IMG/VR virus record: IMGVR_UViG_3300031758_000068
Location: 1-63,596 of that record
Length of the DNA stretch: 63,596 nt
Strand: one strand, 5' to 3'
DNA from: a virus
Each line of letters begins with the position of its first letter. Positions within the stretch are counted from its first letter, which is position 1. Below, one piece after another: positions 1 to 63,596 of this stretch. The notes beneath the pieces are model-generated. The model searched no databases and was not told the origin of the DNA. It was given only the letters and a program-made list of their open reading frames with translations. A program made the translations under genes and the position numbers.

Positions 1-3000
1 CAAGGTCCTCCACCACTTGGATCTAAGTACAGAATCCCGGGAGATACTCTTTACAATCCTACTCCTTACCCCATAGAGGCAGTATCAGACAATGGTATAA
101 GAAAGACACTTAACCCATTTGATACTTCTAATATAAAATTTCCAGGAGCAAACTATGTGGATGAGTATGAGAAGAAAGAAGAAGGAGGAGAGTACTATGA
201 TGATGAACTTACACAAGAAGAGATAGATGATCTTATTGCACAAGGTTATGTTGTAGAAGATCTTCCTAAAGCACAACTAGGTAAAGGTACTACAGTAGAA
301 GTATCACCGTTTAGTCTTAATGCAAATCAATCACAATTAGCTAGTAATGTGTATGGTGAGTATGATCCTGAGTTTTTAATTGGTGCAAGAACACCTTTAG
401 GTGGATCTAGAGATCCAAGGTTCAGCACTGACTTAGGTTTGACATTAGGAGTTCCTTATTCAGGTTCTATGATTCCAAGTGTGAATGCAGATTGGAGATG
501 GAGATATAGACCAAGTGCTGTTAGTGCAGGAGCTTTTGCTCCAACTGTTCAAACAGATATAACACTTGGCTGGGATCCAACACAAGGATTTAATCATAAA
601 ATGGTAGCTAGCCCAAGATGGGAGTTTGGTAATAGAATGCTTGGTGTTTATAGACAACCACGTTGGCCAGTAGGAGCATGGAAAGGTTATGCGGGACCTG
701 CTGCAGGTTGGGAGTTTAGACAACATTCTTTTGTTCCAGGTTTGGAAGGTTATCAAAACACAGGTGAACACCGTACAGGAAATTTTAATTTTGATTACGG
801 TGCTGTAGCTGGTATTGAAGCAAGACCTTTTAAAAGTACACCTTTAAGAGTTGGAGCAGATGCTAGTCTAATGTTTCAACCAGGTAAAGGGCAAGCTGAA
901 GAACAGTTTAATCCTGACACAGATTTTAATACTGTGAAATGGGGGATGACTCCAATGTTAAAAGTAAAAGCTGTTTATCCAATTGGTGCAAACTTGCCTA
1001 AGAAAAAAGAAGCTGAGGAAGAAAAAATTAAAATAGATGCTGCCAGAGCCAATGATAAAAATTTCATGGTTACAGCACCTACTATAACAGGACCTGGAGT
1101 AGATTGGGGGTATGAAGAAAAGCCAGAAAGTACCGGAGTACCTGTAGGATACTTACCAGGATATGAACCTGAAACAGGAAGAAAACTTACTGAGCAAGAG
1201 TTAATGCAAAGATATGGTCAAGGTCCGCGTTTAGCAAAAGGTGGTTCTTTACTTACTAAGAAAGTAACATGTAAAGATTGTGGTTGGAAGTGGAATGCTG
1301 CGGATGGTGGTAATGATGTTACTACATGTCACAAATGTGGTGGTCAAGGATTACTGCATGTGCAAAAAGGTGGACTACCAAAAGCTCAGTTTGGAATGTT
1401 TGATAAATGGAAAAAGAAAAACGTAGACCAAGTTATTGCTGATGCTGAACCACAAGAAGGTGTGCAACAACTTATGGAAGTTGAGGCATCAGGTGATGAA
1501 GCCAAAAAGAAACTGCACATAAGTCTGATGGATAAAGCACGCGCGCTAGGACGTACAGTTGCAGGTAGGAAAGTATGGATGGAGGATGGTCCTAGAAACT
1601 GGACTTTTGATGAAATTCAGGGATACGTTAATAAGGTAAATGATTATAACCAACAAGCACAAAAATATGAGAGAGACCGTAGACTGTTGCAGGACGGTAA
1701 GTTAAGTACAGATGTATTTGCTCAAAGATACAGAGATAACAACTGGGCTAGGTTTGACCAAGCTACTAAAAAAGAAAGTTTTAAAGGTCAGTATCAAAAT
1801 GCCGTTGATGAAGGCATGGCAAGAAAAGAAAAAAACTTTGCTGTTACACAAGGACTGGCGGAGCTTACAGGAGTACCTGCTGCCATGAGAATTGTAAGTG
1901 ATCCTGTAGGTACATTAAAAGGCGTAGGTACAAGTTTAGCGGATCTTGCTATGTTACCATATGCAGCATGGCAAGCAAGGGATTGGGCAGACAATACACT
2001 TAATATGAAGGGTACTTGGAACTTATCTGAGAATCCAATTACAGGACAAGACTTTGGTGAAGGTTTTAATGAATCAATGGATGTTGCTTCTGTTCTACCA
2101 TTTTTTGGTGCAGCTGCAAAGATGCTAAGACCAGCAACAGCAACCACAAAAACTGTAGGTACTACATCTAAGGTGGTTGGTAATACTGTAGGTGAGGGTA
2201 ACGTAATAATGAGTAATCCAAAACTAGCTCGTATTGCCAAAGATTTACCAGATAACCTAGTTGAAAGAAGAATATTTGAATATACAGGTGATGGTAATCC
2301 AAGAAAAATAAGTATTACAAGTGAGGCGGAACTGGAAAAAATATTAAAAGTAGATAGATATAGAATACAGAAACTTAAGAAACAATATCCAGATTTAGAC
2401 TTTAATGATCCTAGTATTAAGGGTTACTATTTTACTGATAAAGAAAGTATAAATAGAATACCAGATATTCTAAAAGGTGCTCAGCAAAATCAAAAATCAG
2501 CAGAGTCCTTTGGAACGTATCTTATGAATGACTATGATACAAAGATGGCCTTTATACAAAAGAGTGGAAACCAACCTTTGATAAATGTAGTTAATGAATC
2601 TCCACAATATTTAGATGAAGTCTATGCACATTTGAGTAGTCCAAACACAGTATCTGATGCTGACTTCTTAAATGATCTTGTAGTAAAAAGTAATAGCTAT
2701 ACAAGATTTATGGAAAGACAGGTAAGTAATGAAGCAGCTAGTGAATTGGTAGGTAGAAACATAGAAAATCCTGGATGGTCTATGGATGTAGAGGGTGTAT
2801 CTCCAAGTGATTACTATGGTGCCTACGGATATAAAATCCGACCTAATATGGATAGGATATATGAAATTGTAAATGCACCTGTAGAACAAAAATGGGGACT
2901 AAGACAACCAACATTTGAAGGTGGTATGAAAATGGTACCTTCAATGCATACAGGGCTTCCTGAGAAAGTTGAAGACTTTCTTAGAATGAGAACTCAAAGA

Positions 3001-3408
3001 TTAAACAGATCTGTTACTAGTAATGTAGGTGAGATTGATCCTTATGAAAAGATATCAAGATGGGATTTATATGCTCCAATGGAATCTAGAGCTAATGTGC
3101 AATTAAGGGAATTTTTACCAAAAGAGTTTGTAGAGTCTAAATATTATACAATACCAAAACATCAGGTATTCAATGTACAAGGTGACTATGGGCAAAAATT
3201 ACAAAATTTTGATGTGTTTGGTTTAGGTAAACTAGAGTTTCCAAAAAACTACACTGGCCATAGAAGTAATCAAGATTACGGAAGATTTTTTGAAGGTACA
3301 GGTAAAGGCTTTGCACGAGGAGGAATAACCATGGGTCAGGAGGTAGACTTAAGTCCAGAACAAGAAGCTCACTTAAGAAAATTAGGATACAAACTTGAAA
3401 GAATATAA
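1..3408 (+). CDS. Giant modular virion-type protein, 5'-partial (beta-barrel-like domain, zinc ribbon, LPKAQ tags)
   Basis: The frame is open from base 1, so the gene begins before the window; the GTG at 157 is probably not its start. Numbering from base 1, residues 71-88 (ELTQEEIDDLIAQGYVVEDL) resemble the C-termini of this gene and of the gene at 10150, and lead straight into a tag LPKAQLG (88-94). Residues about 122-335 are rich in alternating aromatic/glycine beta-strand patterns like an outer-membrane beta-barrel. A zinc ribbon follows (C424, C427, C443, C446), then a second tag LPKAQFG (459-465). Residues about 505-710 are paralogous to part of the next gene. The C-terminus (about 710-1135) is unrecognised and ends LSPEQEAHLRKLGYKLERI. 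The next gene starts 2 nt after the stop. The role is inferred to be structural or ejection-related; no enzyme is identified. Confidence 0.9.
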   Translation, partial: QGPPPLGSKYRIPGDTLYNPTPYPIEAVSDNGIRKTLNPFDTSNIKFPGANYVDEYEKKEEGGEYYDDELTQEEIDDLIAQGYVVEDLPKAQLGKGTTVEVSPFSLNANQSQLASNVYGEYDPEFLIGARTPLGGSRDPRFSTDLGLTLGVPYSGSMIPSVNADWRWRYRPSAVSAGAFAPTVQTDITLGWDPTQGFNHKMVASPRWEFGNRMLGVYRQPRWPVGAWKGYAGPAAGWEFRQHSFVPGLEGYQNTGEHRTGNFNFDYGAVAGIEARPFKSTPLRVGADASLMFQPGKGQAEEQFNPDTDFNTVKWGMTPMLKVKAVYPIGANLPKKKEAEEEKIKIDAARANDKNFMVTAPTITGPGVDWGYEEKPESTGVPVGYLPGYEPETGRKLTEQELMQRYGQGPRLAKGGSLLTKKVTCKDCGWKWNAADGGNDVTTCHKCGGQGLLHVQKGGLPKAQFGMFDKWKKKNVDQVIADAEPQEGVQQLMEVEASGDEAKKKLHISLMDKARALGRTVAGRKVWMEDGPRNWTFDEIQGYVNKVNDYNQQAQKYERDRRLLQDGKLSTDVFAQRYRDNNWARFDQATKKESFKGQYQNAVDEGMARKEKNFAVTQGLAELTGVPAAMRIVSDPVGTLKGVGTSLADLAMLPYAAWQARDWADNTLNMKGTWNLSENPITGQDFGEGFNESMDVASVLPFFGAAAKMLRPATATTKTVGTTSKVVGNTVGEGNVIMSNPKLARIAKDLPDNLVERRIFEYTGDGNPRKISITSEAELEKILKVDRYRIQKLKKQYPDLDFNDPSIKGYYFTDKESINRIPDILKGAQQNQKSAESFGTYLMNDYDTKMAFIQKSGNQPLINVVNESPQYLDEVYAHLSSPNTVSDADFLNDLVVKSNSYTRFMERQVSNEAASELVGRNIENPGWSMDVEGVSPSDYYGAYGYKIRPNMDRIYEIVNAPVEQKWGLRQPTFEGGMKMVPSMHTGLPEKVEDFLRMRTQRLNRSVTSNVGEIDPYEKISRWDLYAPMESRANVQLREFLPKEFVESKYYTIPKHQVFNVQGDYGQKLQNFDVFGLGKLEFPKNYTGHRSNQDYGRFFEGTGKGFARGGITMGQEVDLSPEQEAHLRKLGYKLERI

Positions 3409-3410
3409 CA

Positions 3411-6400
3411 ATGGCAAAGTTCAAGATAACAGGATTACCAAAAGCTCAGACTGGTAAAACATTTAGTAGAACTCAAGGGGGTGAAGATACCTATTACATA
3501 CATCCTGAAAGACCTGGTAGTATCTATACTAAATGGGATGGTAAATGGCATATTAGTAATAGCAGTACAGGTTTTAATTTTGAACCTATTAAAGATCCAA
3601 CAGGAGAAAGGAAAAAAAACTTAAATACAAATGCAGTTAAAGCAACTCAATTTCAACTTGATAGATGGGAGAATTTAAATCCTTATGATAATAGCAAGCA
3701 ACGTAAACATGTAGGAAATGTTGCAGGTGGTATGGATCCTAAGAAGTCTGCAGAACAAATCAAAAAGGCAGATGAACAATTTATGTTTGATTGGGACTTT
3801 AATACAAAAGACCAAAAAGACATGCATCCACGTGATGCTAGTAATGCTATAGAACTTTATAATAAGGGATTGGACTTTCATAAAGGCTGGATGAATTCTC
3901 CTATGTATAAGAAAATGTTGGCTAACTCTATAAATGCAGGAAAAGCATCAGGAGTAGATGAATCTCAAATGGCTCAACAAAGAATACAAAACTTCAGTAC
4001 TATTCCATCCATGCTTTTTCAAAGACAACCAGAAGGTAGAAGTTTTACAGGGGGTCAGTCAATGCCTACTGATGGATCAATTACTATATTTCCATATGGA
4101 GCTGGCGTATCAGATGTGTCAGCACATGAAATAAGCCATTCTATAGATAGACCTGTTAATTATTATGACAGTGATCAAAGGTTAATTCCTCAAGCTGATA
4201 TAAACTATATTCAAAATGTTACACCAGCTTTTAATAACACTCCTAAGTGGCAGGGTTATGATGCTGATTGGCAACAACTTGTTCTTAACAATCCAGACTA
4301 TCTACAAGAAGAAAAAGATTGGGTGAACTATGTATCAAAACCTACTGAAGTTAGAGCACGTCTTAATGCCATTAGAGCTACAGCAAAAGAATCAGGTACA
4401 TATGATCCATATACTCAAGAAGTAACTCCTGAGATATATGATATGTTACAAAAGATGAGTTTTGGTACTGATGAGAAAGAAGGCTTTAATCCAATTGAAC
4501 AACTAAAAGGTATATACTCAGATGAACAAATTATAGAAATGTTAAATAGCATTTCTAAAAATGATAATGATTCTGGTGACATGCTTAATATGGCAAGAGA
4601 AGGTGGTTTTCTACCACATGCTCAGTTTGGCTTTGGCATGGGTAAACTTAGAAAAAGAAAAGTAGGTAAACAAAAAGGTGAGGAGACTCCTACTTTTGGA
4701 CAACCATTACCTACAGATCCTCAAGGTGCTCCTTATGCTTTTGTTGGAGAACGTCCTGCTTGTCCAGAAGGCCAAGTATGGGATGAAAATCTTCAATCAT
4801 GTGTATTACCAGGGATAGTAGAACAACCAACAATGTATGTATCTGCTAATCCAGAAACAAATAAAAAACGTATTAAATTTATAGATAAAGCTAATGCACT
4901 CTGGGATACTATAGAAGGTAGAAAAGTCTGGATGGAAAACGGACCTAAGAACTATTCTCTTAATGAGTTATCCAAGTTTATTAATAATGTAAAAGACTAC
5001 AAAGACCAAGCTGCTGTATATGAGAAATACCGTAGAATGGCTGAGGATGATGAGATCAGTGGGGATGAGTTTGCTAGACTATATAATGAAAATAACTGGA
5101 TAAGATTTGACCAGAATACAGGTAGAGAAAACTTTAAAGGTCAATGGAGAAAAGCTGCACAAGAAGGTATTAAGAAGAAAGCAGAAAATGCTAAATCTGT
5201 AGCTAGTGACATAGGAGACATACTGCATACTGCAGGAGAGTATACAGGAATTAATAGTGTAGGAAGAGTAATAGCAAATCCTATAGAAACATTATCTGAT
5301 ACAGGGCAGAGTATAGTTGACATTGGGATGACTGCTCCAGAAGTTCCATACATGGCATATGATTATCTATCAAATCTATTCACACCATGGAATAGAGAAT
5401 ATGGAAATGAATACTCAGGTACTGAAGACATTAACCCACTTACAGGTCAACCTTATTGGTCAGGTTCTCAGGGAGCAATAGATTTAATTACTTCTTTTCC
5501 ATTTCTTAAAGGTGCATTTACTTTAGGAAATACAGGGTTTAAAGCAGGTGTTAATGCAGTGAATAGAATACCTTCTTCAAAAGTACTCTTTCAATCAGCA
5601 GAACAAAGATTAGGAAACCCAACAGCTTACAATTTACTTCAAGGTACAGAATCAGGAGTAAGGGGAAAGATAGCAGACAAGTACTATACTAATGCTATGC
5701 GGACCGCTGTAAAACAACAGGATGATGCATATCAAAAATTCTTCAAAGCATATGACGAAGGGGATATGGATTTGGCTAAAAGAATAAATGAAACTGAATT
5801 ACAACCTGCTATAGAAAGAGAAAAACTTTTGGCAAATGAGTATGGTGATTGGCGTAGACAATACTCTGGACTACCAATTAGAAATACAGGTCTGGCAGGA
5901 TCAGAAGGAAGTATTTTTACAATCAAGGGAGATCCAACTCAAGTTGTAAAAGTAGGCACTACACCTAATACAGAAGCTGAGTTAAATAAATTAATAGAGA
6001 TAGGTCAGAACTACCAGTTCCCTGGTTCTCAATTTGCATTCCCCACTAGACAGATTAGACTTATGGGAGATAATCAAGTTGCTCAATTTATGCCTAGATT
6101 AAACTTTAATGCGTCTGGTCTTCCGGTAGGTAAAACATTTGATGATGTTGCTGAGGTTGCCCAGGATTTGAATCAATATGGTGTAGGTCTTGATTATGCA
6201 GGTGAAGGTAATATTGGTAGTGTAGGAAATGACTTAGGCTTTGTTGATTTATCTTATATTGGAAAACCTGGGCAAAGAGTAGACTTTTATAACAGGTTTC
6301 CTTATCATAAGCCTGATATGTTTGGTAAAGGCTTTGCCCTAGATGAAACTATTGGTAGTACTGCACAGGGAATTGCAGATGATGCTGCAGGTCTTATGAA

Positions 6401-9400
6401 TAGAGTACGCTCTCAAGGATTATCAGATGATGCTTTAAAAGCAAGATCCGTACAAGAAACAGGGGCTGCCTCTCAAGTTGATGATTCTATTTTAGGTGCT
6501 GATGATGTATACAAAGCTCCTTCACCAGAAGCAATGCAGCGGTACAATAAAGCGATAGAGCACTTTAATAAACATATGTTTTTACCAGAATCTAAATCAT
6601 TACAAGGACGTGAATTGCTGGATGACTTTATATCAAGAATTAACTCAAAAGAAGGTTTAAAAAGACTAGGTGAACTAGGTATAAATGATCCAAAGTATTT
6701 TGAAGATTTAGTGCTTAAAGAAATACAACATGAGTTAGGTTACTTTACAGAAGTAGGTGGTCAACCTATGATAGCTTTACATGCAGGTATGCCTGCAGAG
6801 ATAGCAAAAAATATTACAAGACATGAAATAGAACATGCAGTACAAAGAGCGATTATAAAAAATGGTCAACAACCTTTTAGTGAAATAGATTACATGTTAA
6901 ATGGTCTTACTCTTAAAGGAACACCAAATGTGGCTGTACCAAGAAAGATGACATGGAATGCTATTGAGTTTCCTAAAAATGCTGATTTGTTTCCTAATGC
7001 ACAAAAAAACTTAGACTACTATGCCTTTGGTTCAGGAGGAAAAGAAAAGTCTGCGTTTTTAGCTGAGGTTCAACAGGGTATGCTTGATAATGGAATCATA
7101 GATGATGTTTATGAAAACATCACACCTGAGAAAGTTAAGAAAGCCTACAAACAATTTATAGAGGATCCTAATCCAGATAAATATAACTACAGATTTTTTG
7201 AAATCATGGAGCCCACTGAAGCAAACTTTGAGTTGACTGCCAAAGCCTTGAATAAGATGTTAGCTATTCCTGGTGCAATTGGAGGTGTGGGTACTGCTGG
7301 TTATATGATGAATCAAGGTGTAACAGAACAACCTGTAGAAGGTCTTAAAAAAGGAGGTACTGTAAGTAAGAAATACTCAAGAAGTTTAGAAGCTAAGAAC
7401 CAACTCTATGTAGAGAACAGACTTGTAAAAAAACGTAAGCCTAAGAATAAAAAGATCTTTAGTCCTACTAGTCCATACTTTCAAGCAGGTGGTGAGAATC
7501 AAGTAGAGTGTGATGATGATGGCAGATGTTATGAGACAGATCAGATACAAAATATACTAGATGAAGGATCTTACATCCCTAAAAAGAATGTAAATATTAT
7601 GTGGGATGTTGCAGAAACACCTGGTGCTTACGAAAATGCAAAAAAAATATGGACAGATAAAGGTGCCCAAGTAATATCAAAAAGATTAGGAAATACTCCT
7701 GCTATTACAAATGTTGGCAATTGTATGTGGGCTGGAGGAATGGGTTATCAATGTTTACCAGAAACAAAAGGAAAGATTTCATTAATGCCTTTTGAATCTA
7801 ATGATAAATTTATTAATGCTGTAAACAAAGGTACTGTACCTTTTTCTAGAGTTGCTAAAACACATGATCCAAATTTTGCATCACAAGAAACAGGTATGTT
7901 GCAACAAGGAGACATTATTAATTTTAAAGGTGCGGGTAATTCTCATGCTATGACCTTTTCACATTATGATGAAGATGGTACTCCTATTTTTTTAGATAGT
8001 AATGGTCAAGAAAGTAACTTTGGTTGGAATAGAGGAATGTGGGATCAACTTGTGCCAAATAAAGAAAAAGTTGCATATGTATCTAGATTTAATCCTGAAA
8101 AGTTTTACGAAAAAGATATTAAAACTTTAGAAGAAATGGCTAGGACCAATCCTACTTATGTTCCAGGAACACATACTGTAGGTAAATTACCATTATTACC
8201 TTTAGCTAATTTAGAAATACCTACAGCAGAAAGAGTATTACCAGCAGTGACTCAAACTTTGGGTATGAGAGCATTAGGTGGTATTCCAAACTTACCACTT
8301 AATAAAAATAGAAAAGTTCTTAGAGATTGGACATATGGTCAGTCTATAGGAATGCTACAAGAAAAACATGGAGGTGTACATTATGCACAAGCTGGATTAA
8401 ATCTTCAAGGTGTTAGAACAGCTCCTGTAACTACAAAAGCTGAACCTAAGAAAGAAGTACCTGTAAGAACAGTACCGGTACCTGCAGCAACTCAAATGAA
8501 CCTACAAGGTATACGTACAGCACCAGTAGTAACTAGACAAGAACCTAAGAAAGAATATGTAAAACCAAAACCTCAGAAACTTTCTGGATTTGACATGATG
8601 CATGAGATACATAACATGTATAACAATAAGATTGCAAATGCAAAAGATCTAAGACCTAAGAGTAAAGAAGAACAAAGAAGAGAGACATCACCTCTTGAAG
8701 TGTTTACTGGAACAAATGATTTGTTTAAGAGCTATACTACGGCTGATAGACAAGAGCAGACAGAGTCACCACTAGATATGTTTGGTCATGTTAATGATGC
8801 CTTCAATGAGGCCGCTAATAAACGTTCTAATAGAGTACCTGGAAGACAAGGATCTCCACTAGATATGTTTGGTTTCCCTGAGTATGGTAATCAAGGTGAT
8901 CAATCTTATGAGTTTCCATTAGCTCCAGGCTTTAGTGCAGATCCTACAAGAGGTACTACAGGTCAACCAGTGGAGAACAATCCTTTAGCATTCTTAACAA
9001 ATACAGGTATCTTAGGTCAGATAGATCATGCAAAACTTGCTAGAGATATAGAAAGAGAACAGAACAGACCTAAGTATAAGAACAGAAATGTTGAACCAGA
9101 CTCTTGGTGGGATAATACTGTTGATGTACTTGGTGATGCCGGAGAGTATATACTTGACACTGGTGTTGATGCTGTTAACACATTAGGTGAATGGAAGAAT
9201 ATGGGTAAACGCTATCTTCAAAAAGAAGGGTGGTTGGATATTGAAGAAGAAAAGATTGATCCTAATAAAGCTAAGAAACTGCAACCTAAGATAAAACAAA
9301 CTCCTAAAGTTGAAAAGTTCTATCAAGAGATTGCAGCTGTAGATGATGCTGGTTACTCTGATAATAAACTATTGTCATACCGTAATCAATGGGATAACAA

Positions 9401-10091
9401 TGAAGGCTTTGTCTATATTGCTACACCTACATTGAAGGATAGAACTGGTAAAGAAGAATATAGAAATGTACGTGGCGTAGGTCACTTCCTTTTAGATGCA
9501 TCTGCTGTTCCAGGTAAAGAATACAAGCATGAGTATAATGAAGCTTATTTGAAAAAAGCTATGAAAAATAATGATTGGATACCTACCTTTACACCAGTTT
9601 CAGGAAATAAAGTAAAATTAAAATACAAGAAACCTGATGAAATCACTAAAGAAGACAAGGTAGTTACACCACTTAGACAGTTTAAATTTGATAATTTAGC
9701 ATTTGATAAAACACAAAGACCTGAAGGTTTCCAAGCAGGAATTAAAGAAGTTAAAACAAAAGATGGACAGGGTTCATATTTAATCTTTAAGGATAGAAAT
9801 GGTTATTCAAGATTTAGTGGAGGATCAGTAGTGTTTATATTTAAAGACAAATACGGAAACACAATTGTAAGAGACTTTGCTGGAACACTGAATAACATTG
9901 AAAATGAAGGTCTTGGTATTAAGAAAACATATGGTCTCAAAGATGGTGACTTGACAATTGGTTATCATGATGTAGGATCATTTAGTGCTAAACCAAAGGC
10001 AGATGAATCTGGAGTTTTAAAGTCTTCTCAATGGGGTGACTTTAATCCAGGATCAATGACTGGTGGGGCATTGCTTATTCCTAATCAGTAA
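3411..10091 (+). CDS. 2226-aa modular virion-type protein with two HExxH sites and a papain-like peptidase candidate
   Basis: Begins MAKFKITGLPKAQTG, 2 nt after the previous stop. Modules in order: HEISH (H239, E240, H243), a possible zinc metallopeptidase; tag LPHAQFG (401-407); a domain at about 487-710 paralogous to gene 1; a possible kinase-like fold at about 830-955 (VVKVG, GEGNIG, GFVD); HEIEH (H1138-H1142), a second metallopeptidase candidate; a KKGG element with basic linker ending YFQAGG at about 1360; and a cysteine-peptidase-like domain with NCMW (C1438), NSHAM (H1512) and FLDSNG. After that come a tag-like VHYAQAG (1656-1662), two 20-residue repeats (NLQG[VI]RTAPV...EPKKE) and three SPLxxF repeats. 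The C-terminal about 250 residues form an unrecognised beta-rich domain. Function inferred as virion-associated. The stop codon lies inside a palindrome. Confidence 0.93.
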   Translation: MAKFKITGLPKAQTGKTFSRTQGGEDTYYIHPERPGSIYTKWDGKWHISNSSTGFNFEPIKDPTGERKKNLNTNAVKATQFQLDRWENLNPYDNSKQRKHVGNVAGGMDPKKSAEQIKKADEQFMFDWDFNTKDQKDMHPRDASNAIELYNKGLDFHKGWMNSPMYKKMLANSINAGKASGVDESQMAQQRIQNFSTIPSMLFQRQPEGRSFTGGQSMPTDGSITIFPYGAGVSDVSAHEISHSIDRPVNYYDSDQRLIPQADINYIQNVTPAFNNTPKWQGYDADWQQLVLNNPDYLQEEKDWVNYVSKPTEVRARLNAIRATAKESGTYDPYTQEVTPEIYDMLQKMSFGTDEKEGFNPIEQLKGIYSDEQIIEMLNSISKNDNDSGDMLNMAREGGFLPHAQFGFGMGKLRKRKVGKQKGEETPTFGQPLPTDPQGAPYAFVGERPACPEGQVWDENLQSCVLPGIVEQPTMYVSANPETNKKRIKFIDKANALWDTIEGRKVWMENGPKNYSLNELSKFINNVKDYKDQAAVYEKYRRMAEDDEISGDEFARLYNENNWIRFDQNTGRENFKGQWRKAAQEGIKKKAENAKSVASDIGDILHTAGEYTGINSVGRVIANPIETLSDTGQSIVDIGMTAPEVPYMAYDYLSNLFTPWNREYGNEYSGTEDINPLTGQPYWSGSQGAIDLITSFPFLKGAFTLGNTGFKAGVNAVNRIPSSKVLFQSAEQRLGNPTAYNLLQGTESGVRGKIADKYYTNAMRTAVKQQDDAYQKFFKAYDEGDMDLAKRINETELQPAIEREKLLANEYGDWRRQYSGLPIRNTGLAGSEGSIFTIKGDPTQVVKVGTTPNTEAELNKLIEIGQNYQFPGSQFAFPTRQIRLMGDNQVAQFMPRLNFNASGLPVGKTFDDVAEVAQDLNQYGVGLDYAGEGNIGSVGNDLGFVDLSYIGKPGQRVDFYNRFPYHKPDMFGKGFALDETIGSTAQGIADDAAGLMNRVRSQGLSDDALKARSVQETGAASQVDDSILGADDVYKAPSPEAMQRYNKAIEHFNKHMFLPESKSLQGRELLDDFISRINSKEGLKRLGELGINDPKYFEDLVLKEIQHELGYFTEVGGQPMIALHAGMPAEIAKNITRHEIEHAVQRAIIKNGQQPFSEIDYMLNGLTLKGTPNVAVPRKMTWNAIEFPKNADLFPNAQKNLDYYAFGSGGKEKSAFLAEVQQGMLDNGIIDDVYENITPEKVKKAYKQFIEDPNPDKYNYRFFEIMEPTEANFELTAKALNKMLAIPGAIGGVGTAGYMMNQGVTEQPVEGLKKGGTVSKKYSRSLEAKNQLYVENRLVKKRKPKNKKIFSPTSPYFQAGGENQVECDDDGRCYETDQIQNILDEGSYIPKKNVNIMWDVAETPGAYENAKKIWTDKGAQVISKRLGNTPAITNVGNCMWAGGMGYQCLPETKGKISLMPFESNDKFINAVNKGTVPFSRVAKTHDPNFASQETGMLQQGDIINFKGAGNSHAMTFSHYDEDGTPIFLDSNGQESNFGWNRGMWDQLVPNKEKVAYVSRFNPEKFYEKDIKTLEEMARTNPTYVPGTHTVGKLPLLPLANLEIPTAERVLPAVTQTLGMRALGGIPNLPLNKNRKVLRDWTYGQSIGMLQEKHGGVHYAQAGLNLQGVRTAPVTTKAEPKKEVPVRTVPVPAATQMNLQGIRTAPVVTRQEPKKEYVKPKPQKLSGFDMMHEIHNMYNNKIANAKDLRPKSKEEQRRETSPLEVFTGTNDLFKSYTTADRQEQTESPLDMFGHVNDAFNEAANKRSNRVPGRQGSPLDMFGFPEYGNQGDQSYEFPLAPGFSADPTRGTTGQPVENNPLAFLTNTGILGQIDHAKLARDIEREQNRPKYKNRNVEPDSWWDNTVDVLGDAGEYILDTGVDAVNTLGEWKNMGKRYLQKEGWLDIEEEKIDPNKAKKLQPKIKQTPKVEKFYQEIAAVDDAGYSDNKLLSYRNQWDNNEGFVYIATPTLKDRTGKEEYRNVRGVGHFLLDASAVPGKEYKHEYNEAYLKKAMKNNDWIPTFTPVSGNKVKLKYKKPDEITKEDKVVTPLRQFKFDNLAFDKTQRPEGFQAGIKEVKTKDGQGSYLIFKDRNGYSRFSGGSVVFIFKDKYGNTIVRDFAGTLNNIENEGLGIKKTYGLKDGDLTIGYHDVGSFSAKPKADESGVLKSSQWGDFNPGSMTGGALLIPNQ

Positions 10092-10107
10092 ACTTCTAAA
10101 GTTTACT
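10087..10107. promoter_or_regulatory. 17-bp palindrome (9-bp arms) over the stop codon
   Basis: Arms AGTAAACTT and AAGTTTACT flank a CTA loop; the TAA stop of the upstream gene lies in the left arm. No U-tract follows, so it is a poor classical terminator. The same palindrome core (TAAACTTnnnAAGTTTA) recurs at 15986-16002 at the same distance from the same promoter-like box. It may be an operator or a hairpin at the mRNA end. Confidence 0.55.
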
Positions 10108-10125
10108 CATTAAGATTGAATTTAC

Positions 10126-10135
10126 TATATTTATA
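10126..10135 (+). promoter_or_regulatory. Putative phage promoter box TATATTTATA
   Basis: This AT-rich box lies 14 nt before the ATG at 10150, in one of the few real gaps of the rightward block. The same decamer occurs at 39008 and with one change (TATATTTACA) at 16023, each just ahead of a large gene. It resembles the Bacteroidota TAnnTTTG box but ends in A rather than G, so it could be served by the phage polymerase or a modified host enzyme. Confidence 0.45.
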
Positions 10136-10149
10136 TTATAGCGTATATT

Positions 10150-13100
10150 ATGAAAAAACCTGTAAGAATATATAAAGCACAGTTTGGAGCACAACAGGCT
10201 ATGCAACAGCAACAGGTACAACAACAACCACAAGTAAATGAGGAGATGTTGTATAAAGCTGCTGCTGATATGATGGCACAAGGAGCAGCTCCAGAAGAAG
10301 TGCTTAATCAGTTTGTGCAAAGTGGAGTACCTCAAGAGATGGCTAATGCAGTTATCTCAAATGTTGTAGCATATTTAAATGATGAAGATGCTTATGACAA
10401 TGCTATGAAGTCAGATGACACAGAAGCACAAGAGGAACTAGCTGCTCAAAGACAAGCTGAGGAAGAAGAAGCTGCACAGCAGTTAGCTTACAGAAAACAA
10501 ATGGAAGCTATCTATAACCAAGAAACAGATCCTGGATATGATGAGGAGGACCAAGTCATGCAACAGAATCTTATGCGCTTTGGTGGTAACCAAGTTCCTA
10601 AAAGAACTTTCTTAAAGAAGGCAATGAGTCTTATTAAGAAACAAGACGGAGGTGATGAAGAAGCAGAAGCAACTAATGTTGCAGATAGTACAGATACAGG
10701 TGAGAGAGCTGAGCGCTTGAATAATTTTATAGGTAGTGTACAAAATGCAGCTAATCAATCTTTGATGCAACAGGATGCTGAGAATATGTATGCACAGTAT
10801 CAGCAATCATTTGGTCAACCAGAAGACATGGGACAATATCCTATGGCTAGACGTGGTAGACAAATGGGTCCAGGTAGACAAGAGAGACAAGTGATGAGAG
10901 GAGTAGATAGAATACTCCGCAATATGCCAATGGGAATGACAGGACCTGGTCAAGGTTTTATGCCACCAAATGTTAATGTCTTTAACTTACCTATGATGGC
11001 TGGAGCTGGTATGCCAGATATGCGTCAGATGATGAATATGCCTGATACAGGTTACTATTCAGGAGGTCCTAGACTTGCAAACATTGATGTAAGAAAAACA
11101 GGAATCTTTGGAAGACCTAAAGAGTATACAATTACTTGGGCTAATGACGGTTACTATAATCCTGCAGTAAGACAAGATATCATTAGACAGGAACAACACA
11201 ATGAAGAGAATCAAGTCAAAGATAAGATTACTGATGATAAAGCAGCTACAACTAATACATCAACAGACAAGAATGAAGAGGTTAAGGTAGAGGAAAAGAA
11301 AGATCCTCAAGTAGCTACAGGAGCAAAGACTACAGCACAAACACCTGGTAGAGGTACAGTAGTTGCACCTGATGGTTCAGGTACTTATGTAGACAACCGT
11401 GTTGAAGCACAAGAAGAGCCATGGGCGGGAGCTTTAAGAGATAGAAATGCAGGTATGGCGGGACGCTTTGGATATGATCCTTCTGCTGTAGGTACCGCTC
11501 CTGTGAACACTGCGGGCCAATCTAAGTATATATCAAGTAACACAGGTGCTGTTGACATGAATGCAGTAGGAGCTATTACTTACTATGATCCAAATAAACC
11601 TGGGTACATGTATGTAAGTGATGGTACTAAATGGTATTATGATGCACCGGGTGGTGATATGACATTACAACCAGTTACTGATACTAAAAGGATTTCTTAT
11701 CTTAATGAGAACCTAGAAGGAGCTAATATGTATACGTTACCTTCTAAGAAAGGTTATTACTATAGACTACGTCCAGATGGCGCCTATGCTAAGTACTCTG
11801 GTAACCCCGATGATTATACACCTAGTGCAAAACCAGTACAAGTAATTAAACCTGGTGATGCTAACTATGACTACCTAAACAAGAATAAGCAATACTCTTA
11901 CTCTTATGTGGGCAAGCAACAGTTTGGTGGAAATACTAATCAAGCATCAGGGCTTACTAAGTTTGTGAATGGCGGAGATGATATCAGCATTCCAGTAACC
12001 GGAGGTAAACTTACAAATGATCCATACTTTAGAGATGGTGGTTTGTATAAGTTCCAAGGTACAGGTGATAGTCAAGTAGATGCTGGAAATACTACAACAC
12101 CTGAAGTTACTAACCAAGAGTTGTATGACTTCTTAAAGACACAAGGATACAATGTTGGTGAGTACAGAGAAGGTATTGACTACTCACAGTTAGTGGGTGG
12201 TAAAGGAAATACTGGTTATAGTGATCCTTATTTGGAAGGAAGATCTAGTATGCCATGGTATACTAGTAGTAATGCACCACAAGGAAGCTATTACCCACAA
12301 GGATACGGACCTTATGCATATGGTCAAGGATACTATCCACCAGCTATGGGGTACAATAATCCTTACATGGGTAACTACAATATGTATAACCAAGGAATGG
12401 GAGCAATGTACCCACCTTTGTTTGGAAATAGATTCGGTCCTACAGGAAAAGTGTTTGAAAGAGCAGGTTCTTGGTTGCAACAATCTGGTTTACCATTTGA
12501 CCCTACTACAGGTTTACCTATTACAGGTATGTTAGGTCAGCAACCTATGAGTAAGTTTGAAGTTACTAAGTCAGGTATGTTTGGACCTAAAGAGTTTGCA
12601 ATGTACTTTGGTGATCAAGGTGATGGTGAATACAAAGGTGCTGACTTTGGAGATTATAAAAATCCATTTACCGCAAGAGCTGAAGCAGAGGCAGCAGCTA
12701 ATGCAGGGACCTCAAAGAATCCTAAAACAGATGATAAGGGTAGAATTCTATCCTATGCTCAAGGTGATGATTATGACTTTAATCAAAATAAAGAAAATAG
12801 ACAGCAAAACAGATTAAACAGACAACTTGAAAGAGGTGTACAAAGATATGATAGACAGGCTAGACAAGATATGCAAGTACCTGAAGATATTCAGCAAGGT
12901 GTAAATGCATATCAAGGATTCAAAAATCGTGCTAATCAATCTCTTACCCGTGCCTATGGTGGTCAACAACTTCCACAAGCTCAAATGATGGGTGAATTTA
13001 ATGCTGGTGTTAGTGATATTCCTGCAGGATACTACAGAGATAATGTTACGGGTCTTATAAAGAACAACAATGGAATGACATATTCACCTTATGCTGGGTA

Positions 13101-13797
13101 TGGATACAACACAGATAAGATTATGGATACTGATTGGACTAATCAGTACATGGCTTATGGTGGTGTACCAATGGCTCAGTATGGTTTTAGTTCAGGTTCT
13201 GCTAATCAATATGGCTTTAACTATGATCCTGCTTCTATGGATTCAGAAGAAACACAATTCAATAACTGGTGGGGTGGTCTTGGTAGTTCAAGAATGGATG
13301 AAATTCTTGCTCAACAAGAACGAGAGCTTCAAGATATGAATGCTTATGATGTAGACATTGATGCTGAAAATGCTTCAATGGATGCATTTGCTGAGAGTAC
13401 AATGGCTAAGAAACAACCATGGGCAGTAAAAGGAAAAATAAAGAACATGTTTAATGTTGACTTAGAAAGAGGTGTTAATGAATTCAACAGATATGCTGGT
13501 GCTGCTCTTAATCCTTTTGAAAGAGCTGACAATAGAATATCAGCTCCTAACATGATGGAACTTACTGGGTCAGAAAGAAACTATGGTAACAAGTGGTATC
13601 AGAACAAAGGAAGAGACCCTGAAACAAATAGTGGATTGTCTTTCATAAACCAGATGGGTGCTAAACTTCAAAAGAAAGGGAACGCTCAAAAGAAAAAAGG
13701 TGGTTCTACATATAAAGAGGGTGCAGTAACTTATATGTCTGCTAAACAAGTTGAGGAATTTATTAAACAAGGTGGTAAGCTTGAATTTATAAAATAA
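10150..13797 (+). CDS. 1215-aa Gln/Tyr/Gly-rich modular virion-type protein
   Basis: Starts MKKPVRIYKAQFGAQ, a variant of the KAQFG tag, followed by a Gln-rich and acidic helical N-terminus. A unit at about 240-345 (IDVRKTGIFGRPKEY) is echoed at about 755-830 (FEVTKSGMFGPKEF), an internal duplication. Residues about 690-760 are a low-complexity segment dominated by Tyr, Gly, Pro and Asn, prion-like in composition. Further tag variants are LPQAQMMG (941-948) and GGVPMAQYG (about 1004-1012). The C-terminus, MSAKQVEEFIKQGGKLEFIK, resembles that of gene 1. No catalytic motif is visible. It probably belongs to the same virion family as its neighbours. It has its own promoter-like box; the next ATG is 4 nt after the stop. 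Confidence 0.93.
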   Translation: MKKPVRIYKAQFGAQQAMQQQQVQQQPQVNEEMLYKAAADMMAQGAAPEEVLNQFVQSGVPQEMANAVISNVVAYLNDEDAYDNAMKSDDTEAQEELAAQRQAEEEEAAQQLAYRKQMEAIYNQETDPGYDEEDQVMQQNLMRFGGNQVPKRTFLKKAMSLIKKQDGGDEEAEATNVADSTDTGERAERLNNFIGSVQNAANQSLMQQDAENMYAQYQQSFGQPEDMGQYPMARRGRQMGPGRQERQVMRGVDRILRNMPMGMTGPGQGFMPPNVNVFNLPMMAGAGMPDMRQMMNMPDTGYYSGGPRLANIDVRKTGIFGRPKEYTITWANDGYYNPAVRQDIIRQEQHNEENQVKDKITDDKAATTNTSTDKNEEVKVEEKKDPQVATGAKTTAQTPGRGTVVAPDGSGTYVDNRVEAQEEPWAGALRDRNAGMAGRFGYDPSAVGTAPVNTAGQSKYISSNTGAVDMNAVGAITYYDPNKPGYMYVSDGTKWYYDAPGGDMTLQPVTDTKRISYLNENLEGANMYTLPSKKGYYYRLRPDGAYAKYSGNPDDYTPSAKPVQVIKPGDANYDYLNKNKQYSYSYVGKQQFGGNTNQASGLTKFVNGGDDISIPVTGGKLTNDPYFRDGGLYKFQGTGDSQVDAGNTTTPEVTNQELYDFLKTQGYNVGEYREGIDYSQLVGGKGNTGYSDPYLEGRSSMPWYTSSNAPQGSYYPQGYGPYAYGQGYYPPAMGYNNPYMGNYNMYNQGMGAMYPPLFGNRFGPTGKVFERAGSWLQQSGLPFDPTTGLPITGMLGQQPMSKFEVTKSGMFGPKEFAMYFGDQGDGEYKGADFGDYKNPFTARAEAEAAANAGTSKNPKTDDKGRILSYAQGDDYDFNQNKENRQQNRLNRQLERGVQRYDRQARQDMQVPEDIQQGVNAYQGFKNRANQSLTRAYGGQQLPQAQMMGEFNAGVSDIPAGYYRDNVTGLIKNNNGMTYSPYAGYGYNTDKIMDTDWTNQYMAYGGVPMAQYGFSSGSANQYGFNYDPASMDSEETQFNNWWGGLGSSRMDEILAQQERELQDMNAYDVDIDAENASMDAFAESTMAKKQPWAVKGKIKNMFNVDLERGVNEFNRYAGAALNPFERADNRISAPNMMELTGSERNYGNKWYQNKGRDPETNSGLSFINQMGAKLQKKGNAQKKKGGSTYKEGAVTYMSAKQVEEFIKQGGKLEFIK

Positions 13798-13801
13798 CAT
13801 T

Positions 13802-15988
13802 ATGTATTACAAAGTAAAAATCACAGCGCTTCCAGAAGCAGCATACGGTAGATCAGTTAAGACAGGTCAACAGATGAATGGTGCCCTTGCAATTCAACCT
13901 ACAGCAATGGGTGGTGCAGACATTGATCAGTACATAGGTGAGAAAGAACTCAAAGTTCAGAAGACTATTCAACCTATTGATAGAGAAAAGGCTAATGTAG
14001 AAGTTGAGAAGGGTGAAGTTGTAGTTACTGATAATGGTGATGGTATTCCAGAAACATATGTAGCCGGAGGTAAACGTCACTCAGCAGGTGGTACACCACT
14101 TAACTTACCAGATGACTCTTTCATTTTCAGTGATACTAAGTCAATGAGAATCAAAGATCCAGAAATCTTAAAGATGTTTGGTAAGAAAAAAGGTTCTTAT
14201 ACTCCAGCTGACTTAGCTAAACAGTATGATATCAATAAGTACAGACAGATACTACAAGATCCTAACTCTGATGCTATTGATAAGAAGACTGCTGATTTGA
14301 TGATCAGAAACTATACAATGAAACTTGGTGGGTTAGCCGTAGCACAAGAAGGTAAGAAAGCATTCCCACAAGGTATTCCAAAAATTTCTGAGCCATTCTT
14401 GGAAGCTATGGGTATTCAGCAAGAAGCTATCATGCCTACTTATCAACCACAGACTCAGGCACCACAGGATGAGCAAGAAATGATGGGTAATCCTGGTGAA
14501 GAAATGGCAGAACAACAAATGATGCCAGAGGATCAAATGATGATGATGCCACCACAAGACCAAGGTATGCCACCAATGGCAGCTTACGGTATGGCTATGG
14601 GTGGATATGAAATGCCATTTGCTCCTGACTATGCTTACGGTGGTTTGTTCAAAGCTGTTGAAGGAGTAGAAAGTACAACAGATGTTACTCCTTATACAGG
14701 GGGTAAAACAGTAGCTGGTAGTAAAACACCAACTGGTAAGTCTAATGCTTATGCTTCCAATAATGAACCTCTTGATCAACACTTAGGACGTTGGGAAAAG
14801 GTTGTTCCAGGTATTTCAACTATGTCAGATGCAGAAGCTCAAAAAGCAATGTATGACTGGAGCTTAGCAAATAATCCAGATGCTATTAAAGCAATGTGGA
14901 AAGAATGGGGTAATACTACAGAAGGAAAAAAATATGCATCAATTAGAGCATTAGCTCCTAATGGTGTATTCACTGATGAAGTATTAGATGATCCAGCAAA
15001 TCTTGCTATGTTACGTGCTGCTTATGTTGATGGAAAATTTGGAGCAAGACAGATCAAACCAAAAGAACCAGAACCAGAACCTGCAAAAACTGAAGAACCA
15101 AAAACTCAAGATAACACCCAGATTCAAATTACTGATAATAAACAAAGACAGCAAATACAAAGACCTGATCTATTTAATTTCCAGGCACCACCACAAATTG
15201 CTGATTCTGTACAGGCTGAGTGGACTTCACCAGACATCATGAATTACTATGGTGCCTTGAAAGATAGAAACTCATTGCGTCAGTATTTTCCATGGGCTGC
15301 TCCAATTGATATGGAAGAAATGGAACCTACTTACTTAGATCCTACTAGAGAATTAGCACAACAAAGTGAGGATGCAAACATTGCAAGTCAAGCATTGGCT
15401 ATGTTTACTGGACCAAAGGCATATTCTTCTAGAGCATCACAAATCCAAGGAGAAGGCGCTAAGCAAGCAGCAAATACACTTTCTAGATATAACAATGCTA
15501 ACGTAGGTATTGCTAATCAGTTTGAGCAAGCTAACGTAGGTATTAGAAATCAAGAGAGAGCAGCTAACCAAGCTATTAGTAAACAGATCTATGATCAGAC
15601 AGTATTGACTAATGCTAACTATGATAGAGATAAGAGATTAGCTGATAGTGTAGTGAGACAAGCATTTGCTACAGGTTGGAAGAATGCATCTGACATTGCT
15701 ATGTTGAATGCAACATCTGACCAGTATGATATTGACCCAAGAACAGGGACTGTTAGATTTATTCGTGGTAAGAAACCAAGAGCAGATAAAGCTAGGAACT
15801 TTGATGAGCTTTTTGTTTACTATAGAAGTATGGGACTGAATCCAAAAGATGCACGTGAGAATGCTAAGGCTGCATTAGGTGATTATACTGGTTATACAGG
15901 ACCTGCAAGAACAGATGATTATGACCAATATAAAGCAGGTGGTGTCTTTGTTTTAGGGCCAGGAATGTTTCCTCCACTGATCATGTAA
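13802..15988 (+). CDS. 728-aa conserved crAss-type protein with LPEAAYG tag (GGTPLNLP module)
   Basis: Starts MYYKVKITALPEAAYG, matching the start of the gene at 3411 (KFKITGLPKAQTG). Residues about 50-125 contain EVEKGEVVVTDNGDGIPE and GGKRHSAGGTPLNLPDDSF. From memory this segment recurs in uncultured crAss-like phages, but it has no known function. A Met/Gln/Pro-rich stretch follows (about 225-280), then a helical module (about 325-420) with MYDWSLANNP and AAYVDGKFG, a Pro/Glu linker (EPEPEP), and a C-terminal helical region rich in Ala, Asn and Gln (about 520-640). It ends GGVFVLGPGMFPPLIM. The likely role is virion assembly or cargo; no enzyme motif is seen. The stop lies in the second copy of the palindrome. 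Confidence 0.92.
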   Translation: MYYKVKITALPEAAYGRSVKTGQQMNGALAIQPTAMGGADIDQYIGEKELKVQKTIQPIDREKANVEVEKGEVVVTDNGDGIPETYVAGGKRHSAGGTPLNLPDDSFIFSDTKSMRIKDPEILKMFGKKKGSYTPADLAKQYDINKYRQILQDPNSDAIDKKTADLMIRNYTMKLGGLAVAQEGKKAFPQGIPKISEPFLEAMGIQQEAIMPTYQPQTQAPQDEQEMMGNPGEEMAEQQMMPEDQMMMMPPQDQGMPPMAAYGMAMGGYEMPFAPDYAYGGLFKAVEGVESTTDVTPYTGGKTVAGSKTPTGKSNAYASNNEPLDQHLGRWEKVVPGISTMSDAEAQKAMYDWSLANNPDAIKAMWKEWGNTTEGKKYASIRALAPNGVFTDEVLDDPANLAMLRAAYVDGKFGARQIKPKEPEPEPAKTEEPKTQDNTQIQITDNKQRQQIQRPDLFNFQAPPQIADSVQAEWTSPDIMNYYGALKDRNSLRQYFPWAAPIDMEEMEPTYLDPTRELAQQSEDANIASQALAMFTGPKAYSSRASQIQGEGAKQAANTLSRYNNANVGIANQFEQANVGIRNQERAANQAISKQIYDQTVLTNANYDRDKRLADSVVRQAFATGWKNASDIAMLNATSDQYDIDPRTGTVRFIRGKKPRADKARNFDELFVYYRSMGLNPKDARENAKAALGDYTGYTGPARTDDYDQYKAGGVFVLGPGMFPPLIM

Positions 15989-16002
15989 ACTTTAGAAGTT
16001 TA
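15986..16002. promoter_or_regulatory. Second copy of the stop-codon palindrome (TAAACTT-TAG-AAGTTTA)
   Basis: A perfect 7-bp inverted repeat with a 3-nt loop; the TAA stop of the upstream gene forms its left end. Its centre (15994) is 29 bp upstream of the box at 16023, exactly as at 10097 and 10126. No U-tract follows. Confidence 0.55.
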
Positions 16003-16022
16003 TTAAACTTATAAGATTTTAG

Positions 16023-16032
16023 TATATTTACA
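16023..16032 (+). promoter_or_regulatory. Putative phage promoter box TATATTTACA
   Basis: Lies 18 nt before the ATG at 16051 and differs by one base from the boxes at 10126 and 39008. It probably drives the gene at 16051 and perhaps those after it, since the next gaps are only 11 nt and then an overlap. Confidence 0.45.
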
Positions 16033-16050
16033 TATATAGAATATTAAACT

Positions 16051-19017
16051 ATGGCAACGTACCTCCAAGGCGTCCAAGACTACATTCCACAATTCCAGCC
16101 ATTCCAGCCGGATTTGAATTTGTATGCAAATGTTTTACAGACCAAGCAAACGCAGTATGATACTGCATGGAAGTCTTTAAACAAAGTATATGGGCAATAC
16201 TTCTATGCAGATCTTACACATGAAGATAATGTTGTAAGAAAAGAAGAGATCATGAAGAACATTGATTTCAACTTGCAACGTGTTGCCGGACTTGATTTAT
16301 CTCTAGAACAAAACATTGACCAAGCGGTACAAGTATTCAAGCCTTTCTATGAGGATCAATATCTGATGAAAGATATGGCCTATACAAAGAACTACATCAA
16401 TCAAATGAGTAGAGCTGACTCTTACAAAAACTCAGAAGATGAGAAGATGAGAGGAATGTATTGGCAAGATGGTGTTACAGCTATGAACTATCAGAGAGAT
16501 GAGTTTAGAAAGTCTGACATATCTGAGACACTTAACTTTCAGAATATACAGTATACACCATATGTAAATGTAAATAAGAGAGCTTTAGAGATTGCAAAAG
16601 AAGCTGACCTGAACATTGAGTCTGTAGACTTTAGTCCTGATGGTAGATGGGTAGTTACAAAAAAGAATGGAGAGCAAGTACTTGAGCCACTTAGTAAACT
16701 ATTTGAATCTCAACTAGGAAGTGATCCGGCAATTCAAGATGTATACAAGACTCAAGCTTATGTAAACCGTAAGAACTATGCATACTCAAATGCTGCACAG
16801 TTTGAAGGAGATGAAAATAAAGCTGAGATGGCATATCTGCAGGAAAGCTATGACATGCTTAAAGAGCAAAGTCAACAAAGATATAAGCAGTTACAAGAGC
16901 AGTCTACTTACTACTCTAACATGATTGCTGATGTTGAGAAACAAATAGCTAACGGTACTGCATCTCCAAGAGCTAGAATGGCATTATCTCAATACAGATC
17001 TGCTAAAGAGATTAATGACAAAGTACTTGCACGTGCTGATGAAAATAACAATACGCTCAACGGAGATAATGATAATGCTACTGCAAATACTTCAGGGAAG
17101 ATTAATCCTTACGGAGATCTTAAATCTTTGAGATGGAAAGTAGATAATGGAATGGCATCAATGTTAATGCAGAAAGACTTAGATGAAGCTGCAGAGATAT
17201 ATGCATACCGTAATGCTAAGACAAGTATAGAAGCTAACCCATATGCCGTTAATGATCAGAAGTTCCAGCATGATAGAGCTCTTGCTCAAATCCGTGGTAA
17301 CTACATGTTAGAAGCTACACGCCTTAGAAATAAAGGTGAGAAAGAAAATAACATGGATAAGGCTCTTGTTGAAGCAGGTACACACCAGTATGATCTTAAC
17401 CCTACATTACCTGATGGTAAACCTAATCCTAATTATGGTAGAGCTATTCCTATTGAAGCATATACAAAAGTAACTACTACTAAAAAATCTGACGGTACTG
17501 CATCTGGCAATTATAATGCTAGATCTATGGACAGACAGATTAGTGAGATGGAAACTAAAGAACATGCTCAACCATACTTGCAAAATGTTGCAACAATGGT
17601 AACTACTCTTGTTACTGCCGGTCAAATGACTAAACAACAAGCTAAGCAGATTCTTGGAATGGATTATAATACTTTCCAGTCTAAACTTAATGGTAGCCCT
17701 AACTGGTTTATCAGAAGAGAACTTGGTGGTAAGAAACTTGAAGGTATCCGTAATAACATGGATAGATGGATTGGTCAAAACTTTGAATCATCTGCCCTTA
17801 AGTTATATTCTACACAGTTAGCTACACTTAAGAGTTCATCAACTAAGTTTGGTGATTACATTGGTTATGTAAATGAAAGTCAAGAGTGGAGACAAAAGAC
17901 TGCTAAAGAAGCTGAAACAGAACTTTATAGACAAGGTTTCAAGTATTCTAAATACATGTATGATATTGAAGGTAACTTAAGAAGTGAAAAAGATTTCTAT
18001 GCAGCTCTTCCTCCAGAGGCTATAGAAAAATATGGATTTAAAGTTAAGGGTGCTACAGGTGCTGGTGGAATATCAGGTGTTGGTGCAAATCCAGCTGGTC
18101 AAATGCGCGGAGACATGAACCGTAAAGCAGGAGATAGATATGAGCGTGAAATAAACTATGAAGCCATGAAAAACGCACTTTCTAAAATTTATACATCTGG
18201 TCAAATTAAAGCACCAGTTATTGGTTTAGAAAAGTTTGGCACAATGAGTGGCACTGGTAAGTTTGCATATGAAGTATCATCTGCATGGATTACACCTAAA
18301 GGTATTAACACACCTAACATGGCTAGATTTGGTGAAGTACTTAGTGACTTAAACAATTTTGACTGGGGTACAGATAAAGACAATAGAGTTTCATTCAGAG
18401 GTATATCCAAATCAGACTGGAATTACTATGATGATAAAAGCAGAAATGATGTAGGTAAAGCTATCTTAGATAACATTGTTGCAGAAATACAAAATAATAA
18501 AACCAAAATGGGTGACTTCAGAATAGATGTTGCACCAATGGCTGTAGGAAGTGTTGAGAAAGCTGCTATCATTATTACTCCAGATGCTGAATGGCTTAAA
18601 GGATTTGTATATCAGAAAGATGCAGATGGTGGTAAAAAAGGTACTGGTATTATCAGTCCAGAACAGTATTCTCTTATTATGCAAAATGGTATTTCTTATA
18701 TCATGCCAGCAGATCAGATGACTAATAGTATGTATACAGGTGCATTTCAAACTCCTCTTGAAACTATTATTTCTAATAGTCCTACAGGTTATACATATAC
18801 AGATCCGCAAAATCCTTCTTCTACAATCAATATCAAAAAGAGTAATTCACCGGCTGGTCCATACCAGTACTCAGTTACTTATCCATATATTGATCCTGCA
18901 ACAGGTGAAGAAAAGATGGCACCTCCAGTAGTTGACTTTACAAATGACCCTAATGCTCTTAGAGATAACATGCTTAACTACTTTGAGCTTAACCAACAAG
19001 GTTTACTTGGTTTCTAA
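16051..19017 (+). CDS. 988-aa conserved crAss-like virion protein of unknown function
   Basis: Starts MATYLQGVQDYIPQFQPFQP, followed by LQTKQTQYDTAW and a GLDLSLEQNIDQA segment. I recall this N-terminus as typical of uncharacterised proteins encoded just before the giant cargo genes of crAss-like phages. The protein is mostly helical, with Gln/Glu-rich coiled-coil stretches at about 265-330, and has a more beta-rich C-terminal third (about 700-980). It lacks the LPKAQ tag and C-terminal tag of the four preceding proteins, marking a change of module type. There is no signal peptide, membrane segment or catalytic motif. It sits directly upstream of the nuclease- and polymerase-bearing giants, 11 nt before the next ATG, so a role in cargo loading or the tail is plausible but unproven. 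Confidence 0.92.
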   Translation: MATYLQGVQDYIPQFQPFQPDLNLYANVLQTKQTQYDTAWKSLNKVYGQYFYADLTHEDNVVRKEEIMKNIDFNLQRVAGLDLSLEQNIDQAVQVFKPFYEDQYLMKDMAYTKNYINQMSRADSYKNSEDEKMRGMYWQDGVTAMNYQRDEFRKSDISETLNFQNIQYTPYVNVNKRALEIAKEADLNIESVDFSPDGRWVVTKKNGEQVLEPLSKLFESQLGSDPAIQDVYKTQAYVNRKNYAYSNAAQFEGDENKAEMAYLQESYDMLKEQSQQRYKQLQEQSTYYSNMIADVEKQIANGTASPRARMALSQYRSAKEINDKVLARADENNNTLNGDNDNATANTSGKINPYGDLKSLRWKVDNGMASMLMQKDLDEAAEIYAYRNAKTSIEANPYAVNDQKFQHDRALAQIRGNYMLEATRLRNKGEKENNMDKALVEAGTHQYDLNPTLPDGKPNPNYGRAIPIEAYTKVTTTKKSDGTASGNYNARSMDRQISEMETKEHAQPYLQNVATMVTTLVTAGQMTKQQAKQILGMDYNTFQSKLNGSPNWFIRRELGGKKLEGIRNNMDRWIGQNFESSALKLYSTQLATLKSSSTKFGDYIGYVNESQEWRQKTAKEAETELYRQGFKYSKYMYDIEGNLRSEKDFYAALPPEAIEKYGFKVKGATGAGGISGVGANPAGQMRGDMNRKAGDRYEREINYEAMKNALSKIYTSGQIKAPVIGLEKFGTMSGTGKFAYEVSSAWITPKGINTPNMARFGEVLSDLNNFDWGTDKDNRVSFRGISKSDWNYYDDKSRNDVGKAILDNIVAEIQNNKTKMGDFRIDVAPMAVGSVEKAAIIITPDAEWLKGFVYQKDADGGKKGTGIISPEQYSLIMQNGISYIMPADQMTNSMYTGAFQTPLETIISNSPTGYTYTDPQNPSSTINIKKSNSPAGPYQYSVTYPYIDPATGEEKMAPPVVDFTNDPNALRDNMLNYFELNQQGLLGF

Positions 19018-19028
19018 AAATACTTAAG

Positions 19029-22000
19029 ATGGCAGATAATACTCCAGGTTTCAACTCTCTAGATCCACTTGGTCCGGAGTATGGAAAAATAAATCAACCT
19101 ATCATAGATCCAAAAGGATTAAGTCCTTTTGAAGGTGATAGAATGCGTGATGCACCAATCAACTTTCCAGCAATGCCTGGTCTTGATCTTTCATTGCCTA
19201 ATAGGAATGTAAGACAGAATGCAGTTGGTGCTCCTGGAAAACCAGCTAATGCTAATAAACAAGCAACAGCACAAGATGTAATTAATGCACAAGGTAGTCT
19301 TATTAAGGCTATTGGTCAAGCTAGTCAAAGTAAAGATTCATATGCAAAGATCTATTCATATAATGCAGGACCTGATGGTAATGCTTTCTATAAGAGATAT
19401 CAAGCATATGGTCAAGAGAAGTTTGATGAAATTGGTTTCTCTCCGCTAAGAGATAATGAAGCTAACTTTAATGCTAGAACTACAAGATGGGATGACTTTA
19501 GTAGAATGATGACACACTCATTCTTTCCATTACTTGCTAGTGGTTTTACGTCTGGGCCAAGAAGTTTATTTAGAATGCTTCAAGGTGACTTTACTGGAGC
19601 TGACTTAGAAGATGCAAGACTATATGAAGAGGCTGCTGCTATAGGTCAATCAAGCAAAGGTGGAGTATTTGGGTTTGTCAATAATACAGTGATGAACTTT
19701 GGGTATACTGTTGGTATTATCAGTGAAGTTATACTTGAAGAAATGGGAGCTGCTTTACTTGCTCCAGGAACAGGAGGTACAAGTTTTGCAGCAGCTACAA
19801 TACGTAATCTTGAAAGAATAAAAGGTGTTGGTACGGCAATAAAAGGATTCAAAGCAATGAGAAATTCATTGTCTGAATTAAAAGGTATTCAAGCTGTAAG
19901 AAACTTTAAGAATTCTGTTAATGCAGGTTTGACAAGTAAAGTAGGTAGATTCTTGAATCCACTTGAGAATACATTTGAAGCATTACAACTTGCTAAAGCA
20001 GATAACCTTACAGGTTTAGCTGCTACATTTAAGACGGCAGGAGGTTTATATAGAGATATCCGTACAGTAAATATGGCAGTTTCAGAAGCTAGACTTGAAG
20101 CTGGTATGGTTGAGAATAGTGTGTATGATGATTTATACAATGAACACTATAACTTAACAGGAGAGGCTCCTGATAATAAGACTCAACAAGACATGCAGAG
20201 GCAAGCTAAGGATGCTTCTGGGAACACCTTCTATTGGAATGCAGGTCTTATCTATGCTACAAACAAAATCACATTTAATAATATCACAGGACCACGTGGT
20301 GGTATCCGTAAGTTTATCAAGTCAGTACAAGATGACTTTGTTAGTGTAGGTGGTGGTAAGTTTGGTAACGTAGGTAAGATTGTATATGATAATGTTGCTA
20401 AGAAGTTTGCTTATGAGGCTACTAATCTAAAGAACTTAGCTAAAAGCTGGTGGAAGAATCCTGGATTTAAAACTGCTGCGGGGACCATTGGTTACTTCAA
20501 AGCAAACATATCTGAGGGTCTTCAGGAAAACATGCAAGAGATTATCTCTAGAACTAATGAAGGTTACTACAAAGATAGCTTTAACAGTAAAGCAAGAAGA
20601 GCACAAGAGTATGCAAGAGGTGCAGCCTTATATGCTGGTAAGACACAGAGTGACTACTTTAAAAAAGAGATAGGTGAAGAATTTAGTATGAAAGGACTTG
20701 AGACATTTGGTTCAGGTTTCTTCATGGGTATGCTAGCTGCTCCATTGAATAACTCTATCCCATTCTTATCTAAACAATGGAATAGAATGTTTGACCAGAA
20801 AGGTTATACAGACTATGTTGAGAAGAAAGAAAAAATGGCAGAGGGTATTGTTGAAGTGTTAAATAACATTGACATGAAAGACTTTATCAAGTCAAACATG
20901 TTTAATCTTAGTGCACAAGACTTTATAAGTGAGATAAAAGCTAGAGCTTCTAAAAAAGAAGGAATGGATGCTGAGCTTGAAGGTCTTATTGACTCTGTGG
21001 AAATGATGCTTCAGACAAACACTACAGATGTGTTTACGGATCATCTTAATTCATTCTTTGACTTATCAGAAGATGAGTTTATGGAAGCAATGGGTAACAT
21101 TGAAAAGAGTGAGATACCTGAGTACAAAACAAGAATTACAAAAAGTATTGATAAGATAAAGTCCATCAAGAAGAAGTATGATTATTATAAACAAAAGAAA
21201 CCTAATCCCGTTACTGATGCTTATTTAAGCACACTAGATAAAGATAGTGAAGAGTATGAAGAGGCTGTAAGCTTGCAAGCAGGTTGGGACAGAGCTGTTA
21301 AAAATGCTGTATTTTTTAATGAGGCCTATGAAGATACTATGCAAAGAATGGTTGACATTCAGAGTGAATTTCTATCTAAGACCACTCTTAAGAATATGGG
21401 AGCAAGAGAGATGGGTCTTATATTCCAACCACAAAAAATCAAGAATGAGATTGAACTTCTTAAGAATGATATTGAGGTAGCTGAACAGGCTAAATCAACA
21501 TTACCTGGAGCAGCAGAAGACTTAGCTAAAAAGAAAAGAATGCTTGCTCAGATGGAAGACTATGCTGAGAAGTTTAAAGCATTTGATATCTTCTACAATA
21601 GAGCTGATTACTACAGTGCTCATAGAGATGAAGTTAAGAAACAATTGGGTATTGATCTTACTGATGAAGAAGTAGAAGCTATCTTCAATGAGCAATTGGG
21701 TACACTTGATGGGACTGAAAGCCAAGCAAAAGTACTTGGAGAATTAAAAGAATCTCTTGCTAATTATCTTAAAACAGTAGCTGACATTAATGAAGATACT
21801 GTATTTGATGAAAACATAGATCAAGGATTCACTCTTCTTACTGACCACTATAAGCTTTATAGAGAGTCTCTTGCTATGGTTGAGGCTATTAATACTCTAC
21901 ATGACCCGGGTAACTTTAATGATCTAGCAAGAAGAAACCAAGCTTGGATGAAAGATCTTTACAACAGAAGAGCTGAGTACTATGAGAAGATTGTAAAAGG

Positions 22001-25000
22001 TGAGATGGAAGATGTAGAGTTCAATGCTCTATTAAACAAGCTTGCTGATAGCGGTATTGCAGTTACTCCTGAAGACTTTGTAGAGTGGAAAAACAACCGC
22101 ACTATCCCTAAAGAGTTTATTGATATTGCTAACAAAAGAATCATACCACAGAATAGTGAGAAGTATGCTGCGGCAGTTGATCTATTTGAAAGAGCTACAG
22201 CTCTTAGAGATGATACTACTGTAGTTTCTACAGAAATACAGGATGCTGAATACAAGAGACAACTAGCTGCACTTGAAGCTGATATGCAGGCAGAGATTGA
22301 TGCTTTACCAAAAGTTGAAGAAAGACTTGTTACTGGTAACATTGAGCCTACTGCTAAAAGCAAATCATTTACTCTAAACAAAGTAAGAAAAGAACTTGCT
22401 ATTGGAGAACAAGCTGAGCTCGTAGATAGTAAAGGTGAAAGAATCATTGTCAGAAAAGATGAGAATGAGCAGTTAGTAGATGAGGCTGGTGAACTTGTAG
22501 ATAACAACAAAAGATATGTAGCCGGTGAGAAGTTCAGAATGTCTATGGTAGCTGATGAGGCTGCTGTAAAAGAGATTGAAGATAGATACACTGAGAAAAG
22601 AATTGCGCTTAAAGAGAAGTTCTTAGCTGCACAGGAGAATGTTGAGAAGCCACCGGTTGTAGAAGAGATGACCATAGCGGACATCATGACTAAAGAACCG
22701 GAGCTGTATCAACAACTCTTGACTGCATATGAAGCCATGATGGTTGAAGACATGGGAGTAGATGACTTTGCTACACTGAGTGACAGTCAAAGAGAAAACG
22801 GTCTAGCTAAGTTTATCAAGTCTGCTAAAGGGAAACTTATTGTAGATGCATACCAAGAGAAACAAAAGATTAGCAAGTCTGCTCAGACTGAAGCTAATGA
22901 GATGACCTTTACTCTTGATGGTACTTCATATGACACATCTACTATAACTTCTGTACCTCAATTAAGAAACTTTATTAAACAGTTTAACGCTAAGATTGCA
23001 ACCATTAAGAAAAAGAAAATTCAAGATTCTGCAGACACTGAAGCAATTCTTGATTTACAGTCTATGATTAATGGTATGAACTTACTGATTGATAAAAGAC
23101 TACAGTCTGGTGCCACTGATGAACTCAAAGCAGCAATTGCTAAGATCAAGGTGATGCAGTTGAATCAAAAGGATATTGTGAAACAAGATCTAAAATCAAT
23201 CACAATACCTGAAGATGATAGAGCTTGGAAAAAAGGTGATATCAGATATACTAAACAAGGTATCCGCGTTGAGTATAAAGGAGACAACCTGTATAATATT
23301 GCCGGAGAAGACAGAGTATTTGATACAAGTACACCTAATGCAAGTTCTTTCCAGAGAAGTATTGATACAGCTATCTATACTGCCAATCCACAAGAGGTAC
23401 CAAATGTGTACATGATTAAAGGGACAGAGCATGAGAGAGTATCATATGCAATCAAGAGCGTATATGATGTTTTTGGATTGAATGAGAATGACTTAGCTAT
23501 TCTTAATACTGCCTTTGACGTTACTATAGGTATAAAAGGATTTAATGAAGAATCTATAAAAGCATTTGTTGATGACTTAAGAGCTACTAAAGAAAGTGAT
23601 AACGGTAAACTAGGAGGATTCAGTACTTATACATTTGATGAGATAGAAGGAGATCTTCTTGGATTCTATGATTCAATGACTATCATGGGTGGTGCACCAA
23701 CAACTGCTCCTACTCCAGAGGCAGATCCTAAAAGAGCTGATGTAGAAGCAAGATTGAGAAAAATTGCAGTTGGATTAAAGGAAGAGGAAATACAACAGGT
23801 TTTAGATATACCAATAGAAAAGATAATTACTGAAGTAAAAAATAGAGCTAATAATAATCCAAATACACTTGTTGGTTCTCTTGTTGTATACTATGCTCTT
23901 AGATTAGAAGCTGAGATGGCAGCAATACGTATACCTGTAGGAGAAAAAACAAAATTAGTTGAGGTTGTAAAAGTAATAGATAAATTAACTCCTTCCGCTG
24001 ATTCTGATATAGAAGCCAAGAAAGTTGAAATAGAAAGAAGAAGGCAAGAAGAATTAGCTACGGCTAAGATAGAAATACCAAGGTATTTTAGATTTAGTGA
24101 ACTGGGAGGTGGAAAAGGTAAAAGTGGAGAAGCTCTTTCTTCTGTAGAAGCTGATAAAAATCGAGAGATACAAGAAAATTTTGAAAAACAACTTCAAGAA
24201 GGAGACAAATTAATTGAGCCAAACGGAGATACCTACTATTTTAGAAATGGTAAAACTGTAAAAAGAAATGGACAACCTAGGGGGATGGCTGACATAGGTG
24301 CGTTTTTGACAGGTGTAACAATAGATAGAACAGATAAAATCAATGCTAAATACGATGCTCAACTAGATGCTTTAGAAGCTACTACCCAAACAACTACAAC
24401 ACCAGGATCTGTAGACATAGAAGAGATAAGAAAGCTTGCTCTTAATACTGCAGCAGAGCAATCATATGAGGCTTCAAAAAAAGTAGGTAACTATACGGAT
24501 AAACAGTCTAAACGTATATTTGATGGTGAGGCTCCTGAATTTGATGAAGAGCGGATTACTAAAGAAGCTTATGATGAACTCTTTGATCCTAAGACAGGTT
24601 ACTTAACACAGCTTAAAGAACGGGCAGATAAGGGTGAGTTCTTCATTGCTACAGATATAGTAGTCTATGGAGAGGTTGTTGATGCAAATGGTAAGACACG
24701 TAGAATTGCCGGAGAGATTGACTTACTTATAGCAGACCGTGATGGTAAAATTCACATCATTGACCTTAAGACAGGAACCTATAGTAAGTGGCAATTTTAC
24801 AATAACAAAGGAACTATTGGTTACAATAAGAGAATTGAGAATACCCTTCAGCAGATGTCTTACTCTAACTTAGTATTTAATCAATATGGTTTAGAGACTA
24901 ACATTGGAATCTTACCAATTGAAGCTAAATATGATCCAGATTCTGCTGATGGTAAAATCATGAAAGCGGGTAGACCAACTACTAAAAAACTGTTTGAAGA

Positions 25001-25880
25001 TGATGACATGAGTCTTCTTGAAAGTAACAAGCCTTTCTCAGTTAAGCTTTACAAGAATCAGGAACTGCAACAACTAGATGAGAATGGAGAAGTAGTAAAT
25101 ACTACTGCTGAGGAACTAATTGGTAAAATCATTCCTAGAAAAGATGGTAAGTCTGGAGCTTCAGGTCCAATAAGACCAGATGAAGATTCAACTGAGGATG
25201 AAGCAGGACCAACAGGTGGAACTAATGCTCCTAACCCTACAGTTAATAAAGGAGCAAGACAAGATCAAGTAGATACTTACAATGATCTTAAAGAGCGTAT
25301 CATGATGGCTAATCTTGATGAACTTGATGAATTAAATACTGAACTGTTTGCAGCTAAAGTAAGTAGTGGTATCACTGATGAGCAATACAAAGATCTTGTT
25401 AATTTACTTGAAGAAGCAGAAACTGAATTAAGTATTGGAGAAATTGAGTCAGTTTCAATAAATAATGTTAAATTAAATAGTAAGCTAATTGCCATGGATG
25501 AGTTCACGACAACAACGCAAAAAGGCAAGACTACTATTATAAGCATTATTGGGGCTAATGAGAAAGTTGTGGTTGCTGAAATACTTAAAGACTCAATTAA
25601 AGTAAGAACACAAGATGGCAACCTGGTAGAGGTACCAGCTAACAAGATAAGTGATATCTTTGTTGATGCAGCCAAATATGAAGACGAACCAGGAGGACCT
25701 ATGGATACACCGTATAAACCAACCAAAGAAGAATCAATTGTCATTACTCAGACAAATGATAATGTGGCAACGTTTTTAGATGATAATGATGCTAAAACTG
25801 AAGCAGTTCAGAAAGGTCAATCTATGAATCCAAAAGATGCCCTTAATGACTTGAATAAAATTATAAATTGCCCGGGATAA
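19029..25880 (+). CDS. 2283-aa virion cargo-type protein with C-terminal PD-(D/E)XK nuclease domain
   Basis: The N-terminal about 600 residues include hydrophobic, membrane-like stretches (about 210-265 and 560-580), compatible with an ejected protein. Long charged coiled-coil regions follow (about 600-1350), with further unrecognised domains to about 1750. Near the C-terminus lies a RecB-type nuclease fold: a helix with AAEQSYEASKK, then GEIDLLI (D1898), HIIDLKTG (D1912, K1914) and a QQMSY motif fitting QxxxY. The D-x13-DxK spacing and QxxxY box are typical of the RecB/Cas4-like group of PD-(D/E)XK enzymes. A nuclease in a virion protein could act on host DNA at entry or trim phage DNA. The stop overlaps the next start (TAATG), implying translational coupling to the polymerase gene. 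Confidence 0.92.
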   Translation: MADNTPGFNSLDPLGPEYGKINQPIIDPKGLSPFEGDRMRDAPINFPAMPGLDLSLPNRNVRQNAVGAPGKPANANKQATAQDVINAQGSLIKAIGQASQSKDSYAKIYSYNAGPDGNAFYKRYQAYGQEKFDEIGFSPLRDNEANFNARTTRWDDFSRMMTHSFFPLLASGFTSGPRSLFRMLQGDFTGADLEDARLYEEAAAIGQSSKGGVFGFVNNTVMNFGYTVGIISEVILEEMGAALLAPGTGGTSFAAATIRNLERIKGVGTAIKGFKAMRNSLSELKGIQAVRNFKNSVNAGLTSKVGRFLNPLENTFEALQLAKADNLTGLAATFKTAGGLYRDIRTVNMAVSEARLEAGMVENSVYDDLYNEHYNLTGEAPDNKTQQDMQRQAKDASGNTFYWNAGLIYATNKITFNNITGPRGGIRKFIKSVQDDFVSVGGGKFGNVGKIVYDNVAKKFAYEATNLKNLAKSWWKNPGFKTAAGTIGYFKANISEGLQENMQEIISRTNEGYYKDSFNSKARRAQEYARGAALYAGKTQSDYFKKEIGEEFSMKGLETFGSGFFMGMLAAPLNNSIPFLSKQWNRMFDQKGYTDYVEKKEKMAEGIVEVLNNIDMKDFIKSNMFNLSAQDFISEIKARASKKEGMDAELEGLIDSVEMMLQTNTTDVFTDHLNSFFDLSEDEFMEAMGNIEKSEIPEYKTRITKSIDKIKSIKKKYDYYKQKKPNPVTDAYLSTLDKDSEEYEEAVSLQAGWDRAVKNAVFFNEAYEDTMQRMVDIQSEFLSKTTLKNMGAREMGLIFQPQKIKNEIELLKNDIEVAEQAKSTLPGAAEDLAKKKRMLAQMEDYAEKFKAFDIFYNRADYYSAHRDEVKKQLGIDLTDEEVEAIFNEQLGTLDGTESQAKVLGELKESLANYLKTVADINEDTVFDENIDQGFTLLTDHYKLYRESLAMVEAINTLHDPGNFNDLARRNQAWMKDLYNRRAEYYEKIVKGEMEDVEFNALLNKLADSGIAVTPEDFVEWKNNRTIPKEFIDIANKRIIPQNSEKYAAAVDLFERATALRDDTTVVSTEIQDAEYKRQLAALEADMQAEIDALPKVEERLVTGNIEPTAKSKSFTLNKVRKELAIGEQAELVDSKGERIIVRKDENEQLVDEAGELVDNNKRYVAGEKFRMSMVADEAAVKEIEDRYTEKRIALKEKFLAAQENVEKPPVVEEMTIADIMTKEPELYQQLLTAYEAMMVEDMGVDDFATLSDSQRENGLAKFIKSAKGKLIVDAYQEKQKISKSAQTEANEMTFTLDGTSYDTSTITSVPQLRNFIKQFNAKIATIKKKKIQDSADTEAILDLQSMINGMNLLIDKRLQSGATDELKAAIAKIKVMQLNQKDIVKQDLKSITIPEDDRAWKKGDIRYTKQGIRVEYKGDNLYNIAGEDRVFDTSTPNASSFQRSIDTAIYTANPQEVPNVYMIKGTEHERVSYAIKSVYDVFGLNENDLAILNTAFDVTIGIKGFNEESIKAFVDDLRATKESDNGKLGGFSTYTFDEIEGDLLGFYDSMTIMGGAPTTAPTPEADPKRADVEARLRKIAVGLKEEEIQQVLDIPIEKIITEVKNRANNNPNTLVGSLVVYYALRLEAEMAAIRIPVGEKTKLVEVVKVIDKLTPSADSDIEAKKVEIERRRQEELATAKIEIPRYFRFSELGGGKGKSGEALSSVEADKNREIQENFEKQLQEGDKLIEPNGDTYYFRNGKTVKRNGQPRGMADIGAFLTGVTIDRTDKINAKYDAQLDALEATTQTTTTPGSVDIEEIRKLALNTAAEQSYEASKKVGNYTDKQSKRIFDGEAPEFDEERITKEAYDELFDPKTGYLTQLKERADKGEFFIATDIVVYGEVVDANGKTRRIAGEIDLLIADRDGKIHIIDLKTGTYSKWQFYNNKGTIGYNKRIENTLQQMSYSNLVFNQYGLETNIGILPIEAKYDPDSADGKIMKAGRPTTKKLFEDDDMSLLESNKPFSVKLYKNQELQQLDENGEVVNTTAEELIGKIIPRKDGKSGASGPIRPDEDSTEDEAGPTGGTNAPNPTVNKGARQDQVDTYNDLKERIMMANLDELDELNTELFAAKVSSGITDEQYKDLVNLLEEAETELSIGEIESVSINNVKLNSKLIAMDEFTTTTQKGKTTIISIIGANEKVVVAEILKDSIKVRTQDGNLVEVPANKISDIFVDAAKYEDEPGGPMDTPYKPTKEESIVITQTNDNVATFLDDNDAKTEAVQKGQSMNPKDALNDLNKIINCPG

Positions 25881-28800
25881 TGATAACTTGTATTCTTTTA
25901 GACAATGAAATTTCAATGCTTTACACAGCTGTAACAGCATTTGTTGAAGACCGTGTAAAAAATGATAAGCCTCTAGATGCAGAGGACATCATGAAGCAAA
26001 TCTATAATAAGATTGCTAAGAGCCATAGTCCTGAAAAAGCTGCTGAGTTTGTACAACATGTTCCGCGGATTATTATTGACTTGTTAAATACGGCTTACCA
26101 AGGTAAGGTTAACATATCTCCACAAGCTTTTGGTGAACTATGGGGAGCTTCTACAGCATTCTATGCAGAAGATGGTATAAACACAATCATCCAACGCTTT
26201 AAGCCTAAGAGAAAAAGTAAGGCAGATAGTACAGCTGAAAAGAAAACAAGAAAGCGTAGCAATCCAAATAAGAAGACTAAGGATAATCTTGAGGAAAAAG
26301 AAGAGCCTGTAGAAGAGCCAACAGAAAAAAGATACAAGTCTTTCAGTGCTTTGAAGGGAACCATTCAGGAGTACCTTAAAAGAAACCCAACTACAAAAAG
26401 AATTCTTGTACCAGAAAAGGTTGACTCAAATAGAGTAGTCATGCAGACTACATTGAAGAGACTAGCTAGTACGTTTGATATTGATGATGATGGGCTAGCT
26501 GCAATCAAATATCAGAATGAGTTTCTTAAGCTTAAGGCTATCCGTTTAGATAAATTTGCTAAAGAATTCCCTAATCAGATTGATGCAACTACAATGCAAG
26601 AGATCACAAGATCTGAGGGAATGGTTAACAAAGGTGTAGCAAGTGCTGATGTAGCTCAAACAGCTGACAGAGTTGTTATTGTAGTAACTGACGGTAAAGG
26701 GAATGTTTTATTCTTTAATGAAGATGGGAACATTGTTTCTGAGAAAGAAGGGAAACCGGTGTATCAGTTCATGTATGATGTTAGAAAGTCAGGAGATAGA
26801 CTTGTAGTAACTGATATCTATGGTAAAGAAGAGAAGATAGCAACTCCTGAACTTATTGCTGAGAAGACATACAACAAAGAAACAGACGGTCCGCTTAAAG
26901 AGTATATTGAAAAAATACGCAAGGCACAGCAGGAAGAGTTTCAGAGACTATATGACTTGAAGAAGTCTGTTATTTCTGGTAAGGATCAAGAGCTCATCTT
27001 TGATGGAGTTAGTGAAGGTTTGACATCAGATATAAACAATGTCTACATTCCCTTAAATCAATTAAGATCTCTTGGTGTTGATAGAAAAGTCTTTAAAACA
27101 ATTGAGACTTTGAAGACACCGGAGGGTGGTCTATCTAAAGGTATGGCTGTTATTGAGTTTAACGGAACTAAGTTTGAACTAGATAGAAGTGATCTTTCTT
27201 CAGATATAGTAAATCAAATTGCTGAAGTTCTTACAAATAAGAACATCCCTTTTAGAAAGAGATTGGACTTTGCACAGCAGTTCTTGAGTAATGACATTAA
27301 TCCAACAGCAAGAAGACATACATTAATCTATGATGTTGATAAGAAGATTCTAAACTTATCAGTGTATCAGTATACTACACAGGAGTCTTGGGAATTTGTA
27401 AAAGAAACTACTGATCCTGTAAGTGAAAAGACTATCAAAGAGTTTGAAGCAAAGAGAACTCCTTTGAACAACCAGAGATATAAATTCTACTATATTGCAC
27501 CAGGTACTGTAATTAATGGTAAAGAATACAAACAAGGTACTTATAGATTGTTTGAGTTTAATGACTCTAAAGGAAGAGGTCAGAATACAACTCTATATCT
27601 TTCTGATGATGCTTTGGCAAAGGCAACTCCAGAAGTTCTTGCTAATGTAAAAGCCGGTATTATAGATGCTTTAGAGAGAGGTTATTATCAGCCTAAGTTT
27701 GAAAGGTTTATGCCTACTAAACTGAACTATGCAGAACATCTATTAGATTCCGGTCAGTATGAGGTATATGATGCTGCTACAGGTAAGTTTCAAAAGAAAG
27801 ACTACATTGACTTCTTGATGAACTTGGAATCTACAGTAAGTGTTAAGACCAAAGATCCAGGTTTCTATAATGCATACATGTCTTTCACTATTCCAAGTGA
27901 TGCTAATCTAGAGAGACAAGAAACTGAGGAAGAAATACCAAGTGTTTTTGTACCGCTTAATCCTTTTGAATCTGGTGTTGAAGAAACTGATTTAAATAAG
28001 TTAGCACACAGTATCTATAAGCAACTAGAAACTTATGGTCAGACTAGTGAATGGATTGACTATCTAGAAGATCAAGGTATAGTAAGTAACTCTGCTAACA
28101 CTGGTTTCTATGTAGCTAATCTCCTTAGACAGCAGTTTGAAAAGAATGCACAGAATGCATATACCAAAGAGTTGGCTAATGCTATTACTGATGTATTCAT
28201 TGCATCTAGAATTGGTACTGAGAAACAAAGAGCTTTTATCAATAAAGGAATTGAAGGCTTGCCTTCACAACCATTTACACCGCCTGCTTCTTCAATGGCT
28301 AGTATAATTGAACAAGCAACTGTACCAGAAGCACCAAATCCTACTAACACTAATACTAATGCTGCAAAGGAAACAGAAACAGATTCTGGTTATGACTTTG
28401 ATGAATTAGAAAGAGGTGAGGGTCTTTCAGGTAAAACTACTAGAGCACAGAGAAGAAAAGCTAACAAATGGTGGAATACCTCTGAGACAGGTAAGAAGTT
28501 TCAAGAAGTCATTGAGCTTTCACACTTGGCTAACCTTGTTAACTCAAATGCATTTGCAGAGTTTACAGTAGCCGGAGCAACACTTATTGATAACAGCAAG
28601 TTGGGTCAGATCAAAATCAACCCTCTTAAAGGTTCCATGGTAGACGTATACCATGAGGCTTTCCACGTCTTTACACAGTTATTCCTTACTAAAGCAGAGA
28701 AGATTGTACTTTACAAAAAGGTTAAAGAGTATACTGATGCTAATGGTAATCAGCCATACAAAAACATGACCTACTTTCAGATTGAGGAAATGTTGGCGGA

Positions 28801-31800
28801 AGACTTTAGAACCTATGCTAAAGACAAGACTCTAAAAGACAATATCCCGGTTAAAAATACTATCTTCAGAAGAATGCTGAAGTTCCTTCAGGCTATGTTC
28901 TCTAAGATAAAAGGGCTATTGCCTATCTCTAAACAAGATGTTGTTGTAGATAGCTCTAGTATACCTGCAATAAATGAGTTGTTTGAGAACCTATACTACA
29001 ATAAGAATAACTTCCTGAATAACTATCAACCACTGATCAAGAACATTAGATTTAATGTACTTAATAGAGGTATTACTAAGGTTAATAATTCTAGAGAAGA
29101 TGCATTAAGTACTACTGATTCTGATTTGATGGTAGCAACCATGGACTCTATTATCTCAGAAGAGATTGATAGATTGCATGATGACAGAAAAGACCAGGGA
29201 GTCACAAAGAGTCTTAAGGCTGGTGTAATCAACTTGCTTACAAGTGATAAAAACAGAACTGTTCTCTATAAGAATATCAAGAAGAGACTTACTGAAGATC
29301 TTGAAAGAGAGAAAGCTAAGTTGTTCTTACAACCAAATGTCAAAAAATTTAGTGAGTTTACATCACTAGAAGACATCAAAGAGAATGCTGTAGGTGTAAT
29401 GAAGAACGCTAAGGGAGAAGATAAGTATATCTTCCTTAGATCTCAGATTGATGACTTCAGTGAGCTATCTGCAGATATCAAGAAGGGTGCACGCGTAAAA
29501 GGAGAAAAGTACTTTGATATTCCTATTGTTGCTGACTTCTATGTACACAAGACTCTTAAATCTGGTAAGAAGACAGTAGACATCATGGTAGTATCACAGC
29601 TATCTGATGCTCAAGTACAGTATGAGAATTACGTTAAAGGTGGTGCTAAGGCATTCACTGAACCTGTAATGAAAGAGGGTGTGGAGGATTCAGTACTTAC
29701 ACAAGAGCAGGAACTTGTTCTTGACAACGTAAGAATCCTTCAGGCAACACTTGACAACTTTGGGGACCCTGAGTATTGGAAAGATGGTAGAATACCAGCA
29801 GGTGTAATTAAATATCACTTAGAGAAGAGTAGATTTACTTTACTTAGAAAGTCTTATGTGGACATGGAGTATGATCCAGACAACGACTATGAGAGTGATG
29901 ACTATGAGGATGAAGAGAATGAAGATGGTATCCCTACAAATGAAGAAGCTGAATTAGAAGCTAAGAACAAAGAGCTTACTAATGACAGTAAAGTAGGTAA
30001 GTACTCATTACAGCAGCTAGCTGATAACAGTACTTTGTATATCTTGAGTAGCTTATTCTATGTTGATGCCAATGGTAACAATGAGCTAGACCGCTTTGGT
30101 CACAAGAAACTAAGCAACTTCAAAGACACATGGAACATAGTTGCTAAGTCTATTGCTGGTATGCAAGATGCGGAGTTAATGTATAGTACTCTTAATAAAC
30201 TTAAGAATACGTATCCTATACTCAGACAACTTGTAGAGAAGAAGCTGCCTAATCCTAAATATGATCCTGAGAGAGGTATGGCTATCACAAATTCATTTGA
30301 GGTAGATAACATTGTTGGGTTCTGGCAAACATTCAGAAGACCAAAGGTTCCGTACATTCAGTTGATGTATTTCCCTATTGTTGAAACTCAGACGGATTAT
30401 CTTACAGGTAATATAGAATTTGTAACAGTAGGTTATGATTCTGAAATGCGTTATGCTTCTGTAGATGGAAACACAATCATCAAGAGATTCCAAAATGAAT
30501 TTGCTTCATCACCGGAAACTGAGTTTATTTCTAAGGTAAACAATACTTCAATTCTAAACTTAGATGCAGCAATAAGCAAGTTCAGTACAAAAGATGGTAA
30601 CTTAAATACAGATAAAGCAATTGAGTTTGCTAGAGCTATCGGTATTTACTTAGATAACACTGACGCTCTTGAGAAAACTATCAATGACAATATGAATGAA
30701 TATGGTATACCTTACTTATTCAATATTGCAAAAGACATCAAGAACCTACAGGACAAACTTAAAGAGCCAAATAATAATCTAAGCACTGAAGCAATCAACT
30801 TAGTTAATGATTTCAAGAAAGATCCTATTGGTATATTGAAAGGAAAGATCCGTGCTACTTTAGTACCTAGTGTTAAAGCTAAGAAAGGTGTTGTTGAGCA
30901 AAAAAATATCATTGTAAAACTTGCTGAGCTTAATGCTAAGTTGGGTTATGAGACAATGAACTTTGGTATTAAGAATGCAAACGGAGATACTGTGTATGAG
31001 AACATAGATATCAACAGTTTGTATATGCAAGTTAACGGGCTCAACACAATGGAGAGTCTTGACGAAGCCTGGACAAAACCAGAGTATTCTTACATGAGCT
31101 ATCTTGATCCTACTAGAAATGCGTATACTCAAAGGTCTATATTGCTAAACAGTATGTTTAACATTGAGACCTTTATGTATGACCGTAGAGGTGAGAGAAC
31201 TATTGAGCTTGCAATGGATGATGGAACCCGTATACCTGGTAAGAACCTAGGTAACACAACAGGTACTCTTACTCCTATGGGTAAATTCAATCAGGAACTT
31301 ACTCTAATGCTCAAGTCTGGTGCTAATAACATGTTCCAGAATGCGGATAAGCAGACAACCCCTATTATCAGATTACTAGGTGGTATCATAGGTGAGAAGA
31401 GTGAGAGAGGTTTAGATGATCACTTGTATGTGGATACTAATATGTTTGCTCCGCAAGCAGGACCAGGAGCTACAGCAGGTGAACTATATGCTGTTAATAG
31501 AGTTCTTATTCAAAACTTAGCTACAGAGTTTGACAGAATTGTCATGGTTAAGGAGAACCGTGATGAGGTAGCTAAGATTAAAGGACCAAATCAAACAGTA
31601 GACTATGATAAAGATGGTAAGCCACTAATGGCTGCTGAAGTATTTGTAGCGTTTGATGATGTTCTTGGTAAAGATACTAAAGAAGCATTGTATGAATTAG
31701 CAGAAGACTGGGATGGTGATATAGTAGAATACTTACACAGCCCAGAGAATGCTAACTTATGGAATACAATTCAAAATGATATAATAAAGTACTTTAGAGC

Positions 31801-34800
31801 AGAAGTTGCTTTAAATATGAGTTTGTTTGAAGACTTCTCATATGACAAAGTACTTGTTGAAAAGACGGGTATCCCTGAAGTTCCTGCTGATACTATTGAT
31901 AAAGCAGCTGCTGAGTTAGAAAGAAAAGGTGCAATCAGAAAAACACTGATGACATCCTTTACGTACAATTCTTGGATACACAACTTTGAGATTATCCATC
32001 TATTCTTTGGAGATATCTCTCAGTTTAATCACTTGAAAGAAGAGCTTCAAAAAAGAAATGCTGGTAATACATCAGGTGGTCTTGGTTTCATGAACAGTCC
32101 ATTCTTTAACAACTTCATTAATAATGTATTTAATGCTGCACAAAAGAATGCAAAGACTGGTGACATTGTAGGTCCAACAACATATGCACAAGCACTTAAT
32201 GTAAGAGACAATGCTCAGGATACTGATAAGGACTATGATAACTTTGTGTACAACGGTAGATTAAATACTGGAGTTATTGCAGATGCTGAAAGAGAATCAG
32301 TGTATATCAAGGAGATGTCTGAGTCTTGGCGTGAGATGTATGAAGAGGATTACAAAGAAGCTATTCCAAATGAAGCAGAAAGAAAAGCTTTCATTGATAA
32401 GCTTATTGAGTATGACGTAGATCCATACATGAAAATGACTGAGTCAGATGGTGCCGGTTACATTACAATTGATGCTTACAGAACTCTTAAGAAAGCATCT
32501 AAGCAATGGACATATGAGCAAGAACAGCTTTATAAAAAACTGGTTGCTGGTGAAAAGCTAACTCCAAAAGAAGTTAAAGAGTTCTTCCCGCCATACAAGT
32601 TGCAATACTATGGTCCACTACATGAGACTGTAATATCTGTTGTAGGTATGCATAAGTTTGCACTTACACCACTTGTGCCGGGTGCACTTGGTGGTGCTCA
32701 ATTGCAAAAGCTTCATGAGGAGATGCTCAGAAGTAACAGACAGTATGTATTGTTTGGTTCTGGTTCTAAGGTGTCTACAGTAACTCTAGATGGTAACTTT
32801 GATGATGTCTTCTTGAATGACAAACAAAAAGCTATCAAGACAGGTGATGATTTCCAAACAGCAAACAACATAATCTATGTTGAGTATCTTAAGGATGTAA
32901 CATCAGTTAATAGCACATTTAAGAAAAAGGTAACCGCAGGTACCCAACAAAGAGTAATGTTTGTTGACAACTTCTTTAAGGATGGTCAGATTGTTAACCC
33001 AGAGGAAAACAAAGAACTTGTTGAAGGATATGTCCAGAATAGCAGAAACATTACCAATGTTCTTATAGCAGAGCTTCTAAATGAAATTGGCTTTGTTTAT
33101 AAAGACGGAATGTACCAAGCATCCGGTAACAGTGTTGAGAAGTTTGTAAATACTATTAAGAAAGGACTTGGTAAAAAGGCTGTACCTAAACACCTTATTG
33201 ATTTAGTTGGTGTGAATGTAGGTGGTCAAGCAACAATGGATTACTCATTACATCCTATTGCAGATGACATTGAAGCTTTAGCTACTGCACTGATTCAAAA
33301 GAGAATCATTAGACAGAAAGCAAAAGGAGAACCTCTTATTCAGGTACCGTCAACTTTGTACAATGGTCTATGGGATACAGACTTTGAACTCATCACTGAT
33401 GAGAAAGAGATTGAAAAACTATTAGGTTCAAACAACTTACCTTTCTATAGAAGAGGTAAGAAAGATCCTAAGACTGGCAAGTATGGTCCATCATCTATGA
33501 TGAAGGTTGCTATTACTATGCAAGCTGACTTTGAGAACCTATATCAGCGTCTAGACCTTAATGGTAAAAAGATAGCAGAAAGCCCTGATCCATTAGCTTT
33601 GTTAAACAAGTTAATCCAGAATGATGAATGGTTAGACAAAGATGACAACAGGTTTGCAATTAGTGTTACAGGACCACGTATCCCTACAGATGGTATCAAC
33701 CTTGTGGAAGGTGCTGAGGTATGGCACTTCTTTGAACCTCAAATGGGTAATATAGTTGTAGTACCTACTGAGATTGTAGCCAAGACCGGTGGTGACTTTG
33801 ACGTTGATAAGTTGAACTTTGAATATGCATATATTGATGGAGATGGTTTCTCATTAAGCAAGCCATTGAGCAATGCTGAATTCAAAGCTAAACTTACAGA
33901 AGCAACTGAGAAGATTGCACAGAGAGCTGAAGATAGAAAAAAAGGTAAGAAGAAAGCAAAAGGTGAAGAAGAAGAGGTAATTATTACACCTTCTGCAATT
34001 ATTAATGCTCAGAAAAAAGCATTACATAATCAGTCTATACAACTCCGTTTAGATATCTTGCGTTTGCCAGACACTTTTGCTAACTTAACAAAGCCTAACA
34101 GTACATACCTTGTTGAACAGTATGCTGAACTAGTTGCTGCTGCACAGCCTTACAAAAAACTAGATAACAGAACAATCAAAGGCTATAAGTTTGATCCAAA
34201 GAATAAAGATAAGGCTGTAATGAGTTCTACTAGAACTCTAGAGATTGGATACAACATGCATAAGTTTGAGGTAAACTTATCTAGCGGTCAGCTTACTTTG
34301 GGTATTACAGCTAAGCAAAATAAACAGCATGTAATAGACAATGAGATTGGTGCTAAGATGCCAGACTCATACTATGAGACAGTGTGGAAAGATGGTAAGT
34401 ATGTTCCTACAAAGAGAAGATATCTAGTAGACTTACACTTTAATCATAACACTACTACAAATAAAGCAGGTAAAGAGGTAATCTCATTGGCTGGATTGCA
34501 AACAAGAAAGGGTACTAGAATTACATCTATTAACTCTCACAACTTGAACGGTATCTTAGACCGTGCTAAGAAGTCATTCCCGGGTGAACTAAACATGGTA
34601 CCTGAGACTATGCCAATCATCAATCACTTAATTGAAGCTGGTGTAGATGAGGAACAAGCATTATACTTTGTGAACTTACCATTGATTAAAAAATATGTAA
34701 AATTACAGAGAGAGTTTGCGGATGTCTATGGGAAGATTAGAATGGTGGCACCGGATAATTCTTCAATGAATAAGTTTCAAGCTGCTGAAAAAACTGTAGC

Positions 34801-37800
34801 TGAATATGAGGCTAGTGGTGCAAAAGAATACAGACTTGTAAATGATATACGTCTGCAAGCTACAATTGACAGATTGATGGTTACTCTTAATGAACTTAAT
34901 CCGACTACACAAATAAGTGTATACTTTGGACAAAAGGTAGGATACGTACAAATGCCAGCTTCTCAATTGAAGAAAGGTCTTCAGTCAGGTGATGTACCAC
35001 CATTTGTTGTGAGAGGTATTAATCTATATGATGAAAAATTAGCATTCCCTTTACAAAAACAATTGTATAAACCTTCTTCATCAATAGTATCTACTGCTAA
35101 TTACTACTATGCAAAAAGAATTGCTTTTGATAAAGTATTTGGTTCTCAAGAAGCTGTATTTAATACTAATTTGATTACAGATTCTATTACTAAGAATGAT
35201 ACAACTAGCCGTTTAGCATTAGCGTTTTTATTACACTATATTCAGATTGAGCATCAACTTAAAGGTATGCAAGAAGCTGCCGCATTGATGTCACCTGATA
35301 CTAGTTTTGTGAAGACTATTCAGCAAGTAAGAAACAGACAACAGCGTATTGCAGATCTTAAGAAGTCTGGTAAGATTGATGATAGCTTGATGGATGACTT
35401 TGAGAAAAAGTCTATTCTAGGTAGCTTCCGTATTGATCAGTTGATGATGGATACAATTGAACCACTATTCCCATTAAGATTGGACCGTGATATCTCTGAG
35501 TATATTGAAGATGCAACAAACAGATTTAGCAATACTATTGCTGCTAGATTTGGTCAGGGTATTGAAGGTAAAGAAAGATTCAGTTCTATGTTTAACAATG
35601 CTGTAGTAACATCATTGTTCCAAAACACACTATCTAACTTCCCTAATGCAAAAATAATAGATGAAGACTTGATGCTACCTGAAGGTTACAAAGGGTATAA
35701 GATATCTATTAATGATAAGCAAGCTGAAGCTGTTAAGATTGAGAATGGTGTAATATCTATAAACATAGAACTTACTAAGTCTGACTTTGCTGATGGTATG
35801 TATCTAGATAATGTAAACAAGCCAGAGTCATATCTTGGAAGAGGACTGTTTGCATTTGATGCTGAAAGAGATCCATTTGTGAGAGTAATTCCAAAAGACA
35901 AAGGTGGTCTTCTTGCTGGTACATCTTTCAGATACTTCAGTAACTATGTACTATTTACTGTACAAAGAGAGCTACTCAGAACCAATAATCCTATTGAGAA
36001 AGTAAGAGAGGAATACATGTTCCAGGATCTTATGTCTCAGTTTAATTTGGATGAGCCGGCAGCCTATGAAATGTATTTGGTTAAAAGAGCTCTTAGAAAC
36101 TCATTCAACCCAGGATATGTCATGGGCTTGTCACAATTCAATTACACTGATGATGTGATGCGTTTGCTTAATCAGTTCCCTGTATTAAAACAAAAATTTG
36201 GAATAGCCTCACAACTAGCTCCTGAGTCAAGAACTAAAACAGACAAGAACATCATTGTATTGAATGACTCAAAGGCAACTGGTGATGTTGCTGATGGTTA
36301 CCATAATGATCTTGTACAGTTAGGTGATATTACTATCCGTAAGGGAAGTGATGCAGAGAATAAATACATCTCTGATACCTTTAAGTTCTTCTCAGAAATG
36401 ATGTACTACCAACATGGTATTGGATATAGCTCATTTGGTTTTGTTAAAGTATATGACTCAGCCGGTTATATCACTCTAATGAGAACTGTAGGTATTAACT
36501 ACTTGCAAAATCCTATTGATGAAAATCAATTGGAGGGTATAACAATCAACCTATTGGACAACAGTGACATCTTTAAGAACTATGTTGTTACATCTGGCTT
36601 CAAGAGAATGGTTACTGATACTGCTTTTGAGGAGTATGATGAGGAAGATATGCTCAATGAGCTAGAGCAGATGAATAGAAAGGCTAAGAATCCTCTTGTT
36701 GCAGAAGTTATAGAAGCAATTAATGCTGTAGAAACTACTAATCCATTTAGAGCTAAAGACATTGAGATGTTCAAAGATGCTGATGCATTCATTGGTTTTG
36801 AAACAACTCTTAATGACCCTAGACTAGATGCTAAGTCTTCTACTAAAGTTTACAGACAAGCATTTGGTAACTTGGCTAACAAAGGTAAGTATACGCCTGA
36901 TGAAGTTGTGGCACTGTCTGGTTCTGGTAACTTTAATAGAGGTGGTGTAGATCTTACTACAGCTATTCAAGAAGACTTCAAGAACAAATACAAACCTGAA
37001 ATACTCAGAGCTATAGATAGCGGTGTATCTACTTTCCTACTAGGAAGCTACAATGACCAGAGAAATCTACAGGATTACTACATTCAGAAGTACTTGGAGT
37101 CTAAGGGTTACACAGCATCTACAGTAGTAGTTGGTAAATATGAGTACTATAAGTTTACTAAAGAAGGTGCTGTTGCTAGTGGAGATATTGAAAGTTTGAA
37201 GAAAGCAGCTGATGCTCTTCCTTCTATTGAGCAAAACTTTGCAGATGGTACAGGAGGTAGAACTATGGAGCCGCAGTTCAAAGGTAAATCTACTATGGAC
37301 TTAATACTCTCTGGTGATAGAACAAGAACTACACGTGCTAAAACAGATATCTCTAGAATGATTAAAGACTATGGTCTTACTAAGATAGAAGACTTGGTTG
37401 GTATGGTTATCCGCATGACTGACAAAAAAGGAAATTTGGCTTACACTAGAATTACTAAAGTAGCTCCATTTACTCAAGAGTATCAAGATGCAACATGGCA
37501 AAAAGAAGGTTGGACAAAAGATGTTACAGATAAAAATGTAGGTAATTATCCATATGCTATAGAATTTGAACTTGTTAAAGAACCTGTTGTAAACAGACCA
37601 GCTTCAAGTGAAGCAGATGTAATATTGCCTATTGGAACAAGTGGTAGCGGAAAGTCTACATTTATTAGCTCTCTTCCTCAAGAGAACTTGGTTGTCATCT
37701 CCCCTGATGAAATGAGAATTGAGTTTACAGGAGATATAGATAATAAGTCTAAAGACAAAGAAATTTATACTGAAGCTGCTAAACGTGCCATTAGTGCAAT

Positions 37801-39007
37801 AAAACAAGGTAAACAAGTTGTATTTGATACTACTAATCTTACAAAAGATAAGAGAAGAACATTTATTGAAGCTATCAGAAAAGAAATACCTAATGCTAAT
37901 ATTCAGTATAAGCTTATGGCTTTGGATCCTGAATTAGCAAAACAAAGGATTAAAGCTGATATTGCTGCAGGTAAGAATAGAGCTAATGTTTCAGATGAAA
38001 CTATTGATAGACATGCTGCTTCTTACGCGCAAATGTTGGAAGACATTAAGTCTGAGGGTATGACTGAGTATGTTTCTAATGTTAAACCTACAGTAGATGT
38101 TATAGAATTAGAACCAGGTCTTGATTATATGCCAAAAGCTTTAACTGTAGAGGAACAAAAACAGTTCTTTGAGTTTGGTAAAGATGTACTTGAGAAAAAT
38201 GGTTATAATCCTTTCCCTGCTTATGTGATGGCTTCTGCTGGACAAATGGAATGGAGTCCTTTATTTGTAGTGGATAAAGAAGGTAAAGGTGTAGATAGAA
38301 ATGGTCCTTATAATGAGTCTATTATATCAATCAAGAAAAGTCTTGGTGGTCAAGATAGTAAAGATAAGAGATGGAACTACAATTATTACTTAAGTAACTT
38401 TGATGGTACGCCTATCATGCCTATTCCCTATAATATCATTAGCATATTGGAAAAGATTACAGGTCAGGATATGTCAGATTATGATACAGTACTTATTAAC
38501 TTGTACCCTATTGGTAGAACACTAGGTTGGCATCAAGATACTACTGAAGACTATAGAACTTTAGATAGAGATATTATCTCCGTATCCATTGGTGCTAATG
38601 CAGACTTTACTTATAATAATGCTAAAGGAATTGTATATGCGCCTAAACCTGGTACAAAAACATCAGGAACACAAACATTGTCAAGCGGTGATGTGATGGT
38701 ATTTGGTGGTGAATCAAGACTAGTTCAACATACTGTAACTAATGTACAAGGAACAACTAATTTAGGCCAGATTAATCTTAACAATTCTAATGTCAACAAA
38801 TACTTTAACGGAGGTTTGATGTTAGATAACTGGAGAATGAACTTTACCTTTAGAGTAGCCGCTGCAGAAAATAATAATGGTAAGAGATCTCTTGAAGAAG
38901 TGCAACAAGCGCCTGTAGCACCGGGAACACAGCTTACATTATTTGATGAAAACGCGCCTGAAGGACTACCTCCGTCTAAAAGATCTAGTAAAAAGTGTAA
39001 TAATTAG
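25880..39007 (+). CDS. 4375-aa virion RNA polymerase polyprotein with ASCH, polynucleotide kinase and AlkB-like domains
   Basis: The start is taken at the ATG overlapping the previous stop (TAATG) rather than the TTG at 25868. HEAFH (H925-H929) with a downstream AEDF glutamate suggests a zinc metallopeptidase. The RNA polymerase core is marked by RIPTDG, IVVVPTEIVAKTGGDFDVDK and the metal-binding D2639-F-D2641-V-D2643, matching the DxDxD signature of the double-psi beta-barrel polymerases of crAss-like phages (phi14:2 gp66 type). The C-terminus adds an ASCH-like domain (about 3800-3910, MDLILSGDRTRTTR), a polynucleotide-kinase P-loop GTSGSGKST (3919-3927) with FDTTN, and an AlkB-like Fe(II)/2-oxoglutarate dioxygenase with H4218-x-D4220, H4284 and RMNFTFR (4319-4325). 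By family it should be packaged and injected to transcribe early genes. The repair tail is the unusual part. Confidence 0.93.
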   Translation: MITCILLDNEISMLYTAVTAFVEDRVKNDKPLDAEDIMKQIYNKIAKSHSPEKAAEFVQHVPRIIIDLLNTAYQGKVNISPQAFGELWGASTAFYAEDGINTIIQRFKPKRKSKADSTAEKKTRKRSNPNKKTKDNLEEKEEPVEEPTEKRYKSFSALKGTIQEYLKRNPTTKRILVPEKVDSNRVVMQTTLKRLASTFDIDDDGLAAIKYQNEFLKLKAIRLDKFAKEFPNQIDATTMQEITRSEGMVNKGVASADVAQTADRVVIVVTDGKGNVLFFNEDGNIVSEKEGKPVYQFMYDVRKSGDRLVVTDIYGKEEKIATPELIAEKTYNKETDGPLKEYIEKIRKAQQEEFQRLYDLKKSVISGKDQELIFDGVSEGLTSDINNVYIPLNQLRSLGVDRKVFKTIETLKTPEGGLSKGMAVIEFNGTKFELDRSDLSSDIVNQIAEVLTNKNIPFRKRLDFAQQFLSNDINPTARRHTLIYDVDKKILNLSVYQYTTQESWEFVKETTDPVSEKTIKEFEAKRTPLNNQRYKFYYIAPGTVINGKEYKQGTYRLFEFNDSKGRGQNTTLYLSDDALAKATPEVLANVKAGIIDALERGYYQPKFERFMPTKLNYAEHLLDSGQYEVYDAATGKFQKKDYIDFLMNLESTVSVKTKDPGFYNAYMSFTIPSDANLERQETEEEIPSVFVPLNPFESGVEETDLNKLAHSIYKQLETYGQTSEWIDYLEDQGIVSNSANTGFYVANLLRQQFEKNAQNAYTKELANAITDVFIASRIGTEKQRAFINKGIEGLPSQPFTPPASSMASIIEQATVPEAPNPTNTNTNAAKETETDSGYDFDELERGEGLSGKTTRAQRRKANKWWNTSETGKKFQEVIELSHLANLVNSNAFAEFTVAGATLIDNSKLGQIKINPLKGSMVDVYHEAFHVFTQLFLTKAEKIVLYKKVKEYTDANGNQPYKNMTYFQIEEMLAEDFRTYAKDKTLKDNIPVKNTIFRRMLKFLQAMFSKIKGLLPISKQDVVVDSSSIPAINELFENLYYNKNNFLNNYQPLIKNIRFNVLNRGITKVNNSREDALSTTDSDLMVATMDSIISEEIDRLHDDRKDQGVTKSLKAGVINLLTSDKNRTVLYKNIKKRLTEDLEREKAKLFLQPNVKKFSEFTSLEDIKENAVGVMKNAKGEDKYIFLRSQIDDFSELSADIKKGARVKGEKYFDIPIVADFYVHKTLKSGKKTVDIMVVSQLSDAQVQYENYVKGGAKAFTEPVMKEGVEDSVLTQEQELVLDNVRILQATLDNFGDPEYWKDGRIPAGVIKYHLEKSRFTLLRKSYVDMEYDPDNDYESDDYEDEENEDGIPTNEEAELEAKNKELTNDSKVGKYSLQQLADNSTLYILSSLFYVDANGNNELDRFGHKKLSNFKDTWNIVAKSIAGMQDAELMYSTLNKLKNTYPILRQLVEKKLPNPKYDPERGMAITNSFEVDNIVGFWQTFRRPKVPYIQLMYFPIVETQTDYLTGNIEFVTVGYDSEMRYASVDGNTIIKRFQNEFASSPETEFISKVNNTSILNLDAAISKFSTKDGNLNTDKAIEFARAIGIYLDNTDALEKTINDNMNEYGIPYLFNIAKDIKNLQDKLKEPNNNLSTEAINLVNDFKKDPIGILKGKIRATLVPSVKAKKGVVEQKNIIVKLAELNAKLGYETMNFGIKNANGDTVYENIDINSLYMQVNGLNTMESLDEAWTKPEYSYMSYLDPTRNAYTQRSILLNSMFNIETFMYDRRGERTIELAMDDGTRIPGKNLGNTTGTLTPMGKFNQELTLMLKSGANNMFQNADKQTTPIIRLLGGIIGEKSERGLDDHLYVDTNMFAPQAGPGATAGELYAVNRVLIQNLATEFDRIVMVKENRDEVAKIKGPNQTVDYDKDGKPLMAAEVFVAFDDVLGKDTKEALYELAEDWDGDIVEYLHSPENANLWNTIQNDIIKYFRAEVALNMSLFEDFSYDKVLVEKTGIPEVPADTIDKAAAELERKGAIRKTLMTSFTYNSWIHNFEIIHLFFGDISQFNHLKEELQKRNAGNTSGGLGFMNSPFFNNFINNVFNAAQKNAKTGDIVGPTTYAQALNVRDNAQDTDKDYDNFVYNGRLNTGVIADAERESVYIKEMSESWREMYEEDYKEAIPNEAERKAFIDKLIEYDVDPYMKMTESDGAGYITIDAYRTLKKASKQWTYEQEQLYKKLVAGEKLTPKEVKEFFPPYKLQYYGPLHETVISVVGMHKFALTPLVPGALGGAQLQKLHEEMLRSNRQYVLFGSGSKVSTVTLDGNFDDVFLNDKQKAIKTGDDFQTANNIIYVEYLKDVTSVNSTFKKKVTAGTQQRVMFVDNFFKDGQIVNPEENKELVEGYVQNSRNITNVLIAELLNEIGFVYKDGMYQASGNSVEKFVNTIKKGLGKKAVPKHLIDLVGVNVGGQATMDYSLHPIADDIEALATALIQKRIIRQKAKGEPLIQVPSTLYNGLWDTDFELITDEKEIEKLLGSNNLPFYRRGKKDPKTGKYGPSSMMKVAITMQADFENLYQRLDLNGKKIAESPDPLALLNKLIQNDEWLDKDDNRFAISVTGPRIPTDGINLVEGAEVWHFFEPQMGNIVVVPTEIVAKTGGDFDVDKLNFEYAYIDGDGFSLSKPLSNAEFKAKLTEATEKIAQRAEDRKKGKKKAKGEEEEVIITPSAIINAQKKALHNQSIQLRLDILRLPDTFANLTKPNSTYLVEQYAELVAAAQPYKKLDNRTIKGYKFDPKNKDKAVMSSTRTLEIGYNMHKFEVNLSSGQLTLGITAKQNKQHVIDNEIGAKMPDSYYETVWKDGKYVPTKRRYLVDLHFNHNTTTNKAGKEVISLAGLQTRKGTRITSINSHNLNGILDRAKKSFPGELNMVPETMPIINHLIEAGVDEEQALYFVNLPLIKKYVKLQREFADVYGKIRMVAPDNSSMNKFQAAEKTVAEYEASGAKEYRLVNDIRLQATIDRLMVTLNELNPTTQISVYFGQKVGYVQMPASQLKKGLQSGDVPPFVVRGINLYDEKLAFPLQKQLYKPSSSIVSTANYYYAKRIAFDKVFGSQEAVFNTNLITDSITKNDTTSRLALAFLLHYIQIEHQLKGMQEAAALMSPDTSFVKTIQQVRNRQQRIADLKKSGKIDDSLMDDFEKKSILGSFRIDQLMMDTIEPLFPLRLDRDISEYIEDATNRFSNTIAARFGQGIEGKERFSSMFNNAVVTSLFQNTLSNFPNAKIIDEDLMLPEGYKGYKISINDKQAEAVKIENGVISINIELTKSDFADGMYLDNVNKPESYLGRGLFAFDAERDPFVRVIPKDKGGLLAGTSFRYFSNYVLFTVQRELLRTNNPIEKVREEYMFQDLMSQFNLDEPAAYEMYLVKRALRNSFNPGYVMGLSQFNYTDDVMRLLNQFPVLKQKFGIASQLAPESRTKTDKNIIVLNDSKATGDVADGYHNDLVQLGDITIRKGSDAENKYISDTFKFFSEMMYYQHGIGYSSFGFVKVYDSAGYITLMRTVGINYLQNPIDENQLEGITINLLDNSDIFKNYVVTSGFKRMVTDTAFEEYDEEDMLNELEQMNRKAKNPLVAEVIEAINAVETTNPFRAKDIEMFKDADAFIGFETTLNDPRLDAKSSTKVYRQAFGNLANKGKYTPDEVVALSGSGNFNRGGVDLTTAIQEDFKNKYKPEILRAIDSGVSTFLLGSYNDQRNLQDYYIQKYLESKGYTASTVVVGKYEYYKFTKEGAVASGDIESLKKAADALPSIEQNFADGTGGRTMEPQFKGKSTMDLILSGDRTRTTRAKTDISRMIKDYGLTKIEDLVGMVIRMTDKKGNLAYTRITKVAPFTQEYQDATWQKEGWTKDVTDKNVGNYPYAIEFELVKEPVVNRPASSEADVILPIGTSGSGKSTFISSLPQENLVVISPDEMRIEFTGDIDNKSKDKEIYTEAAKRAISAIKQGKQVVFDTTNLTKDKRRTFIEAIRKEIPNANIQYKLMALDPELAKQRIKADIAAGKNRANVSDETIDRHAASYAQMLEDIKSEGMTEYVSNVKPTVDVIELEPGLDYMPKALTVEEQKQFFEFGKDVLEKNGYNPFPAYVMASAGQMEWSPLFVVDKEGKGVDRNGPYNESIISIKKSLGGQDSKDKRWNYNYYLSNFDGTPIMPIPYNIISILEKITGQDMSDYDTVLINLYPIGRTLGWHQDTTEDYRTLDRDIISVSIGANADFTYNNAKGIVYAPKPGTKTSGTQTLSSGDVMVFGGESRLVQHTVTNVQGTTNLGQINLNNSNVNKYFNGGLMLDNWRMNFTFRVAAAENNNGKRSLEEVQQAPVAPGTQLTLFDENAPEGLPPSKRSSKKCNN

Positions 39008-39017
39008 TATATTTATA
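39008..39017 (+). promoter_or_regulatory. Putative phage promoter box TATATTTATA
   Basis: Identical to the decamer at 10126. It sits in the 26-nt gap before the last rightward gene, 16 nt ahead of its ATG. No palindrome accompanies this copy. Confidence 0.4.
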
Positions 39018-39033
39018 ATATAAAATAAGTGAG

Positions 39034-42000
39034 ATGCCTTGTAGAATTAAGATAAAGGAGAACCTTGAAGGAGAAGTATATGACTTGGCAAGACCAGGTA
39101 CATATGGTACTGCTAAACAAGCAAGGGATCTAGCTGTGCGCATTAATCAAATGTACAATGACAGTGTTGTAAGATTTACAAGATCTGAAGCTGACATACT
39201 TAATATTGATGTCACAATTCCAGACTCTTTAATTGATAGATACTTTGCTAATGAGTTAAGACTTGAAGAAGAGGAGGCAAGACATGCTCTAAGAGCGGAT
39301 GCTGTAAGAGCAGGAGTTGATTATTCAGATGATTACCTAAAGCAGAATGAAGTAGATGACTATGACTTAGATATTGCTAAGCAGTTTGAACTTTCTGTAA
39401 AGGGTTCTCAAAGAGCAAGAGCTAATGAGATTGCTTTCAAGTTAGGTGAGAAGTTTAGAGTAGCCTTTGACATGGAGTATCAGCAAGTATCAGCTGACTA
39501 TGCTTATGAGTTACTTAAGGATACTAAGACACCGTATAACGGTGAACCGGCATTCTACTTTAACAACATAGTGTACTTTGTAGATGATAACTTTAATGTT
39601 GAGAACCTATTTCACGAGTACTCTCACCCTTTCTTACAAGCAATAAGAAGAGATAACCCTGTTTTATTTGAGAAGTTGTTTGCCCAGTTGTCTGCTACAT
39701 TTGCAGGTGACCGTATTATTGCTGACTTAGTAAATGAGCAGAAACAAAAGGTAGAGTCTAAGAGACTTACCGGTGATAGACTAAAAGAAGAAGCTCTTGT
39801 CCGTGCCATGGAGTACAGTGCCATGAAGAAGATTGACAAGGTTACTGAATCAGACAGTGCGTTCAAAGCATTTATGACTAATCTTCTATATGCTATCAAA
39901 AAGATTATCCAAAAGCTTGTAGGTAGAACAGACTTAAGCAAGTTGAGTGCTAATACAACTTTGGATGAGCTTGTTGACATGATGTTGACTAAAGAGTTCA
40001 AGATTGAAACCCAGGCGCTGAAGAATTCTGATGTGGCTGAGTTTGCTAGAAACGCTAAGACAGACATAGAAAAGCTAGTAGAAGAATTAAAAAATACTGA
40101 TGCTCAAGATTTCATTGACACCTTTAATAAGTTCTATACAGGGATTGACTATCAGCTAAAGCAGTTAGAGAAAACACCAAAGGATGTACAGAGAATGCTG
40201 CAGAAAGGTCAAGAGGATGGAAGCATTGATGGTAGAAGACTGTTGCGCAATGTAAAAAACTACATGAGCAAAGGTCAGACTGTATATACTAACCTTTCTG
40301 ATATTAATCCTGAAGATTTAATTGAAGCAATTAGAGCTCAAGAAAAAGAGTTCAACAAGCGCGCAATCAACATGATCAAGAGTATCAATGAGATTGAAGT
40401 ATTTGCCCGCAGGATTCAGACTATAGTAAAAGACATGCGTACCAAGAAGATACATCTTAAACCGGATGGTATGGCTGTGGTAGATTACTATATCTCATTC
40501 ATGGAAGAACAGCAACGTTTTATTGATGACATTCTAAAAACACTTAAGCTAGATGAGGAAACTTTATTTACTAAGAAGCTATTATCTATTGAGCGTGTAA
40601 TTAAGAACTCTTTGGGTGATGCATCTAAGTTGAGATTTGACGGAATGGTTAACTGGTTTACTGAAAACGCTGACTTAGTGAATGAATCTATTCAAGGTAA
40701 GCTTGAGACTAAGTTGATGTTGATACTGTCTCCGCAAGGTTTTACTGAACAAGAAATAACAGACTATATTACTAAGCTAAAAACAAGAGGTAACTTAGAT
40801 AAGTTTTCAAAAGCAGATATTGATTTAGGAAGACCTGTAACAAGTGACACATACATAGCAGAAGCAGTAAGAAACTTTGGAAAGAAATATATTACCGCAG
40901 AGAGTATTGCTAGAATGCTTAAGGGAGAAGGTGGTGATATAAATACTATTAGTGCTAACATCTTGTCCTATACAAATATCAATGACCAAATGGGTATTTT
41001 CTATAGAGAGATGAAGAATGAGTTGTCTAATGCTGCAGCTAAGTCTCATGAACAGGAAATAGAATTGATAAAGGCTATTCTTCCTCATCTTAATGCTCTA
41101 GGGTATAACCCTAATAAAACCCACATGCTTGCAGACTTGATGACATTTGTTGATACTATTGCTGTTGTAGAAGACGGTGAATTAAAACGGATGCAAATTA
41201 GATCTGTGCTAGATAAATTTATTAATTGGCGTGCGGATAAGGGGGAACTGGAATATGCTTTGGAAGAAGCTAGAGAAAAGAAGGATAGAGCTGCAATTAA
41301 GAAAGCCATGCAGGATCTATGGAACTTCCATAATACTTACATGAATAGACAATACAAGGATGAAGTCTATAATGTTCAGAATATATGGAGACAAACCAAT
41401 ACTGTATATGACCCTGTGACTAAGACTGATTTAGTAGTGTCCGCAGATGAATCTACAGAGGCATATCTTGAAAGACAAGAGGCACTTGACCAAATGAGTC
41501 TCTATAGTTCTACAAGTGTGTTTACTGAATTGGATGACCTCTATGAAGAACCAGAATCTAAAGAAGCGCGCAGAGAGTATCAGCAGTTATATGAAGTCTA
41601 TGATTCTTTTGGTGTACCAAAGTCTGAAGAGGAAAGAAAAAAAGTTCTAGTACGTCAGTTGTACAGAAAAGAATCTAAGAAGTTCTATGAGCCAAAGGTT
41701 AACTATGACCAGTTCCAGAGAGACTTTGACAACTTTGTACTTACAGAACTTGCATCTGAGGGTATTGATATGGATGATGTGGACTTTGACAAGTACATTC
41801 AAAAGTTCATTGACAAGAATACACGTTTGGCTTATTCTGATAAGTACTATGAAGACCTTGAGAAGATCTTTGATACTATTAGAACTCTTACAGAAAAGGC
41901 TAAAAACAATACTGTATCTCTACAACTTGCAACTCTGTATAAGCAAAGAGCTATTCTAGTTAATGTGGTTACAGATAAGAACGGTACTCCTGATGGTATT

Positions 42001-44967
42001 GAACTCAACCCTGCTCAAAGAAAGAAGTTACTAGAAATAGAAAAAGAAATTGTAGAGCTTCAGGAAAAGTATGACAGACAAACCGGTATCAGTAAAGAAG
42101 ATATGGCTTGGATGGCTAATATAGAAAAGCAAATCAAGCTAAATAAAACTATTGATCCTGTAGATATGGAAAAGTACAAGACACTTTTCAATATCAAAAA
42201 TGACTTGGGTCTCAGCAAACAAGAGAATGCTGACTTGAGAGCTGCCTTTGCTGAGCTTTCTGACTTGAGAGAGACAACTGCTACTGATGCTTATACTGCT
42301 GCATTTGATAATACTATAGGAGATGCAACAGCAATCCTAGAAGAGAAAGGAATGCTTGAGGCAAAAGACTTTCCAGGTGGTAATATTGTACAGTTAACGA
42401 GAGAGAATGCTGATGAGTGGATTAATTCACCTATCATAAAAAAGGTAATGGCAGTAAACCCAGAGTTTGCTACATGGTTTAAAGCTAACCACTACCTGAA
42501 GCCTTCATATGACCAAGCTACAAATTCATACATACCAAAGTACGTTAGAATAAAAGCATGGAGTGTTACAAGACCGGTTGATCCCGAGCACTATCAGATG
42601 ACTGATCTCATTAACCCTATTACTAAAAAACCAATCAGAGTTCAAGGTGTACCTGTAGGTAAATATTCTTACCGTAGTATTAAAGATGAGTACCGTACTA
42701 TACCTAGAAATGCTAACCGTGATAGTTATGTAGGTACCATCATTGACAACCAAGGAAACTATTTGCCTAAAGTAGTTCCTATTGGTAGCCCTAATGATAA
42801 GTACATGAACAAAGAGTACTTTGAATTAATGAAGAATCCTAACTCTGCAAGATTTAAGTTGATTGAGGAGTACAAGAAGCAGTATCTTAAGATACAAAAG
42901 GATAGACCATACAGCTCTAAGATGTATCTTGATACACCAAGAATGCGTATCAATGAGAACATGGAATATATGCAATCTGGTAATGCAAGAAATGATGCCT
43001 ATACTAAGTTGGAGCAACTTAAACAAGGTGCAACTTCTCTATTTAAATCTACTACGGATGACCGTGAGTTTGGTTTGAATGCTGATGTTTCTACTCAATT
43101 GATTGCTACTGATATCAACGGTAAACCTATTACCCGTATACCAGTAAGAGGTATGTATAAACTACAGCTTTCTGAAACTACAACAGATATACTTGGGTCA
43201 ACAAGTACTTACTTGTATTCATTGAATGAACAAGAAGCATTGATTAAGAATGAGCCATTAGGAAAAGCTATTCTTAAAATCCTGAGTGATCCTGAGAATG
43301 GATTGAAGGACATGAGCAAAGTGAGCCGTGATATCCAGAAGACCAGAGGTGAGGAAGTATTCTTGCCAGCTGCTACTAAGACATATCAAAGACTAAAAGC
43401 TAATCAATACTACATAGAAAGATTATTCTATGGACAAGCTGCATCTGACTTCCAACAAAACAACCCTGCGCTTACTAAGGTTATCAAAGCTCTCATGAGT
43501 AAAGCAAGTGGTTCATTCATCAACTTGGATATACAGTCTGCATTGAAGAACCGCTATGGTATGACATTCCAGAAGATGGTAGAAGCTGCCGGTGGACAGT
43601 ATATCAGCTACCAATCTATGGCGCGTGGTAAACTTAAAGCTTTCAAAGCTACAGTAGAGTTATCTTCTAAAGGTATTTACTATAAGGCAATGGGACCTAA
43701 GAGTTTACTTATCCAAATGATTGAAAGATTTGACCCGGTAACAGGGAAAACAAAGCAAGACTTTGGTAAATCTAACTCTAGAACTTTCATAAAGGATATG
43801 CTTGACATGACCTTCTTGTTAGATGGTAGAAAGCTATTGGAATTCAACAGTGGTTTGGAAATCTTCTTTGGTATGATGGAGCACAAACAAATTCCAATTA
43901 CAAGAGCAGATGGGAAAGTAGAAAAGATCCGCTACGTTGATGCTTGGGAACTTGGTGATGACCAGATTATCAGACTTAAAGAAGGTATTGATCCTGAGTG
44001 GGATCAAAAACCTATCTCTCATGAGTATGATGGTACTGAAACTCTAGATGAAATTGCTAAGAAATACTCAACTACAGTAGAAGCAATTAAAACTAAGAAC
44101 AAAATCAAAAGCGCTAGTGAGTTAGAACCAGGGGACAAGATTGTAATCTCTACTGCTAAGTTATTTAATGACTTCAAATTAAAGATTCAAGGTACAGGGA
44201 AAAGACTCAACGGTATGATAGCTGAGGAAGATAACCCTCAAGCTAACCAGTATATCCTCTATAACCTATTCTCCTTCTATAAGAAGTTTGCTCTACCTAT
44301 GTTCCTTAACAGATTCCAAACGGATTTGTCTAAAGAGAACAGATGGGGTGAAGTCTATGACTGGGATATGGGAACAACAACCAAAGGATACTATATCACA
44401 GGTATACAGTCAATCATTAAATTGATTAGAAATTTCAAAGAAGCATACCCTGCTATGGATGTAGAAGAAAAGACTGCAATCAAAAAGATGGCTTCTGAAT
44501 CTCTTATGTTGTTAGCTATGGCTCTTGTGGGTATGTTCTTGTTTGGATATGATCCAGGTGATGAAGATAGATTTAATAAACTCAAAGCTATGGAAGAAAG
44601 ATATGGTGCTTTAGGTTGGTTATCAAATGAAGCATTGTACCTATTAATCATGACTAAGAGAGAGAACCAGATGTTCATTCCATTACCGGGTATAGGATTT
44701 GATGAGTGGCTTAGTCTTACAGACAGTACTTCAATTGCAACAGGACCAACATTAGAACTCTATTCTAAACTGTTCATGGATATTATATACTGGGTAAGTG
44801 GAAGTGAGAAAGCAAGATACAAACAAGATGTAGGACCATATGCTTGGCAGACAGAAGGTAGTCTTAAACTATGGAATCACTTTGCAAGTGTATGGGGTAT
44901 CAAAGGTAAGAACGTAGCACCAATCTGGGCAATTAAGAAAGCGGAAGCGTTTGACGCACTCAATTAA
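39034..44967 (+). CDS. 1977-aa virion cargo/ejection protein with HExxH, LysM and membrane-like C-terminus
   Basis: An HEYSH motif (H194, E195, H198) lies in a NLFHEYSHPF context typical of zinc metallopeptidases. Long charged helical or coiled-coil regions follow (about 300-500 and 650-1050). A LysM repeat is visible at about 1666-1705 (TLDEIAKKYSTTVEAI...LEPGDKIVIS), the fold that binds N-acetylglucosamine polymers such as peptidoglycan. Near the C-terminus are hydrophobic segments (about 1822-1840, LMLLAMALVGMFLFGY, then NEALYLLIM and LFMDIIYWV). Together these suggest a protein that meets the cell wall and inserts in a membrane during genome delivery. Last gene of the rightward block, directly followed by the convergent terminator. 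Specific function inferred only. Confidence 0.92.
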   Translation: MPCRIKIKENLEGEVYDLARPGTYGTAKQARDLAVRINQMYNDSVVRFTRSEADILNIDVTIPDSLIDRYFANELRLEEEEARHALRADAVRAGVDYSDDYLKQNEVDDYDLDIAKQFELSVKGSQRARANEIAFKLGEKFRVAFDMEYQQVSADYAYELLKDTKTPYNGEPAFYFNNIVYFVDDNFNVENLFHEYSHPFLQAIRRDNPVLFEKLFAQLSATFAGDRIIADLVNEQKQKVESKRLTGDRLKEEALVRAMEYSAMKKIDKVTESDSAFKAFMTNLLYAIKKIIQKLVGRTDLSKLSANTTLDELVDMMLTKEFKIETQALKNSDVAEFARNAKTDIEKLVEELKNTDAQDFIDTFNKFYTGIDYQLKQLEKTPKDVQRMLQKGQEDGSIDGRRLLRNVKNYMSKGQTVYTNLSDINPEDLIEAIRAQEKEFNKRAINMIKSINEIEVFARRIQTIVKDMRTKKIHLKPDGMAVVDYYISFMEEQQRFIDDILKTLKLDEETLFTKKLLSIERVIKNSLGDASKLRFDGMVNWFTENADLVNESIQGKLETKLMLILSPQGFTEQEITDYITKLKTRGNLDKFSKADIDLGRPVTSDTYIAEAVRNFGKKYITAESIARMLKGEGGDINTISANILSYTNINDQMGIFYREMKNELSNAAAKSHEQEIELIKAILPHLNALGYNPNKTHMLADLMTFVDTIAVVEDGELKRMQIRSVLDKFINWRADKGELEYALEEAREKKDRAAIKKAMQDLWNFHNTYMNRQYKDEVYNVQNIWRQTNTVYDPVTKTDLVVSADESTEAYLERQEALDQMSLYSSTSVFTELDDLYEEPESKEARREYQQLYEVYDSFGVPKSEEERKKVLVRQLYRKESKKFYEPKVNYDQFQRDFDNFVLTELASEGIDMDDVDFDKYIQKFIDKNTRLAYSDKYYEDLEKIFDTIRTLTEKAKNNTVSLQLATLYKQRAILVNVVTDKNGTPDGIELNPAQRKKLLEIEKEIVELQEKYDRQTGISKEDMAWMANIEKQIKLNKTIDPVDMEKYKTLFNIKNDLGLSKQENADLRAAFAELSDLRETTATDAYTAAFDNTIGDATAILEEKGMLEAKDFPGGNIVQLTRENADEWINSPIIKKVMAVNPEFATWFKANHYLKPSYDQATNSYIPKYVRIKAWSVTRPVDPEHYQMTDLINPITKKPIRVQGVPVGKYSYRSIKDEYRTIPRNANRDSYVGTIIDNQGNYLPKVVPIGSPNDKYMNKEYFELMKNPNSARFKLIEEYKKQYLKIQKDRPYSSKMYLDTPRMRINENMEYMQSGNARNDAYTKLEQLKQGATSLFKSTTDDREFGLNADVSTQLIATDINGKPITRIPVRGMYKLQLSETTTDILGSTSTYLYSLNEQEALIKNEPLGKAILKILSDPENGLKDMSKVSRDIQKTRGEEVFLPAATKTYQRLKANQYYIERLFYGQAASDFQQNNPALTKVIKALMSKASGSFINLDIQSALKNRYGMTFQKMVEAAGGQYISYQSMARGKLKAFKATVELSSKGIYYKAMGPKSLLIQMIERFDPVTGKTKQDFGKSNSRTFIKDMLDMTFLLDGRKLLEFNSGLEIFFGMMEHKQIPITRADGKVEKIRYVDAWELGDDQIIRLKEGIDPEWDQKPISHEYDGTETLDEIAKKYSTTVEAIKTKNKIKSASELEPGDKIVISTAKLFNDFKLKIQGTGKRLNGMIAEEDNPQANQYILYNLFSFYKKFALPMFLNRFQTDLSKENRWGEVYDWDMGTTTKGYYITGIQSIIKLIRNFKEAYPAMDVEEKTAIKKMASESLMLLAMALVGMFLFGYDPGDEDRFNKLKAMEERYGALGWLSNEALYLLIMTKRENQMFIPLPGIGFDEWLSLTDSTSIATGPTLELYSKLFMDIIYWVSGSEKARYKQDVGPYAWQTEGSLKLWNHFASVWGIKGKNVAPIWAIKKAEAFDALN

Positions 44968-45005
44968 AAAAAAAGGGGAGAACAGCCGTAGCCATTCCCC
45001 CCTTT
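44966..45005 (-). terminator. Intrinsic terminator at the convergent block junction
   Basis: Read leftwards, the stem AAAGGGG/CCCCTTT is followed by nine Ts (complement of the A-run at 44966-44974), ending the DNA polymerase operon about 32 nt after its last stop. Rightwards it also folds but has only three Ts, so it may act weakly for the rightward giants. Confidence 0.85.
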
Positions 45006-45036
45006 AGGTGTAATCCCTGCATTCTTTATTACAGGA

Positions 45037-46188
45037 TCATAAGAAGAATTGGTTAGAGTCACCCTCTTCCTCATCTTCAAAGTTCAAATCAAAATCAAAT
45101 TCAGTTGTAGTCTCAGTATTATCTACTGAGAACTTAACTCTTTCTGGTGCTACTGGAACTAACATCTGTTCCATAATAGCATCTTCTTCTTCATCAGTAA
45201 TAAAATCATCTATTACTACCGGTGCTTCAAAAGTATTACCTGCAGGATCAGTGTATTCAACTACATCTGGTTCAGGTTCACCTTCAATCTCAGCTACACG
45301 TTCAACATACTCTTGATCTGACTCAATGTGAATTACTATTTCCTCAGATGTTTCTCCTGTAAGCTCAGCAATCTGATCTAGGATATTAGTCTGATTAGGA
45401 ATAGCATTTAATGGATCTATCATAGGTACAGTAATCTCTACAGCTGGTGTGATAGGAGCTACAAGAACTTGACCTAAGTTGAACTCATTGCTAATGAACC
45501 AGTGTAGCATGCGTTGATCTTCCATCCATGTTCTTGGGTGAGACTGTTGCAATGCTACGGTAGCATGGTTATAGAAAGACCACAATGTATCTTTACCTCC
45601 GTTATAGAAAAAGCTTGGCTTATCCATCTGCTGGCGGATAATACTTGCTTGCTCAGTAGTCAAGATTTCATACTCTGCAAAGAGTACACCTAGAATCTCA
45701 GCTTGTCTTCTTGAACTAATAGATACTACTTTCATAGCATCTTTATCAGCAACTAGGTTATCATAGTACATCTGCGCATTAGTCAGGTGAGTCTGCATCA
45801 TTGCAATTGTATCAGCATCTGCAGTACCAGTATGCTTTCTTGCATATGTACCAATCTCACCACATAACATGACGGTTTGATTAGCGTGCACATAACCACC
45901 TACTGCACATTTAAATCTTATTTGTTTATTATAACTGTTTGTCCATGCAAACATAAGGGACATCTCTGGGTCTGAATTGTAATTCAGCTGGTAGATACCT
46001 TGAGCAATTTGCCCATCATGGGTTGCTCTATACTCTTCACTTTGTACAGTGAAACCCATTGCAGCAATCTCTGCAAGGGCATAATCCATAATTGATTTGT
46101 GAGAAATAACTGTGTACGTAGCAGCGTGAACTGGCAACGGAACAGCTTCCAGAGTAGCTCTGGTGATGTCTTGAATTTTTCTTGGCAT
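45037..46188 (-). CDS. Conserved phage protein, DUF932-like (low certainty)
   Basis: A 383-aa protein whose ATG overlaps the stop of the DNA polymerase gene (TAATG), so the two are probably co-translated. The central part (FAWTNSYNKQIRFKCAVGGY, then VMLCGEIGTYARKHTG) recalls the beta-rich core of DUF932 phage/plasmid proteins, which are of unknown function. The last 100 residues are very acidic, with Asp/Glu runs (FDFDLNFEDEEEGDSNQ) like the tails of proteins that recruit partners. It is the last gene of the leftward block and ends just before the strong terminator. A role beside replication is guilt by association; no catalytic motif is visible. Confidence 0.88.
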   Translation of the reverse strand: MPRKIQDITRATLEAVPLPVHAATYTVISHKSIMDYALAEIAAMGFTVQSEEYRATHDGQIAQGIYQLNYNSDPEMSLMFAWTNSYNKQIRFKCAVGGYVHANQTVMLCGEIGTYARKHTGTADADTIAMMQTHLTNAQMYYDNLVADKDAMKVVSISSRRQAEILGVLFAEYEILTTEQASIIRQQMDKPSFFYNGGKDTLWSFYNHATVALQQSHPRTWMEDQRMLHWFISNEFNLGQVLVAPITPAVEITVPMIDPLNAIPNQTNILDQIAELTGETSEEIVIHIESDQEYVERVAEIEGEPEPDVVEYTDPAGNTFEAPVVIDDFITDEEEDAIMEQMLVPVAPERVKFSVDNTETTTEFDFDLNFEDEEEGDSNQFFL

Positions 46189-48365
46189 TAGAATAAACTT
46201 AATTGGTTTACATTTGGTTCTAGATTATAAATCTCCTTCATAATCTTTTCTAGATAGTAATCATAATTCAAATCATAGTCTTCAATATTCTTCTCTACAT
46301 AGTCAATGAACAGAGTCTGCATATACTTACCGGCTTCAGTCTGTGTATCACGACCATCAGTAAAGTTATATTTCATTATCTTACTGCCCTTATTAGACAT
46401 GTAATATCTAATAGTGTTTTGTACAGGTAATTCTACATAACTACCACCCACAGTAGGAGCAGTACGGCTAAACGCACCTTCAGTTGTTATACCAGTATTG
46501 GCTTCTTTATAAGCAGAATCACTTCTTACCCAGTTATCATCTGACCAAGACTCTTCCCAACCATTAGCAAGTAGATACTCTTTTTTCTGTTCAAGAGTAT
46601 ACTTTGCATATTCAGGATCTATTTCAGGTTTAAGAAACTTCTCAATAAACTTCCAATCACCTTTAATTTTCTTACCTGCACAAAAGTCAAATATGTTAGT
46701 TTGGGAATATATGAACTCTCTAGGGTCAATACCGTGGACAAAGTAATAGAAGATGCCTTTGGGAATTACCAAGTGACTCTTATTCTTATGCAGAGCCAAG
46801 TCAGCAAACTCAAATCTACCTTTACACTTTACAGCGCTATACTCATACACGCTAGGCATAATTTTGACAGTAGGATAATGCGGGAAGTCTTGTCTTATTC
46901 CAAGTATAGTATCATAATCAACACGCTTTGGCATGTTTACGGCAATGTAGTTATTTACATCACCTAAGATTATCTTGTCATACTTGTCATGCTCCAACTG
47001 AAGCTTGGTTATATCTTCCCACTGTTTACAGATTTCATAATACTTCTCTTCATACTCTCTTGGAATCATAGTCTCTAGACCATCAGTATTCTGCATCAAG
47101 GGTACAGCACCCGGTATACCTTCCGCTAGCATCTCATATAGCATAGCCAAACTCAACTGACCATTAATAGTGATACGCATAGTGAATTCAGGATCATACA
47201 GGAAACTGTTAGCATCATTACTCAAACCATAGGTTGAGTTAAGGATGATCTTGTATACATAGTTTCTGACATCTTTCTTACTGATCTTTTTTCTTTCATC
47301 AAAGAACCATTCATACTGTTCACAGAACTCTTTCTTGGGTAAATGCGCAGGAGCCCAGCCATTTCTAATTGCTAAGTTGGGATAATAACTGACAACATCT
47401 GAAGTCATGATAACCATATCTGCATTAGACTTGTAGACTCTACTTGCCCTGGCGCCATGAATACCACCCAAACCAAAGTCAGTCTTCACTCCTTTGTATT
47501 GGATAGAATATTTAAATCCACCTTTAGTTTCTTCTGGAAATACTATGGCTTCATTAAACTTACTAAGAAGCTTCTGAAAGGTTGCAGTGTTGAACTTTAT
47601 ATAATCTAGTATGATATCCTTGACTATAATCTGCTCACGCTTTGTTCTAAGCTGTTTAAGCTCATACTTTTTTATTCCAGTCTTCTGACTAAGGAAATGT
47701 AAGAATAACTCTTTAGAAATCCTTGGTTCAGATGCAGAGAACAAATTAATGTTGTACTCATCCGTGAGACTCTTGCGCAGCTCAATCTGCTTCTTACTCA
47801 GTTGCATGATAGCCTTGGTAGACTTAACATCATTCTTACAATAGTGAATCACTTCTTCTATCTGCTCAAATGTAGTAATCTCAGAACTATGGTGTATGGG
47901 CATATCAACAATGTTGTGCCAATCCATGGTGTACTGAATCCACTTCAGGCTTGATCTTTTAGCCGGGTTATCCCAGTGATTCAACTTGAATACATCTACC
48001 TGATTAATCTGGATGTCCTTTGGACTAAACTCCAGAAAGTTACCTTCATCTTGACTCTGTATAATATTCTGTGCTTTGCCATATAGCCATTCAGCTATCT
48101 CACATCCACCCATTTCTCTGAGCTGATCAGAGTTACGCAGAATATACTCAGTAATCTGACTGTCAAATCCGAGACCATTGAAACTAACATGCCACTCATC
48201 AAGAGTAATGTTTCTTTCTAAGAACTCTATAAGAGCATCTATGTCATTCTGCAAATCATGTACAATGAATACTTCAGTGTCTTCAGACTTTACGCTTTCA
48301 AATACGGCTATGAAACAATTACTCAAAGTCTCATAGTCCATTACCCAATGTGTTCTCATACTCAA
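46188..48365 (-). CDS. Family B DNA polymerase with 3'-5' exonuclease
   Basis: 725 aa. The N-terminal DEDDy exonuclease shows DYET (D10, E12), FNGLGFD (N63, D68) and YCKND. The polymerase domain has motif A DVVSYYPN (D323), motif B KIILNSTYG and motif C NTDG (D428). These fit family B, which many crAss-like phages carry while others have family A. It is shorter than T4-type enzymes (about 900 aa), with compact insertions; a TPR2 insertion for protein priming was not identified. Motif C reads NTD rather than the usual DTD, so the first carboxylate differs. It should be the replicative polymerase. It lies after a hairpin terminator, so it may start its own transcription unit with the gene at 45037. 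Confidence 0.93.
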   Translation of the reverse strand: MSMRTHWVMDYETLSNCFIAVFESVKSEDTEVFIVHDLQNDIDALIEFLERNITLDEWHVSFNGLGFDSQITEYILRNSDQLREMGGCEIAEWLYGKAQNIIQSQDEGNFLEFSPKDIQINQVDVFKLNHWDNPAKRSSLKWIQYTMDWHNIVDMPIHHSSEITTFEQIEEVIHYCKNDVKSTKAIMQLSKKQIELRKSLTDEYNINLFSASEPRISKELFLHFLSQKTGIKKYELKQLRTKREQIIVKDIILDYIKFNTATFQKLLSKFNEAIVFPEETKGGFKYSIQYKGVKTDFGLGGIHGARASRVYKSNADMVIMTSDVVSYYPNLAIRNGWAPAHLPKKEFCEQYEWFFDERKKISKKDVRNYVYKIILNSTYGLSNDANSFLYDPEFTMRITINGQLSLAMLYEMLAEGIPGAVPLMQNTDGLETMIPREYEEKYYEICKQWEDITKLQLEHDKYDKIILGDVNNYIAVNMPKRVDYDTILGIRQDFPHYPTVKIMPSVYEYSAVKCKGRFEFADLALHKNKSHLVIPKGIFYYFVHGIDPREFIYSQTNIFDFCAGKKIKGDWKFIEKFLKPEIDPEYAKYTLEQKKEYLLANGWEESWSDDNWVRSDSAYKEANTGITTEGAFSRTAPTVGGSYVELPVQNTIRYYMSNKGSKIMKYNFTDGRDTQTEAGKYMQTLFIDYVEKNIEDYDLNYDYYLEKIMKEIYNLEPNVNQLSLF

Positions 48366-48383
48366 ATTTTATACATAAGAAAA

Positions 48384-48413
48384 GGGGAGATAGAACTTGA
48401 CAACTACCTCCCC
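48384..48413 (-). terminator. Intrinsic terminator
   Basis: Read leftwards, GGGGAGGTAG pairs with CTATCTCCCC (one G-U pair) around a 10-nt loop, followed by TTTTCTT. It lies 21 nt after the stop of the 126-aa gene and just before the DNA polymerase start. Confidence 0.75.
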
Positions 48414-48434
48414 TCATCAACTGCCTGACAGGGC

Positions 48435-48815
48435 TTATTTTTTGGCTTCTAGGAATGATTTCCAATCCATGTCTTTCTGGTTAATTGCAAAGAACTCTAC
48501 CAAAGACTTAATAGCATCTACATCTTCAATATAGTACTCTTGGAAAGTCTCAATAGTTTTTCTTTCTTCCTTAACCGTTCTACCGTTAGCTCTTTTAGTT
48601 TTCAGTGGAGACGGGTCCCCGTTCTCATCAAGCTTAGGCAACATATGCAATGTTGTCTTGCTTAATTTACTGATAATTACAAATACCTTGGTAGCTGGAT
48701 CATAAATACATTCTACATAAGGACAGTCTTCAGTGACAGGGATTAATCTAAATGTTTCCCCTTCATTCCACGAAGACTTGACAACGTACATGTTGCCGCC
48801 AATAACTCTACTCAT
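48435..48815 (-). CDS. Conserved hypothetical protein, 126 aa
   Basis: I do not recognise a family. The N-terminal half is beta-rich (MYVVKSSWNEGETFRLIPV, then CIYDPATKVFVIISK). A basic linker (KTKRANGRTVKEERKT) and a helical C-terminus ending in KK follow. The start may instead be the Met at residue 9, where the conserved-looking sequence begins. It lies between the 188-aa gene and the DNA polymerase and is followed by a hairpin terminator. The basic linker would suit nucleic-acid contact, but this is a guess. Confidence 0.85.
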   Translation of the reverse strand: MSRVIGGNMYVVKSSWNEGETFRLIPVTEDCPYVECIYDPATKVFVIISKLSKTTLHMLPKLDENGDPSPLKTKRANGRTVKEERKTIETFQEYYIEDVDAIKSLVEFFAINQKDMDWKSFLEAKK

Positions 48816-48843
48816 ACTGTTGGTTGTTTTTAATTGTTACAAA

Positions 48844-49410
48844 TTAACCTAGAATTTTCTTGTTTTCCAAATTGCTAACTGTTGCTGTGAGATTTTCCTT
48901 CTCTAGGTCTGGTTTACTACATAGTTCACCAACACTTCTTAAGAATGATTCATCTACACCAAGTAAACTTGCATACAAGCTAAAGAATCTTTCCGGGAAA
49001 AGATAACTTTCCATGTAGGTGTAGCTACCATTTGTTTTGTCAAAGTGATTTAAAATTTTGCGCTTTATTTGCGGGTCCATTTGGCTGTACTTGCCATCCG
49101 CCATCTTCTGATAATCATCTTTCAAATCATTATAATCAAATGTCAAGATATTTTGAGTCTCATTCAGTTCTACATAATCACATAATCTCTCATGCTTTAG
49201 TATTACTGTCTTCTCAAAGTTCTTGTGCACTTGATCCGTTCTTTTTGGATAGATTGCAATCAGCTTTATATCCTCGGGAGTTAAGTAACCATCCCAAGAC
49301 AAATATGTCTGTTCAGGAACTACTGGACTACCTAATTTAATTCCAAGGAGCGGATATAAAAACACCTTGGACTTTTGAAAATAGCTCTTATAAAGCGCAT
49401 CAATTGCCAT
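48844..49410 (-). CDS. Conserved hypothetical protein, 188 aa
   Basis: No family recognised. The start MAIDALYKSYFQKSKVFLYP leads into a mixed alpha/beta protein with SWDGYLTPEDIKLIAIYP. A lysine-rich helical segment follows (MDPQIKRKILNHF), then a conserved-looking YTYMESYLFPERFFSLYASLL. I recall similar proteins in crAss-like genomes without an assigned function. It starts 5 nt after the RecB-like nuclease gene ends, so it is probably co-transcribed with it. There is no signal peptide or membrane segment. Confidence 0.87.
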   Translation of the reverse strand: MAIDALYKSYFQKSKVFLYPLLGIKLGSPVVPEQTYLSWDGYLTPEDIKLIAIYPKRTDQVHKNFEKTVILKHERLCDYVELNETQNILTFDYNDLKDDYQKMADGKYSQMDPQIKRKILNHFDKTNGSYTYMESYLFPERFFSLYASLLGVDESFLRSVGELCSKPDLEKENLTATVSNLENKKILG

Positions 49411-49415
49411 AAATT

Positions 49416-50435
49416 CTACAATTTTACATTACCAATAGCTAACTCATATGGTAAAGTATAATCTCTGTTCTCATAATGATAATTCAACACATTAAGTAGA
49501 CCAGAGAAATCCTCCATCCATATTGCTAGCGTTTCATCTGAAACCTGGAATGGATAAACCTGATTATACTTATCTATTACAATAAATGTAAACACAATTT
49601 TCCATTCATTAGCATCCTCTTTTTGTTTGATTAGATTGTTGAACCCCATGATACAATAGATTGCCGCCTGAACATCATAGCGGTAGAACTCTACAGTACT
49701 AGGGAAGCTTTGAATGGATTTGTTGGTTGTCTTAAGGTCATTGATAAAGATAGTCTTGGTGTTTTCATCCACCACTATGTTATCAGCAAAACCTTTCAGA
49801 CCAAACTTGAAATCAATGAGTTCTGTTTTGAGTGATACTTCATTGTAAACAGTTACGCCATTAGAGTTATCATGACCTAATTGTAGAAGCCCCATTACCC
49901 TGTCATCTGCTTTGAGGCTAATTAATGATTCTTCTGCCTTTGACTTTACAGAAGCATCAATAACTGTCTTTGATTCTTTGATTTTTAGAAATGTGAAATA
50001 CTCTTTGTTGTTATCTGTAAGTATCTTGTCAAGTCTCTGCGTATCCGTCTTGAGTGATTGGTAGAGATTATTTACGAGTAACTGATTGAGTATATCTGTA
50101 GGGAAGTCTTCCAAAGTTAATGTTTCATTTTGTAATGGCAAGTAATTGTGATAGAAAATATGTTCTAAAATTGTCTTGTTGCTATCTGTGGGAATCTTCC
50201 CCGGTAGCATTACAAACTGATCATCAAATTTATCTGGTTCCAGTAACAGACAGTGCAGAGCCCTACCTGCAATGAGGTGGGCATCTGTACTATCTTCTTT
50301 CTGGTTGAGAATGTAATGGTTGTAGAACCATCTTGGGGATTGTAAAAGCTTATTTATTCCTGAGTAGCTAAAATAAAACTTCTCATTATAGAACCGGGTT
50401 AAGTCCGAGTTCAGGGAGTCCAGGCTCAATGACAT
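49416..50435 (-). CDS. PD-(D/E)XK exonuclease (RecB/Cas4-like)
   Basis: 339 aa. FYFSYSGINKLLQSPRWFY near the N-terminus is typical of phage RecB-type exonucleases. Motifs follow in order: GRALH (H61) with E66, GFAD (D218), INDLKTT (D233, K235) and QAAIY (Q256, Y260). This is the H-D-DxK-QxxxY set of the RecB-like PD-(D/E)XK family. It probably resects DNA ends for recombination together with the RecA-fold ATPase at 57529. The start overlaps the upstream gene by about 50 nt; no later Met precedes the conserved SYSG region, so the overlap seems real. It is the second such nuclease here, the other being inside the 2283-aa virion protein. Confidence 0.9.
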   Translation of the reverse strand: MSLSLDSLNSDLTRFYNEKFYFSYSGINKLLQSPRWFYNHYILNQKEDSTDAHLIAGRALHCLLLEPDKFDDQFVMLPGKIPTDSNKTILEHIFYHNYLPLQNETLTLEDFPTDILNQLLVNNLYQSLKTDTQRLDKILTDNNKEYFTFLKIKESKTVIDASVKSKAEESLISLKADDRVMGLLQLGHDNSNGVTVYNEVSLKTELIDFKFGLKGFADNIVVDENTKTIFINDLKTTNKSIQSFPSTVEFYRYDVQAAIYCIMGFNNLIKQKEDANEWKIVFTFIVIDKYNQVYPFQVSDETLAIWMEDFSGLLNVLNYHYENRDYTLPYELAIGNVKL

Positions 50436-51534
50436 CTTCTTTTTTATTTGGTGTAAATATTTCTACTCTTTTGACTAATTGCTTCTCAAGTATCTGAGAT
50501 ATCTCATCACTGAAAGTTACAGCTTGTACTTTAAAGTAGGTACTGCTAGAATAATTTGATATTTCTTCATAATAATGCTTAAGCAATATACTCATGTTCT
50601 CTATAGTAACGGCTTCTTTCCTAAGCAGAATCTTGACAATATCATCTTTGTATATTGAACTTGGATGAATATCTAGATATGCACAGAGACCTTTGAAGTT
50701 AACATGATTTCTACTTCTTTGATTAGAAATTGGTATACCATATTTTTCAAACAAAATAAGAAGATAGACAAGACTATCAAAGTAATTTGAGTTAGCCATG
50801 ATTTCCATAGCCAACACAGCATTATCTTGATCATTACTTATAAACATATCAGAGAGAGTCTTGAACATAGTTTCATCTATAGTAACTGCATCAGTACCAT
50901 TAATATACTTCAGAAGACTATCTTCAAAGTAAAGGTCTCTTGTACTTAGATCCTTGTACACTTCTTTATAGTCATCTTTGATGTAATGGAAAGATGAGCT
51001 ACTCCTATAATCTTGGTCTTTAATTTGACCTGGGATAAAAGCATACTGTGTTAGTAGTCTAATATCACTCCAGTCATTTATTACCACGTATTCATTAGTA
51101 TAAAACTCTAGAGCTGTATTAACCTTATCAACATAATACTGGTCAATGTTTATATCAACCTGTAAGGTATTAATGAAGTTTTTGAATGCTTCCGTTTTAA
51201 TTCTATACAACCATGTATAGTCAGACATCACATCAGCAGTCTTTCTACCAATAATTACTTTGTCAGCTTGATCTATGTCTCTTACAGTTTTTACTCCAAA
51301 CTCATTATAGATATTCTTCATCTTTACTCTTGGAATAGTTACTCCCGCAGCAAGATATAGTTTATCTTTTTGTTGAAGATCAACATCTGCAGCAACATTT
51401 TCAAACTTAAATTGACTACCAAATTCACCCTCAAGGGCTTCAATTTTTAGGTCAACTTTAAAATCTTTTAAGCGAGCTGTATCCATGAAATCTCTATTGA
51501 GAATATCAAAATCAAATTTTAAATATGTTTCCAT
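50386..51534 (-). CDS. Conserved hypothetical protein, 382 aa
   Basis: Not recognised. The N-terminus is METYLKFDFDILNRDFMDTA. A beta-rich section follows (YLAAGVTIPRVKMKNIYNEF, GVKTVRDIDQADKVIIGRKT), then a helical region with many Tyr and Asp residues, and a C-terminus that overlaps the nuclease start. It could be a scaffold or clamp-like partner of the nuclease given the overlap, but nothing in the sequence proves this. Two hairpins separate it from the MoxR gene upstream, so it probably starts its own transcript. Confidence 0.87.
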   Translation of the reverse strand: METYLKFDFDILNRDFMDTARLKDFKVDLKIEALEGEFGSQFKFENVAADVDLQQKDKLYLAAGVTIPRVKMKNIYNEFGVKTVRDIDQADKVIIGRKTADVMSDYTWLYRIKTEAFKNFINTLQVDINIDQYYVDKVNTALEFYTNEYVVINDWSDIRLLTQYAFIPGQIKDQDYRSSSSFHYIKDDYKEVYKDLSTRDLYFEDSLLKYINGTDAVTIDETMFKTLSDMFISNDQDNAVLAMEIMANSNYFDSLVYLLILFEKYGIPISNQRSRNHVNFKGLCAYLDIHPSSIYKDDIVKILLRKEAVTIENMSILLKHYYEEISNYSSSTYFKVQAVTFSDEISQILEKQLVKRVEIFTPNKKEDVIEPGLPELGLNPVL

Positions 51535-51550
51535 GCTTTGATTAAATTAG

Positions 51551-51576
51551 ATAAGGCAGGAATTACCCTGCCCTAT
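51551..51576 (-). terminator. Hairpin, probable terminator
   Basis: Read leftwards, ATAGGGCAGG pairs with CCTGCCTTAT (one G-U pair) around a 6-nt loop. It lies in the 97-nt gap between the MoxR gene and the 382-aa gene. The following tract (CTAATTTAATC) is T-rich but interrupted. Confidence 0.55.
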
Positions 51577-51597
51577 CATTGTTTTAGAATAGTAAGA

Positions 51598-51617
51598 AGT
51601 TCCTTTGGAGGGGAACT
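51598..51617 (-). terminator. Second hairpin after the MoxR gene
   Basis: A 6-bp stem AGTTCC/GGAACT with an 8-nt loop, 15 nt after the MoxR stop and followed by TCTTACTATTC. It is weaker than the neighbouring hairpin; the pair may act in tandem. Confidence 0.4.
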
Positions 51618-51631
51618 GTTTTACACTTGTT

Positions 51632-52807
51632 TTACTTGACAGCCATCTTCACTACCTGTGCATTCATCATTAGTTTTTGCCATTTGGTCTTATTTCCATT
51701 GACAATCTCTTTAACCATAAAATACTTTAAGTCATCAGAGAATGAATCACAGTCTGTAAGTAGTCTAATCATACGGTTAACCATTGCATCTGGAACAGAT
51801 TTCTCTTGTGCATGCACTAGACAATAGTTAATAATACGAGTAGCCATTACACTAGAAATATCTGCACGGAAATTATCTCCTGCGCCAATCACAGAGTTCA
51901 AAGCACCAATAACATAAGACTCACTAGCATTAGTAAGAACCTCATGTGGCGGAATAATCTTATCCATCTGATTATTGATAAACATAGTGAATAGAGAAGA
52001 TACCTCTGGACCTACTGAACCTTCACCAATCATTTGGATAACCGGTAGCTCATCTTCAAACTTTACAATAGAGCTAATAGAGTTAAAGAAAGTAGTAATA
52101 GCTCTTGGATTAACAGAAGTAGTTACTACCTCTGGATTCATCAACAAGAAGTTAATACATCTACCGTCAATACCAACTGATTCTGCCCAACGAGCCCATA
52201 CAGAAGCATCAAACTTTACCTCAGTAGAGATAAATCTGGTCTTCTGAGCTATGTCAAGAGAAGTAACGTTATAGTCACCATTGTCCGGATTGGTAGTCAA
52301 TACAATATGCCAGTTCTTTGGTAGCTTCCATGAGATATACTCTTGCCGGTCAATTAACTCCATAGTGGCTTGCATAAATCTTTGGTCAGCACGAGTATAG
52401 TCATCCAAGATTAGGAAACCACCCTCTTGTTGTCCCTGAATCCATTCAGGAGCAGCATGTGACATTCTACTTTGACTTGTAGGTCTAAATCCACCTTTGA
52501 CATATGTCTCAAGCAAAGTTTCTTGAACCCATTTCTTAGCACCGTCTTTGTTCTCAACTTCAAACTCTTTGAATGGAAAACCAACCAAGTCACCCAACTC
52601 CTCAATCTGACTCAAGTTAAGCTTAATAACAGCCATGTTCATCTCTTTAGCCAACTGCATTAGAGATGATGTCTTACCAAGACCAGCATCACCCTCAATA
52701 TTTACAGCTACAGGAACTTTGCCCTGAGCTTGAATGAACTGGTTATTCTTAACCATATGTCCCAAAAACGCCTTTAATTCATCAATGTTTAATTGTACTT
52801 GTGCCAT
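51632..52807 (-). CDS. MoxR-type AAA+ ATPase
   Basis: 391 aa. Walker A is GDAGLGKTS (G39-K45-T46), Walker B is FLILDDY (D135, D136), and sensor-like LTTNPDNGDYN follows. The layout fits MoxR-family AAA+ ATPases, which work as chaperones with VWA-domain partners. Here the partner is encoded 11 nt upstream in the same operon (52819-54051). From memory this pair is widely kept in crAss-like phages, with no established target. The leader before the ATG is A-rich (AAAAAAAGAAAAA), which suits Bacteroidota translation better than a Shine-Dalgarno site. Followed by two hairpins. Confidence 0.92.
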   Translation of the reverse strand: MAQVQLNIDELKAFLGHMVKNNQFIQAQGKVPVAVNIEGDAGLGKTSSLMQLAKEMNMAVIKLNLSQIEELGDLVGFPFKEFEVENKDGAKKWVQETLLETYVKGGFRPTSQSRMSHAAPEWIQGQQEGGFLILDDYTRADQRFMQATMELIDRQEYISWKLPKNWHIVLTTNPDNGDYNVTSLDIAQKTRFISTEVKFDASVWARWAESVGIDGRCINFLLMNPEVVTTSVNPRAITTFFNSISSIVKFEDELPVIQMIGEGSVGPEVSSLFTMFINNQMDKIIPPHEVLTNASESYVIGALNSVIGAGDNFRADISSVMATRIINYCLVHAQEKSVPDAMVNRMIRLLTDCDSFSDDLKYFMVKEIVNGNKTKWQKLMMNAQVVKMAVK

Positions 52808-52818
52808 TTTTTCTTTTT

Positions 52819-54051
52819 TTAGAGTTCTAACTTAATCACTTTGCCAGGAAGGCTATCATTCATACTTGATCTTTCAGACAGCACCCATAGTACAGGTGCT
52901 TTTGGTTGAACATTAGTCCAACATTCACCATCTGTGAAATATACAAGACTTGTATACTTTCTAAGATTGGCGTTATAATATTCTAGGACGGGATCAAATT
53001 CAGTCCCACCTCTTCCATGAACTACAAGATCTTTCTTAGGATCAAATGGTTCAATGGATTTAATAGATGTATCACACTGTATGATGGTTACATCTACACC
53101 ACACTTATGAATGTGATAAATCTCACTCATAAACTCTTTAAGTTCATTGTCACTTACAGAACCTGAAGTATCTATAGCCAACAGCATGTGTTGTCTCATC
53201 TTAATCTTCAGACCTGGATTGTCAGAATATCTTCTATTCTCTTTTCTTCTAAGCTTCTTAGTAAAGATCTTAGTAGATGTACCTGTAAATCTTCTTACAT
53301 AACCACGCCAATCAAACTTTGGCTTTTCCAATTGTTGGAGTTTCTCAAGTAGCTGTTGGATGTTACCCGGTACAGTACCTCTCTTCTTTACAGTTTGTTC
53401 TGCGGCTTCAGTAAGAATTCTTTGAACTTGCTGTTCAATTAGTTTCTGCTCTGCCTCAGACAAATCTTCAAACTCTTCCCATGTACCATGTTCTGGAACT
53501 TGAACTTCACCTTCAGCACCATTACCACCCAATTGAATAGTAATAGTACCTTGACCTTGTTCTACACCATCAAGTAGTTTATCCATGTTGGGAGAACCAC
53601 AAGTACCATTCTGTTTCTTATCTTCTTTGGCTTCTTTAAGCTGTTCATAGTAATACCTACAGCCTGCCATTCTTTCAAGATTCAACTCAGGATAGTCATC
53701 AATGTTGATACCACCTTCAGGAAGATAATCTTTGTCAATATACTGATTGATCTCCATGTCCATAGCTATATTAGCCAACTTATGGTCAGGGAACTTAAAA
53801 TACTGTGTCAGGTGGAAGAAAGCAATATGCAATAGCTCATGCTTTAGTAAACCTACACGATGATTCTCTGGTAAGTTACTCCAGAAATCTTCATTGATAG
53901 CAAGCTGATAGTTAATACCATTCTTGCTTACACCTGCTGTTGGAACTCTATTAGTCCAAATCTTGTTGAGCATGATAAGAAAGAAACCATAAAACGGCTC
54001 TTTCCACATCAACTCTTTGCTGGCTTTACCCAGTTGATCATGTTTACTCAT
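52819..54051 (-). CDS. VWA-like protein with metallopeptidase-type N-terminal domain (DUF2201-like)
   Basis: 410 aa. The N-terminal part has HELLH (H71, E72, H75), a zinc-peptidase signature. The middle is Gln/Glu/Lys-rich. The C-terminal part is a von Willebrand A-like domain with the MIDAS motif DTSGS (D294-S298), GGTEFDP and FTDGE. This arrangement matches putative metallopeptidase/VWA (DUF2201-type) proteins, normally paired with a MoxR ATPase, as here. By analogy the ATPase and MIDAS adaptor remodel or insert metal into a target complex. Whether the HELLH site cleaves protein is unknown. Its start overlaps the 131-aa gene upstream by 8 nt. Confidence 0.9.
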   Translation of the reverse strand: MSKHDQLGKASKELMWKEPFYGFFLIMLNKIWTNRVPTAGVSKNGINYQLAINEDFWSNLPENHRVGLLKHELLHIAFFHLTQYFKFPDHKLANIAMDMEINQYIDKDYLPEGGINIDDYPELNLERMAGCRYYYEQLKEAKEDKKQNGTCGSPNMDKLLDGVEQGQGTITIQLGGNGAEGEVQVPEHGTWEEFEDLSEAEQKLIEQQVQRILTEAAEQTVKKRGTVPGNIQQLLEKLQQLEKPKFDWRGYVRRFTGTSTKIFTKKLRRKENRRYSDNPGLKIKMRQHMLLAIDTSGSVSDNELKEFMSEIYHIHKCGVDVTIIQCDTSIKSIEPFDPKKDLVVHGRGGTEFDPVLEYYNANLRKYTSLVYFTDGECWTNVQPKAPVLWVLSERSSMNDSLPGKVIKLEL

Positions 54052-54439
54052 CTTTCAACTTTATATTGATGTCTAATTTGTCTACGGGGTACCCCATAGT
54101 ATCTAACATTGATGCGAGTTGCTTCACATGTCTTTCCAAAAACATGCTTACAATCTCATTTTTATTCTTGTTCTCAATCATGATAGCCAATGCCTTAGCA
54201 TATGTCAGCGGTTGTTCCATGTCAAAGTGCTTCTTTAACTGCTTATATGCAGTCGGTGAGTGCTCTTCCCATTGAGACTTGTCTGGCTTACCAAACTTAT
54301 ACAGATACGCTAAATACCCAATTTCATCCTTCTTAAACTTGTATGCATTGATTGCCTGGAATGCTACATATGCATTGTCTTTGTCTTCAGAGGTCAACAT
54401 GTTTAGAAGTGTCTCTGCTTCTTGCTTGTTTAAATTCAT
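54044..54439 (-). CDS. Hypothetical protein, 131 aa, with SED-DN-Y helical motif
   Basis: No known family. An all-helical look with LLNMLTSEDKDNAYVAFQAI near the N-terminus. The same pattern (ARMCSSEDEDNLYIGLLAID) occurs in the 148-aa protein at 62253-62699, suggesting a shared short helical repeat resembling HEAT-type units. It starts within the stop of the gene upstream (TGATG) and overlaps the VWA gene downstream, so all three are likely co-translated. Confidence 0.85.
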   Translation of the reverse strand: MNLNKQEAETLLNMLTSEDKDNAYVAFQAINAYKFKKDEIGYLAYLYKFGKPDKSQWEEHSPTAYKQLKKHFDMEQPLTYAKALAIMIENKNKNEIVSMFLERHVKQLASMLDTMGYPVDKLDINIKLKDE

Positions 54440-54780
54440 CAGTCTTCAATTTTTAACGTTTTAATCATCCATTCTGTGGGCTTATTAATGTTGTCAACCC
54501 ACTCTTTTGCCGTAGGAATATAGCCGTTGCAGTCTTCTTTGACATGCTGTTCACCTATATACCTTGTATATACTTTCTTTCCATTAGAGTTAATAATGTA
54601 TGGACCAAAGATTCTTTCACATTCAAAGATACCTTCACTGTGGTGTCTGAACATTCTGTGTTTAGAATGCGCAATCCAACTCTTAGTCTCATCAAACCAT
54701 TCATGAATCTTTTGATAATCCTCCGGCAAACCACCAAACTTTCTAGCTGATGATTTAGCATGCTCACAAGGATGTGCCAT
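54439..54780 (-). CDS. DUF6915-like protein, 113 aa
   Basis: MAHPCEHAKSSARKFGG, DYQKIHEWFDETKSW, HRMFRHHSEGIFECERIFG and RYIGEQHVKED match my memory of the DUF6915 family, found in phages and bacteria with no known function. The many conserved His, Asp and Glu residues could bind a metal, but this is unproven. The gene starts in the stop of the gene upstream (TAATG) and ends on the next start (TGATG), so it sits in a coupled chain of small genes. Confidence 0.88.
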   Translation of the reverse strand: MAHPCEHAKSSARKFGGLPEDYQKIHEWFDETKSWIAHSKHRMFRHHSEGIFECERIFGPYIINSNGKKVYTRYIGEQHVKEDCNGYIPTAKEWVDNINKPTEWMIKTLKIED

Positions 54781-55199
54781 TACTCTTTAGTTTCACTTAG
54801 CAAATCACCTTCATGAGTGTAATCTTCAGTATGAGTAATGTAAATGCTATTGTTGATTTTATACTTACCAGAAGGTACAAGTATACTTACTTTACCATAA
54901 CCCCCATCATTATTCCACCAATCTTCAATACCATCTAGAATATACTGAGATAGAAAGTCATTAAGATCATCATTCATACTATAACTTAAAGCACGCAGAT
55001 ACTTAGCATTTGGACTATATGTATCTATTGAATCAATCTGATCAATTGCAATCTCATCATCTTCATCTAATTTGTCTGTGGTATATACTATATCATCAAT
55101 AGCACCTGAATCTCCACCACCTGAATAAGTTACTAAAAGTCCGGTCACGCCTTCATTGGCCAACTTAACTAAGAGGCCTGTCATTTCTAATTCTGTCAT
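54780..55199 (-). CDS. DUF6878-like protein, 139 aa
   Basis: GVTGLLVTYSGGGDSGAIDD near the N-terminus and WWNNDGGYG near the C-terminus are the marks I associate with DUF6878 proteins, whose function is unknown. The start is set at the ATG 2 nt after a small gene's stop (55202). An upstream in-frame ATG at 55247 would add 16 residues that overlap that small gene, and is less likely. A chain of acidic residues (DKLDEDDEIAIDQIDSID) fills the middle. Confidence 0.86.
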   Translation of the reverse strand: MTELEMTGLLVKLANEGVTGLLVTYSGGGDSGAIDDIVYTTDKLDEDDEIAIDQIDSIDTYSPNAKYLRALSYSMNDDLNDFLSQYILDGIEDWWNNDGGYGKVSILVPSGKYKINNSIYITHTEDYTHEGDLLSETKE

Positions 55200-55201
55200 A
55201 G

Positions 55202-55372
55202 TTATCTTGAAATTATGTGATTTACTACTCTTTCCCAATAGTCCCAATGAACCATAGGAGCAAGAGCTTTAGCAGCATGAGCAGAGTTCAATGCTTCTGT
55301 CTTTGCTTTTTCTGGGCCGTGAAGTTTTAGAGAGTTCTTATAGATCTCTTCAGCCTTTTCTTTTGAACGCAT
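55202..55372 (-). CDS. Small gene, 56 aa
   Basis: A complete ORF fits exactly between its neighbours: the stop codon of the GIY-YIG-like gene upstream ends 1 nt before its ATG, and the next ATG follows its stop by 2 nt. It starts MRSKEKAEEIYKNSLKLHGP and ends MVHWDYWERVVNHIISR. The protein is helical and charged, with Ala/Lys/Glu-rich helices and an aromatic C-terminal helix, and no membrane segment. It is short enough to be lost by length filters. The tight packing and normal codon use argue that it is real. Function unknown. Confidence 0.75.
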   Translation of the reverse strand: MRSKEKAEEIYKNSLKLHGPEKAKTEALNSAHAAKALAPMVHWDYWERVVNHIISR

Positions 55373-55373
55373 A

Positions 55374-55799
55374 TTACTTTGTTTTGTAAAACCTACCTAA
55401 GATATTCCCGTTTAGGAATTCTTCTTTCTCAAGTACCTCATATTGGAATAAGTACTTTGTTTCCTGATATGTAAGCTCTGTAGCTGAATGGCAAATAGTT
55501 AAGATTTCACGGTGAATAACCGTATTCTTTTTGTGAGCCTCTTGTAAAACCTTATTACTGCTATAGTATTGCTTGTAATTCAGTTTAGTCTCCTTTGTGT
55601 ACTTCTTAACTCTTTGGTCTGTTAAAGCTGCCAAAGCCTTTTTACCCATCTTCTTTTTGGTGACGGAGTAAAAGTTCTTCTTACCAATATACCTTACACA
55701 CTTACCATCTATAATGGCAGTCATCATGTATATGAAGCCTACAGCTCCTTCAGGAATCATTGAGTCTTTGAACTCAACGTTTTTGTATATCCAACTCAT
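55374..55799 (-). CDS. GIY-YIG-like nuclease, 141 aa
   Basis: GFIY (21-24) and RYIGKK (Y37-I38-G39) are spaced as in the GIY-YIG core, followed by KNFYS and later TYQETKYLFQYEVL, where a catalytic Glu is expected. It is close to the Seg/homing-type or repair-type GIY-YIG proteins seen in phages. It may be a mobile endonuclease, but it sits tightly in the operon, overlapping the primase gene by 26 nt, and interrupts nothing. That suggests a domesticated replication or recombination role. Confidence 0.8.
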   Translation of the reverse strand: MSWIYKNVEFKDSMIPEGAVGFIYMMTAIIDGKCVRYIGKKNFYSVTKKKMGKKALAALTDQRVKKYTKETKLNYKQYYSSNKVLQEAHKKNTVIHREILTICHSATELTYQETKYLFQYEVLEKEEFLNGNILGRFYKTK

Positions 55800-56772
55800 T
55801 TAATAAAGATAATAATTTTTCTTTGACTTTAATAAGACCATGAGCCTTAACTGAATCAGATAAATCCTTCTCCATATCAAGCACTACATAGCTAACACCA
55901 TAGTTTTCCTGATACTTCTTGGCAGCTGCAATACCCGGTTCATCATTGTCAAACAAGACAATTACTTTCTTAAACCTTTGCTTCAATATATGCATACCAG
56001 TTTTAGTAATCATACTGTTCTCACTGTCCGGAGCAATTGACTGATAGCCTACTAGTCCAAGTTTTCTGAATGCCATTAAGTCTTTGAGAGATGAGGTAAT
56101 AATCAAAGCATCACAACTACTAGATGTTAACTGATCAGAACCCTGTGTGTAATTCTCAACCTTGATAAACTTCTTCTCTGGATTCTTGGGCATATAGATC
56201 TTGTACAAAGAGCCATCATTCCTGAAATAACCATAAACATACTTTCTATTGAATTTAACAGACTTGATACTACCATCTAGTTCTGTCTTCTCCATAGTAA
56301 AGAACTCTAGCGGAGATACATTATAGTGCTCTAATAACTTAGAACCTATCTTGTAACTCATCCAATAAGCCTCATCAAGGTTAGTCCAGTGTCTGATTTC
56401 ATAGTCAGTGACTTTGTACTTGTCATGAAACTGATGCTCTACAGTTACAGAGATGTTATTATCCTTGACATAGGCAGCATAATCTGTGACAATTCTATTC
56501 ACCGTGTTGGCAAATGTCCCAAGATTAAACAAGCAGGTTACCAAATGAATTGCATCACCCTGATGACCTGAAGAAAAATCCTTGAACTTGTACTGTGCAT
56601 TGACTGTGTCAAAGTAAATAAACATTGACGGTACCTTATCACTTGAGTTGAATGCAGATAGGATCTTTACATCCTGACCGGTGAGTCTTTCTTTGAGATT
56701 TAAATAATACTCAAATATCCATTCTCTTGGCACGTCTTCTATGCCCCCAATAATTGTTTTTGTAGATATCAT
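55774..56772 (-). CDS. DNA primase (Toprim, DnaG-like)
   Basis: 332 aa. The N-terminal part (DKVPSMFIYFD, YKFKDFSSGHQGDAIHLV) resembles the start of DnaG-type primase domains but lacks the CHC2 zinc finger. The C-terminal Toprim has VIVLFDNDEPG (D275, D277). The first Toprim motif reads ITSSLKDLMAF, with Ser where the catalytic Glu is usual, so activity may rely on a different residue. It probably makes primers for the family B polymerase together with the helicase at 58795. A likely promoter (TAAATTTACA at 56777-56786) and the terminator of the gene before it stand just upstream. Confidence 0.85.
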   Translation of the reverse strand: MISTKTIIGGIEDVPREWIFEYYLNLKERLTGQDVKILSAFNSSDKVPSMFIYFDTVNAQYKFKDFSSGHQGDAIHLVTCLFNLGTFANTVNRIVTDYAAYVKDNNISVTVEHQFHDKYKVTDYEIRHWTNLDEAYWMSYKIGSKLLEHYNVSPLEFFTMEKTELDGSIKSVKFNRKYVYGYFRNDGSLYKIYMPKNPEKKFIKVENYTQGSDQLTSSSCDALIITSSLKDLMAFRKLGLVGYQSIAPDSENSMITKTGMHILKQRFKKVIVLFDNDEPGIAAAKKYQENYGVSYVVLDMEKDLSDSVKAHGLIKVKEKLLSLLNELDIQKR

Positions 56773-56776
56773 AACG

Positions 56777-56786
56777 TGTAAATTTA
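56777..56786 (-). promoter_or_regulatory. Possible promoter box TAAATTTACA (leftward)
   Basis: Lies 4 nt before the primase ATG and directly after a strong terminator, where a new transcript must begin. It matches the rightward box TATATTTACA in nine of ten positions. Its closeness to the start would leave almost no leader. Confidence 0.35.
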
Positions 56787-56792
56787 ATAGAA

Positions 56793-56818
56793 AAGGGGGA
56801 ACCGTATGACTCCCCCTT
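56793..56818 (-). terminator. Intrinsic terminator after the putative SSB gene
   Basis: A perfect 8-bp stem AAGGGGGA/TCCCCCTT with a 10-nt loop, followed leftwards by TTTTCTATT. It lies 18 nt after the stop at 56837. Confidence 0.85.
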
Positions 56819-56836
56819 AACTATAAGCTGTTATGC

Positions 56837-57517
56837 TTAGTCAAGACTGAAGTCAGAAGATGATCTTGTTGGAATATCCAAATCATCATCACCGAAATCC
56901 TTTACAGGTTTTACTTCTAGTTTCTTAAGGTGGTCTGCCTCATTGTAAGGGATAACTTTAGAACCCTTAGCTGCATAAGCATACCCATCTTTAGAACCTT
57001 TTGGTAACCACATATCGTAATTAGTGTAACCAGTTTTACCTTCATACTCTTTACCAGCAACACAGAAGTCAAGATATTTATCTTTGAAAGGAGCATCCTT
57101 AGCAAATGCATTAACTAACTCCTCAATTGTGTCATGCTTGTTGTCTTGAGCCAAGAACCAATCATTGATTCCTAGAGTCTTGCACAAATTCTGTAAGAAC
57201 ATCATGATAGATCTATCTCTCTGAATCTTGATACCTGACTTAGTCTCACCATCAGCAAATGCATATTGGCTAGCCTTAACTCTACCAATCTGACCTGCAT
57301 AGTGACCCTTGCTCTCATCATCTTTGTCAATCATAAATCCTTCAAACCCATCAATAGGCTCAGTCTCCATGTTCATCATGAAGTGCACTGCACCATCAAT
57401 AAATTTGAATTCTTCCAAATACACGCTGTTAATCTTTAGTGTGTGGTTTCCCGGTGCAAATGTTTTAGGTAGTCCATTACCACCTTCTTTGCCTAAGTCT
57501 GTTGTGCTTAATGCCAT
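56837..57517 (-). CDS. Putative single-stranded DNA-binding protein, 226 aa
   Basis: The start is placed at MALSTTDLGKEGGNGLPKT, 11 nt after the RecA-fold gene ends; an earlier in-frame ATG at 57556 would overlap that gene and adds an unconserved-looking leader. The body (FAPGNHTLKINSVYLEEFKF, GRVKASQYAFADGETKSG) is beta-rich as expected for an OB-like fold. The C-terminus is acidic (DFGDDDLDIP, ending DFSLD), like the protein-docking tails of SSB proteins. It lies between the recombination ATPase and primase genes, consistent with ssDNA binding. The assignment is by context and recall of crAss-like homologues, not by a diagnostic motif. Confidence 0.75.
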   Translation of the reverse strand: MALSTTDLGKEGGNGLPKTFAPGNHTLKINSVYLEEFKFIDGAVHFMMNMETEPIDGFEGFMIDKDDESKGHYAGQIGRVKASQYAFADGETKSGIKIQRDRSIMMFLQNLCKTLGINDWFLAQDNKHDTIEELVNAFAKDAPFKDKYLDFCVAGKEYEGKTGYTNYDMWLPKGSKDGYAYAAKGSKVIPYNEADHLKKLEVKPVKDFGDDDLDIPTRSSSDFSLD

Positions 57518-57528
57518 CTTTCTTTGTT

Positions 57529-58254
57529 TTATTTGTGTAAAAATACTTTGTCCCACGTTGTATGCAAGACATTGTCAATCATTTCTGTAATTACTATCTC
57601 TTCATTTCTGAGATGTTCTGGTCTTGCACCGCAAGTCACTTCATCATTGGTCTTGAATGATAGAATGGTCTTATTACCTTTTCTATACATGTAACCAATA
57701 GCATCCGCCTGTGCACAAATCAGGGACTTAATCTTACCTGTCAAATCAATATTGGCAGACATAACTAACTCACCTTTATCATCCACTTGTTTGTCTTTGA
57801 TGTGACCTGACAAGATAATTGTTGGTGCTAAGCCATCAATAAAGTCCAAGACTTGGAAAAATGCCTGGCGAATATATAAATATCCTGCACCATTTGGCAA
57901 ATTGATTACAGTATCTCCGTCAAAGTTCTTACCCATAGGCGTCTGCTTATAGAGTTTGATAGCCAATGGCATAATCATTTCCTCTAATGCAGTTACAGTA
58001 TCTATGGTAACATAATCATACGGTTTTCCTGCCTCCTTGATAGCCTTACCGGCATCTAAGAGCTCTTGTAAATTACTGATCTTGACTTTCATAGCTTCAA
58101 CATAATCAGTTCCGTTTTCCAAATCAAGAATGAGATTATTCTCAAGACCAGCATACGCTGTGGTTTTACCGGTCTTTGGTTTAGAATAGATAACTATTCT
58201 CTTGGGGTTTACTCTCTCCCCTTTAACTTTTGCAGTTGGCAATATTATTCCCAT
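57529..58254 (-). CDS. RecA-fold NTPase, Sak4-like recombination ATPase
   Basis: 241 aa. Walker A YSKPKTGKTT (K30, T31), then LILDLENGTDY and YDYVTIDTVTALEEM (Walker B Asp). IILSGHIKDKQ follows where the RecA-like sensor lies. This is the AAA_24/Sak4 type found in many phages, which promotes single-strand annealing with an SSB partner; the next gene downstream is the putative SSB. It starts 3 nt after the gene upstream ends. Confidence 0.88.
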   Translation of the reverse strand: MGIILPTAKVKGERVNPKRIVIYSKPKTGKTTAYAGLENNLILDLENGTDYVEAMKVKISNLQELLDAGKAIKEAGKPYDYVTIDTVTALEEMIMPLAIKLYKQTPMGKNFDGDTVINLPNGAGYLYIRQAFFQVLDFIDGLAPTIILSGHIKDKQVDDKGELVMSANIDLTGKIKSLICAQADAIGYMYRKGNKTILSFKTNDEVTCGARPEHLRNEEIVITEMIDNVLHTTWDKVFLHK

Positions 58255-58257
58255 AAC

Positions 58258-58788
58258 TTAAGAATTAATGATGTCATTTAACCACTTCTTGTTGCTCACA
58301 GGTTTCTTTAGCATGATTGCTGCAAGGTCTCTAATTGTGACTTGATCCAATGGTGCATCCATGTCCGGGTCCATAATCTCATCAAAGTCTGGGAATTGAC
58401 CAACTGGCTCTTCAACTGGTTGTTGAACATCAATTTTAATCAGTTCTGAAACAGGGACAAGATATCTGAAGTGACCATTGGCTGCGGGTTCAGTCTTCTC
58501 ATACTCTTCTTCATAGTGAGGATTAAATCTCCACTTGTAAAGAGTTCTGGTAGGATCTTCAGGATCTAGGTCAATACTTGTGAACTCAGTATAGATATCC
58601 TTACCTTTCTTAACTTCACTAAGAAAGAATCCAATGTGTTGCTCTCCCATGCCTTTAGGCACATAAGCACACTTGGGGATAAATACTGGGTTGTCTTCAC
58701 CTAGTAACTTGAATTTCCAATCATGAAACACATACAGTTCTTCAGTCTTTTCTTGCCTGTTGATTGTAGGTTTTGTTGTTAAACTCAT
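58258..58788 (-). CDS. Conserved hypothetical protein, 176 aa, replication cluster
   Basis: No known family. The N-terminal half is beta-rich (ELYVFHDWKFKLLGEDNPVF, IPKCAYVPKGMGEQHIGFF). A Pro/Glu/Asp-rich linker (QPVEEPVGQFPDFDEIMDPD) and a short helical tail (TIRDLAAIMLKK) follow. It sits between helicase and RecA-fold ATPase with gaps of 6 and 3 nt. The position and the linker-plus-helix tail suggest an adaptor of the replisome, but this is inference. Confidence 0.86.
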   Translation of the reverse strand: MSLTTKPTINRQEKTEELYVFHDWKFKLLGEDNPVFIPKCAYVPKGMGEQHIGFFLSEVKKGKDIYTEFTSIDLDPEDPTRTLYKWRFNPHYEEEYEKTEPAANGHFRYLVPVSELIKIDVQQPVEEPVGQFPDFDEIMDPDMDAPLDQVTIRDLAAIMLKKPVSNKKWLNDIINS

Positions 58789-58794
58789 AATGTA

Positions 58795-59805
58795 CTATTT
58801 TGTTGTTAATCTTTTCTCCTGTATAGGAGGTGTAATCATCTCTGCAATACTCATCTTTTCAAATTCAGCCTTAAAGAAACATAGTCCGGTTTCACCATTT
58901 CTTGATTTAAGAAAGTGTAGTACTAAGACTTTGTCATCTTCAATCACATACCTATCTGGTCCATAAAATCTAATCTTCTGTTTAGCAGGTCTATTGATAC
59001 CAATTACAGTATCAGCATGCTGAAGAATAGCATCTGAGCCAAATATATCAGACTCTAACACATAATTACCATACTTACCTTCTTCACTTCTCTCTGGGTT
59101 GTCAATATTTCTATTGAGCTGACTCAAGAGTATAAATGCTACCGGCCACTGTCTTTTAAGAGATGTAATTGCTTCACCTAGGTTTGCTAGCATGTCCTGC
59201 TTAGACTTTTCTGTAGGTCCGTTCTTAAATAGTACAGAGTGATCTATAGTAATCAGTGCTTTTGTAAAAATCAGATTATTCTCAGAATCATAATGCGCAT
59301 GGTCCAACATGTATTCCCCTACTATTTGCTTGAACTCTTCAACGGTACAAGACTTCTCTACTACGTCTATGGGATATTTTATTTTGGCTTTTGCGTAATC
59401 ATAACATTTTTGTAAATCATCACTTGAAAGTTTTCCATCAGCACTACATAAGTACTTGTAAGACCTACCAATCACACTGGAATACTCACGTATTGCAGAA
59501 GTTCTTGCTAGCATCTCAAATTGGAATTGCAGGACTCTAAAGTTCTCACCGGGGTTAAGAGGAAAGGACTCTCTTACAATTTGCTCTGCAATAAGAGTCT
59601 TACCACTAGCAGGTCTACCGGCAATCACAGTGAAGGTATTCCACTCTAATCCATCTGTAGTTGCATTATTAAATTTTGCCCATGGTGTTCTGAGACTCTT
59701 AATCTCACCCTTCATTCTACCCTGTAGATATCTCAGAGATTCCTGAAAACCTTCACGTTGACTGTTCCACTTTTTCTTTGGACCAGCCTTTTCTTTGTTA
59801 TCCAT
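58795..59805 (-). CDS. DnaB-type replicative helicase, core only
   Basis: 336 aa. RecA-like helicase core with Walker A GRPASGKT (63-70), QFQFEM, TIDHSVL (Walker B) and LLSQLNRNIDNPERSEE (the DnaB H4-type loop). It matches the C-terminal half of DnaB (about 450 aa) but lacks the N-terminal primase-binding collar domain, as in other short phage helicases. The first 35 residues are basic. It should unwind the fork ahead of the family B polymerase. Starts 2 nt after the small membrane protein gene. Confidence 0.92.
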   Translation of the reverse strand: MDNKEKAGPKKKWNSQREGFQESLRYLQGRMKGEIKSLRTPWAKFNNATTDGLEWNTFTVIAGRPASGKTLIAEQIVRESFPLNPGENFRVLQFQFEMLARTSAIREYSSVIGRSYKYLCSADGKLSSDDLQKCYDYAKAKIKYPIDVVEKSCTVEEFKQIVGEYMLDHAHYDSENNLIFTKALITIDHSVLFKNGPTEKSKQDMLANLGEAITSLKRQWPVAFILLSQLNRNIDNPERSEEGKYGNYVLESDIFGSDAILQHADTVIGINRPAKQKIRFYGPDRYVIEDDKVLVLHFLKSRNGETGLCFFKAEFEKMSIAEMITPPIQEKRLTTK

Positions 59806-59807
59806 AT

Positions 59808-59987
59808 TTACCTGTTTATTTCCTTCTGCTTGACATGTTCATACAGCATATGAAGTAGTGTTACTACAACTTCAATACTGAAGTATTGCCAAAAGGTCAC
59901 TGAGATTATAAATAGATCAACTACTTTGTACCCAATGAGAGTCCCCATTAATGCTATAACGAGGATCTTTAATTTGTAGTTTATCAA
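59808..59987 (-). CDS. Small membrane protein, about 59 aa (TTG start) or 46 aa (ATG at 59948)
   Basis: An ORF fills the 178-nt space between the helicase and the 196-aa gene and ends 2 nt before the helicase ATG. From a TTG that overlaps the upstream stop (TTGA) it reads NYKLKILVIALMGTLIGYK, then VVDLFIISVTFW and FSIEVVVTLLHMLYEHVK, predicting two hydrophobic helices with a positive start and end. An internal ATG at 59948 would remove most of the first helix, so the TTG start is preferred. Possible roles include holin-like or membrane-anchoring; none is proven. Confidence 0.6.
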   Translation of the reverse strand: MINYKLKILVIALMGTLIGYKVVDLFIISVTFWQYFSIEVVVTLLHMLYEHVKQKEINR

Positions 59988-60574
59988 AATACTTTTTCAC
60001 TAAAATGTTTGTCATCAATTCCTGTTTCTCCATTGGTAATCATATCACAATAATTTGCTAACTCTGAATCATATGTCTTATCAGCATTCTGTTTGCGGAT
60101 AAAGTACTGAGAAGTTCTCATGTACTTGTAACCTTGTCTTTCATACTGATCTAGATACAATTTTGTGGCATCTAATACTGTTTCCCATGAGTAAGTATGA
60201 TTCTCAAAGAACCACTTGAAATTACCTTCAAGGTTCTTCTTATCTGATCTTGCATATTTACCGCTGGGAAGCTTAAATTTAGGAAAAAGTTCCAAATAAG
60301 CCTCAATATTTGCCATAAAATGATCACCCATAACGGCCTTTGCTGACTTCTTTTTACTTGTCTTGAAGAATCCTTCTATGTCTTGTATAAAGGCAACTGA
60401 TTTAGGTGTCAATTCTCCGGCTCCTGTTAACCACTCATCAGAAATAAGTCTCATCTTTTCCAGAGCTAAGCTCATACTGATTACGGGAACCATGTTTTCT
60501 TTTTTACACCACAACAAATAGAATTGGTTTGGTGTAAGGTCTGCTTTGATTAGTCTGTTGAATATTTCTTCCAT
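59984..60574 (-). CDS. Putative replication-associated DNA-binding protein, 196 aa
   Basis: MEEIFNRLIKADLTPNQFYL suggests a winged-helix-type N-terminus. The C-terminal half is basic and helical (KLPSGKYARSDKKNLEGNFK, then GYKYMRTSQYFIRKQ). The start at 60574 overlaps the uracil-DNA glycosylase stop (TGATG); a Met two codons earlier (60580) is also possible. It lies two genes upstream of the helicase. The layout recalls helicase loaders or initiator proteins, but no P-loop is present and the role is inferred from context. Confidence 0.82.
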   Translation of the reverse strand: MEEIFNRLIKADLTPNQFYLLWCKKENMVPVISMSLALEKMRLISDEWLTGAGELTPKSVAFIQDIEGFFKTSKKKSAKAVMGDHFMANIEAYLELFPKFKLPSGKYARSDKKNLEGNFKWFFENHTYSWETVLDATKLYLDQYERQGYKYMRTSQYFIRKQNADKTYDSELANYCDMITNGETGIDDKHFSEKVF

Positions 60575-61287
60575 CACCATTCAATATCAAAGTTGTTATT
60601 CTTCTTGAGTATGTCTTTGATTTCATTAAACACATTCTTGCAGTCCCATTCTTTTAAGCCGGTATAACTTGCGGCAGCTGGATGACTAATAAAGAACTTG
60701 TAATTGTTATCATTAACACAATCAGCCCACTCTTCTGCTTTCTTGCCTAGATAGACATAGATTAGCCCTGGACAGTGCCAAGTAAGCCAATCAAATAGAT
60801 ATGCAGCAAAGGGCTTCCAAATTAGATAGTGCTGACCTATCTTACCTACATTAGTTGTCAAAGCTGTATTAAACATCAGAACACCTTGATTAGCCCACCT
60901 TGTAAGGTCCTTATCTGTGGAAATCTGTTCATTGTCATATACGGTTCTATTGACAGCATTTAACAGGTACTTTAAACTTGGTTGCATATCATCTGTCTGA
61001 CTTAGACTGAATGATATACCATCCGCATGTCCTAATCCAGGGTATGGATCCTGACCTATGATTACTACCTTGATATCAGTATATGGACACTCTTCAAATG
61101 CCCGGAACCAATTCTTCATAGTAGGAGTAAACCTCTTACCGTCTTTAGCTTGTTTAGCCAACTCTACTATGATGTTATCAAAGTCTCTACTGTATATGAA
61201 TCCTCTCAGGACTCTAGCCCAACCTGATGGTTGTAGCTTAGCCATTATCTTCTCTTTTATTTCTTCAATGTCTAGTTTTTCTGTCAT
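60574..61287 (-). CDS. ung: Uracil-DNA glycosylase, family 1
   Basis: 237 aa. The water-activating motif GQDPYPG (G78-D80-Y82), HADGISFS, GVLMFNTALT and the HP motif SHPAAASY (H202) identify a family 1 UNG. The usual HPSPLS is altered to HPAAAS, which changes the minor-groove loop but keeps the catalytic His. The enzyme removes uracil from DNA, giving abasic sites; UNG is common in crAss-like phages. It is divergently placed to the gene at 61306, with only 18 nt between starts. Confidence 0.96.
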   Translation of the reverse strand: MTEKLDIEEIKEKIMAKLQPSGWARVLRGFIYSRDFDNIIVELAKQAKDGKRFTPTMKNWFRAFEECPYTDIKVVIIGQDPYPGLGHADGISFSLSQTDDMQPSLKYLLNAVNRTVYDNEQISTDKDLTRWANQGVLMFNTALTTNVGKIGQHYLIWKPFAAYLFDWLTWHCPGLIYVYLGKKAEEWADCVNDNNYKFFISHPAAASYTGLKEWDCKNVFNEIKDILKKNNNFDIEW

Positions 61288-61293
61288 ATTTTC

Positions 61294-61301
61294 TATATTT
61301 G
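61294..61301 (+). promoter_or_regulatory. Bacteroidota-type -7 box TATATTTG with possible leaderless start
   Basis: A perfect TAnnTTTG match ends 4 nt before the ATG at 61306. With the usual distance from this box to the start site, transcription would begin at or next to the ATG, giving a leaderless or nearly leaderless mRNA. Confidence 0.55.
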
Positions 61302-61305
61302 TGTT

Positions 61306-61620
61306 ATGGCAATTAAAGTTAAAGAACTCAAAGATGATGTGCTCATTGATGTAAAAGTCAATAAGAGCTTCTACATGATGTTAAAAGGGACTATCTATTA
61401 TCTATTCAATCAAATTGAAGATGCTCAGAAAAGAGAAGAAGCCCTCAAGAATGTCATGAACAACAAATATGAAGACATGACTGCTTATGAGCGTTCCTTC
61501 TACACTCTTACTCTTATCATTGCTGAGATAGAAAGAGTTGCTGCTGAACAGAATATGTACAAAGAAGAAACTCTTCTTGAGCCTGATGATGAAGGTTACA
61601 CTGAACCTACTGAAGAATAA
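61306..61620 (+). CDS. Conserved small crAss-type protein, 104 aa, opposite to its block
   Basis: MAIKVKELKDDVLIDVKVNK, then a helical core (LKGTIYYLFNQIEDAQKREE) and an acidic tail (EPDDEGYTEPTEE). I recall proteins of this type in crAss-like phages near the structural genes, without a known function. It is the only rightward gene within the leftward block. It is divergent from ung and overlaps the next gene tail to tail by 14 nt. It has its own promoter box. Confidence 0.9.
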   Translation: MAIKVKELKDDVLIDVKVNKSFYMMLKGTIYYLFNQIEDAQKREEALKNVMNNKYEDMTAYERSFYTLTLIIAEIERVAAEQNMYKEETLLEPDDEGYTEPTEE

Positions 61621-61993
61621 TATTATTCTGTCTTGCTACATCATTACAAGCCTCAATAGCCAAAGTCATCTCAAGTCCACTGCAATCAGCAAATGATTTG
61701 CAGATTACTTTCTTCTCACCTTCATCTTCTACTTCATAGCACAATCCTGCTTTTTCCTTTATGATCAACTTCATATCATCAAAGGCAAATCCAAGTTCTC
61801 CTGCTAATTCTCTTATACAAGCATGAACTTTACTTATTTGGGCAGGAGATGTTCCCCTGCCCTTAATACATACAAAAATCTCTACTTCTTGACCATCTTT
61901 GACTTTGTCAATGAACTGGTCATACAGGAGCTTATCTTTCCTGTTAGAGTAACTCAACTTAGAATTACTCTTTACTAAAGTTCCTATAAACAT
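61607..61993 (-). CDS. NinB-like protein candidate, 128 aa
   Basis: KGRGTSPAQISKVHACIREL, LGFAFDDMKLIIKEKAGLCY and FADCSGLEMTLAIEACNDVA follow the general plan of NinB-type phage recombination proteins (a central helical DNA-binding core after a basic beta-strand region). The match is weak and from memory. The 3' end overlaps that of the convergent 104-aa gene by 14 nt. It lies in a run of small genes leading from the tRNA towards ung. Confidence 0.75.
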   Translation of the reverse strand: MFIGTLVKSNSKLSYSNRKDKLLYDQFIDKVKDGQEVEIFVCIKGRGTSPAQISKVHACIRELAGELGFAFDDMKLIIKEKAGLCYEVEDEGEKKVICKSFADCSGLEMTLAIEACNDVARQNNIILQ

Positions 61994-61998
61994 AACTG

Positions 61999-62256
61999 TT
62001 ATTTTTTCTGCTTAGTCCACTTTCCAAAGAGTGCGACAAGAACCTGCACGTCTTCAATATCCCTGATAACTATACCAGACTCATAGCAATAGACTTTCCA
62101 CTGATCATTAGTAATCTCATCACTGGCATCACTCATCAGAACAAAGTCTGGATTGATCTCTAACTGATAGAAATAGTAATCTGTTTTGTCTCCGGTTTCT
62201 TCTACAAGTTGATCAACTCTTTCAAAACCTTCTGCTATAAGTTCTTGTTCTTTCAT
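61999..62256 (-). CDS. Conserved hypothetical protein, 85 aa
   Basis: MKEQELIAEGFERVDQ is a pattern I recall in short Bacteroidota phage proteins. The rest is a beta-rich core (DYYFYQLEINPDFVLMSDAS, WKVYCYESGIVIRDIEDV). No known function. Its ATG overlaps the stop of the gene upstream (ATGA). Confidence 0.82.
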   Translation of the reverse strand: MKEQELIAEGFERVDQLVEETGDKTDYYFYQLEINPDFVLMSDASDEITNDQWKVYCYESGIVIRDIEDVQVLVALFGKWTKQKK

Positions 62257-62699
62257 AATTTATCAAGTTTTTCACCTCTGACTATAAGAGTTGGGTACTT
62301 GCTAACGGCTTCTCTAAACGCTGCAGATACATCTTCACCATGAGGTTTCCACTGACCATGTTGTTTGATTCTTTGCTTTCTAAAGTTATCAATGGCTAGT
62401 AAACCTATGTACAGATTATCCTCATCTTCAGAGCTACACATTCTTGCAATGTTCTCTCTTTCTTCTTCAGTAATTTGTCCTAGTGCAACCAACAAGTTCA
62501 TCTCAAAAGCCAGCATAAAGGCTTTATAGTTCCCTTGTTTAGTACCGCTGTGGTACATATACCAAAGGTAATTAAAATTTCTATCCACTGCCAAAGTCAT
62601 ATTGAAATGCTCTTCTATGATTTTCTTGCATAGTTTATTACGCAACTGAATAGTCTTATTACCTGGTTTTTCTACTGTTAAATCATCATTTGTAATCAT
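62253..62699 (-). CDS. Hypothetical protein, 148 aa, with SED-DN-Y motif
   Basis: A helical protein with FNMTLAVDRNFNYLWYMYH and ARMCSSEDEDNLYIGLLAID. The latter is shared with the 131-aa protein at 54044-54439 (LTSEDKDNAYVAFQAI), indicating a common helical repeat. A basic KQRIKQHGQW follows. No enzyme motif. It overlaps the next gene by 4 nt (ATGA). Confidence 0.83.
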   Translation of the reverse strand: MITNDDLTVEKPGNKTIQLRNKLCKKIIEEHFNMTLAVDRNFNYLWYMYHSGTKQGNYKAFMLAFEMNLLVALGQITEEERENIARMCSSEDEDNLYIGLLAIDNFRKQRIKQHGQWKPHGEDVSAAFREAVSKYPTLIVRGEKLDKL

Positions 62700-62710
62700 A
62701 CACCTACTTG

Positions 62711-62932
62711 TTAATCTTCAACTTCAATCACTTTGATACCTTCTTTGCGTTCTACTCTAGGCATAACTACAAGACCATCAAGAATAATCTTATCTAAAAT
62801 CTGTGTGTGCTGTGTGATAAGAGTTGCTTCTACATCTCCCTTGGCTATATTAGCAAGGATGGCAATCTCAATATCATTCTCTGGGATAAGAACAATCTTA
62901 GTTGTCCCGTTCATTAGAATCTCTACTTTCAT
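62711..62932 (-). CDS. Hypothetical protein, 73 aa
   Basis: The start is taken at MKVEILMNGTTKIVLIPEND, 4 nt after the previous stop; an in-frame ATG at 62965 would overlap that gene. It is a short alpha/beta protein with a hydrophobic strand (KIVLIPENDIEIAILANIA) and an acidic end (IKVIEVED). Function unknown. Confidence 0.78.
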   Translation of the reverse strand: MKVEILMNGTTKIVLIPENDIEIAILANIAKGDVEATLITQHTQILDKIILDGLVVMPRVERKEGIKVIEVED

Positions 62933-62936
62933 AATC

Positions 62937-63359
62937 TTAGTTGTTATGGTTTTTAATTTCATCAATGCATTTCAAAGCCTGCTTCTTATTTACAAAGAAA
63001 TGACCTTCCTGAAATGTTACACGGACAAGACCCATCTCATAATTAATCCCAACACTCTGGTCATTGAATGATATGATAATACTGTCTTCACCATTAATTG
63101 TGGATACAATATACACATAGAACATCATAAGATCCTCTTTATTTGAAAATTCAAGACTCTTATAGACTTCAATATGTTTATACGCAGCATCTCTAAAGGA
63201 TACCCAATAAGTTGTTACTGTATCCACAGTAACCTTGTTTATACAATGCAAACCCATGTTTGTACAAAAAACAGTTTCTTGCTTCTTGCTTGAAACCTCA
63301 ATCTGTGCTGATGCATTAAACACCAACAACAAACTCAATAATGCTAATCCTCTTTTCAT
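62937..63359 (-). CDS. Secreted phage protein with signal peptide, 140 aa
   Basis: The start MKRGLALLSLLLVFNASAQ is a classic Sec signal peptide with probable cleavage after ASA. An in-frame ATG at 63446 would place a non-signal leader before it and overlap a small membrane gene, so 63359 is preferred. The mature part is beta-rich (TVDTVTTYWVSFRDAAYKHI, IIISFNDQSVG) with two Cys in FCTNMGLHC that could form a disulfide. A periplasmic product made by the phage could block superinfection or alter the envelope; this is inference. It starts 2 nt after the 34-aa membrane gene. Confidence 0.85.
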   Translation of the reverse strand: MKRGLALLSLLLVFNASAQIEVSSKKQETVFCTNMGLHCINKVTVDTVTTYWVSFRDAAYKHIEVYKSLEFSNKEDLMMFYVYIVSTINGEDSIIISFNDQSVGINYEMGLVRVTFQEGHFFVNKKQALKCIDEIKNHNN

Positions 63360-63361
63360 AA

Positions 63362-63466
63362 TCAATAAACTAATTGTAAAACAATCACTACACTCATACA
63401 GCATACTATGATGCCAATTGAAACTCCTACAAAGAAGCCTTCCCAAAATCTGTTATTCTTATTCAT
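63362..63466 (-). CDS. Membrane micro-protein, 34 aa
   Basis: MNKNNRFWEGFFVGVSIGII followed by VCCMSVVIVLQLVY: a short polar start and one long hydrophobic helix. The stop lies 2 nt before the secreted-protein start and the ATG lies 14 nt from the tRNA gene. The tight fit, with a membrane helix and no sequence left over, supports a real gene. It may work with the secreted protein at the envelope. Confidence 0.65.
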   Translation of the reverse strand: MNKNNRFWEGFFVGVSIGIIVCCMSVVIVLQLVY

Positions 63467-63480
63467 ACTCAATCATTTAG

Positions 63481-63554
63481 TGATTCCAATAGGAGTCGAA
63501 CCTATAACCTATGCCTTAGAAGGGCAGTGCTCTATCCAATTGAGCTATGGAACC
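63481..63554 (-). tRNA. tRNA-Arg (anticodon UCU)
   Basis: A full cloverleaf: acceptor GGTTCCA/TGGAATC (one G-U pair), D stem GCTC/GAGC, anticodon stem CTGCC/GGCAT with loop CTTCTAA, and T arm ATAGG-TTCGACT-CCTAT. The discriminator base is A; CCA is not encoded. It reads AGA, by far the most frequent Arg codon in these genes. Confidence 0.95.
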
Positions 63555-63558
63555 ATGT

Positions 63559-63576
63559 GCTACTGAACGCAGTAGC
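63559..63576. repeat. Perfect hairpin just upstream of the tRNA
   Basis: GCTACTG pairs with CAGTAGC around a 4-nt loop, 4 nt before the tRNA 5' end. It may be a processing signal, part of another RNA, or a regulatory hairpin; the window ends 20 nt later, so the context is lost. Confidence 0.5.
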
Positions 63577-63596
63577 CACCTTACCTATCCCTTAAA

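Follow-up and report, generated by a model that had tools for sequence, protein, structure and literature searches.

LPxAQxG tags and C-terminal caps at the ends and joints of multi-enzyme proteins in crAss-like phages: a tentative two-ended cargo label

The T4 capsid-targeting sequence, as described in PMC3012670 and PMC7411985, is a short N-terminal peptide of about 10-20 residues on the proteins IPI-III and Alt. Proteins that bear it are guided into the prohead, and a prohead protease removes it. The locus described here resembles the T4 system in having an N-terminal peptide common to otherwise unrelated proteins (those of genes B, C and D, and their relatives). Unlike the T4 sequence, it also has a C-terminal motif and internal copies of the peptide at module joints.

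A second point of reference is the class of polyvalent proteins, which were proposed to enter the host along with DNA in the accessible portion of Iyer et al. 2017 (PMC5512222). As there, the proteins described below are very large, carry zincins, ART-PolyVal, GNAT and peptidoglycan-targeting domains, and may be processed by a zincin. However, a conserved end or joint motif does not feature in that portion of the source, in which crAss-like phages are not mentioned (the string 'crass' occurs 0 times). The abstract of PMC10172136 ranks crassviruses as the most abundant viruses in the human gut.

Tags, caps and modules in the window

The window is a 63,596-nucleotide stretch of viral DNA (IMG/VR record IMGVR_UViG_3300031758_000068) that opens with four genes on the plus strand: A (1..3408, with its 5′ end and start codon outside the window), B (3411..10091), C (10150..13797) and D (13802..15988). 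A preliminary description had placed nine tag sites here, and all nine are in frame and fall within genes A-D; what it missed is that GG or a second recurring motif, here called the C-cap, usually stands before the tag.

Gene A carries an internal C-cap (EGGEYYDDELTQEEIDDLIAQGYVVEDL, 181..264), to which the tag LPKAQLG (262..282) is directly joined, just 5′ of a predicted 10-strand beta-barrel module (283..990; AF2 model). A zinc-ribbon module with GG at both borders (1246..1365) follows, then the tag LPKAQFG behind KGG (1375..1395), more modules, and a C-terminal C-cap (3316..3405) with last residues KLERI. Gene B, which has two HExxH regions, starts with the tag LPKAQTG (3435..3455), followed by a zincin-like module (HEISH, 3462..4586) with a tag at each border, the second being LPHAQFG behind EGG at the module's end (4611..4631). 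Further modules include the second HExxH region and a GG-bounded basic linker module (7347..7493), and an internal variant of the YAQAG type, VHYAQAG, lies behind HGG (8376..8396). The N-terminal tag of gene C is KPVRIYKAQFG, of which YKAQFG occupies 10171..10188; two internal tags, LPQAQMMG (12970..12993) and VPMAQYG (13165..13185), each lie behind YGG, and a C-terminal C-cap (13696..13794) ends in KLEFIK. Gene D, a candidate cargo protein 1 (crAss001 gp45-like), has the N-terminal tag KVKITALPEAAYG, with LPEAAYG at 13829..13849 in a stretch of pLDDT about 30. The starts of three genes are similar, as had been observed: MAKFKITGLPKAQTG for B, MKKPVRIYKAQFG for C and MYYKVKITALPEAAYG for D. 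Genes A-D had no match in Pfam and nothing convincing in PHROGs.

The strict form of the tag, [LIVMF]PxAQx(1-2)G, occurs 6 times in the 5,304 aa of A-D, against a shuffled mean of 0.06 and a maximum of 2 in 2,000 shuffles; a looser family, fitted post hoc, occurs 9 times against 0.16 expected. Taken by itself, the core AQx(1-2)G does not reach significance (11 vs 4.75 in A-D; shuffle maximum 13). The reported absence of the tag from the later giants was borne out, with 0 strict or looser tags in four giants totalling 9,627 aa. These include an RNA-polymerase-like giant, and because it and its neighbours lack the tag, though expected to be virion cargo, the tag is not a general packaging signal.

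Ends, joints and module borders in related records

In a set of 20 related records, 24 of 53 block proteins contain the strict motif, with 35 occurrences in all; 236 other proteins yield a single occurrence. Block proteins are those positioned between two landmark genes; the set was completed by hand for L042, L047, L049 and L050, and nine non-block or partial genes were removed. Three records (G002, G005, G008) were found via the tag pattern itself, and the other, L-numbered records via protein similarity. Left out were L046, a truncated copy of L047; G001, nearly identical to the window; L052-L056, short matches around the zinc ribbon only with no block in the stretch; and, among eight pattern matches, G006 and G007, both from phages of 43-44% GC. 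The LPKAQFG of G006 lies in a 127-aa protein outside any block and is probably a chance occurrence. Two of the 20 sources, L038 and L043, lack the tag, and the joints of other lineages seem to be of a different kind. In a sample of the gene D family for which the tag did not serve as bait, an N-terminal tag is recognised by pattern in 42 of 51 clusters, 39 of these with R or K in place of Q. Judged by titles, LPKAQ appears as part of a word in no phage paper, nor was the motif found in titles and abstracts on crAss combined with zincin, protease or cleavage, polyvalent or polyprotein.

The C-cap is a motif of about 25 residues, LTxEEIxxLxxxGYxxExI, whose alternating pattern suggests a strand-helix-strand fold. 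It occurs 38 times in the block, at 22 true C-termini and 16 internal positions, and once outside. Six of 14 C-cap segments match the Pfam family DUF7210 (PF23843), which has no assigned function, with E no higher than 1 and as low as 6.9e-05; these are partial matches, and the whole L038 protein scores 14.1 bits against a family cut-off of 27. In the sample fetched without the tag as bait, a C-cap closes 43 of the 50 genes that lie directly upstream of D. Its counterpart, the N-cap, consists of LPxA[QRK]xG behind a short strand, either K-V-R-I-like or the C-cap's own last strand. All 16 internal C-caps run straight into an N-type tag (LPxA in 5, SVPxL in 5, xxYxxGG in 6), giving a fused joint the look of two abutted gene ends. 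In sequence terms the tag does not form a unit by itself; it makes up one half of a joint whose other half is the C-cap.

The earlier proposal that the tag stays at module borders as the flanking domains change is upheld by modules that differ in tag position. The tagged barrel module stands at the gene start in G002 and L034 and is internal in the window and L088; for the zincin module the positions are reversed, at the gene start in the window and internal in G002. Nor do the tags sit at random positions or in buried core strands: 14 homology breakpoints lie within 12 aa of tags against 4.6 expected (14 of 29 internal tags have one), and in two AF2 models, weak overall with mean pLDDT of 55.7 and 50.1, the tags lie outside the confidently folded parts. 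Tag flanks are no more disorder-prone in composition than the rest of the same proteins (p = 0.69). Of 206 breakpoints, 83 fall within 5 aa of a GG or tag site, where 24.8 would be expected, and no circular shift in 1,000 reached that number. Among the 60 commonest dipeptides GG ranks first for breakpoint proximity, and it marks borders more often than the full tag (501 vs 40 sites). Counts of GG are 677 vs 459 shuffled in block proteins and 636 vs 539 in other proteins; since the dipeptide is mildly enriched outside the block too, it lacks specificity by itself.

By domain content, the block proteins belong to the polyvalent class, with zincin, SET, lysozyme and ART domains and a predicted outer-membrane barrel. 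Relatives join disparate domains in one polypeptide: SLT, SET and PG_binding in L041, ART-PolyVal and SET in L036, SET, GNAT and PG_binding in L047, and Amidase_2 and SET in L048, some of these Pfam matches being under the Pfam cut-off. The zincin signature HExxH occurs 21 times in block proteins against 0.35 when shuffled, and is present in 14 of 20 sources. Block genes adjoin crassvirus cargo genes, and MS/MS-based annotation places the homologues phi4:1 gp40 and gp41 and phi14:2 gp081, from cultured phages, among the structural proteins; on gene neighbourhood and homology, block proteins are probably carried in the virus particle.

Possible roles of the joints

Our preferred reading, held tentatively and at somewhat less than an even chance, is that multi-enzyme cargo modules of crAss-like phages carry a label with two ends, LPxAQxG being its N-terminal half. 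Both caps are conserved in sequence and sit either at genuine protein termini or where modules meet internally; a putative common virion or assembly partner (the portal, the tail barrel or a C1-like protein) would recognise the ends and load the proteins into the particle, by analogy with the T4 sequence that acts on diverse internal proteins. When modules fuse, the label would be retained at the joints, which may be kept exposed between separately folding modules. Counting against this reading are the tagless later giants, the two tagless sources, the gp45-type proteins without LPxAQxG, the seemingly different joints of other lineages, the unremarkable composition of the tag flanks and the weakness of the AF2 models. 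An extended form of this proposal, which we consider rather unlikely, is that a two-ended address code loads swappable effectors, with fusion keeping the address and a virion-delivered outer-membrane beta-barrel that could give the cargo passage through the outer membrane. If the caps are loading signals, virion cargo of crAss-like phages would be recognisable from sequence alone, and there would be a short tag with which to try loading proteins into the particles, in the manner of the T4 sequence.

The strongest competitor, a possibility to which we give about a one-in-four standing, is that the GG-LPxAQxG and C-cap junctions are cut by the embedded zincins or another protease, before or after ejection. 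Zincin processing of polyvalent proteins was proposed in Iyer et al. 2017, where P1 DdrB, cut prior to packaging, is cited (PMC5512222); the HExxH enrichment in the block and the finding that one phage's gene breaks are another's fused joints fit such cutting. However, the caps are also conserved at actual gene-product termini of both kinds, which require no cutting; this argues that they serve as ends and not solely as cut sites. The exchange of Q for R or K in most N-terminal D tags, the lack of HExxH in the examined block proteins of 6 of the 20 sources, and the main text of Bayfield 2023 (PMC10172136), which contains neither 'cleav' nor 'protease', also count against cutting. Should the joints be cut instead, the junctions listed here would make the proposed zincin processing directly testable.

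It is also conceivable, though doubtful, that GG-rich joints are flexible spacers tolerated at recombination points, with the peptide inherited without a function of its own. Most borders are marked by GG alone (GG lies within 5 aa of 79 of the 206 breakpoints, where 22.9 are expected), and the full tag is missing at many joints. Such passive inheritance is at odds with the synonymous codons of same-genome tags, 115 of 239 of which are identical against 114.8 expected from codon usage; the peptide is therefore conserved rather than encoded by recently copied DNA. The tag also precedes unrelated modules and stands at the N-termini of separate gene families, and the C-cap is conserved at C-termini. 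Least probable, in our estimate, is that the joints let modules unfold singly through the portal and tail during ejection. Partial unfolding of cargo on ejection was inferred by Bayfield 2023 (PMC10172136), and the tags lie within low-confidence stretches of both AF2 models, but the specific letters of LPxAQxG and the conserved C-cap would be left unexplained.

Gene D and possible crassvirus affiliation

Gene D is a candidate for the crAss001 cargo protein C1 (gp45) by position and weak profile similarity only. In PMC10172136, C1 lies between the muzzle and C2 genes. Gene D fits the order muzzle, C1, C2 and RNA polymerase: a D-like domain lies between the muzzle-position gene and a MATYL-type gene in G002, G008, L034, L035, L039 and L044. 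The window's 4379-aa giant resembles crAss001 gp50 (RNA-polymerase-like) in an iterated search whose set already held crAss001; likewise, E-values for crAss001 and phi14:2 (L057-L059) come from iterated profiles with a set already containing those records. In hhalign, the D family matches the gp45 family weakly (probability 74.7, P 2.6e-5) at gp45 480-544, in the portal-bound region, whereas comparison with the single gp45 sequence gave no homology (probability 0.1). A profile HMM gave E 2.7e-06 against phi4:1 gp40 and 0.02 against p-crAssphage gp47. For the D model, Foldseek returned nothing under E 0.001 and VIA only generic, mostly helical matches, neither including gp45. A PDB sequence search with D gave best E-values of only 0.15 and 0.59, and tblastn of D, a G008 D-like protein and a G002 A-type protein against named phages gave no match. 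Swapping of GG-bounded modules, as in the window's block, is seen among gut homologues of C1; unlike them, the block is enlarged to four genes, and the gp45-type proteins examined lack LPxAQxG.

Neither the major capsid protein (MCP) nor the portal was recognised in the window. Three records examined carry no Crassvirales label, and the G002 MCP has no crAss001-type match at E 1e-5. Its 10 matching records include csAssE-Sib, the Cellulophaga phages phi4:1 and phi17:2, and the Leptolyngbya phage Lbo-JY46, which has a protein with MKIRIIGLPKAQIG at the N-terminus and a C-cap at the C-terminus.

Distribution of the tag and the C-cap

Genes A to D, the first four of the 63,596-base window from a virus record (1..3408, 3411..10091, 10150..13797 and 13802..15988, all on the plus strand, with the 5′ end of A outside the window), encode large proteins that carry an LPxAQxG-type peptide, the tag. 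The nine tag sites listed in the preliminary description are all real, in frame and correctly positioned, and the strict form occurs six times in genes A-D versus 0.06 in shuffled proteins and, as had also been claimed, is absent from the later giants (0 in four). The looser tag family of that description was fitted to the data themselves, and related records therefore provide stronger support. Relatives were collected as eight loci by a tag search and 26 loci by a search with the A-type protein of one related record, G002. Among 20 sources, [LIVMF]PxAQxG is found 35 times in 53 block proteins (A-D-type proteins between two landmark genes; 60,370 aa) versus once in 236 other proteins (123,747 aa), with 0.24 in shuffled block proteins. 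A relaxed tag, present in 18 of these sources, gives 48 block versus two non-block matches, both of the latter being small basic proteins (from G002 and another relative, G005), and the G002 protein is encoded between capsid-region and tail genes. Close to its capsid genes, G002 (L012, 10573-11571 and 14710-15444) encodes small basic proteins rich in Gly and Lys that repeat KYQTGG, LPKANKG or MPKAQMGG; these repeats resemble the tag and lie outside the block. Across 55 within-genome tag pairs from 15 genomes, the codon is identical at 115 of the 239 positions with the same residue, versus 114.8 expected from codon usage; the tag is conserved as a peptide, not as DNA.

The C-terminal mini-motif, or C-cap, has a consensus close to LTxEEIxxLxxxGYxxExI and matches 38 times in block proteins versus once elsewhere (iE under 1e-5). 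Of the block matches, 22 end at most 5 residues from a true C-terminus; the other 16 are internal, and every one of these is immediately followed by an N-type tag: LPxA (5), SVPxL (5) or xxYxxGG (6). The closest Pfam family is DUF7210, which 6 of 14 segments match (best E 6.9e-05).

A sample not picked by the tag came from a D-family alignment search, in which the best 80 of 275 qualifying loci formed 51 clusters. Among these best 80 loci, 42 of the 51 clusters carry an N-terminal tag by pattern, with R (30/42) or K (9/42) at the Q position; by eye, the nine others are four C+D fusions with a C-type start and five altered tags. In the same best 80, the gene directly upstream of D ends in a C-cap in 43 of 50 cases (iE under 1e-4), and a C-cap is visible by eye in three of the seven misses. 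D and its homologues also have a conserved hydrophobic C-terminal tail after GG (window 15938-15985), such as MGxxxxPFMFY or GPGMFPPLIM.

Module borders and interchangeable joints

When all block proteins were compared with one another, 39 of them showed 206 clustered homology breakpoints in total, and 83 of these breakpoints lie within 5 aa of GG or a tag (1,000 circular shifts: mean 24.8, maximum 39). The GG figure may be inflated, as alignment ends favour high-scoring residues; with dipeptide ranking as a control, GG comes out on top among the 60 commonest dipeptides (79 versus 22.9 expected; median dipeptide ratio 0.91). Tags alone have 14 breakpoints within 12 aa, versus 4.6 expected (maximum 11 of 500). 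The proposal that tags mark module borders is borne out in the related block proteins, where 14 of 29 internal tags lie near a breakpoint, as is the proposal that the tag is kept while neighbouring modules change, the same barrel and zincin modules occurring at a gene start or internally depending on the genome. For example, in G002 one gene ends in GYKLERI and the next starts with MAKFKITGLPKAQYG followed by the barrel module, which in the window comes after an internal GYVVEDLPKAQLG. Conversely, gene B of the window starts with MAKFKITGLPKAQTGKTFS followed by a zincin module, which in G002 is internal, after KKGGLVKAQNGKSFG. LPxAQxG stands just upstream of the barrel in all four non-redundant copies found (the window, G002, L034 and L088), in three kinds of context. 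A gene end in one genome can be an internal joint in another, and vice versa: the two are interchangeable.

Cargo status and a possible cargo label

The window virus is crAss-like, given its gene order and its 4379-aa giant resembling crAss001 gp50, annotated as a putative RNA polymerase. Where landmarks are recognisable, A-D-type genes are bracketed by a muzzle-position gene and a gene with a MATYL or similar start, followed by giants. The virus is a candidate member of the order Crassvirales: at E 1e-5 the G002 capsid protein matches Leptolyngbya phage Lbo-JY46, csAssE-Sib and Cellulophaga phages phi4:1 and phi17:2, with no crAss001-type record among the matches at that threshold. Passages of PMC10172136 describe crAss001 gp45 and gp46 as virion cargo, and gene position makes the block proteins probable virion cargo. 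D is likely the crassvirus cargo protein C1 (crAss001 gp45), but only likely, as the D-family and gp45-family profiles match with probability 74.7, inside the portal-bound domain, whereas single-sequence and fold comparisons of D with gp45 gave no match. Three proteins of cultured phages, each with a structural annotation based on MS/MS, match parts of the block proteins: phi4:1 gp40 the D core (E 2.7e-06) and the N-terminal module of A (8.6e-09), and phi4:1 gp41 (E 7e-10) and phi14:2 gp081 the zincin module. Lbo-JY46 encodes a 484-aa protein starting with MKIRIIGLPKAQIG and a 674-aa protein with a C-terminal C-cap (E 4.8e-06).

Together, the tag and C-cap are a genuine signature of joints and protein ends throughout the lineage, on proteins that are probably virion cargo; searches of open-licence papers found no printed mention of it. 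We infer that the pair may act as a cargo label recognised as protein ends. The joints could instead be protease cut sites, yet the caps are conserved at real termini, which speaks for a cargo label rather than for cutting alone. The caps might then work like the short N-terminal capsid-targeting sequence that, in the relevant parts of PMC3012670 and PMC7411985, is all that T4 internal proteins have in common. Three observations speak against a cargo label: the tag is missing from the polymerase-like giant, its flanks in the block proteins show no unusual tendency to disorder, and other lineages appear to have different joints, namely GGxVDPP (phi14:2 gp081, phi4:1 gp41) and GGWLDKY (L050).

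In cultured relatives, a GG-x-VDPP-[ST]K joint precedes zincin modules (L147 4088-11970, phi4:1 gp39-gp41; L059 9942-11723, phi14:2 gp081), and phi4:1 gp41 additionally has NGNLTYAQAGG. A third joint type in L049, L050 and L051 is GGWLDKYxxGG internally and NGWLDKYQ C-terminally. Gut crassvirus C1 proteins (L063 5425-7923, Bacteroides phage DAC15; L062 4693-7464, cr85_1) have duplicated or inserted GG-bounded modules, including a tandem GGGIHIK module and a lysozyme-like insert, at the same kind of border as in block proteins.

Enzyme modules and a predicted barrel

Block proteins of relatives contain the Pfam domains SET, SLT, PG_binding, GNAT, Amidase_2 and ART-PolyVal, the same content as the polyvalent proteins, very large multi-domain proteins of phages and conjugative elements, in excerpts of PMC5512222. 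The block contains 21 HExxH motifs, spread over 14 of 20 sources, versus 0.35 in shuffled sequences. Gene A is predicted to encode a 10-strand transmembrane beta-barrel (283-990, residues 95-330). An AF2 model of residues 58-475, built from a four-sequence alignment (mean pLDDT 50.1), has ten antiparallel-looking strands, with pLDDT mostly 50-86 in ten-residue blocks of the strand region; the tag ends at residue 37 of the model and the first strand runs from 41. Foldseek matched the model to the outer-membrane barrels OpcA (E 1.3e-4), OmpG and OmpA, and VIA gave Z 14.7 with a designed 10-strand barrel (142 residues, 2.6 A) and Z 11.7 with pOmpT (189 residues, 3.8 A). The module is thus predicted, from a shallow alignment, to be an outer-membrane-type barrel, and for a polyprotein that is probably virion cargo to contain a transmembrane beta-barrel is, to our knowledge, unusual. 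SET-domain matches lie near the N-terminus of A-type block proteins in five related records (L041, L036, L047, L048 and L045).

Follow-up and report, generated by a model that had tools for sequence, protein, structure and literature searches.

Why does the predicted RNA polymerase of a crAss-like phage continue, in the same reading frame, into a kinase and a dioxygenase? The stretch of DNA analyzed here (the window: all 63,596 nucleotides of IMG/VR virus record IMGVR_UViG_3300031758_000068) was read in an initial annotation as encoding a virion RNA polymerase fused to an ASCH-like domain, a polynucleotide kinase and an AlkB-like dioxygenase, which would repair nucleic acids in the first minutes of infection. 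Is this tail a fixed repair device, or one assembly among many from a stock of exchangeable parts? The features on which the argument turns are:

25868..39007, +: giant ORF of 4,379 aa, a single open frame
28418..29317, +: zincin-like metallopeptidase region, with a HEAFH motif at ~28652
29708..36667, +: crAss-type RNA polymerase region, with catalytic DFDVDK at 33794-33811 and tblastn matches to crAss-like phage RNA polymerases
36668..37237, +: module that looks SLOG/Rossmann-like by eye, no Pfam match
37229..37591, +: ASCH-like module, a conserved domain mobile among polyproteins; its ASCH fold is tentative
37607..38071, +: Pnkp-type P-loop kinase module, mobile, at many positions in relatives
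38120..38887, +: AlkB-like 2OG-Fe(II) dioxygenase module, with HQD, QH and RMNFTFR
38915..39004, +: conserved C-terminal peptide GTQLTLFDENAPEGLPPSKRSSKK, common to the window and a sibling phage (L032)

The fusion of polymerase and tail is real. No internal stop interrupts 25868-39007 on the plus strand, giving one 4,379-codon frame with the order zincin, crAss-type RNA polymerase, Pfam-negative module, ASCH-like module, Pnkp-type kinase and AlkB; an identical second IMG/VR contig (L001) has the same domain arrangement. The likely start codon, an ATG at 25880, overlaps the stop of the preceding ORF. A search of phage records for near DNA matches to the giant ORF gave none, and PADLOC found no matches in the tail. 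Two other large frames lie in the window: ORF 39034-44967 (1,977 aa), in which a zincin-like HEYSH motif and LysM domain (6e-7) occur, and the giant ORF 19029-25880, whose aa 1829-1924 match a PDDEXK nuclease domain (Pfam 3.8e-5). The latter also contains short DNA islands (24005-24059 and 24337-24383, 83-87% identity), encoding the linker-like peptides IERRRQEEL and INAKYDAQLDALE, that are matched in L012 and in L017, in the latter directly ahead of its kinase. A 263-bp repeat (1528-1790 and 4881-5143, 67% identical) is shared by two different giant ORFs of the window. Frames of relatives can be longer still: L026 (record G018) has a 7,432-codon single open frame with RNA polymerase, kinase, ART-PolyVal and an ASCH-like region.

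The zincin region is homologous to regions adjoining the RNA polymerase in many relatives. With the polymerase region as tblastn query, 62 phage records were matched, and 15 of 15 among the matches listed are crAss-like (best match 3e-23; crAss001 3e-5). The combination of a DxDxD loop, here DFDVDK at aa 2643 of the giant ORF, with this sequence similarity places the predicted polymerase among the crAss-like RNA polymerases. A zincin motif, an RNA polymerase, a kinase and an AlkB, unrelated in their biochemistry, thus share one frame, as in a polyvalent protein.

The two enzymes proposed for the tail were correctly recognized. The kinase, with its P-loop GTSGSGKST at 37634, matches Pfam AAA_33 at aa 3918-4054 (E 3.8e-16) and the PHROG polynucleotide kinase family (2.6e-11). 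The P-loop, catalytic Asp and Arg are invariant in a 10-sequence kinase alignment and kept in aligned intact copies; loss of catalytic residues in relatives, which the annotation had named as a ground for rejecting its reading, was not seen. The best PDB profile matches are the Pnkp kinases of Clostridium thermocellum and Capnocytophaga, and the module also resembles the kinase domain of T4 Pnk. P-loop, Asp general base, Arg and DTTN motif all align with Pnkp; bacterial Pnkp, however, has a phosphatase and a ligase attached, whereas the window kinase is without both and sits in a predicted virion polyprotein. Pfam found no 3' phosphatase domain in the tail. As far as sequence can decide, the kinase assignment is firm, and the enzyme probably acts on 5'-OH ends of RNA or DNA.

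The same holds for AlkB, which matches Pfam 2OG-FeII_Oxy_2 at aa 4167-4329 (E 2.5e-21) and, among PDB sequences, 5xeg (1e-7) and E. coli AlkB (~6e-5). The full motif set, HxD...H plus R-x-N-x-T-x-R, which AlkB/ALKBH dioxygenases share with the window module for binding metal and 2-oxoglutarate, is present: HQD at 38531, a second metal His in VQHTV (by eye) and RMNFTFR at 38834. This assignment too is firm on sequence, and the enzyme probably strips alkyl marks from nucleic acid. Unlike known AlkB/ALKBH proteins, AlkB is here built into a giant phage ORF, in 5/5 of the records in which it was found; these are 5 of 35 records tested, so that mobility of AlkB rests on few loci.

The remaining modules are less readily named. 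The ASCH-like module, as the annotation had it, is genuinely conserved as a domain (14 sequences with 32-81% identity to the window; pLDDT of the model 90.9), but its match to ASCH is neither found in Pfam, even at E<=1, nor significant as a fold. A PDB profile search for ASCH gave no match, and Foldseek with the model returned nothing significant; the highest TM scores among the matches listed (0.43-0.54) are to ASCH/PUA-like structures, the best being ZmASCH (0.54, E 0.2-0.9). An ASCH identity is plausible from this non-significant similarity of the modelled fold and a motif resemblance seen by eye. The annotation, with its list of ASCH-like, kinase and AlkB domains, passes over the module at 36668-37237, relatives of which occur in L007, L016 and L044 in other orders.

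Are these modules inherited as a set? The annotation proposed looking for its domain order in other crAss-like phages; no fixed order exists there, L032, L042, L090 and L044 combining modules differently. In the sibling phage L032, whose next gene and DNA polymerase are 78% and 87% identical to those of the window in amino acids, the tail ends in the same C-terminal peptide and has a kinase (72% identical), with a different upstream module and a small different domain replacing AlkB. L042, with a polymerase 41-47% identical to that of the window, has NADAR, a SLOG-like module (by eye) and ART-PolyVal, then AlkB, and lacks both kinase and ASCH; L090 has polymerase, ASCH-like domain and a second type of AlkB, without kinase; L096 has ASCH-like, AlkB, NADAR and helicase; ART-PolyVal is found in L042 and L026. 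Because L032, L042, L090 and the kinase-bearing relatives carry different combinations, the predicted kinase, ASCH-like unit and AlkB are separable, and the order seen in the window is not that of a fixed repair fusion.

We found 17 loci with the ASCH-like module, placed either after the polymerase (C-terminal) or ahead of the zincin-polymerase (N-terminal). Polyproteins share it as DNA islands of ~115 bp (L102 pairs) to ~435 bp, 69-94% identical (for example 392 bp at 94% in L095/L097 and 423 bp at 93% in L089/L093); most of these pairs share little further DNA, and between some close relatives the alignment runs for many kilobases. L093, compared with its close kin L091, has an extra ~170-aa module after the ASCH-like domain, followed by the same end peptide in both.

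The kinase is present in 24 viral contigs, one copy in each, and two copies look broken: those of L019 (~10076-10505) and L040 (10001-10371) are interrupted by stops or a frameshift and are possibly decaying. When IMG/VR was searched with the tail, 20 loci came back; the best match in them is usually the kinase (~67-84% identity), the polymerase parts being 20-40% identical or absent. An alignment search added kinase loci with identities down to 61%. Scored relative to the catalytic DFDxD motif of the polymerase, the kinase is downstream in the same ORF in the window, L002, L004, L012, L016, L026 and L036, downstream in another ORF in L014, L029, L034 and L035, upstream in another ORF in L005 and L019, upstream in the same ORF in L009, L010 and L013, and within the polymerase in L018. 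Three pairs of loci share DNA islands confined essentially to the kinase (L003/L005, 492 bp, 92.9%; L007/L029, 536 bp, 90.5%; L011/L014, 486 bp, 88%), outside which they have in common only pieces of <=50-60 bp that are the ends of ART-like domains. A pattern scan of bacterial and archaeal genomes for the kinase, which reaches close relatives only, gave no matches.

Some of these positions are inside other enzymes. At several loci the kinase was removed in silico from the query and the flanks were aligned across the join to uninterrupted proteins. In L015 it splits a zincin protease directly behind HEILGH (the HEILGHPIIRAIKN helix); this type of zincin is uninterrupted in 12 other contigs, and in 8 aligned there is a variable loop at the insertion site. 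In L018 it lies ~38 residues past DFDIDK of the polymerase, a site without insert in L016, L042, L002 and the window. In L009 and L013 it interrupts a domain that L035 has in one piece, and in L029 and L007 it is flanked by the opening and closing segments of a domain whose intact counterpart in L042 is Pfam ART-PolyVal (1.2e-5); on these alignments the kinase splits or replaces an ADP-ribosyltransferase (ART). The guest may itself be a host: the kinases of L017 and L018 both contain an ASCH-like domain, nested at the same place, and this composite is 74.7% identical in DNA over 873 bp in two unrelated settings. A DUF7831 domain (1.2e-27) also adjoins the kinase within the polymerase insertion of L018 (9815-11557).

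Kinase and ASCH-like module are thus in-frame DNA pieces of ~0.35-0.5 kb found in many places, both in linkers between domains and in loops inside enzymes, and copies of both have passed between phages recently and remain under purifying selection. Whether each is a sub-gene mobile unit in the strict sense, a single domain that jumps in frame into the interiors of enzymes such as RNA polymerase and protease, with guest and host kept functional and guests nesting in guests, is a proposition we would put at even chances.

Could the kinase instead be extremely conserved and vertically inherited, its varied positions reflecting ancient rearrangements? Purifying selection is indeed evident in the recent pairs compared (dN/dS 0.12-0.25), and the window kinase is near synonymous saturation against most others and of older divergence (dS ~1.2) from those of L002 or L013. 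The recent pairs, however, have dS of 0.09-0.49 with almost no further DNA homology, and the kinase tree conflicts with kinship of the phages. In the polymerase tree (15 rows, a motif filter having removed six sequences, of which one was restored), kinase-bearing phages are separated by several substitutions per site and L002, L004 and L035 form one clade (support 99/98); AU tests on the kinase tree reject both this grouping (p=3e-5) and that of the window with L032 (p=0.006), and the window kinase is less similar to that of its sibling L032 than to those of distant phages. For several pairs vertical inheritance is already contradicted, and as a general account it is very improbable. Slightly less probable again is that the variable positions are artifacts, chimeric metagenome assemblies joined at conserved kinase sequence. 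The related loci are without exception viral contigs from metagenomes, many of them incomplete, and no isolate phage record was found to have the module, which leaves room for such joins; but both flanks of the kinase in the L015 zincin, the L018 polymerase and the L009/L013 domain are halves of a domain uninterrupted elsewhere, identical contigs were recovered from separate datasets (L007/L008, L091/L092, L099/L101), and for most pairs identities of 61-93% are too low for assembler joins.

How might such exchange take place? The kinase unit has a left edge at about xVILPIG and a right edge at about MLEDIKSExITEY, beyond which the flanks diverge immediately. Further features of the window that bear on this are:

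37554..37571, +: left copy of an 18-nt direct repeat (89%) flanking the kinase; flank similarity above null
38097..38114, +: right copy, paired with 37554..37571
49416..50435, -: Exonuclease VIII-like protein (PHROG 2.2e-28), candidate shuffling machinery
57529..58254, -: Sak4-like single-strand annealing protein (PHROG 1.2e-30; AAA_24 7.4e-27), candidate shuffling machinery

In L036 the kinase is bracketed by two copies of a 42-nt linker repeat, and a third copy lies past the next module; direct repeats flanking the kinase in L016 and L002 are weaker. One possibility is that modules are exchanged at short or repeated linker sequences by single-strand-annealing recombination that the phages encode, and that selection would then retain inserts that are in frame and tolerated. 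Since flanking repeats exceed null in only 5 of 22 kinase contexts, annealing-type recombination is a best guess. At the aligned kinase junctions, inspection by eye showed neither a conserved DNA end nor inverted repeats nor a duplicated target. An intein was considered and rejected, the insert edges having (by eye) neither N-terminal Cys/Ser nor C-terminal His-Asn.

What the assembled protein does may follow from how it is delivered. In crAss001, gp47, gp49 and gp50 were found in the virion by mass spectrometry, as given in PMC10172136; since crAss-type RNA polymerase proteins are virion cargo there, early delivery is reasonable here as well, and by analogy the window polyprotein may be packaged, then injected together with the DNA. 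Each module would refold after injection and be active within the first minutes of infection; its most likely targets are host defences that work through nucleic-acid damage or ADP-ribose. Such a role is probable from the company that the domains keep (NADAR, ART, helicase, AlkB and Pnkp-type kinase). The explanation that we favor, and hold with reasonable confidence, is that the tail consists of interchangeable enzyme modules on a crAss-like virion RNA polymerase protein, forming a polyvalent protein with a recombining stock of early effectors, probably for counter-defence.

This keeps the early timing proposed by the annotation and gives up its dedicated end-healing and alkyl-repair tail, given separable modules and few ligases. 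Could a stable fusion of RNA polymerase and repair tail nevertheless be at work, with kinase healing ends and AlkB reversing alkylation of incoming DNA or cleaved RNA? The closest kinase profiles, those of the Clostridium thermocellum and Capnocytophaga Pnkp enzymes of bacterial RNA repair, the intact catalytic residues of AlkB and the plausibility of early delivery all speak for it, and yet the modules part company in L032, L042, L090, L044 and the remaining kinase contigs, and the tail has no detected 3' phosphatase domain. Classical RNA repair is further weakened because an RNA_ligase accompanies the kinase in 1 of 25 contigs, some possibly incomplete, RtcB in 0 of 25, and neither in the window; a fixed repair tail is on balance unlikely. 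The sole RNA_ligase-family protein among the 25 contigs is a 369-codon frame in L105 (the record of L017). We give a similarly low probability to the kinase being a zeta-toxin-like toxin or host-takeover enzyme that does not act on nucleic-acid ends: its Pfam Zeta_toxin score (4.4e-6) is far below that of AAA_33, and its top PDB profile matches are Pnkp kinases, while zeta-toxin-like kinases do occur in polyvalent proteins and MuF fusions in phages (Iyer 2017, PMC5512222).

The general idea of such proteins is known. Polyvalent proteins as set out by Iyer et al. (2017, PMC5512222) include an N4-like virion RNA polymerase fused to metallopeptidase and ART, and repeated domain accretion is argued for there; like the window protein they are giant and predicted to be injected, and join polymerase and zincin to unrelated effectors, and their ART-PolyVal recurs in L042 and L026. 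The window polymerase, in contrast to that N4-type example, is of the crAss two-barrel type; AlkB, ASCH and crAss are absent from the main text of PMC5512222, and the text available from it describes neither a recent movement of single domains at the DNA level nor their nesting within catalytic domains. CrAss-like phage transcription proteins (Yutin 2021, PMC7886860; crAss001 gp47/gp49/gp50, PMC10172136) are likewise large and multidomain with a DxDxD motif, and one has a PDDEXK domain, as does window ORF 19029-25880; the text available from these two papers makes no mention of plug-in kinase, ASCH, AlkB or NADAR modules. Because the first source covers the polyvalent idea and the text available from the crAss-like papers does not mention such modules, what appears unusual here is the recent, nested, in-frame mobility of domains.

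Insertion of a domain in mid-enzyme is usually known only as an ancient event; here it is a recent and recurring one that can be compared from site to site. Since uninterrupted homologues are available, the assembly of multi-enzyme phage effectors and the insertability of domains become directly testable. The modules also make up a repertoire of counter-defence candidates (Pnkp-type kinase, AlkB, NADAR, ART and ASCH-like) that crAss-like phages appear to trade among themselves and probably deliver with the genome. L016 and L096, finally, have RecD/UvrD-like SF1 helicase modules fused into their kinase- or ASCH-bearing polyproteins, and PADLOC matches to the candidate defence families PDC-M16A and PDC-S68.
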